IMG/VR virus record: IMGVR_UViG_3300007540_004321
Location: 1-21,757 of that record
From: a virus
DNA: 21,757 bases
Strand: one strand, 5' to 3'
In this document: positions 1 to 21,757 of the stretch, one piece after another
Layout of the letters: every line of letters starts with the position of its first letter
Position numbering within the stretch: the stretch's first letter is position 1
Translations under genes and position numbers: made by a program
The notes under the pieces: generated by a model
What the model was told of the DNA's origin: nothing
Seen by the model: the letters and a program-made list of their open reading frames with translations, nothing else
Database searches by the model: none

Positions 1-3
1 CTG

Positions 4-41
4 TTTCACGGTTCGGTGAAAGCGTCCCGTTTTGTCACGGG
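4..41 (-). terminator. Two tandem hairpins after the last minus-strand gene
   Basis: Directly after the stop codon at 48-50, the minus strand can fold two hairpins: arms CCCGT/ACGGG (positions 41-37 and 30-26, loop of 6) and arms TTTCAC/GTGAAA (21-16 and 9-4, loop of 6). They sit where the late operon would be expected to end. No U-tract follows on the minus strand inside the window, so an intrinsic terminator is only a possibility. Read on the plus strand, the inner hairpin is followed by TTGCTTTT and could terminate a convergent gene to the left. Confidence 0.35.
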
Positions 42-47
42 TTGCTT

Positions 48-299
48 TTACTTCCTCCGGTAAAACAGGAACTTGCCCGCCTTCCGAACTTCCCACTTGC
101 CCTCTTGAACCATCTTATCGGCGCGGCTCTTGTAGGTGCTGCGCTGCCTTGACTTGTCGCTGGCCTCGTAAAGATCGGCGGCTGTGAACTCGCCTTCCTG
201 CCTTTCCGCTGGCTCGATGTCGGCTAGCGCTTGGTCGATCAAGCTCAGAGTATCCCTTGCGGACTTAGCCAGTGGCCGTTTTCCTTTTTCACGTTCCAT
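48..299 (-). CDS. Small phage protein with a possible winged-helix fold (83 aa)
   Basis: The last gene of the minus-strand run. The chosen start is the ATG at 299, which gives 83 residues; longer in-frame extensions only read through the metallophosphoesterase in another frame. It overlaps the end of that gene by about 55 bases. The layout is a charged N-terminal helix (about 1-35), a segment GEFTAADLYEAS, a basic helix with SRQRSTYKSRADKMV, then a short hydrophobic/basic strand pair ending KFLFYRRK. This resembles a winged helix with a recognition helix and wing, so a DNA-binding or regulatory role is possible, but this is inferred from pattern alone. No family is recognised. A weak upstream GGAA is the only ribosome-binding candidate. 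Confidence 0.6.
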   Translation of the reverse strand: MEREKGKRPLAKSARDTLSLIDQALADIEPAERQEGEFTAADLYEASDKSRQRSTYKSRADKMVQEGKWEVRKAGKFLFYRRK

Positions 300-975
300 G
301 CGTTCCAGTGTCCTGTTTTGGTGTTGATGTAGCCGTAGAGCCAGCCCATGCGCCACGATAGCTTGGCGGGTGTCCTGTCGGCATAAGAGAGCTTGTCGAG
401 ATCCGCCAAGCATCCGACCGAGAAACTTTGCGAACCCTCGATGTGGCGGGCGGTGTATTCGTCCGGCTTGTGAACATGTCCATGAATGCACGCGCCCCAG
501 TTCTCGAAATGAGCTTTCGCGGGATACATTGTGGAGCGGAAGCCATGAATCAGAGCGGGCCACCTTCCGGCATTCTGAGGATCTTTGAAACGTGGTAGGG
601 TATCCAGTTGATCTTGAGTTGCTTGAATCGCCGCTCGCTCGCTGCCGCCAGTTCCTGGCAGCGTTCGCGCAGGATTCCGTCTTGGCACTTTACCGTGTTC
701 ATCCAAATTCGGTCGTCGTGGTTGCCGAGCGTTAGGAAGTTCGGTCGGTATTTTTCAAGGAACTCCATGCCGCGTGAGTAATCCTCGCTTATGCCGTCCG
801 CCTTGTCCTCCTGTGATGCGCCACGGCGCAGGCAACCGAAGTCCCAAACGTCGCCAAGGTGGATGCGGTGGTGAGGCTTCCATTCATCGCAGAACGCGAG
901 GAACTTCCTTTCGGCTTCGGAGGATATTAGCTCCCCGTGGTTGTCGGTTCCTACGATGAATCTTTTGAAGCTCAT
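245..975 (-). pseudogene. Calcineurin-like metallophosphoesterase broken by a one-base frameshift
   Basis: Two reading frames together make one metallophosphoesterase of about 243 aa. The N-terminal half (ATG at 975, stop at 550-552) carries the metal-binding motifs GTDNHG, GDVWD and GNHDD. The C-terminal half (to the stop at 245) carries GHVHKP, the family's last histidine motif. Joining them by rereading one base near 553 gives GGPL-L-IHGF, the expected hydrophobic strand plus HG motif. No slippery heptamer is visible at the join, so a one-base deletion or a sequencing error is more likely than programmed frameshifting. If translated as read, the 141-aa product lacks the last metal ligands and should be inactive. 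Phage enzymes of this family act on phosphodiester or phosphomonoester substrates; the substrate here is unknown. The start overlaps the upstream 35-aa gene by ATGA. Confidence 0.85.
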
Positions 976-1079
976 TTGTCGTTGTGTTTGTCGGTTATGT
1001 CCTCAAGCCACCAAACCAGCGCGATCAAAGGAACGGCGAGCGCCCCCATTGCTAGCGTTACGTTTGCCAACTCGATCAT
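972..1079 (-). CDS. Tiny single-span membrane protein (35 aa), lysis cluster
   Basis: A 35-codon frame sits exactly between its neighbours: its ATG at 1079 follows immediately after the TAA stop of the upstream membrane protein, and its TGA overlaps the metallophosphoesterase ATG as ATGA. Such tight packing on both sides is the main evidence that it is real. Residues 4-25 form one hydrophobic segment (rich in L, A and V, ending LVWWL), followed by an acidic and basic tail EDITDKHNDK. It is probably an inner-membrane peptide with a short charged end. A holin, a holin modulator or a spanin-like part are all possible. No family is recognised. Confidence 0.6.
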   Translation of the reverse strand: MIELANVTLAMGALAVPLIALVWWLEDITDKHNDK

Positions 1080-1268
1080 TTATTTCGATGCCTTGTGGAT
1101 CTTCCAAAGCAGACTGGCGATTGTCAGCAAGCCCACGAGGATGCCGATAATCAGGGATGAGCATCGCAGCCAAAACTCGATGCTCTCTTGCGTCGATGTA
1201 AGGACAGCGAGGATGTTGATTGTGACTGCGCCGAGTCCTTTGCAGATTTCCGGGTGTTCGTGGATCAT
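1080..1268 (-). CDS. Holin-like small membrane protein (62 aa)
   Basis: The chosen start is the ATG at 1268, one base after the amidase stop (1270-1272). A longer in-frame extension to 1364 would only overlap the amidase. The protein has a weakly hydrophobic stretch at about residues 11-25 and a strong membrane segment at about 36-56 (SSLIIGILVGLLTIASLLW), then a basic tail KIHKASK. One or two membrane spans, a short length and a place directly downstream of the endolysin are typical of holins, which open the inner membrane to release or activate the endolysin. The function is inferred from context and topology, not from a recognised family motif. Confidence 0.65.
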   Translation of the reverse strand: MIHEHPEICKGLGAVTINILAVLTSTQESIEFWLRCSSLIIGILVGLLTIASLLWKIHKASK

Positions 1269-1269
1269 G

Positions 1270-1833
1270 TCAGGCGTTTCTGAGGTAATTGAGGATCGCC
1301 CCGGTATAGGCGCTTGCGAGGCAGCGGGCGGTGATGGTGCGGCAGTCGCTTTCGTTGCTACCAAAGAACGGTTCCAGGATGATCGCGGGGCAATGCGTTA
1401 GGCGGACGAACTGGGCGCCACGGGATGAACTGTTGAGGGGTTTGACTCCGCGTGCCTTGATGGTCGGGAAGTCCTGCGTGAATCGGTCGTGGAATGCCTG
1501 CGCCAGTTTCTTGCCTCCTTTCGAGCTGTGCCAGTAAAGCCATTCGTGACCGTTGGCGGATGGGGTGGCGGAATTGAAATGAAACTCAACTGCCAGGGTC
1601 GCGCCCATAGCCTCGATCTGCCGTGCCGCGTCCATCATCGCGGTTGTGTATCCTCTCCCGGCGTATTCGGAAACGATGCGGGATTCCACGCCTGCGCTCT
1701 CCAGTAGGCTGTGCGTGTAAGTTGCGACTTCCATATTAAAGTCGCGCTCGTTTTTTCCGAGGTGTGGGGAGTATGCGCCGCCGTCATATCGCCCGTTGAT
1801 TCGGCGGCTGTGGCCTACCGATAGCGCGATCAT
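1270..1833 (-). CDS. N-acetylmuramoyl-L-alanine amidase (endolysin)
   Basis: A 187-aa protein that matches the zinc-dependent Amidase_3 family, which cuts the bond between N-acetylmuramic acid and L-alanine in peptidoglycan. The family's key residues are visible: H8 in SVGHSR, E29 in KNERDFN, H85 in EFHFNS and the catalytic glutamate E154 in IILEPFF. It is close to a bare catalytic domain, with no obvious cell-wall-binding domain and no signal peptide, so export would depend on a holin. The ATG at 1833 overlaps the stop of the upstream lipoprotein as ATGA, and the holin-like gene follows directly. It is very probably the phage endolysin for host lysis. Confidence 0.9.
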   Translation of the reverse strand: MIALSVGHSRRINGRYDGGAYSPHLGKNERDFNMEVATYTHSLLESAGVESRIVSEYAGRGYTTAMMDAARQIEAMGATLAVEFHFNSATPSANGHEWLYWHSSKGGKKLAQAFHDRFTQDFPTIKARGVKPLNSSSRGAQFVRLTHCPAIILEPFFGSNESDCRTITARCLASAYTGAILNYLRNA

Positions 1834-1988
1834 TTCACGCCCTCCACGATGATTGCCCTTGCTGGTGCTGTGAGCGACACGGAGCCGTCAGGGTGAAGCG
1901 TCAGCGTTGTTCCTGCGCACGATCCCAGCGCGAGGGCTGCGGCGATGGCTGCTAGGGCGAGGGCTGCTGTGGTGAGGGTCGTTTTCAT
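1830..1988 (-). CDS. Small lipoprotein with lipobox (52 aa)
   Basis: A 52-codon frame joined to both neighbours by ATGA overlaps: its ATG at 1988 overlaps the DUF1353 stop and its TGA overlaps the amidase start. Residues 1-20 are a signal peptide (MKTT, then an Ala/Leu-rich core), followed by the lipobox LGSC with the lipidation cysteine at position 24. The mature part is only about 29 residues and is not markedly proline-rich. Its place beside the endolysin suggests an outer-membrane lysis lipoprotein such as an o-spanin (Rz1-like), but Rz1 proteins are usually proline-rich, so another lipoprotein, for example one that excludes other phages, is equally possible. Confidence 0.7.
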   Translation of the reverse strand: MKTTLTTAALALAAIAAALALGSCAGTTLTLHPDGSVSLTAPARAIIVEGVK

Positions 1989-2368
1989 TTGCGGTTATCG
2001 TTCCAGGGTTTGCCGCCGAACATGCGGACGGCTCGAAATACGGTTTGGCGCTTCCAGAATCCCACGCCCAGCCAGACCATGGCGGCGAGGAATATCCGGT
2101 CGGCTTGCTTGCGGGTGAATGGCGTTTCGGTGTCGCGGTAGATGAAATCGTGCAGCACGGCGGCGTCGAAGTAGTCGCCATCGAAGGGGGAGATACCGAG
2201 CGACCATGCGAACCGGGGGACAGATGCGCCGTCGCTGATCGTGCCGGATGGGATCACGCCGCAATGACCCGCGAATGACCAATCTACATCACCAACCGTG
2301 CGGATGATAAGACCCTGGCTGTTGCTCCAGCCGTGCTTCTCAAATGCTATGGGGGCGGAAAAGCTCAT
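1985..2368 (-). CDS. DUF1353 family phage protein
   Basis: A 127-aa protein with the signature of the DUF1353 family, found in many phage lysis or tail-end regions: SDGASVPRFAW at about residues 45-55, then AAVLHDFIYRD at about 69-79 (the conserved HDxxY block). A hydrophobic helix near residues 91-102 (FLAAMVWLGVG) may touch the membrane. The biochemical role of the family is not established. The gene is coupled by ATGA overlaps to the sialidase-like gene upstream and to the lipoprotein downstream, placing it at the start of the lysis cassette. Confidence 0.8.
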   Translation of the reverse strand: MSFSAPIAFEKHGWSNSQGLIIRTVGDVDWSFAGHCGVIPSGTISDGASVPRFAWSLGISPFDGDYFDAAVLHDFIYRDTETPFTRKQADRIFLAAMVWLGVGFWKRQTVFRAVRMFGGKPWNDNRK

Positions 2369-3399
2369 AACTTGCGAAAATCTTGGATTCGGCAGAAATC
2401 AATCTGGTTGGAGTTGTGGTAACTCTGGGCGACTCCCTTTTTTCCCATGCGGATCACAGCAAGCAGGTCATCGCCGTCGATGATGATTGAGGGGTATTGG
2501 ATGCCAGCGGCAGCATAGTCCGCTGCTTCGTTGCGGGCGAAAGTCAGGACGCGCCTCCAGTAAATAAGGTCGCTCGACCGATCCAAAACAAGGAGGGTGC
2601 GGCGGTCTAGCCCGTCGCTGATCGGGAGGGAGTTCCGGGCTAGGAAGTAATCACCGGAAACTTCATCCTTCACGATCTGGAATTTGACGTTGCCACCATC
2701 GAAGGAATACCGCTTGGATAAGGTTAGGGTCAGGTCAACCCCTACTGTGCATTCTAGGATCTGACACACTTGTGTGGCGGAATCCACCCGGACGAATACG
2801 CGGATTTCCCCGGATGTGTCTGTGATGGCGAAGGATTCGCTAATTCCGTATATCCCGGATGGTGTTGTGAATTTAGCGCCAACCGTCCAGCTTTCGGCGG
2901 TCATCAGATCCCCCACCGGACATGAGAGCATTACGATCCCCTCCCAAGGCCATGTGTAATCCGAGTCCGCCACCATCAGCATGTAAAGCACCCCATCCTT
3001 TATCAGTGGAGGGAAAGGTGCTTGCCCGTAGAAGTGCGATGAGTCGATCACAACAGGCGTCCCCCATGTCACTCCTTCGTCGGTGCTTTCCGAGATCACC
3101 ACCGATTCTTTCCATGCTGATACCCCGACTCGGTATAGTCCCTCGACACCTTGAATGAACGCTGGCATGTGCATCCCGTCGGTCGTTGCGATCCGCGACC
3201 ACGTAGCGCCGTTGTCTTCCGATGCTACGACATGGGAGCGATCCGTTCTGCTGTTGCTGTTGGTGTGAGCGGACGCACCGAACTCATCGTGGCTGACAAG
3301 CAACTTACCGCTGGCCAGCTTGATTATGTCCGGATTCCCATAATAAAGGGTTGCTGGAGTTGGGCTGACAGCCACAGGGATGAGATCGGGGGCGGTCAT
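2365..3399 (-). CDS. Asp-box (BNR) beta-propeller, sialidase-like virion protein
   Basis: A 344-aa protein with a sialidase-like propeller pattern: an opening strand GNPDIIKLASGKLLVSHDE (about residues 21-39) and two Asp-boxes, SEDNGATW (60-67) and STDEGVTW (105-112), with YPSIII near the end. Families of this fold include neuraminidases and other glycan-processing enzymes. Where true sialidases carry the Arg of the (F/Y)RIP motif, this protein reads YYGNP, so the first arginine of the catalytic triad seems absent. It may bind or cut a different glycan. No signal peptide is seen. Its place after the tail-fibre gene, with overlapping ends, suggests a tail-borne receptor-binding or depolymerase protein. 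Confidence 0.75.
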   Translation of the reverse strand: MTAPDLIPVAVSPTPATLYYGNPDIIKLASGKLLVSHDEFGASAHTNSNSRTDRSHVVASEDNGATWSRIATTDGMHMPAFIQGVEGLYRVGVSAWKESVVISESTDEGVTWGTPVVIDSSHFYGQAPFPPLIKDGVLYMLMVADSDYTWPWEGIVMLSCPVGDLMTAESWTVGAKFTTPSGIYGISESFAITDTSGEIRVFVRVDSATQVCQILECTVGVDLTLTLSKRYSFDGGNVKFQIVKDEVSGDYFLARNSLPISDGLDRRTLLVLDRSSDLIYWRRVLTFARNEAADYAAAGIQYPSIIIDGDDLLAVIRMGKKGVAQSYHNSNQIDFCRIQDFRKL

Positions 3400-4712
3400 A
3401 ATCCGAGTCCGAGTAGGGCGTTAAGGTTCGCGTGGATCTCAGAATAGTCGGCGGAAACATCCTCAGACCAGAGGATGGCGATCTGCATATCCCCGGTAAA
3501 TCTGGAGTTGCCCGCTTGGATGTCACCAATCGTAAATACCGAAGATTCGATGGTTGTGGCGGCCAATGGAGTGCTGCCCTCGGCTGTTTCAGATCCACCT
3601 GCGAATGCCTTCAAGTCGGTGGCTGTTTGGACGATCAGGAAGGAGTTTTTAACCGTGCTCGATGTTGTGGTGAAAGTGGAATATGAGGTTGGATCGACCC
3701 GCTTGAATACTCCGGCAGTTGTGGGGGTGAAGAGCGAGAAACTTGTCCGAAAGTTTGCGCTGTTGTTCTGTGAAACCGCCGCTGCGTTGGATGCTCCTGT
3801 CATTTTCCCTACCACCATGCAAGACCATTGCCCGCTGGTGATATGTGCGCCCGTGCCGACCAGCTTATCATCAACGCCATCGAAGGTGAAGCCTGCCGAG
3901 TTCCACGCCATCCCGCCCGCGATGGTGAGATTCATCGCCGCCTTGAGGTCGCGGACGATTGTGCTTGTGCCGTGGTTGTATGCGCTCTGCATCAGATATA
4001 TGCCCTTGGCGTTCGTCCAGCGGTTCGCGGAAAGTGTCGTCCATGTCGATCCGCGCCGGGATGTGGAGGAAGCCGATCCTTTGAGCATCTTCACAACGTC
4101 GTCGATCACGAAGGCGTCGGCTCCGGTTTTTCCGGTGGCGTTGATGTAGGTGAGGGCGTTAGAGTCTAGGTCGGCGGATGCAGCCATGTAAATCTGCCCG
4201 CCGTTGTTGGTGATGAAAAGTCCTGGTGATGTGGTGACGCCGCTGATTTCATCTTGAACGAAATCATATACCGCCTTCACGCTCGGGAACTTCGTGTCGC
4301 TCGCCTGATCGGTGGTGATGCTGGTGGATTTGTTGGCGGTGTCTTCCTTGTCGGAAAACAGCGTGGCAATGTTCGCGGTGTTAGCGGAGACGTTGACTGA
4401 CAGGGCGGTGTCTGCGTTCTGACGGTTGGTGGTTTCAAGGGTCAACCCATTATCAACGGCGGAAATTTGCATTTGCGCTGATTCTAGGGCTGTGGCGGCT
4501 GATCCGGCTGGGTCGTAATCAGACGGATCGAACGCTTTGACGGCGGCGAGGTTTGTCACCTCGTCGTCCATTAGGGCGTCGGCGGCTCGGACGTTGGCGG
4601 TGGTTACTGATGCGTCGGAGCCGTTGGAGCCGTTCGTGCCTGCTGGGCCCACTCCCGTATTAACGGTGAGGGTGCGGGATTCGCCGGATTGGGTGATGAT
4701 GAGGGTTGCCAT
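3396..4712 (-). CDS. Tail fibre protein with collagen-like stretch and LamG-like tip
   Basis: A 438-aa protein with a modular fibre layout. Residues 1-20 form a short beta-rich attachment region; residues 22-33 are four Gly-X-Y triplets typical of collagen-like phage fibres; about 35-150 is an Ala/Thr/Asn-rich shaft ending in DTKFPSVKAVYDFV, a phrase common near fibre tips. The C-terminal half (about 270-438) contains FTFDGVDDKLVG and ends like a concanavalin A/LamG-type jelly roll, a fold often used to bind carbohydrate. It is probably the main receptor-binding fibre. The ATG overlaps the upstream stop as TAATG, and its own stop overlaps the sialidase-like gene. Confidence 0.8.
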   Translation of the reverse strand: MATLIITQSGESRTLTVNTGVGPAGTNGSNGSDASVTTANVRAADALMDDEVTNLAAVKAFDPSDYDPAGSAATALESAQMQISAVDNGLTLETTNRQNADTALSVNVSANTANIATLFSDKEDTANKSTSITTDQASDTKFPSVKAVYDFVQDEISGVTTSPGLFITNNGGQIYMAASADLDSNALTYINATGKTGADAFVIDDVVKMLKGSASSTSRRGSTWTTLSANRWTNAKGIYLMQSAYNHGTSTIVRDLKAAMNLTIAGGMAWNSAGFTFDGVDDKLVGTGAHITSGQWSCMVVGKMTGASNAAAVSQNNSANFRTSFSLFTPTTAGVFKRVDPTSYSTFTTTSSTVKNSFLIVQTATDLKAFAGGSETAEGSTPLAATTIESSVFTIGDIQAGNSRFTGDMQIAILWSEDVSADYSEIHANLNALLGLGL

Positions 4713-5062
4713 TAGTCTGTGATTTGCGGGAGGAGCTCCCAGTTTCCAGATAGTAGAGTGGCAACATTTCCGGCTGCGGTCGTTGTCTCCAAATCGTAGT
4801 TATGCAATCCAGCGGTAAGCGCAGCGGAAGTTGCTGCGCTGATTTCATCCATTGTGAATGCCCATGCGCCGGATGTGGTTGTTGTGATGGTTATTCCGGT
4901 TGTGTCTGAATCGAGATTTAGCGCAGTTGTTCCCTCTGAGTCCTTAATCTTGATTCGGACACGGGATAGCGTGCCTGTTCCACCATAGGCGAACTGCGCC
5001 GCAGGGTAGGTGTCACCAACGGTAACGGGCGGAAGATTATACTTCAGGGGGCGCAGATCCAT
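4712..5062 (-). CDS. Tail appendage or baseplate-associated protein (116 aa)
   Basis: A 116-aa, Thr-rich beta-type protein beginning MDLRPLKYNLPPVTVGDTYP. The pattern of a short strand, a Gly/Thr stretch and RVRIKIKDSEGTTAL resembles small immunoglobulin-like domains seen in phage baseplate and fibre-attachment proteins, but no family can be named with certainty. It starts two bases after the stop of the 137-aa gene and overlaps the fibre gene start by one base, so it is probably made with them and may connect the fibre to the tail tip. Confidence 0.65.
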   Translation of the reverse strand: MDLRPLKYNLPPVTVGDTYPAAQFAYGGTGTLSRVRIKIKDSEGTTALNLDSDTTGITITTTTSGAWAFTMDEISAATSAALTAGLHNYDLETTTAAGNVATLLSGNWELLPQITD

Positions 5063-5064
5063 AA

Positions 5065-5478
5065 TCAGTCAAGAATGGTGTTCTGTAGAGTGATCGGCAG
5101 GCGTGTTGTCGCCGTGGTTGATCCGTTGACCGTGTATTTCACCTGGAATTCACACGCGGCGATTGATTCCGTTGGATTTGCAAGGAAGTAAGCCGATGCC
5201 GCTTCCGTGGTGAGATCGAGAGAGAAGGACGCATCCGGTGTCCCCCGGTTGATTGCGGCAGTCGAAGAGGCGACGTAAGCGCCCCCGTAATCCCCCTGAA
5301 TCTTGACCCCTGCCAGCCATGAATCAGCGGGCGGAATCGGCTCAATCGAAGCGCCACGGCACAAAACGACAGAAATTTCGTAGACGCTGCCAAGCGTCAA
5401 TACCGGCTCCATCCAAGGCGGGGAGGTAGATCCGGGCTTTCTAACCCAATCGTTTGCGTTCAGATCGAAGTAAAGCAC
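5065..5478 (-). CDS. Probable tail appendage protein (137 aa), GTG start
   Basis: A 137-aa beta-rich protein with no recognised family. The frame opens at a GTG (5478) and no ATG occurs until residue 23, so GTG is the likely start. It is the first minus-strand gene to the left of the inverted 5577-5891 gene. The conserved 33-bp motif ends two bases before the GTG. In that motif TAAGG lies 7 nt upstream of the start, which would suit a Shine-Dalgarno site; if TAAGGT is instead a -10 box, the mRNA would be almost leaderless. Followed two bases later by the 116-aa gene and then the fibre, it probably belongs to the tail tip or fibre complex. Confidence 0.65.
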   Translation of the reverse strand: MLYFDLNANDWVRKPGSTSPPWMEPVLTLGSVYEISVVLCRGASIEPIPPADSWLAGVKIQGDYGGAYVASSTAAINRGTPDASFSLDLTTEAASAYFLANPTESIAACEFQVKYTVNGSTTATTRLPITLQNTILD

Positions 5479-5479
5479 A

Positions 5480-5512
5480 GGGATACCTTAGTAAACCACT
5501 CAAGATTGTCAA
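5480..5512 (-). promoter_or_regulatory. Conserved 33-bp motif, copy 1: candidate late promoter
   Basis: On the minus strand this reads TTGACA, then a variable stretch, then TTTACTAAGGT and TCCC. It matches 27 of 33 positions with the copy at 17854-17886. A -35-like TTGACA and a -10-like TAAGGT are 16 bases apart. It lies between the inverted secreted-protein gene and the minus-strand gene starting at 5478, exactly where minus-strand transcription would have to restart. The TAAGG part could instead be a ribosome-binding site for the GTG start. Confidence 0.55.
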
Positions 5513-5576
5513 GAATCATTTAGGGTGGAATTTCACGCTTGCCTGATTGGGGTGATCGGTGGTATTTGTCCTGATT

Positions 5577-5891
5577 ATGAAAACGATATTTGCCGCATTC
5601 CTGCTGTCCGTCCTGCCCGCTGCATCCGCCGAGAAATACCTGATTACCCAGGTTGTTGGGATGGGGAAAGGCACGCGCACAGTGAAGGTGATTGCCCGGG
5701 CGCCCGCATCCACGCATCTGACGGTTGAAACCTATACGACAACCACTGATGATAAGCCCAAGAAAAGGACGATTCCAGCAGGCCAGACGGTCACTTTCGA
5801 GTATAGCGCCCGAACCGATTACAGGGTGCGCCTGATGCACGGCGAACGGGTGATCGCGGAGGAAAGTTCCCGCAGCAAGCAGGGGCTTTAG
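5577..5891 (+). CDS. Small secreted protein on the opposite strand (104 aa)
   Basis: One of only two convincing plus-strand genes. The start is ATG 5577, because it opens a clean signal peptide: MKT, a hydrophobic core IFAAFLLSVLPA, and a cleavage motif ASA at residues 16-18. The mature part of about 86 residues is beta-rich (VKVIARAPASTHLTVETY, QTVTFEYSA, YRVRLMHGERVIAEE) and looks like a small periplasmic or secreted beta-sandwich. No family is recognised. Its stop overlaps the stop of the convergent minus gene (5888-5890). An inverted, self-contained secreted protein in a late operon is the usual form of a moron, an accessory gene such as one for superinfection exclusion, but that role is only an inference. 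Confidence 0.7.
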   Translation: MKTIFAAFLLSVLPAASAEKYLITQVVGMGKGTRTVKVIARAPASTHLTVETYTTTTDDKPKKRTIPAGQTVTFEYSARTDYRVRLMHGERVIAEESSRSKQGL

Positions 5892-6526
5892 GGTGTCCCC
5901 TCGTATGTATAGCTGCCACCAACAGGCCAGATGTCATCCTTCACAAACTGTTCCTCAACAGTGGCAATATCATCTGTGAGTGAAACCTCCGCAAGAACCA
6001 TGGCGAAGTTTCTCCCATCGTCCTGGGGGTCATAGGTGTCCGGTGCGGTGGTCGAAAACACAACCGTCGGAGCGCCAGAAAAGACTTCCCGCTCGCTGAT
6101 TAGCTGAATGCTACCGGGTAGCGTATCATCTGCCACGATCACAAGCCCGATGTCAGAAAGCGCGTAAACATATCCATCGCCCGTCACCGTAATCCCCTCT
6201 TCCCCTGCGTAGGAAAGGAAGAACCCCACAATGGAAATCGGGTCATTCAGATTACCTGTCCCGTTTGTCCGGTGGGTAGCCATACGCCCAGCCGATACAT
6301 TTATGGTGTTGTCCCCATTGCTCAACACTTTCCATGGGTGTCCAGGAATCCCCCTTCTTCTCCTTATGGCTGAGACCGTAGTCCCCCCAGGGGTCTGCGT
6401 GACCCGATACCCGATACCGGGCTGGATCTGGTTGGATTTCTGCCCCCCGCTGACAAGGTTCAACCGGGATGCGGAAAGCTGCTCTAACGCGGGCTTCCCC
6501 GCCTCAAATTTTGGGAATTCGTTCAT
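5888..6526 (-). CDS. Probable tail-tip structural protein (212 aa)
   Basis: The chosen start is the ATG at 6526, which forms ATGA with the stop of the preceding gene; an in-frame extension to 6553 is less likely. The 212-aa protein starts MNEFPKFEAGKPALEQLSASRLN, an opening often seen in phage tail-appendage proteins, and continues with a Gly/Thr-rich beta region. No enzymatic motif is visible. It lies directly downstream of the 239-aa tail gene and is the last minus-strand gene before the inverted secreted-protein gene, whose stop it overlaps. A virion structural role at the tail tip is inferred from position. Confidence 0.65.
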   Translation of the reverse strand: MNEFPKFEAGKPALEQLSASRLNLVSGGQKSNQIQPGIGYRVTQTPGGTTVSAIRRRRGIPGHPWKVLSNGDNTINVSAGRMATHRTNGTGNLNDPISIVGFFLSYAGEEGITVTGDGYVYALSDIGLVIVADDTLPGSIQLISEREVFSGAPTVVFSTTAPDTYDPQDDGRNFAMVLAEVSLTDDIATVEEQFVKDDIWPVGGSYTYEGTP

Positions 6527-7242
6527 GCCGCTTCGTAAAGGTCTGGATCCCACCCGCCCGGGCCACTAAGTTGGTAATCTTCCATAATCGTCACAACCCC
6601 GGCTTGTTTCGTCCATGACACGCCGACGCAAAGGTAATTCTGTCCGGATGGCGGGGTCGGAGCTGGCTCCCCTGGAGTTGCGATTTTCCCCACCTGATTC
6701 ATTAGCGCAGCTCCTGGGATATCCGGTGAAGCGTATGTCTTTTTATAGATGCCACCCGGCCTCAGGAATGACTCGATACCCCTTAGCTTCTTATCGTATA
6801 AGGTTCTCGCCGCTCCGGTGAGTGTGGATGGCGGGGGTTGTGCGTTTTGCAATGCTAGCTCAATAACCGCTAGATCCGATGGGGAAACAGGGGGATTATC
6901 AATCGGAACGTAGAATTTCGGATGGGTTTCAATCGGGGATTCCGTTGTTGTCCTTGCGAAATCGTGCTGTGCCAGCTCCTCCGGGTTGGATGCGAGAACC
7001 CCCTTGTAAATTGTGGTGATGCGGACAATCCCGCCCAGCTCCTGATCCAAGTCCGATTCGTAGCACTTTAACTCAGGAATGAACGGATGGGCTGAGAGAT
7101 AGGCGGGGATCACCACAAACGCAGATTCACTTGTGCATTTATAGGTAAGTGATGCCGTCGCTGATCCGTCCGGGTTTAGGTGAAGCGGGCGCTCCGCCTG
7201 ATAGATCGCCCCGGTTACGTTGCCGATTTTGATGGTTGCCAT
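6523..7242 (-). CDS. Probable distal tail or tail-tip protein (239 aa)
   Basis: A 239-aa protein, the first gene after the tape measure, where lambda-like phages place tail-tip genes. It begins MATIKIGNVTG with a beta-rich N-terminal region (to about residue 110), has a proline-rich linker (PPVSPSD, then QPPPSTLTG), and ends with a Gly/Pro-rich region containing PTPPSGQNY and YQLSGPGGWDP. No NlpC/P60, gpL, gpI or gpJ signature is visible. Distal tail function is inferred from gene order only. It starts four bases after the tape-measure stop and overlaps the next gene by ATGA. Confidence 0.6.
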   Translation of the reverse strand: MATIKIGNVTGAIYQAERPLHLNPDGSATASLTYKCTSESAFVVIPAYLSAHPFIPELKCYESDLDQELGGIVRITTIYKGVLASNPEELAQHDFARTTTESPIETHPKFYVPIDNPPVSPSDLAVIELALQNAQPPPSTLTGAARTLYDKKLRGIESFLRPGGIYKKTYASPDIPGAALMNQVGKIATPGEPAPTPPSGQNYLCVGVSWTKQAGVVTIMEDYQLSGPGGWDPDLYEAA

Positions 7243-7246
7243 GGTA

Positions 7247-8731
7247 TTATCTTGGGAGTAGTGCGTGGCGCGTTGGGTTCTTCTTTGATTCGCTGTGCAT
7301 CGCCTTAAGCGTTTCTGCTGTCTGCTTGGTAGCCATCGCGGTTTGCATGGCGGAACGCTCCTGAAGGCTCATTCCGGCGCGTAGGAAGCCACCACCGCCG
7401 CCAACCTTGGCGAGACTATCCGCGATCACCTTGGAGGATGACCCGGAGAAGGAAGTCAGCACGGATTTTGCGCCGTCCTCGTCACCCTTTCGCTTGTCGC
7501 GCGACGCTTCCTGCATTTCGGTTCCGGCCTTAAATCCTTTCTCGATCAACTCCTGCAAACGCTTTCCGCTTTCGGTAGTGTCGAAGACGTTTCCCTTCTG
7601 GAAGGTGTTATCCTCGCTTGATTGGAAAAGCCCCTTGGCGAATTGCCCGAATCCCTCGCCGCTGCGGTCGGCCAGGGCTTGCCCAGATCCTCGCACATTG
7701 TTGATATAGTCCTCGGAAATCAACCCCTTGTTACCCTCCATCATTTCACCGAATGTTTCACGGTTGCTGCCGCCGATTCCAAGGAGCTCGGATGCGCCTG
7801 GGATTGCCTCGATTGCGGATTGAATCGCGTATTGAACGCCCGATGCCATGGCTGCCACAATGTAATTGACTGCCTCCAGCATCTTCGCAGAAAACTGGGC
7901 GGCGATCCCAAGGAATCCGTCAGTGATGCGGGAAAAGGTATCCTCGGAAAACAGGAAGTCCCATGCCTTGCTAAGTGCTTCCATGGAAACAAGAAACGCT
8001 TTTCCAATCAATGGCCCGATGATCCCAGCCACGTAGTTCATGCCGCCAACAAGCCAGTTGACCCCATCCTGAAACGCGAGGGTCAAGCCAAGGCGCAACA
8101 CCTCCATCATGTCGCCATTCTTGAAGATGCCAGTGAGTATCGTGGCGGCCTTTCCTATCGCCCTGCCGAAGTCCTCACCGACCCCGGCAAGGTCGATTGC
8201 GTTCAGGTAGTCCAGCGCGGTCTGGAGCGGCAAAACGAATTGCTCCGTTGCGGTCAGGAAGAAGGTTTTCACCTTTGCACCGATGGCTTCCATCGTATTC
8301 CAGACGGATTGCAGCTTTTCGGCGGAACGGGTCAAAACCCCGGCTTGTGCGCCGTAGTCCGCCGCCGATGATTTGAGCGCCTTCGCGTAGTTATCGGCAC
8401 CTCCGAAAAGTTCGGACACGTTCCGCCCCTCCTTGATGAAATCCCCAATATGCCCCCGCGCCTCCTCAGCGCCCATTCCTGCTTTTTCCAGAGCTTTCTG
8501 GGTGAGAAGCAAGCCGCCCGGATCGAATCCGCCCATGGCACGGGAGGCGCTTCGCATCTCCTTCCCGAAGTTGATCGCCTCCTTGACCCCATCCTTCAGG
8601 AAATCCCCGATCTTGTAGGCGGTGAATCCGGCTGCGAACGTCACCATGAGGTTCTTCGCTGTCTTTAATGCCTGATCAAATCCTGAAATGTTCAGCTCAA
8701 GATAGCCTACTGCCTTTGCATTGGTTGCCAT
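7247..8731 (-). CDS. Tail tape measure protein (494 aa)
   Basis: A 494-aa, alanine-rich, mainly helical protein. It opens ATNAKAVGYLELNISGFDQALKT, the usual N-terminus of tape measures (a short strand, then an amphipathic helix), followed by hydrophobic segments at about 28-45 and in the middle (around AGIIGPLIGKAFLV and AAQFSAKMLEAVNYIVAAM). Such segments are thought to insert in the host membrane during DNA ejection. The C-terminal part is polar with Gly runs (VGGGGGFLRAG). Tape length sets tail length; 494 residues is short for this family, implying a short siphovirus tail. It lies two genes after the G/GT chaperone, which coats the tape during tail assembly. Confidence 0.85.
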   Translation of the reverse strand: MATNAKAVGYLELNISGFDQALKTAKNLMVTFAAGFTAYKIGDFLKDGVKEAINFGKEMRSASRAMGGFDPGGLLLTQKALEKAGMGAEEARGHIGDFIKEGRNVSELFGGADNYAKALKSSAADYGAQAGVLTRSAEKLQSVWNTMEAIGAKVKTFFLTATEQFVLPLQTALDYLNAIDLAGVGEDFGRAIGKAATILTGIFKNGDMMEVLRLGLTLAFQDGVNWLVGGMNYVAGIIGPLIGKAFLVSMEALSKAWDFLFSEDTFSRITDGFLGIAAQFSAKMLEAVNYIVAAMASGVQYAIQSAIEAIPGASELLGIGGSNRETFGEMMEGNKGLISEDYINNVRGSGQALADRSGEGFGQFAKGLFQSSEDNTFQKGNVFDTTESGKRLQELIEKGFKAGTEMQEASRDKRKGDEDGAKSVLTSFSGSSSKVIADSLAKVGGGGGFLRAGMSLQERSAMQTAMATKQTAETLKAMHSESKKNPTRHALLPR

Positions 8732-8736
8732 TGGTT

Positions 8737-9183
8737 TTAGAATTTATTGGTTAATGAATCCGCAAGCTTGTTCAGTCTCGATTTGAAGCGTCCGCCTGTC
8801 GCCTTCTCCGCCTTGTCGGAAACCTTCTTGATCTGATCGACCTTTTCCGATTCCGCTGATTTGTTCGTGATCCAGATTCGGATTTTGAATTTCTCGCTTG
8901 TGATATTGGAAATGAACCATCCCCGCGCAAACGTGCCACGGGCGCGAATACGGCGGGCGAGTTCCTTTCCGGGTGAGATTCCGGGCTTACGCTTGATCCG
9001 CCCCTTGAGCCGCTTCGCTGTGGCCGTGATCGTCTCTGGAGTCGGCGCGATGATCCGTCCCTGTTTCTTCGCTTCATTCAGGAAGTCCTTACCTTGAACG
9101 TCGGCCATGGTCTTCCCTTTGGATGCCGCCTGATCGCGCATCTTGTCGAAAGCCCTATTTAGTCCTGACGGGTCAAATCTCAT
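8737..9183 (-). CDS. Hypothetical basic protein between chaperone and tape measure (148 aa)
   Basis: A 148-aa basic protein rich in Lys and Arg, with segments KRLKGRIKRKPG and LARRIRARG and a Lys/Ser-rich helical C-terminus. The chosen start is the ATG at 9183; the codon before it is TTG and could also serve. It overlaps the end of the frameshifted chaperone frame by 11 bases, so it is translated together with the tail assembly genes. No family is recognised. Positions between the T frame and the tape measure are usually tail genes, so a minor tail or assembly role is likely. Confidence 0.6.
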   Translation of the reverse strand: MRFDPSGLNRAFDKMRDQAASKGKTMADVQGKDFLNEAKKQGRIIAPTPETITATAKRLKGRIKRKPGISPGKELARRIRARGTFARGWFISNITSEKFKIRIWITNKSAESEKVDQIKKVSDKAEKATGGRFKSRLNKLADSLTNKF

Positions 9184-9726
9184 CAATCATCCTTATGATA
9201 TCCTCGTCTGCGTCGGCGGGTTCGGTGTTGACGTTTTCCAAGCGCATGAAGGCGTGGCAGTAAGCGTTTCCGCGTGCCATCGGCAGTTCCCAAAGTATGA
9301 ATTGTTCCGTCCATCCTGTGAATTTTGCAATCAGCGCTACATACGCCGCCTCGTCGGGCGGGTCTATTCGTTTCCCAGCGGGTCTTCCATCATGTTGGGA
9401 TCGGATACCGGCTTGGCTTTATTAGCCTCACTGTGTTCCATGATCTCCTGAATGACGGTCTGCGCCTCCTGTCCGAAGTCGGCAATCTCCAGCTTCTCCT
9501 TTTCGATCCAACGGGATACGGTTTCATCAAACCATTCCGGCTTGCGGAGGGCTTTTGAGATTTCCGATTGGGGGCAGATTAGCCCGTAAATCAGGGCGGC
9601 CAGATCCCAAGGGGTGATCCTTGTGAAATCGACCAGTTTTGATAGGTGGAACTTGCGGGCGCGTGAGAGCGGTTTAATCTCAATACCCTTGAATTCCCAT
9701 GTCTTGTGCAGTGTGTTGTCGTTCAT
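9173..9726 (-). CDS. Tail assembly chaperone G-T fusion by programmed -1 frameshift (184 aa)
   Basis: The long form of the tail chaperone. Ribosomes read the 120-codon G frame to codon 119, slip back one base on GGGAAAC (9376-9370), and continue for 65 codons to a TGA at 9173-9175. The extension has no start of its own, yet is open and protein-like: KFTGWTEQFILWELPMARG, then a cysteine/histidine pair and an acidic end. This matches the T part of lambda-type G/GT pairs, in which G and GT bind the tape measure and recruit tail-tube subunits in a fixed ratio, then leave before the tail is complete. The gene position before the tape measure agrees. Confidence 0.88.
9346..9376 (-). promoter_or_regulatory. 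Programmed -1 frameshift signal: GGGAAAC plus hairpin
   Basis: In the G frame the codons read CTG GGA AAC GAA TAG, so GGGAAAC (9376-9370) fits the X XXY YYZ slippery pattern and lies one sense codon before the zero-frame stop. Eight nucleotides after it, CCGCC (9361-9357) can pair with GGCGG (9350-9346) around a 6-base loop. This spacing and GC-rich stem are typical of a stimulatory hairpin. Confidence 0.85.
9364..9726 (-). CDS. Tail assembly chaperone, short form (gpG-like, 120 aa)
   Basis: The unshifted product of 120 aa. It starts MNDNTLHKTWEFKGIEIKPLS, a beta-rich opening, followed by helices with the segment TRITPWDLAALIYGLIC and an acidic C-terminal part ending EDPLGNE just past the slippery site. 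Size, position between major tail protein and tape measure, and the frameshift all agree with lambda gpG and HK97 gp13-type chaperones. In those phages the short form far outnumbers the long one. The ATG at 9726 lies four bases after the stop of the 134-aa gene. Confidence 0.85.
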   Translation of the reverse strand: MNDNTLHKTWEFKGIEIKPLSRARKFHLSKLVDFTRITPWDLAALIYGLICPQSEISKALRKPEWFDETVSRWIEKEKLEIADFGQEAQTVIQEIMEHSEANKAKPVSDPNMMEDPLGNE

Positions 9727-9729
9727 AAT

Positions 9730-10134
9730 TTATAGCATCTTCTTGAGAGTTTCCTTATCCTTCTTGCTGATACGGGGGCCAATGATTACCGTCCGATCCC
9801 CTTTCTCGATCACGCGCATCTCGGTTGCGCCGTGGTGGAAAAGGTGCAGGTTTGCCGCCCTGTTCTCCGCGAATCCCTTCATCCAATAAAGCGGGTGTTC
9901 GTGATCGAGCGTGTATTCCTCCCAATGACGCGCCTTGGAATAAGCGCCCATGAGTGTGTGCGCCCTGTCGTTTATCTCGTCATCGGTTACGTCATACCAC
10001 CACTTGCCGGATGATACGTCCTTCCCGTTATATTCCCGGATTTCACGGGTCACGGGGTCAAACGAACGCTTAGGAATTCCGTATGCGTCGAGGATCGAGG
10101 CAAGGGTAATATCAACTACAAAGATTGTTCTCAT
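9730..10134 (-). CDS. Hypothetical tail-module protein (134 aa)
   Basis: A 134-aa protein between the major tail protein and the chaperone. It is rich in aromatic residues and histidines (GKWWYDVTDDEI, ARHWEEYTLDHEHPLYWMKG, NLHLFHHGATEMRVI) and ends in a Lys-rich helix. The amino acid pattern is unlike typical tail proteins, and no family is recognised. Lambda has no gene in this place, so it may be an accessory tail or assembly protein. The histidine/aspartate cluster could bind metal, but no named motif is seen. Confidence 0.6.
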   Translation of the reverse strand: MRTIFVVDITLASILDAYGIPKRSFDPVTREIREYNGKDVSSGKWWYDVTDDEINDRAHTLMGAYSKARHWEEYTLDHEHPLYWMKGFAENRAANLHLFHHGATEMRVIEKGDRTVIIGPRISKKDKETLKKML

Positions 10135-10149
10135 ATTTTAAGGGTGGTA

Positions 10150-10512
10150 TTACGCGAACTTGTATTGGGTCGCGTTGGTTGTGATCTTGCGGAATTCGGT
10201 GTTGCCGCCTGCAAGTTCCACGTCGTCGCAATACACGCCGCCTGTGGTGACTCCGTTGGTGACTCCCTTGTTGGCGATGGTGAGAGCAACGCCAGGGGCT
10301 GCTGCTGCGATTCCGGTTGCTCCTGCTATCACGCCAGAAACGGACAGCTTGCGGAGCGGATTATAGAATGCGACAAGTGCAAAATCCCCTTGCTCGTCGC
10401 GGACTTCGTTCTTTTCGCGGGATACTTTGTCGGATGTGGTCTGGACAAGGATTCCGGTTTCTGCGGTGAGTCCCCAAGTTGCTCCTGTGGTTCCAATAGT
10501 GATTACGGCCAT
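10150..10512 (-). CDS. Major tail tube protein (gpV-like, 120 aa)
   Basis: A 120-aa beta-rich protein, MAVITIGTTGATWGLTAETGI, rich in Gly, Ala and Thr. Its place after the tail-completion gene and before the chaperone is that of the lambda major tail gene V. It has no charged low-complexity regions and fits a tube subunit of the common tail-tube fold, though it is shorter than most (lambda gpV has 246 aa). Directly upstream lies CGAACCAACCAAA, five bases before ATGGCC, a leader shared with the decoration protein; no Shine-Dalgarno is present. High expression is expected. Confidence 0.7.
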   Translation of the reverse strand: MAVITIGTTGATWGLTAETGILVQTTSDKVSREKNEVRDEQGDFALVAFYNPLRKLSVSGVIAGATGIAAAAPGVALTIANKGVTNGVTTGGVYCDDVELAGGNTEFRKITTNATQYKFA

Positions 10513-10517
10513 GATGT

Positions 10518-10530
10518 TTGGTTGGTTCGG
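10518..10530 (-). promoter_or_regulatory. CGAACCAACCAAA leader before the major tail gene
   Basis: The minus strand reads CGAACCAACCAAA, five bases before ATGGCC. The same 13 bases precede the decoration gene with nearly the same spacing. No Shine-Dalgarno lies between. The identity at two highly expressed genes suggests a functional element for translation or mRNA binding. Confidence 0.5.
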
Positions 10531-10539
10531 TGGTGTTGT

Positions 10540-10980
10540 TTAGGTGTTGTCGATTGCCATGCAATAGACCCAGTATTTCATATCGTAAGCGTAAGACTTG
10601 GTTTCCGGCTCATTTGTCATCTCCGCGCTTGTCGGGTGCCATCCGTGGCAGTGGAAGTCATCAAGCCCGGAGAGTTTCGCGGCGGTGGAGTCGTAGGCGA
10701 AATTGTTGATTGCATCCAAAACGGCCTGGCGATCTTCCGGCGACGTCTCCTTGGTGTGGCTACGGAAAAGGATCTCGCCCGCAACCTTGAAAATTCCGCT
10801 TCCCGGCGTGATGTCCTCTTCCGCCGAAACGCATTTTACAACGATGTAGGGCATCTGCTGTTTCGTCTCGCTTTCGTCCGCGATATAAACGGGGATTGCG
10901 CCGACCTCATCTGCGATGCCTTCAAGATGATTCTGGAGGACTTCCTGAATGGCTAGGTTTGCTGCGTGTAGGATTTGCAT
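10540..10980 (-). CDS. Tail terminator or completion protein (gpU-like, 146 aa)
   Basis: The chosen start is the ATG at 10980, two bases after the upstream stop; a TTG two codons earlier is less likely. The 146-aa protein has an N-terminal helix (MQILHAANLAIQEVLQNHL), strands YIVVKCVSAEED and EILFRSHTK, then a helix EDRQAVLDAINNFA. This alpha/beta order is common in small tail-terminator proteins that cap the tube and meet the head connector. Gene order (just before the major tail gene) matches lambda U. The assignment rests on order and fold pattern. Confidence 0.65.
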   Translation of the reverse strand: MQILHAANLAIQEVLQNHLEGIADEVGAIPVYIADESETKQQMPYIVVKCVSAEEDITPGSGIFKVAGEILFRSHTKETSPEDRQAVLDAINNFAYDSTAAKLSGLDDFHCHGWHPTSAEMTNEPETKSYAYDMKYWVYCMAIDNT

Positions 10981-10982
10981 GG

Positions 10983-11318
10983 TCAATCCCCCCTAACGGT
11001 TGCGATCAGTTCATTCCCATCCGCCGATTTGATGGACGATAGAACGATCTTGCTTTCCCATGACCCTGGAGTTGTTCCGGGCTGGGCTTTCTGGCGGACG
11101 GCGAGCTTGCTGCCGATCTCGATTGACCCCTTTTCGGTTACAAGGAAATGGACGCGCTGAACCGATGATTCTTCCCCGCCTCCATACGCACCATCCTCTT
11201 CGTTCAGGAGGTCGTCAATCAGCACGGAAAACGTCTTTGCTCCGATCTTGCACTCAGCGGGCATGTCGCGGGTGAATAGCTGGGCAAGGTCTGCCGCCAT
11301 GTAGGATTGCATACTCAC
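10983..11318 (-). CDS. Head-tail joining protein (gpFII-like, 111 aa)
   Basis: A 111-aa protein with a helical N-terminus and then a beta barrel-like part: FSVLIDDLLNEEDGAYGGGEESSVQRVHFLVTEKG, IGSKLAVRQ and an end ...ELIATVRGD. This resembles the lambda gpFII family, which joins the filled head to the tail and carries a flexible acidic/Gly loop in the same place. The frame opens with GTG at 11318, which overlaps the glycosyltransferase stop as GTGA; an ATG two codons later (11312) is the alternative. It is followed by the gpU-like gene after a two-base gap. Confidence 0.7.
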   Translation of the reverse strand: MSMQSYMAADLAQLFTRDMPAECKIGAKTFSVLIDDLLNEEDGAYGGGEESSVQRVHFLVTEKGSIEIGSKLAVRQKAQPGTTPGSWESKIVLSSIKSADGNELIATVRGD

Positions 11319-13081
11319 GCCACCACCTCCAATTCCCTTACTGGTTCGCTCAGGAAGCTATTCGCATCCGCTTTCGGGTTGCGCTGGGCAAAAAGTTCCG
11401 CGCCCGTCCGGTAGTTGTCAGGGTGGTTTTCCCATTCATACGTCGCATCCATCGGCACGCCGGGATTAAACATTGGGTGGTCGTGGTAAATTACGAACTC
11501 CGGTGCGTCGATGTATTCGCAGAATCCTTTCTGCCCGTCCCTGATCGCACGGAAACTGTTTTCAGTGTCAGGAAATACAGTGGTGTATCCACGATGGAAA
11601 AACCCGTTCTCGCCCGGATCGCGGCTTGCCTTAACCTTCATGTAGGCGGCGGTCAGGATCGAGTTGACCGAGATACGGTCTGCGCGGTGTCCGTCCCCAC
11701 ATGCAACAAAGACGGATTTCTTCGGGTCAGGGATCAGCTTTGCAAGCTCAACGTCCCAGCCGTCCGGCGGGTAGCAATCATCCTGCGCCTGGATGATGAT
11801 TTGCCCCGTTGCCGCCCCTGCTGCGGTGTCGTAGTTGATCGCCGCGCCTTTCTTGTCGGTGACAGTGTGCTTGAATCCCGATAGGTATTTGACGCTCGGT
11901 TCATCGAAAGAATGCAGTCCGAAAATGTATTCAACGTTCTCTGGATAACGCGCGCGCGAAAGCCACATTTCACGGATCTGCAAAGCTTTTTCCGGCCTCC
12001 CTAGGGTGGCATGGATGAGGGAAAATGTCGGATGGCGGTCATCCTGATTCAGTTGGAACTCCAGATCGGCCTCTGCGGTGTCTCCAGTCAAACGCAGGCA
12101 TTGGCGGTGCAGCTCCTGTGCCTTCCATCCATACCATTCGTTGTTCTGACTCCAATAGCTCCGGCTAGGCTTGGGAGTGGATTGGATGTGGCATGATAGC
12201 GTCAGCGCCGTATCGTGATCCTTGTCGATCAGCGAGTAACTGCAAAGCAACGCCAAAGCCTCGCGCCTGTCAGGCATGATTGCGAAGGCTTCGGCGGCGA
12301 GCTTGCGGGAGTCTTGCCCCGGTGTCTGTGCGAGATTCAGGAGGATCTCGTAACGCTCGATCTTTTCAAGTCCGGGACACGCGAGCGCGGCGGTTGCGTA
12401 TCGGAGAAACTGGCGCTCGTCCCCGGTCTGGAAATACTCTTGCTGAAGGTAGAAGAAATTCCGCCAGGTGTCTCGGATCTCGTTTTTCAGGATAGCCACA
12501 TTCCGGTTGTGCCCGCCCGTCTTTTCAGCCAGTGGTTCATGCAGGAAGATCGCATCCTTAACAATGCGGTATGTCGCATCCTGCGGGAATGCAAGCTGCT
12601 CATGGATCGCGTATTTCCAATGGCTGCCGATGGATGCTTTCACCATCCGCTCGCGCATGACGATCTGTTTATCACCGCGCACATGGTAGGGCATGATGAA
12701 TACATCGTGGCTTGCGGATTCGGCGGCGGCTCGGATGGCCTCAGCGGCTCCGGGTGCGAGCTGGTCGTCAGCGTCCGCCCATAGGAGGTAATCGGTGACG
12801 TATCCCTGTGCTAAGTTCCACGCAGCTTGCCTTGCGTCTCCGAAATGGTCGGTATGCTTGAAGTCCTGATTCGCGTATCGAGTGGATGTTGAAACGAAGT
12901 CTTTTCCGAGAGCTTCGCAGGTCATTCTTGCAATCTCAATAGTATCATCCGGTGGCCCATACTTGGGGTGTCCAGATGCTTGAACCATCACGATTCGATC
13001 AACGGAGGGCGCGAACGAACGGATAAACCGCTCAATGATCGCTTCCTCGTTTCCAACGATGCAGGCTAGGGTAATTTTCAT
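11315..13081 (-). CDS. Large glycosyltransferase family 2-like protein with two GT-like domains
   Basis: A 588-aa protein inserted between the capsid and connector genes. Residues 1-180 form a GT-A domain: MKITLACIVGNEEAIIERFI, then the nucleotide-sugar and metal site WADADDQ with D103/D105. About 200-380 is helical and resembles TPR-like repeats. About 385-588 looks like a second, divergent GT-like domain with IIIQAQDDCYPPDGWD (D434/D435) and FVIYHDHP. Family 2 enzymes move a sugar from a nucleotide sugar to an acceptor. The acceptor here is unknown; a place in the head operon suggests that virion proteins, cell-surface glycans or phage DNA could be targets. A strong hairpin separates it from the capsid gene. 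Its ATG has no clear Shine-Dalgarno. Confidence 0.8.
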   Translation of the reverse strand: MKITLACIVGNEEAIIERFIRSFAPSVDRIVMVQASGHPKYGPPDDTIEIARMTCEALGKDFVSTSTRYANQDFKHTDHFGDARQAAWNLAQGYVTDYLLWADADDQLAPGAAEAIRAAAESASHDVFIMPYHVRGDKQIVMRERMVKASIGSHWKYAIHEQLAFPQDATYRIVKDAIFLHEPLAEKTGGHNRNVAILKNEIRDTWRNFFYLQQEYFQTGDERQFLRYATAALACPGLEKIERYEILLNLAQTPGQDSRKLAAEAFAIMPDRREALALLCSYSLIDKDHDTALTLSCHIQSTPKPSRSYWSQNNEWYGWKAQELHRQCLRLTGDTAEADLEFQLNQDDRHPTFSLIHATLGRPEKALQIREMWLSRARYPENVEYIFGLHSFDEPSVKYLSGFKHTVTDKKGAAINYDTAAGAATGQIIIQAQDDCYPPDGWDVELAKLIPDPKKSVFVACGDGHRADRISVNSILTAAYMKVKASRDPGENGFFHRGYTTVFPDTENSFRAIRDGQKGFCEYIDAPEFVIYHDHPMFNPGVPMDATYEWENHPDNYRTGAELFAQRNPKADANSFLSEPVRELEVVA

Positions 13082-13099
13082 ATTTTTGGGGAAAGGGTA

Positions 13100-13123
13100 G
13101 GGACGCGCCCGAAGACGCGCCCC
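13100..13123 (-). promoter_or_regulatory. 10-bp RNA hairpin with a cUUCGg tetraloop
   Basis: The minus-strand RNA folds a 10-bp stem between 13123-13114 and 13109-13100 (eight Watson-Crick pairs and two G-U pairs) closed by a C(UUCG)G tetraloop, one of the most stable loop types. It begins nine bases after the capsid stop and ends 18 bases before the glycosyltransferase ATG. No U-tract follows (UACCCUUUCCCC), so it is more likely an mRNA stabiliser or partial attenuator than a full terminator. Confidence 0.65.
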
Positions 13124-13132
13124 AGGTTGCTA

Positions 13133-14098
13133 TTATGCGTAGCTGGTTGTGATGAGTTCGCACGCGGTGGTGTCGATCACCTTCTCTGCGGTGTGCTGAC
13201 GCACGCGCAGGATGTCGGAACGGCGCTCGTCGGAGCGGTAGGTTTCCGGGGTAAACAGGCCAGTGGTGTCCTTGCTCCATTGGATGGTGCGTCCGACTCC
13301 GCCTGCTGTGTATTCGCCGCCTGCGATGTAGGCCACAGCGAAGTAGGTATCGCTCCAGATGAACGAGCCGGAATAGGTCTGTCCTTTTCCGTTTGCGTTC
13401 TTCGGAGCGCGACCGACGAGGATGTTATCCACGCCGAGAGCTTGGGCAATGTCCGCATCCGATGGGATGAGGTATTGGCCAGCGCCCTTTGGAACAACGC
13501 CAAACACCTGGTTCTGAAGCAGTGTGGAACGCTTGATGCGCTCATGCACGTTTGCAGACATAATCACCGTGTTGGGGATATGTCCGTTCCTCAGTAGGCG
13601 GAGCTTTGCGAGCGATACGTCCGCAGGGACGTTGATCGTGGCAAGGTTGGCCTCGGTGTATGCGACAGACGCGGCAGTAGCCGTGAAGGTCGATGCGTTA
13701 AACAGTGCGGCAGCGATACGGGCTTCGTAGGAGATGCGGAGCGAACGCTCAAGGAGCTGCGCTTCCGTCACTTCCAGTCCGAAGAAACGCTCGGTTTCGG
13801 CAGCGTAGGCATCATCAATGACGCTTTCGAGGCCGTATTCCAATGCGTCAAACGTATCGGTATCATACTTGCGGTTGACGCGCTGGTATCCGTCGCCGTT
13901 GGCTCGGGGTTTCGCATCGCCATTGAGCAATTCGGCATTGCCGAGATTTGCCTTCATGTAGATGCCGCGTTTGACATCCTCACCCTTGACAGGGAAAACC
14001 TTGTCGCCGATGAAGAGTTCATTGCCCGCCATAGGGGCTTGCATCATCAGAGCGTAAATGTCGCTCCGTGGTGTTGCTTGTGAGTTAGTGTAAGCCAT
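13133..14098 (-). CDS. Major capsid protein (321 aa, HK97-fold expected)
   Basis: A 321-aa protein with the composition and length of lambda gpE-type capsid subunits (lambda gpE has 341 aa). It begins MAYTNSQATPRSDIYALMMQ, has a loop-like region rich in Gly/Asn/Arg (about 60-80), a long helix region with EVTEAQLLERSLRISYEARIAAAL, and a domain with VIMSANVHERIKRSTLLQNQVFG and ends with beta strands and ...ELITTSYA. It follows the decoration gene, as in lambda D-E. The leader holds AACCAACAACCAAC instead of a Shine-Dalgarno. A strong hairpin follows its stop. It is likely the most abundant product. Confidence 0.85.
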   Translation of the reverse strand: MAYTNSQATPRSDIYALMMQAPMAGNELFIGDKVFPVKGEDVKRGIYMKANLGNAELLNGDAKPRANGDGYQRVNRKYDTDTFDALEYGLESVIDDAYAAETERFFGLEVTEAQLLERSLRISYEARIAAALFNASTFTATAASVAYTEANLATINVPADVSLAKLRLLRNGHIPNTVIMSANVHERIKRSTLLQNQVFGVVPKGAGQYLIPSDADIAQALGVDNILVGRAPKNANGKGQTYSGSFIWSDTYFAVAYIAGGEYTAGGVGRTIQWSKDTTGLFTPETYRSDERRSDILRVRQHTAEKVIDTTACELITTSYA

Positions 14099-14110
14099 GG
14101 TCGTAGTTCA

Positions 14111-14136
14111 GTTGGTTGTTGGTTTCTCGATTGGTT
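14111..14136 (-). promoter_or_regulatory. AACCAAC-type leader before the capsid gene
   Basis: The untranslated leader of the capsid gene reads, on the minus strand, AACCAA (14136-14131) and AAACCAACAACCAAC (14125-14111), ending 12 bases before the ATG. There is no purine-rich Shine-Dalgarno. Related leaders precede the decoration, major tail and nested scaffold starts. A translation-enhancing or RNA-binding role is an inference from the repetition. Confidence 0.45.
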
Positions 14137-14485
14137 AGACTTGCACGAACTCGGTCACGATCCCGTTGGATGCCACCGCCGATTCAAGGGCGACTAGGCG
14201 CGGGGTAGTAACCACACCGACGAATCCGCCCGTGATAATTCCGTATGATGTTCCTGCTGTAATAGCCGAACCTGATGCAGCTCCCATGAAGCTGCCGGGG
14301 GCGCTCCAGAGTTTGACGCTGCCGTAGTTTGCATCGGCTACGTCCTCTTGGGTGACGCCGATGCCCTTGGTGTTATCCGCTGCTGCGGTGATGGTTCCGT
14401 CCGCCTGAACGGTCACGATCCGGTATGCGGAGATCGCGCCCGAAGCGAGGAAGGACTTGAATCCGTTTTCGTTTTGACTGGCCAT
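14135..14485 (-). CDS. Capsid decoration protein (gpD-like / DUF2190-like, 116 aa)
   Basis: A 116-aa Gly/Ala/Thr-rich beta protein starting MASQNENGFKSFLASGAISAYRIVTVQADGTITAAADN and containing TKGIGVTQEDVADANYGSVKLW. This pattern matches small head-decoration or DUF2190-like proteins that bind the capsid surface after expansion and stabilise it. It sits directly before the major capsid gene, as in lambda D-E. The leader carries two AACCAACC-like units and ends CGAACCAACCAAAATT-ATG; no Shine-Dalgarno is visible. Confidence 0.75.
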   Translation of the reverse strand: MASQNENGFKSFLASGAISAYRIVTVQADGTITAAADNTKGIGVTQEDVADANYGSVKLWSAPGSFMGAASGSAITAGTSYGIITGGFVGVVTTPRLVALESAVASNGIVTEFVQV

Positions 14486-14491
14486 AATTTT

Positions 14492-14509
14492 GGTTGGTTC
14501 GTTGGTTGG
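14492..14509 (-). promoter_or_regulatory. Repeated CCAACC leader before the decoration gene
   Basis: On the minus strand the leader reads CCAACCAACGAACCAACC, seven bases before the ATG. It contains a tandem repeat and shares CGAACCAACCAAA with the leader of the major tail gene (10518-10530). The opposite strand, GGTTGGTTCGTTGGTTGG, has four GG pairs and could form a two-layer G-quadruplex. The function is unproven. Confidence 0.45.
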
Positions 14510-14515
14510 TGATTA

Positions 14516-14977
14516 TTATGCGGTTTTCACATTGCGGGATGCTTCCCACGCCTTGTATGCGTCGGGATGCTTGGCCTTGTTGGTTAGGATGTGACCCTCA
14601 GCCTTGATGCGGTCGCCGCTGAATTCCTTCTCGGCAATTTCAGCAACGTGTTCGCTGTAGGTCTTAATCTTGGCGGGGGCGGATGCGGGGACTCCTGGCT
14701 TGCCGAGCTTGGTAAGTCCGAGTTTTGCGGACATGGCCTTGATGGCGATTTCCGCGCCGCGCTGTGCAGCAAGCTCGATCTTCTTGTCGTCCTCGTCATT
14801 GTCGGAGCTGAGTTCGGATTTCTCCTCTTCCTCGCTGCCGTCTTCCAATTCGGATTTTTCTTCGTCCTTGGCCTCTTCCTCGGGTGGCGACTCAAGAGCC
14901 GTCAAGCGGGTGCTAAATTCCTCGAATTTGGACATGAGATCCGCGAGGGTTGGTTCTGTTTGTTCTTCGTCTTCCAT
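14516..14977 (-). CDS. Probable nested scaffold from an internal start (153 aa)
   Basis: Inside the protease gene, M172 (ATG at 14977) begins MEDEEQTEPTLADLMSKFEEF, a natural N-terminus for the acidic scaffold. Directly before it the sequence reads AACCAACATAACCAAT-ATG, the same AACCAA-type leader found before the decoration, major tail and capsid genes but not expected inside a coding region. In lambda the scaffold Nu3 is made from such an internal start within C. The product would hold the whole scaffold part without the protease. This is an inference from position and leader. Confidence 0.5.
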   Translation of the reverse strand: MEDEEQTEPTLADLMSKFEEFSTRLTALESPPEEEAKDEEKSELEDGSEEEEKSELSSDNDEDDKKIELAAQRGAEIAIKAMSAKLGLTKLGKPGVPASAPAKIKTYSEHVAEIAEKEFSGDRIKAEGHILTNKAKHPDAYKAWEASRNVKTA

Positions 14978-15490
14978 ATTGGTTATGTTGGTTTCTGTTT
15001 CGGTTTCTTCCTCAGCCTTCGCGGAGAAGAGAGAGCTATTTGCTGCTGGGTCATCCACCAGTGCGGCGGCAAGGACTCCATCGCAGCGGGACATGCAAAC
15101 GGTTCCACGGGGCTTATCTTCGCCCGTGAACTCCATGCTGATCCCCATGTGTTCCGGGTTCTGATCCGCTATCTCAAGGATGCGCCCCCGGTTGCTTTCG
15201 GATTCATAAATATGCACATCGGCAAGCACCTTGTCGGCTTGCAGCGCGAAGTTATCCGCCCAGCCGATCACCTCGAAAACGCCGCTGCCGTGGTTGGCCT
15301 TCAGCTTGATCTTGCCGAGCTTTTTGCACTCCTTGAAAAGCTGCTCAAGTGTCACCTCATCAATGATTACCTGACGGCCTTTCTTGTCGAAATGACCCTT
15401 CGCATCGCCCATTTTCATCAGCGAGACGGAACGGATGATGCCGTTGTCCTTGTCGATCCGTGGGGATTCCAGTGCGGTGTAGAGCTTCAT
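14516..15490 (-). CDS. Prohead protease fused to scaffold (324 aa)
   Basis: The N-terminal part (about 1-160) has the prohead protease pattern: KLKANHGSGVFEVIGWADNF with likely catalytic H67, EHMGISMEF with likely nucleophile S118, and the closing phrase ALVDDPAANSSLF typical of this family. From about 160 to 245 it is extremely acidic (Glu/Asp/Ser runs) and 245-324 is helical and basic, as expected of a scaffold that directs capsid assembly and is then cut up. This matches lambda gpC, whose scaffold part is also made separately as Nu3. It overlaps the portal stop by ATGA. Antisense frames opposite the acidic region are compositional artefacts. Confidence 0.85.
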   Translation of the reverse strand: MKLYTALESPRIDKDNGIIRSVSLMKMGDAKGHFDKKGRQVIIDEVTLEQLFKECKKLGKIKLKANHGSGVFEVIGWADNFALQADKVLADVHIYESESNRGRILEIADQNPEHMGISMEFTGEDKPRGTVCMSRCDGVLAAALVDDPAANSSLFSAKAEEETETETNITNMEDEEQTEPTLADLMSKFEEFSTRLTALESPPEEEAKDEEKSELEDGSEEEEKSELSSDNDEDDKKIELAAQRGAEIAIKAMSAKLGLTKLGKPGVPASAPAKIKTYSEHVAEIAEKEFSGDRIKAEGHILTNKAKHPDAYKAWEASRNVKTA

Positions 15491-17490
15491 GGGTAGTATT
15501 GTTTCTGGATGTCTGCCGGAAGTTTGCTTTTCTGGAACTTGCCGCTCTCCACGATGTCGTAAGCGATGGCGTATGCCTCCTGCTCGGGTTTGCCGGATTG
15601 CAATAGCGCCTGGGTGAGTGCGTGGCGGTCATCGCGCTTCCTTGCCTTAACTGCCTTTGCTTCCGGGGTTGGCTTGTCGGATGATGGCTTCTTGTCATCA
15701 CGCCGCTCCCTGCGTCCCTTGAGTTGGTCTAGTGCCACCTTGTGTTCCGTGAGGTAGGAGTTTGCCTTGTCGAGTTCCACGCGCAGGCGTTGGAGTGCTT
15801 CCGGGTTGCTTCCGTCCGCAAGATCCGTGATGGATTCCTTGATATCGGAAACCCAATCCTCTCCGAACTCCACCGCGCTTGTCTCCTTGTCGATGCGGGC
15901 ATTGATTGAGGAATCGGCTTCGCGGTAGTTCTTGCGGGCGGAAAACTCCTTGGGTGCTTCGTCGGTGGTTGTGGATTCCGTGACACTCTCGCTGGTGGAG
16001 AGCGGTTTCGATGGTCCACTGCCGAAGATGTCCTCGACGGGGATTCCTGATTTCTCGGAAGAGACTTTCTTGATCTGCGCCCAACGTGTCATGGATGCGG
16101 CCACATCCTCCGGGTCTTGGCTGTTCTCGATCCAATGCTGCATCGGGTCAAGCAGACCGTGTTCGTAAAGGTTGACCGCTGCGGATGCTTCCTTGCCGAG
16201 ATCCGGCTGCGGGTGCCTGCGGTATCCCCATCGCCCCTTGTGGATCACGCGCAGGGTGGAGGCGGGGAAAATGCCCTTGGCGATTGCGTCGTAAAGGAAG
16301 GCGTTCTTGATGCGGTTCGCGTGTGGGGTGAGAACCTTCTGGAATCGTTCAAAGGTCGCCTTCGCCATCTCACTTTCAAGGCGGCTGGACACGCCACCAA
16401 GTGCCGATGCGTCAAGGGCGAAAGAGTAGGGGAGATCGTAGGACATCGCCACGAACTTAAGAAGCTGGGTCATCAACCATTGCTCCTCACTCGATGGGGA
16501 AGTGGTGGATGGGAACTTGATATCCGTTCCAGCCGCAAGGTGGTTGATCTGCCCAAACTCGATGTCCTGCTGAAGTGCGGATTGCCCGCCCGGCGTGAGG
16601 TTGGTCGAGTAGGCATCGAAAGCCCCGCTCCCCGTCATCGCTCCGTTGGAGTTGGTGAAGACGGTTATGGCGCTGGCGAGCTTTGCCTTGCCCTTCACGA
16701 AATCAATCATCTCGTAAAGGTCGCGCAGGTTCTGGATGGCCGTAGCAAGGATGGAAACGCCCCGGTATTGGTCAATCCGCATCGGGTCGGTCAGATGGAC
16801 GAAATCCGCAGCAGGAACATCAATAGGGTTGTCGTAGGTGTTCGTGGTCATCGACCGATGAAACACACGGAAGGAATCAACCTGCCCATGCTCCCCGATG
16901 TTCAGTCCGGAAACGTAGTCATTGGAAACGACGTTCTGATAGATGCCGCCGATCCTGTCCGGCTCGATGGCCTGGATCTTGAGAGGGAGCTGTAATGCGT
17001 CTTCCTCGCTGATTCCCTCGTATGAGCCCGGCCTTTGGAAAGCCCAGCCGTAATCCCCGCCCCGGTTGCAGCCCATCACGCCGAACTCAAGCATCTGGAA
17101 GAATCCGTAGCGCCCGGTGATATCGCAGCTAGGGAAAACCTCTTCCTCAAGGTATTCCTCAATTTCCTTGTCGAGCTTCTGATCCCCGGTCTGCGCGTGG
17201 TAACTCTGCGGGGTGACATACATCGCAAACTTGCGATTGAGCATCTTCGCAGGAGCAAAGTTCCTCTCCATATCCTCAGCCTCCCGCATGAGTTGCAGGC
17301 GGTCGCGCTGCACATCGAAGGAGTTTGGCGACATGTTCTGCGGTGCCTGCCCGCGCTTATGGTCGGACTTCGCGCCGTCATAACGGAATTCGTGAATCAC
17401 GCGCTTTGCCGCAAGCCGTTTCAGCCCACGCTCCGGTGAGATTGCGCAAAGCATGTTATCGAAAACCCCGGCCTTGAAATCAGGTGTCAT
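15487..17490 (-). CDS. Portal protein (lambda gpB-like, 667 aa)
   Basis: A 667-aa protein of the lambda gpB portal type. It opens with a basic segment SPERGLKRLAAKRVIHEFRYDGA (about 18-40), and carries FVHLTDPMRIDQYRGVSILATAIQNL (about 230-255), a conserved stretch near the portal stem in this family. The 12-subunit ring is the DNA gate of the head. Residues from about 500 are a hydrophilic extension with a lysine/arginine-rich part (GRRERRDDKK, KARKRDD) and a final helix ending in KQYYP; lambda gpB is 533 aa, so the C-terminal tail is longer than usual. It overlaps the gpW-like stop as ATGA and the protease start as ATGA. Confidence 0.88.
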   Translation of the reverse strand: MTPDFKAGVFDNMLCAISPERGLKRLAAKRVIHEFRYDGAKSDHKRGQAPQNMSPNSFDVQRDRLQLMREAEDMERNFAPAKMLNRKFAMYVTPQSYHAQTGDQKLDKEIEEYLEEEVFPSCDITGRYGFFQMLEFGVMGCNRGGDYGWAFQRPGSYEGISEEDALQLPLKIQAIEPDRIGGIYQNVVSNDYVSGLNIGEHGQVDSFRVFHRSMTTNTYDNPIDVPAADFVHLTDPMRIDQYRGVSILATAIQNLRDLYEMIDFVKGKAKLASAITVFTNSNGAMTGSGAFDAYSTNLTPGGQSALQQDIEFGQINHLAAGTDIKFPSTTSPSSEEQWLMTQLLKFVAMSYDLPYSFALDASALGGVSSRLESEMAKATFERFQKVLTPHANRIKNAFLYDAIAKGIFPASTLRVIHKGRWGYRRHPQPDLGKEASAAVNLYEHGLLDPMQHWIENSQDPEDVAASMTRWAQIKKVSSEKSGIPVEDIFGSGPSKPLSTSESVTESTTTDEAPKEFSARKNYREADSSINARIDKETSAVEFGEDWVSDIKESITDLADGSNPEALQRLRVELDKANSYLTEHKVALDQLKGRRERRDDKKPSSDKPTPEAKAVKARKRDDRHALTQALLQSGKPEQEAYAIAYDIVESGKFQKSKLPADIQKQYYP

Positions 17491-17747
17491 CGTGATCCCC
17501 TCCCGACGCTAGGGTTGAAGTTGGCGCGGGTATTGTGTGAGCGTGTCCCGGTGAGAAGCCCAAGCGCATAGACGGCCTCCTGCAATGTTGCGGATGCGCT
17601 TTCCAACGAAGGGAAGGAAAAGGATCGTCCGGCGATTGTGTAGGAAATGCCGCGCACGGTTCCTGCGATGATCGCAGCCTTGCACGCATCCCGGATCTCG
17701 ATCAGGTCGGCGGACTCAAGTCCCACAAGAGTTTGCTTGATAGCCAT
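17487..17747 (-). CDS. Head-tail joining protein (gpW-like, 86 aa)
   Basis: An 86-aa protein directly before the portal, as with lambda W. It has two helices (LESADLIEIRDACKAAII and SASATLQEAVYALGLL) flanking a beta hairpin ISYTIAGRSFSFPS, the exact topology of gpW, which enters the portal after packaging and helps retain DNA. The C-terminal tail of about 20 residues (THNTRANF-like, Arg-rich) extends beyond lambda gpW's 68 residues. Its ATG overlaps the stop of the 33-aa gene as TGATG and its stop overlaps the portal start. Confidence 0.85.
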   Translation of the reverse strand: MAIKQTLVGLESADLIEIRDACKAAIIAGTVRGISYTIAGRSFSFPSLESASATLQEAVYALGLLTGTRSHNTRANFNPSVGRGSR

Positions 17748-17848
17748 CAGATGCGCCCTCCCTTAACGCAAGGATCACCCCCCGCCACCGCTTCAAACGG
17801 CGGCAGGGGCTTATCTTCCAATCCTTCTTTCAGTATGTTTCGCAACAT
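17747..17848 (-). CDS. Tiny gene coupled to gpW (33 aa)
   Basis: A 34-codon frame opens at ATG 17848 and stops with TGA overlapping the gpW ATG (TGATG), an arrangement that favours translational coupling. The conserved 33-bp motif ends five bases upstream, so this would be the first codon of the transcript. The product starts with a helix MLRNILKEGLEDK, then a Pro-rich link PLPPFEAV and GGDPCVKGG. No family is recognised. It may be a leader peptide setting the level of gpW and portal, or a small structural protein. A GC-rich hairpin (GCCGCCG/CGGCGGC-like arms around 17779-17804) lies within it. Confidence 0.55.
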   Translation of the reverse strand: MLRNILKEGLEDKPLPPFEAVAGGDPCVKGGRI

Positions 17849-17853
17849 TCCTG

Positions 17854-17886
17854 GGGAAACCTTAGTAAATCACCCAACAAAGTCAA
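17854..17886 (-). promoter_or_regulatory. Conserved 33-bp motif, copy 2: candidate late promoter
   Basis: The minus strand reads TTGACT, then TTTACTAAGGT and TCCC, identical at 27 of 33 positions with the copy at 5480-5512. It lies between the inverted 324-aa gene and the next minus-strand gene, starting five bases upstream of the 33-aa gene. TTGACT and TAAGGT are 16 bases apart. It is a candidate promoter that restarts head-gene transcription. Confidence 0.55.
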
Positions 17887-17927
17887 CATTTAATTTACAA
17901 GCCCTTACTTTTAAGGTAAGAGGGGAC

Positions 17928-18902
17928 ATGTCCCAGACCGCATTCACGACCGTTTCCACGAATAGGCTTGCTGCGCAGCCTGCATCATCCTCCCTGATTT
18001 ACGTTAGATCGACCAGCGGAGCGGATACTGGAACGCTTACCATTTACGGCGATGTATCCGCAACGCCGGACACGGACGCAATCGCGCTTGCTGGTCAGGT
18101 TGAGGTTTCATCCGTGGAGATTTTCGACTCGATTAGCCAAGCGATCCTTAGCACGGCACAAGCCGGAACGGTTACGGCATACGCACCCGGAACGGCAGCG
18201 AGCGGGGATATTCGCACGGACGTAAACCCGACCGATGGCGACACCCTTGCGCTTGGCGGGATCACCTATCGCTTCAAATCCACGATGGCTGCGATCAATG
18301 ATGTTCAGCTCGGCGCATCCGCAACAGATACGACACTGGCGCTCAAGAAAGCCATCAACCTGGACGGCATCGCCGGAACCGATTACTTCACCGGAACGGC
18401 AGCAAACCCGATCTATTCCGCCACGGTTGCCACTACGGTTATCACCCTTACCGACCGCATCCCCTGCTTGCGGCAGGTCGCGCAGACCATCACGGAATCC
18501 GCATCAAACTTTGCCATTCGGACTCCAATCGGTGGCGTTGACGGCACGCTTCTTTTCACCTTTGCAGTCGGCGCAACCTCTGCTGCCGATGTCCTAACGT
18601 TCTCCACGGAAGATCACCTAACCGCAACCCTCCCGGCGCTCATGCTCGGAACGTCCAACCCCGTCAATACACAGGGGCGGCAGGCGATGCTCCGTCTTTG
18701 GTCTGACAACGCGATCAGCTACAAGGTGCAATCCAGCACGGATCAAACGAACTGGACGGATACAAGCGAGGGGACTGTTGCCCTTTCCGCATCAACACTC
18801 ACGAACGTAGTCCTTGCGGAGTTGCATGAGTTTGTCCGGTTTGTAGTCACCACCAACGCGAACACGGACGATACGATTCTGGATGCGCGGGTGATTTACT
18901 GA
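17928..18902 (+). CDS. Inverted virion-type structural protein (324 aa)
   Basis: The larger of the two plus-strand genes. The chosen start, ATG 17928, has AGAGGGG just upstream, the clearest Shine-Dalgarno in the window; a longer frame from 17733 or 17836 would cross the divergent control region. The protein is Thr/Ala-rich and beta-type. About 100-190 contains DGDTLALGGITYRFKSTM, VQLGASATDTTLALKKAIN and TDYFTGTAANP, a domain pattern common in phage fibre and tail proteins; the C-terminus (VQSSTDQTNWTDTSEGT to DARVIY) resembles a jelly-roll domain. A head fibre or other decorative virion protein is likely. Its 3' end overlaps the convergent 85-aa gene by seven bases. Confidence 0.75.
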   Translation: MSQTAFTTVSTNRLAAQPASSSLIYVRSTSGADTGTLTIYGDVSATPDTDAIALAGQVEVSSVEIFDSISQAILSTAQAGTVTAYAPGTAASGDIRTDVNPTDGDTLALGGITYRFKSTMAAINDVQLGASATDTTLALKKAINLDGIAGTDYFTGTAANPIYSATVATTVITLTDRIPCLRQVAQTITESASNFAIRTPIGGVDGTLLFTFAVGATSAADVLTFSTEDHLTATLPALMLGTSNPVNTQGRQAMLRLWSDNAISYKVQSSTDQTNWTDTSEGTVALSASTLTNVVLAELHEFVRFVVTTNANTDDTILDARVIY

Positions 18903-19153
18903 TCTACCTTCGCTGTCGGGTCATACCCCAGATCAAAAAGAGCCAGACTCAGTTCCTGTATCCGCTCAAACGCCGCGTTGTTCTCGCGTTTCAGATCGGT
19001 GATTTCCAGGTCTTGTGCGGAGCGGGTGGGGTAGTTCTCCACCCTTGTGCCCCACATGAATTCAAGCTCGGATAACTCCCCCTCGGATCGGTGGATAAGA
19101 TGATTCATATTCTCCCAATATCCGGGGTTTCGTGGTTTTAGCTCTTGGTTCAT
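18896..19153 (-). CDS. Small helical protein between terminase and portal block (85 aa)
   Basis: An 85-aa protein, MNQELKPRNPGYWENMNHL, with a long charged helix (SAQDLEITDLKRENNAAFERIQELSLALFDLG) that could form a coiled coil. Its ATG overlaps the large-terminase stop as ATGA, so it is translated with the packaging genes. Its end overlaps the inverted 324-aa gene by seven bases. No family is recognised; a DNA-packaging or head-completion accessory role is inferred from position only. Confidence 0.6.
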   Translation of the reverse strand: MNQELKPRNPGYWENMNHLIHRSEGELSELEFMWGTRVENYPTRSAQDLEITDLKRENNAAFERIQELSLALFDLGYDPTAKVDQ

Positions 19154-21012
19154 TCGTTCTCTTTTTTGGGTTCCGCTTCATTACCATCATCCCCGCCCGC
19201 TGTCCATAAGATAGGCTGGATTCTTGCGTCCATGATCGCAGCAACCAAGCACATCTGATCGCAGTCCGTAAGGTGGTTCGCCTTCGATGGCGGGAAATAC
19301 CACTCCCATGTCTTCTTGCCCGTTGCCTTGACCGTAACCTGCCGCTTGAACTCGACATTGATCTGCGCCTTGTAGTCGGCGCACACATCGGCGGGAACGC
19401 TCCATTTGTAGGTGGTAAGCCCATCCTTCAGGCGGTGCCACATGTCCTTGATTGGACGGCCACACCAGAAAAAGTATCGCGCCTGCCGTTGCTGCCCTCC
19501 GGTGCCAATCCCAACATGCCCAACCTGCGGGCGGGAGAAGGGGAGATGGCGGGTGATCTGCGTCGGCCCATTCGGTGTCATTACCTGTGAGTGGTGAGGG
19601 AATGATGTCTTTTTGCCGGGGTCGCCCCATATCCCTTGCCATCCATACTTGATGCAAACCGCGTGGACGTTCGGAGTATCCCACGCGCAGTCAACCAGCA
19701 CGCGGGCTGGTTCAACACCTAGCTCCTTGCGCTTTTCCTCTACTTCCTCCCATGTGGTGATTTTCCCCGCGTCGATCAGGCGGCACTCGTATTCACCGAA
19801 CGAACGGCAGACGAACCACCTGTGCGCGGATTCGCCCTTGGATGCTTTCCCGGCCTGGTTATCCACGCACATGAAGCGGGTAATCTCATGTTCGTGCGGC
19901 TCTCCTGTCAGGTAATCGCCCTTGGATCGCTCAAACGCCGCGTCCCCATCCGTGTCGCTGGGTGCCTCGTCCCACGCCATCGCCCGGCGCTTCTGCATGT
20001 AGTCCTTGAAAGGCTCGATTGCCCCGCGCCGGTATGCCTGCACGGCCTGCATCTTTTCCATGAGAAGCTGGGAAAGGGGGAAGTAATGAACCCCGACCGC
20101 CTCCATGTGGAAGCTGCGGTGATCGGATGCCGCGTTGTGGTTGGTGGCTACATACGTGCCTTTCTGGGATTGCTCCTTTCGGAATGCGTTATCTGTCGGC
20201 CAATCCTCCCCGCACTTTTCGCAGTTGTAACGGACGGTAGGGAGTATCTTTGACCAGTTGTAGCCGCCGTCCTCGCCCTTGGTTTCATCGTCAATCTGGG
20301 CAAGCAGCCTGTCCCGGCTATCCGTCATTGGCTGATACGTATCACAATGGGGACACGGCACTTGCCATTCCTCACATGTCCCGGCAAGAAACGATTCGTC
20401 GGATTCGTCGCCAAGCACGGAGCCTGTCGAGAGGGTAACGATCTTCGGATCTTTCACGCCCTCAACCCGCTTCTCAAATGCGGACATCATGCCAGGGTCG
20501 TAGCAATGCGGTTCCTCCATGACTAGGATCTTGACCCGCTTAGATTGCGCCTTCGATGGTTTCGCCGCGATGCAGTAAAACGAAAAGCCGGGAAACGCGA
20601 TCTTTTGCCGACGTATCTTGTCCGCCTTCTCCGGTAGTCGTCGGGACAGGAAATCGTTCGCCTCGATCATCGGCATGATCCGGTCTTCCACCGCATCCTT
20701 GGCATCATCGTCCGTTTGCCAGACGTAGTAGAAAAGCCCGTGGGATTCCACGATGGCATGGGCAACCATGATTTCCCCAATCAGGGACTTGGCGGCTCCG
20801 GCTGGCATCCGAACGTCAACGCGCTTTGTCTGCTTCGCTGAAATCGCCCGCATTGGCTCAATCAGCCACGGGGACTCATTGGCGATGTAAATCGGATACC
20901 GGACGGAATACGGGATTTTCAATTTCCCATCCGCCCATGATACCATGTCGCCATCGTGGGGGATCACGAAGCAGTCGGACAGGTAGGGGCGGGCTAATTG
21001 GGAAGATGTCAT
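19150..21012 (-). CDS. terL: Large terminase subunit (gpA family, 620 aa)
   Basis: The packaging motor: an ATPase that pumps DNA into the prohead and a nuclease that cuts the concatemer. The start is ATG 21012, overlapping the 72-aa stop as ATGA; a TTG at 21054 is less likely. A deviant Walker A, MPAGAAKS with K75, lies at 69-76; Walker B KILVMEEPH is near 147-155; LSTGS at about 180-184 is the coupling motif. CPHC (206-209) and CEKC (250-253) form a Cys4 group typical of Terminase_GpA. The nuclease region follows, with acidic candidates in FMCVDNQ and VLVDCAWDT. The lambda-like family predicts cutting at a cos site, but no cos site is recognised here. Confidence 0.9.
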   Translation of the reverse strand: MTSSQLARPYLSDCFVIPHDGDMVSWADGKLKIPYSVRYPIYIANESPWLIEPMRAISAKQTKRVDVRMPAGAAKSLIGEIMVAHAIVESHGLFYYVWQTDDDAKDAVEDRIMPMIEANDFLSRRLPEKADKIRRQKIAFPGFSFYCIAAKPSKAQSKRVKILVMEEPHCYDPGMMSAFEKRVEGVKDPKIVTLSTGSVLGDESDESFLAGTCEEWQVPCPHCDTYQPMTDSRDRLLAQIDDETKGEDGGYNWSKILPTVRYNCEKCGEDWPTDNAFRKEQSQKGTYVATNHNAASDHRSFHMEAVGVHYFPLSQLLMEKMQAVQAYRRGAIEPFKDYMQKRRAMAWDEAPSDTDGDAAFERSKGDYLTGEPHEHEITRFMCVDNQAGKASKGESAHRWFVCRSFGEYECRLIDAGKITTWEEVEEKRKELGVEPARVLVDCAWDTPNVHAVCIKYGWQGIWGDPGKKTSFPHHSQVMTPNGPTQITRHLPFSRPQVGHVGIGTGGQQRQARYFFWCGRPIKDMWHRLKDGLTTYKWSVPADVCADYKAQINVEFKRQVTVKATGKKTWEWYFPPSKANHLTDCDQMCLVAAIMDARIQPILWTAGGDDGNEAEPKKENE

Positions 21013-21227
21013 TGGAGATGGCGGGGAATCGGATTCTGGTATTGATCCGGGCAAGTGAACCTTGAATTGGCTGGCTGCATGTTTGGCGTCACCTTGAGCT
21101 TCTGCCGAATTTGGGATGATCGACTGTTCTGGATGGAGATAGAGACAGCGAAGAGGGATCGGCTTCTTCTCTCGTCAACGCGCCGGAGTAGGTCAAATGC
21201 AGCTTGGGTTAGCTTGGGTCGGTTCAT
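21009..21227 (-). CDS. Small protein between the terminase subunits (72 aa)
   Basis: A 72-aa basic protein, MNRPKLTQAAFDLLRRVDERRSRS, with an N-terminal amphipathic helix and a polar C-terminus (PDQYQNPIPRH). It begins three bases after the small-terminase stop and ends with an ATGA overlap with the large-terminase ATG, so the exact fit between the two genes argues that it is real. No family is recognised. It could help the terminase complex, or the frame could mainly couple translation of terL to terS. Confidence 0.55.
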   Translation of the reverse strand: MNRPKLTQAAFDLLRRVDERRSRSLFAVSISIQNSRSSQIRQKLKVTPNMQPANSRFTCPDQYQNPIPRHLQ

Positions 21228-21230
21228 GGC

Positions 21231-21677
21231 TTATTCCTCAAGTATGTCCCCGATCCGGGTTTTGCACCTTTCCACGAAGACGCGGTAATGGTCTTTCTCC
21301 ATCAGGTTCTTGGCCTCCTCCTGCACGATGGATGCAGCCCGCCCCCATTCGGATTTAGCTTCGGATAGGGGTATGGTCTCCCGCTCCTCCCGTGCGATCT
21401 TCGCACGAAGCAGTTTTACCTCCGCCTCGGTTTTCTGGCGTTTAAGTTCGGCGGCATCGGTGAGGGCTTCCCCCTTCCCTGCTGTGTCCGGGTTTTTTTC
21501 CAGCCAGGATACAAGCGCGTCCCGGTGGATTCGATGCTCCACGAATGCCGGACATCCCGCCGCCTTGGCAATAACCATGGTTGATTTTGAAATACCCCAC
21601 AAGGATTCCGCCTGCTTCATGGACTGTGCGACGTTCGGTATCTGCTGGGATTTTTCTTTGTCTGGTTTACTTTTCAT
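21231..21677 (-). CDS. terS: Small terminase subunit (Nu1-like, 148 aa)
   Basis: A 148-aa protein with an N-terminal winged-helix region typical of Nu1-like small terminases: a helix NVAQSMKQAESLWGISKSTMVIAKAAG (about 15-41, which includes a helix-turn-helix) and the wing-like segment FVEHRIHRDALVSWLEKNP. From about 70 on there is a long charged helix (ELKRQKTEAEVKLLRAKIAREERETI) that drives oligomerisation. It would bind the phage packaging site and hand DNA to the large subunit. It is the first gene of the late operon in the window; the candidate promoter lies directly upstream. Confidence 0.85.
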   Translation of the reverse strand: MKSKPDKEKSQQIPNVAQSMKQAESLWGISKSTMVIAKAAGCPAFVEHRIHRDALVSWLEKNPDTAGKGEALTDAAELKRQKTEAEVKLLRAKIAREERETIPLSEAKSEWGRAASIVQEEAKNLMEKDHYRVFVERCKTRIGDILEE

Positions 21678-21683
21678 GTTTGC

Positions 21684-21712
21684 TTACTATTGCGAATCGG
21701 TTGCGTTTTCAA
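21684..21712 (-). promoter_or_regulatory. Candidate promoter before terS
   Basis: The minus strand shows TTGAAA (21712-21707) and, 17 bases on, TAGTAA (21689-21684), seven bases before the terS ATG. The -35 is good, the -10 is poor, and the resulting leader would be very short. It does not match the 33-bp motif of the other two candidate sites. Weak call. Confidence 0.3.
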
Positions 21713-21730
21713 GTTCATTTTTTTTTGAAC
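21713..21730. repeat. Inverted repeat around a T9 tract
   Basis: GTTCA and TGAAC flank an 8-base T loop at the right edge, next to the candidate terS promoter. On either strand this gives a short stem with a homopolymer loop. It could be an operator, a weak terminator arm, or chance. The last 27 bases of the window show no other structure that can be named. Confidence 0.3.
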
Positions 21731-21757
21731 ACGGACATGAGACACCGGAACCAAACC

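Follow-up and report, generated by a model that had tools for sequence, protein, structure and literature searches.

The two 33-bp sequences facing the minus-strand structural genes of this virus are very probably sigma-70-type promoters, judged by the layout of the corresponding sites in its relatives. The similarity of the two sequences across the spacer appears best explained by a 25-bp palindrome (consensus AATCCTTAGTAAnTTACTAAGGATT), which covers the spacer and the -10. A preliminary description had proposed a phage promoter at which minus-strand transcription restarts after each inverted gene. The promoter gained strong support from the -35/-10 layout found in relatives, but its dependence on the inverted genes did not hold.

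The window, the whole 21,757-bp stretch analysed, is the IMG/VR virus record IMGVR_UViG_3300007540_004321. Its tail region is also encoded on the minus strand (Table 1). For comparison, 80 portal-family loci were collected from viral contigs by terminase and portal searches. The alignment of the portal against genome contigs gave no relative, only distant portal relatives were found in Verrucomicrobiia genomes, and the GenBank phages included neither a close DNA relative nor a close portal relative. A contig from another IMG dataset (L001) was identical in all genes compared; its position 1 is the same base as the right end of the window (21757), which is either a physical genome end or an assembly limit. 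A 588-aa glycosyltransferase gene similar to that of the window was located in the same place after the major head protein in L025.

Table 1. Coordinates of genes and predicted elements in the window
Feature	Position	Strand	Description
Endolysin	1270-1833	minus	
Tail-region protein	5065-5478	minus	137 aa; first gene behind motif copy 1
Motif copy 1, predicted tail-block promoter	5480-5512	minus	TTGACA 5512-5507, 16-bp spacer, TAAGGT 5490-5485, GTG 5478
Palindrome frame, copy 1	5483-5507	minus	18/25 to AATCCTTAGTAANTTACTAAGGATT; left arm 8/12, right arm 10/12
Candidate promoter of inverted gene 2	5539-5568	plus	TTGCCT-N18-TATTTG, 8 nt before ATG 5577
Inverted gene 2	5577-5891	plus	104 aa; signal-peptide-like N-terminus
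Glycosyltransferase	11315-13081	minus	588 aa; Pfam family 2 domain; inside the structural operon
Major head protein	13133-14098	minus	
Portal	15487-17490	minus	second gene behind copy 2
86-aa head gene	17487-17747	minus	behind copy 2, before the portal gene
Leader ORF	17747-17848	minus	33 codons, MLRNILKEGLEDKPLPPFEAVAGGDPCVKGGRI; stop overlaps the head-gene ATG (TGATG)
Motif copy 2, predicted head (portal) operon promoter	17854-17886	minus	TTGACT 17886-17881, 16-bp spacer, TAAGGT 17864-17859, ATG 17848
Palindrome frame, copy 2	17857-17881	minus	16/25; left arm 5/12, right arm 11/12; right half-site only
Predicted promoter of inverted gene 1	17894-17922	plus	TTTACA-N17-TAAGAG, 5 nt before ATG 17928
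Inverted gene 1	17928-18902	plus	324 aa; beta-sandwich, weak F5/8-type-C similarity
Terminase	19150-21054	minus	

Promoter-like layout at the head and tail gene blocks

A recount on the minus strand agreed with the described identity of the two copies, which lie 12 kb apart and match at 27 of 33 positions. Their reverse complements read TTGACAATCTTGAGTGGTTTACTAAGGTATCCC (copy 1) and TTGACTTTGTTGGGTGATTTACTAAGGTTTCCC (copy 2) and have an identical 11-bp block, TTTACTAAGGT. The other positional claims of the description were also borne out: a scan of the window detected no third copy, the runner-up place agreeing at only 16 of the 27 positions common to both; each copy points into a minus-strand gene (GTG 5478 and ATG 17848, respectively); and each occupies a divergent gap to the left of one plus-strand gene. 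The GTG start was backed by the L103/L132 homologue, which begins GTGCTTTACTTCGAC. The starts of the plus-strand genes were placed at 17928 (not 17733) and 5577 (not 5559) on the basis of relatives and the signal-peptide-like N-terminus. The repeat taken alone was moderately improbable: among 1500 Markov (dinucleotide) shuffles of the window sequence, 10 held two 33-bp stretches, in direct or inverted orientation, that agree at 27 positions or more. The motif was judged to be real because of its position and its conservation in relatives.

Both copies have a TTGACA-like -35 (TTGACA and TTGACT) and, at 16 bp, a -10 of the form TAnnnT (sought at 16-18 bp). This TAAGGT is a weak -10, sharing only 3 of its 6 positions with TATAAT, and a generic promoter scan of the window called neither copy. 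The start codon follows the -10 by 6 nt at copy 1 and by 10 nt at copy 2.

A rule assigned the first gene of the head operon in the relatives, and the resulting set was reduced to 33 non-redundant sequences. TTG[AC] was present at -40 to -35 of the start codon in 24 of the 33, compared with about one per position elsewhere. When TTG[ACT] was counted at -43 to -30, it was found at 25/33 head-operon starts, as against 0/32 for the portal, 3/21 for the major head protein and 5/12 for a tape-measure-like gene. The mean bipartite score at the head-operon starts was 5.64 versus 5.12 (sd 0.10) in shuffles. TA occurred 16 or 17 bp after the -35 in 21 of 28 relatives (5.3 expected), a count reached by none of 2000 shuffles, and TAnnnT at the same spacing in 10 of 28 (null 1.7). 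Just before the first start codon, L003, L004 and L040 carry TTTACAAAG..GGCGATTTACTAAGGTTTTG and L002 a more distant version, and L024-L027, L030 and L038 carry CTTGCAATCCTTAGTATTT[TG]AGTAATGATTCGC at the head-operon position, with one change in L026. The small tail-side set gave a similar picture, with TTGAC located 33-37 nt before most homologues of the 137-aa tail-region gene, with and without neighbours. The bipartite layout, its fixed distance from the start codon, its conservation and its independence from the inverted genes were thus shown computationally. An exact-pattern scan of viral contigs for TTTACTAAGGTWTCCC yielded mostly chance matches in coding DNA.

The TTGAC/TTGCC -35, 16-17 bp spacer and TA-initial -10 of the window's family resemble those of sigma-70-type promoters, and the sites lie at the start of head and tail blocks, as do sigma-70-type promoters of phage structural genes. 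The -10 of the window, TAAGGT, departs from the consensus TATAAT, and, unlike in usual sigma-70 promoters, the start codon lies only 6-10 nt past it, leaving the predicted mRNA nearly leaderless. From this layout we infer the sigma factor and the transcription starts: two promoters would start separate minus-strand units, the head operon at 17848 and the tail-gene block at 5478, with RNA beginning within a few bases of the start codon. The transcription units examined would mostly begin with near-leaderless sigma-70-like promoters of this kind.

It is very improbable that the whole 33 bp is instead the recognition site of a phage-encoded RNA polymerase or phage sigma factor. Such a site would suit the length of the conserved stretch and the TTTACTAAGGT block common to both copies, but the family keeps only TTG and the TA at 16-17 bp, as in sigma-70-type promoters. 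Inspection by eye of the ORF lists of two long records, one from a relative and one from a Mu-like phage, revealed no polymerase or sigma gene; the window itself is a fragment.

The preliminary description had also offered TAAGG as a ribosome-binding site, and TAAGG is complementary to the 3' end of 16S rRNA. At both copies and in most palindromes, the distance from TAAGG to the start codon (7-12 nt) is a workable one, and Shine-Dalgarno sequences are used by other genes of the family (portal, 22/32; inner head gene, 8/8). Nevertheless, this reading of the shared part is very unlikely, as it leaves unexplained the -35 hexamer TTGAC at its fixed distance, the TA at 16-17 bp and the left palindrome arm CCTTA. 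TAATGA replaces TAAGG in L024 and L025, and many relatives have the same promoter layout without TAAGG. TAAGG was retained only where the palindrome or a half-site is retained, and it lacks the conservation expected of a Shine-Dalgarno sequence.

Inverted genes and cassette exchange

The motif was not restricted to sites beside inverted genes when searched for in related phages, and the claim that it marks a restart after each inverted gene failed in both directions, as relatives keep the element without the gene and the gene without the motif. L003 and L004 have the motif at the head operon and lack inverted gene 1. In L118 and L119, the palindrome precedes the homologue of the gene at 5065-5478 and follows a same-strand gene, with no inverted gene, and in L025 one palindrome site lies between two same-strand genes. 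Eight relatives (L005, L022, L023, L028, L033, L034, L052 and L055) possess inverted gene 1 with other promoter sequences there. The association between motif and inverted genes in the portal family was weak (6/8 versus 8/25; Fisher p 0.047, kinship ignored). The sequences do not support the inverted genes as the cause of the motif.

The homology between L004 and L040 begins approximately 10 bp upstream of the -35 of the motif, indicating that a cassette reaching from terminase to promoter is exchanged. Upstream of each promoter there would thus be an exchange site, filled by an inverted gene, a same-strand gene or nothing. With both sites being such exchange points, each downstream operon would carry its own near-leaderless promoter, whatever lies upstream. 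Among the Mu-like phages, a reversed DNA-methylase-like gene lies between terminase and palindrome in L168, and nothing is present there in L178. On the minus strand of L045 (5277-5405), a truncated remnant of inverted gene 1 (MSNTAFST...) lies in opposite orientation beside an intact promoter. Cassette loss is possible in this locus, which was not used as a clean gene-less case because the first codons remain.

The description had further suggested that the motif is a cassette boundary. A promoter at the edge of an exchanged cassette agrees with this, whereas the promoter itself lies on the conserved side. The stricter reading, which takes the motif as one terminus of a mobile cassette containing the inverted gene (an insertion scar or a recombination site), draws on the inverted genes adjoining both copies, on the break in L004/L040 homology and on the few codons left beside the motif in L045. 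It is, however, extremely improbable: each cassette has a single copy and none at the opposite end, the motif occurs without an inverted gene in L003/L004, L118/L119 and L025, and relatives with the inverted gene have other sequences at the site.

Inverted gene 1 is kept, in its inverted orientation, by about 24 relatives, and its beta-sandwich domains, in a model with pLDDT 67, weakly resemble carbohydrate-binding modules. It has a predicted promoter of its own, of the same layout and opposite direction, with TTGA, TTGC or TTTA at -34 in 8 of 12 relatives, and would bring this promoter with it. The possible promoter of inverted gene 2 is a weaker candidate, and the libraries and loci searched contained no relative of this gene. 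Near inverted gene 1 in the window, no convincing terminator was detected. Morons are phage accessory genes with their own promoter. The inverted genes resemble them in that each is a single gene, placed within a structural operon and preceded by a promoter-like sequence of its own, but inverted gene 1, unlike morons, is so widespread that it is not a recent acquisition. The back-to-back promoters in one short gap also resemble bidirectional or divergent bacterial promoters (PMC12825309, PMC10268837), but differ from them in that the two directions in the window use separate -35 and -10 hexamers.

The palindrome as a candidate operator

A matrix scan revealed several sites as palindromes. The two arms form 7-11 complementary pairs out of 12 in L090, L046, L025, L118, L144/L145, L153, L177 and L147, and the window retains mainly the right half, with 6/12 pairs in copy 1 and 4/12 in copy 2, a poor palindrome. 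When all positions on both strands of the window were scored with a matrix built from nine palindrome sites, all outside the window, copy 1 ranked first (22.5) and copy 2 second (11.4), followed by a site at 9.7; the membership of copy 2 in the palindrome family appears marginal.

Collection scans detected the palindrome in Mu-like phages, immediately upstream of the portal gene (Pfam Portal_Mu, E 7.6e-65); these phages had been chosen by the palindrome pattern, whereas the position at the portal gene was not a criterion. The palindrome also lies between terminase-like and portal-like genes in L172 (called by sequence pattern, not by profile), before another structural gene in L199 and L204, and before the terminase small subunit (PHROG 309, E 3e-40) in the prophage of a Verrucomicrobiia bin. 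In L199, two tandem palindromes about 11 bp apart stand ahead of the structural gene (~3440-3510, minus strand). Many other matches in these scans are probably due to chance in AT-rich genomes, and the palindrome-promoter string gave only chance matches in GenBank phages. TTG preceded TAAGG by 16-17 bp in most palindrome sites of the collection scans, was lacking in L177, and was present as a -35-like element on both strands of the L046 palindrome.

The palindrome overlapping the promoter would most likely be the binding site of a dimeric regulator. The chance that it is an operator for such a phage-related putative regulator is even or slightly better. Chances appear evenly balanced that the motif is a worn promoter-operator module, TTGmCa-N16/17 with AATCCTTAGTAAnTTACTAAGGATT over spacer and -10, placed at head-gene starts of unrelated phages and answering to a putative regulator outside the host regulon. 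These phages would be the window's family, the Mu-like phages, the prophage of the Verrucomicrobiia bin and a third lineage, whose portal-like protein has 695-729 aa. The palindrome core was absent from 384 genomes of the suspected host class and 145 of the family, except for G027, the Verrucomicrobiia bin itself. It is thus phage-borne, and an operator of a host regulon was rejected. A packaging site was also rejected, as the window carries two sites and L025 three, all at promoter distance from start codons. A function as an RNA hairpin was not favoured, as the inferred RNA start lies downstream and L118 breaks the pairing. BLASTP and phmmer comparisons of the window's relatives with Mu-like phages found no shared regulator and no C-like gene.

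The C protein of Mu acts at promoters whose -10 and -35 both depart from consensus, where its site overlaps the -35 or lies upstream of it (PMC4461284). The C-activated Mu late promoters (Plys, PI, PP and Pmom) share one regulator site, as several promoters of the window's family would, and in the Mu-like phages found here the palindrome is located at the portal gene. Unlike C sites, the palindrome is downstream of a good -35, over the spacer and -10.

Head-operon leader and meaning of the predicted promoter map

The ORF opening at ATG 17848 runs into the 17747 head gene. The leader RNA (17748-17852, minus strand) folds into a 14-bp stem-loop and a tetraloop hairpin of 5 bp. Promoter and head gene are approximately 100-140 bp apart in the window and in seven relatives, eight loci in all. 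The shape, a short 5' hairpin with a strong stem-loop, was kept in most of the seven relatives with completely different sequences, and the fold z-scores of the eight loci ranged from -1.6 (L002, the least clear fold) to -6.8. In the loci read by eye, an ORF of 33-36 codons is open through the leader and mostly ends in TGATG on the head gene. No Rfam match was found in the window, and mRNA protection, coupling or antitermination are guesses at the role of the leader. A/C-rich leaders (e.g. AACCAACGAACCAACC) without a Shine-Dalgarno sequence were seen at the gene starts 14485, 14098 and 10512, and a Shine-Dalgarno sequence was present at the portal, the 86-aa head gene and the endolysin.

In place of transcription rescue after inverted genes, these results offer predicted transcription starts for the head and tail genes of an uncultured phage family, a map open to experimental test. 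Should the palindrome prove to be a shared operator, a common switch would serve the head genes of unrelated phages with one host group, and the position of the promoter would be predictable from sequence alone in phages without a cultured host.

Follow-up and report, generated by a model that had tools for sequence, protein, structure and literature searches.

The A/C-rich leaders in front of several late genes of this virus are probably Shine-Dalgarno (SD)-independent translation start signals that replaced SD sites, including one at a nested scaffold start similar to that of lambda C/Nu3. Judged from the leaders of relatives, the conserved trait is an A/C-rich, nearly G-free and unstructured leader, not a fixed series of letters.

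The window (the whole 21.8 kb stretch of DNA analyzed here) is a virus record whose late operon lies on the minus strand in a lambda-like order: terminase, portal, protease/scaffold-like, decoration, capsid, inserted glycosyltransferase, head-tail, putative major tail and tape measure genes. The terminase large subunit and portal genes matched PHROG 15 and PHROG 21/Pfam Phage_portal_2, respectively, and the major capsid protein gene (13133..14098, minus strand) matched PHROG 1005, major head protein, with an E value of 2.5e-23. The gene at 14135..14485 (minus strand) encodes a capsid decoration protein, an assignment based on its position between the scaffold and capsid genes and on a confident AlphaFold model (pLDDT 90.7), whose best matches were solved capsid decoration/stabilization proteins and the base of the phi29 head fibre gp8.5. 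The putative major tail tube protein gene (10150..10512, minus strand) was assigned by its position in the lambda-like order; its product had no family match in profile searches, and its low-confidence model (pLDDT 60.4) gave weak tail/neck matches. The tape measure gene was assigned from gene order alone. The open reading frame (ORF) at 14516..15490 (minus strand), which occupies the position of lambda C/Nu3, encodes a protein of 324 amino acid residues that we take to be a protease-scaffold fusion, the protease label being given by position and recall. No Pfam or PHROG match was found for it, including any family match to lambda's C. Many other minus-strand genes overlap their neighbor by 1–4 nt, as the sequence-only reading had pointed out for most of them, or start within a few nt of its end, and the overlapping genes may be translationally coupled. 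In addition, an inverted repeat, GGGCGCGTC-TTCG-GGCGCGTCCC, is found at 13082-13132, after the capsid gene and before the inserted glycosyltransferase gene, and different GC-rich hairpins are found after the capsid gene in relatives.

Four A/C leaders, all on the minus strand, are placed inside this compact operon. Those of the decoration gene (14486..14515; 15 A, 10 C, 1 G, and 4 T) and the putative major tail gene (10513..10539; 13 A, 12 C, 1 G, and 1 T) contain the only two minus-strand copies of CGAACCAACCAAA (14501-14489 and 10529-10517), which precede ATGGCC at 14485 and 10512, respectively; the sharing of this leader was read correctly from the sequence alone. The same is true for the similar leaders of the capsid gene (14099..14134; 16 A, 13 C, 4 G, and 3 T), which reads CCAATCGAGAAACCAACAACCAACTGAACTACGACC, and of the nested start at 14977, which is preceded by GAAACAGAAACCAACATAACCAAT. 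The nested leader (14978..15001) lies inside the protease/scaffold coding sequence and encodes ETETNITN. The tape measure gene, also proposed as a case, has only the 5 nt AACCA (8732..8736, minus strand) before its ATG, and none of its 7 non-redundant leaders, the window's included, had at least 70% A+C; it is outside the conserved set. AACCAAC had nine matches in the window, all on the minus strand, vs. 3.0 expected (1 of 100 shuffles reached nine), and the four leaders account for six of them. The octamer AACCAACC had three matches vs. 0.65 expected, and 3 of 100 shuffles reached three. One of these matches is in scaffold coding sequence, and on its own the enrichment of the octamer in the window is weak, barely beyond chance.

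A capsid search of IMG/VR identified 103 encoding stretches, from which 80 metagenomic loci were kept and split at 60% best-segment identity into 47 inner loci (the window's clade) and 33 outer loci (the sister clade). L082, a contig described below, was placed in neither group for the 70% A+C counts. In a capsid tree of 43 representatives, built by a quick method with SH-aLRT support only, the inner set fell into a single starred clade (27 rows), whose unresolved base included L026, L030, and L043; L026 and L043-L046 were mixed exceptions within the window's clade. Starts were regarded as homologous when a tblastn alignment on the same strand began no later than the third residue and a start codon was no more than 4 codons away; other hits were discarded. 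To remove redundancy, leaders had to differ from one another at 6 or more positions in 30 nt (8 for the motif shuffle test), and those containing N were excluded from the G-count analysis onward. This gave 67 structural leaders of the inner clade, the window included (28 decoration, 22 capsid, and 17 tail), which were compared with 148 control leaders of 13 other genes of the same clade, many of which overlap the preceding gene and are hence coding.

At least 70% A+C in 30 nt was found in 54 of the 67 structural leaders vs. 24 of the 148 controls, and by start in 28/28 decoration, 16/22 capsid, and 10/17 tail leaders. The structural leaders had 0.88 G per 25 nt vs. 4.88 in the controls (p = 6e-22, with related leaders treated as independent once redundancy-filtered), and the tail leaders had a median of one G in 30. 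Moreover, A was at position −3 in 81% of the structural leaders vs. 42% of the controls. The predicted folding energy from −35 to +35 was −4.2 kcal/mol at structural starts vs. −10.4 kcal/mol at control starts, and the predicted unpaired fraction was 0.79 vs. 0.57. No ATG was found within the leaders of any of the four classes, where shuffles predicted only 0.4–1.9. These starts combine lack of an SD site, weak structure around the start and A at −3, as in SD-independent initiation on leadered mRNAs. SD-like 4-mers at −20 to −5 were found in 0/28 decoration, 1/22 capsid, and 1/17 tail leaders of the inner clade, and the purine-rich complement of the anti-SD about 5–17 nt upstream that marks SD-led initiation was lacking at nearly all leaders of these three starts.

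The letters of the leaders were much less constant than their composition. Between the window and a close relative, L002, whose capsid is 89% identical, the decoration leaders were 67% identical and the capsid leaders 86%, and the L002 decoration leader is without the octamer AACCAACC, which had been expected to persist in close relatives. In close leader pairs, 70 of 82 substitutions were A-C, C-T, or A-T and 12 involved G, whereas G was involved in 43 of 103 changes in control pairs, mostly A-G. Because changes between close pairs seldom involve G, the letters drift yet G is kept out. The expected conservation in relatives was thus borne out for the kind of leader, kept at homologous starts across the clade, but not for the letters of the octamer.

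Different from the inner clade, the sister clade has SD-like sites at most of the homologous starts. Its decoration leaders read like AAAGGATAAAAGAAA, its tail leaders mostly have GAGG or AAAGGA sites, and upstream of its nested start are sequences such as AAAAAAGGAGATAAAAAT, with an AAGGAG or AAGGA-type site. SD-like 4-mers were found in 5/5 decoration and 5/6 tail leaders, i.e., 10 of 11 non-redundant leaders vs. 1.3 expected from shuffles, a count whose outer range nominally takes in L082. At the capsid start, the outer leader is A-rich and had no SD-like 4-mer (0/4). The claim that A/C leaders replaced SD sites therefore holds at the decoration, tail and nested starts, and the exchange is clear at only these three of the four, because the capsid leader of the sister clade also lacks an SD site. 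Within the inner clade, the control leaders had a modest excess of SD-like 4-mers (36/148 vs. 22.7 by shuffles), and its coupled genes may still make use of anti-SD pairing.

The case for the leader being a signal is strongest at the nested start. The putative nested scaffold gene (14516..14977, minus strand), which would encode the C-terminal 153 residues of the longer protein, begins at an in-frame ATG that follows 24 nt of A/C sequence, at the junction before an acidic C-terminal part. Among 32 non-redundant inner ORFs, 28 had two or fewer G in the 24 nt before this ATG, the exceptions being L013 and L018 (3 G each) and L026 and L046 (5 G each). The residues encoded by the leader varied (NKTNNTTK, ETKPNQTN, KNETNINN, TKTTNLDT, etc.), and at synonymous third positions only 5 of 185 codons had G vs. 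52.3 expected from each gene's own usage; none of 2000 simulations was as low. The nested ATG was chosen as the lowest-G one among 1–4 candidates, and control ATGs picked likewise elsewhere in the same genes showed 48 wobble G vs. 38.8 expected, while the best of three random windows gave 37 vs. 47.6 expected. The G content was 2–4% over −18 to −1 and returned to 31% over the six bases starting with ATG. Since G is avoided at synonymous sites within coding sequence, the nested leader is best regarded as a signal and not as spacer DNA. The in-frame ATG behind a G-poor leader, together with the SD-like site at the sister-clade start, points to a nested scaffold gene. Similar to the lambda head module, with its order W, B, C/nu3, D, E ... 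V ... H, this gene would start in frame within a protease gene and make up its C-terminal scaffold part between the portal and decoration genes, as far as sequence and gene order indicate. Different from lambda, whose nu3 start is without an A/C leader, the nested start here is marked by an A/C leader in coding sequence. No nested A/C start was found in the protease genes of P8625 and Moulinsart.

In the mechanism that we favor, the leader would be a stretch of 20–35 nt of mRNA made almost only of A and C, with about 5% G, A at −3 and AAC[CT]AA units. It would keep the start codon single-stranded, and the 30S subunit would load without an anti-SD duplex. The nested scaffold, decoration, capsid and tail genes would thereby gain strong independent initiation inside the late operon, while most other genes would rely on overlap with the preceding gene. 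We infer that ribosomes use these leaders, that the binding step involves open RNA and possibly bS1, that expression is high and that the host is SD-scarce; the status of the leader genes as the most highly expressed ones, asserted in the sequence-only reading, was inferred from gene function. The idea that the leaders are reserved for structural proteins did not hold up. As similar leaders of relatives also precede replication-region and small hypothetical genes, the signal probably serves independent initiation in general.

The main rival is that AAC[CT]AA is recognized as a sequence and that the factor bound to it, a host or phage RNA-binding protein or part of the 16S rRNA, recruits ribosomes or regulates them, with openness secondary. 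We consider this possible but unlikely. The exact octamer was rejected as the signal, being present in only 6 of the 67 non-redundant leaders. The unit AAC[CT]AA exceeded composition shuffles in each class separately, with 21 vs. 4.8 in decoration, 15 vs. 2.8 in capsid, 10 vs. 2.6 in tail, and 18 vs. 4.7 in nested leaders, and in every class none of 1000 shuffles was as high; L026 and L043-L046 were left out of this test. Across 23 contigs, its density per kb was 26.5 in structural and 2.6 in control leaders, compared with 0.67 elsewhere and 0.26 on the opposite strand. This enrichment hints that more than openness is involved. However, the number and position of the units vary, AACCAAC is present in only 19/67 leaders, and tandem duplication in low-complexity DNA could raise the count too. 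Neither bS21 nor an S1-domain protein was found in any of the 12 longer relatives searched for these two, so such a phage-borne factor was rejected. C[CT]AAC is complementary to GUUGG, which we take to lie near the 3′ end of 16S rRNA, but it was not enriched in nested leaders (5 vs. 3.8 expected). Because the repeats could arise by duplication in open A/C sequence, we retain openness as the principal mechanism, with specific recognition as the leading rival. In the most far-reaching reading, also possible but unlikely, tandem AAC[CT]AA units would form a third type of ribosome binding site in bacteria, read specifically by a host factor or rRNA element; they would have displaced SD sites at homologous starts in one phage lineage and would be written even into coding sequence for a nested gene.

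Other sequence features of the leaders were also assessed. A template-strand G-quadruplex was rejected, as the four-CC pattern fitted 6/67 leaders and was not conserved. Sharing of leader letters within genomes, for which a first test was suggestive (p-values from 0.0005 to 0.29), was rejected as well: without L026 and L043 and after correction for composition, two of six pairs were below 0.05 (0.027 and 0.023) and a third was at 0.053, and no pair survived correction for six tests. In isolated phages, AACYAA was weakly above shuffles in P8625 (7 vs. 3.1; 9 of 300 shuffles as high), and counts were 1 vs. 1.0 in Moulinsart, 2 vs. 3.6 in P12024L, 0 vs. 0.6 in lambda, and 3 vs. 0.6 in RcOceanus, an SD user. 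Given these mixed counts, the SD-using RcOceanus included, the hexamer alone is not diagnostic. The P8625 capsid leader has no G in 25 nt, the lowest of its 52 genes.

It is very improbable that the leaders are by-products of composition, such that mutation would have enriched the coding strand of intergenic spacers in A and C without any role in initiation. All genes concerned are on one strand and short spacers are free of coding constraint, which would suit such an origin, but at the nested start the A/C stretch is part of a coding sequence and shows synonymous bias. Moreover, the best spacer controls, the leaders of the glycosyltransferase gene and the first portal-operon gene, reached at least 70% A+C in only 1/20 and 0/21 cases, respectively; in the small g5478 control set, 3/5 leaders did. 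In the window and 12 inner loci, such leaders preceded 52 of 805 first-ATG ORFs of at least 60 residues vs. 7 of 4163 ATGs of ORFs shorter than 25 residues, figures that serve as contrasts and not as rates, the ORF lists including many spurious frames; in three outer loci, 0/137 ORFs had one. Hardly any probability remains for regulation of the late genes by Rho loading or by binding of a GU-rich small RNA: rut sites are C-rich and G-poor, which the leaders resemble, but the leaders are short, Rho loading would be unusual at the one located inside a translated gene, and we know of no GU-rich small RNA of this kind here, for which the letters would be too variable to form a fixed seed, even though CA-rich elements are targets of GcvB. 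According to the account of these targets in PMC3879156, they lie in or adjoin ribosome binding sites.

SD-independent translation start signals of the kind favored here have known counterparts. SD-scarce organisms include Akkermansia and a Verrucomicrobia strain (PMC10783764), structure and A at −3 are described as determinants of initiation in Flavobacterium (PMC6847099), and non-SD genes with weak structure have been reported (PMC5397173). Similar to initiation in Bacteroidetes and other SD-scarce bacteria as these sources portray it, the phage starts lack an SD site and have weak structure and A at −3. Different from the leaders of those bacteria, however, they consist of A plus C with AAC[CT]AA units and mark chosen genes, and in the leaders of one Bacteroidetes phage AACYAA was at no more than shuffle level (2 vs. 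3.6). The ACA/CA enhancers of enterobacteria, which raise translation and among which an ACAA repeat is said to promote SD-free initiation (PMC3879156), are likewise A/C-rich, G-poor elements before a start, but those treated in that source accompany an SD site, and ACA did not exceed the shuffle level in any of the four classes here (36 vs. 42.4 in decoration leaders). Similar to our leaders, the C-rich ribosome binding sites that were selected in vitro and are also found in some phages (PMC3310771) are SD-free, with an example before a phage structural gene. They are dominated by C as described there, whereas C makes up only about 27% here (26–28% in the leaders) and CCC is depleted, with 1 in decoration leaders vs. 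10.9 expected. No account of these A/C leaders was found in the literature covered, which included few subscription journals. Thus, SD-free, unstructured initiation is already known, and its A/C form in this phage clade appears to be new.

As for the host, the best terminase match in the collection searched was to a Verrucomicrobia phage (23% identical), which serves as a lead only; neither the terminase nor other proteins pointed clearly to one host, and genes of other relatives point elsewhere. A single tRNA gene was found in 23 loci. The sole bacterial match was L082 (RFYV01000066.1), a 14 kb contig of a MAG titled Betaproteobacteria, whose capsid is 49% identical. It has SD-like leaders, AAAGGAAC-type ones as well, and is perhaps a mis-binned phage contig.

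Several further starts were observed. Promoter-like, near-identical stretches are present on the minus strand of the window, TTGACTTTGTTGGGTGATTTACTAAGGT (17886-17859) and TTGACAATCTTGAGTGGTTTACTAAGGT (5512-5485). The latter ends just a few bases upstream of the GTG at 5478, which suggests a very short or absent leader for that gene. Upstream of the first portal-operon gene, the homolog of window 17487-17747, relatives such as L018 and L035 have promoter-like TTGC...TA-rich boxes that end near its ATG, and their placement hints at leaderless or short-leader transcripts. Several small genes at L087:3159-5013 have near-identical leaders with ccccggcaaaacaaccccaaccgaaaaccacacc before ATG, as if copied. 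Finally, one ORF at L086:11192-12358 has two further in-frame MTTTEQLAA starts, each behind a repeated ccaaccaaccaaacaa, and these are possibly more nested genes.

This phage family would offer a natural experiment on how start codons are chosen in bacteria that barely use SD sites, as its homologous starts have SD-like sites in one clade but A/C leaders in its sister. The leader placed within a gene sets the signal apart from ordinary spacer DNA, and it makes the nested scaffold gene recognizable from sequence. The leaders would also provide a start-site model for gene finders in such phages, where SD-based tools would miss these starts.
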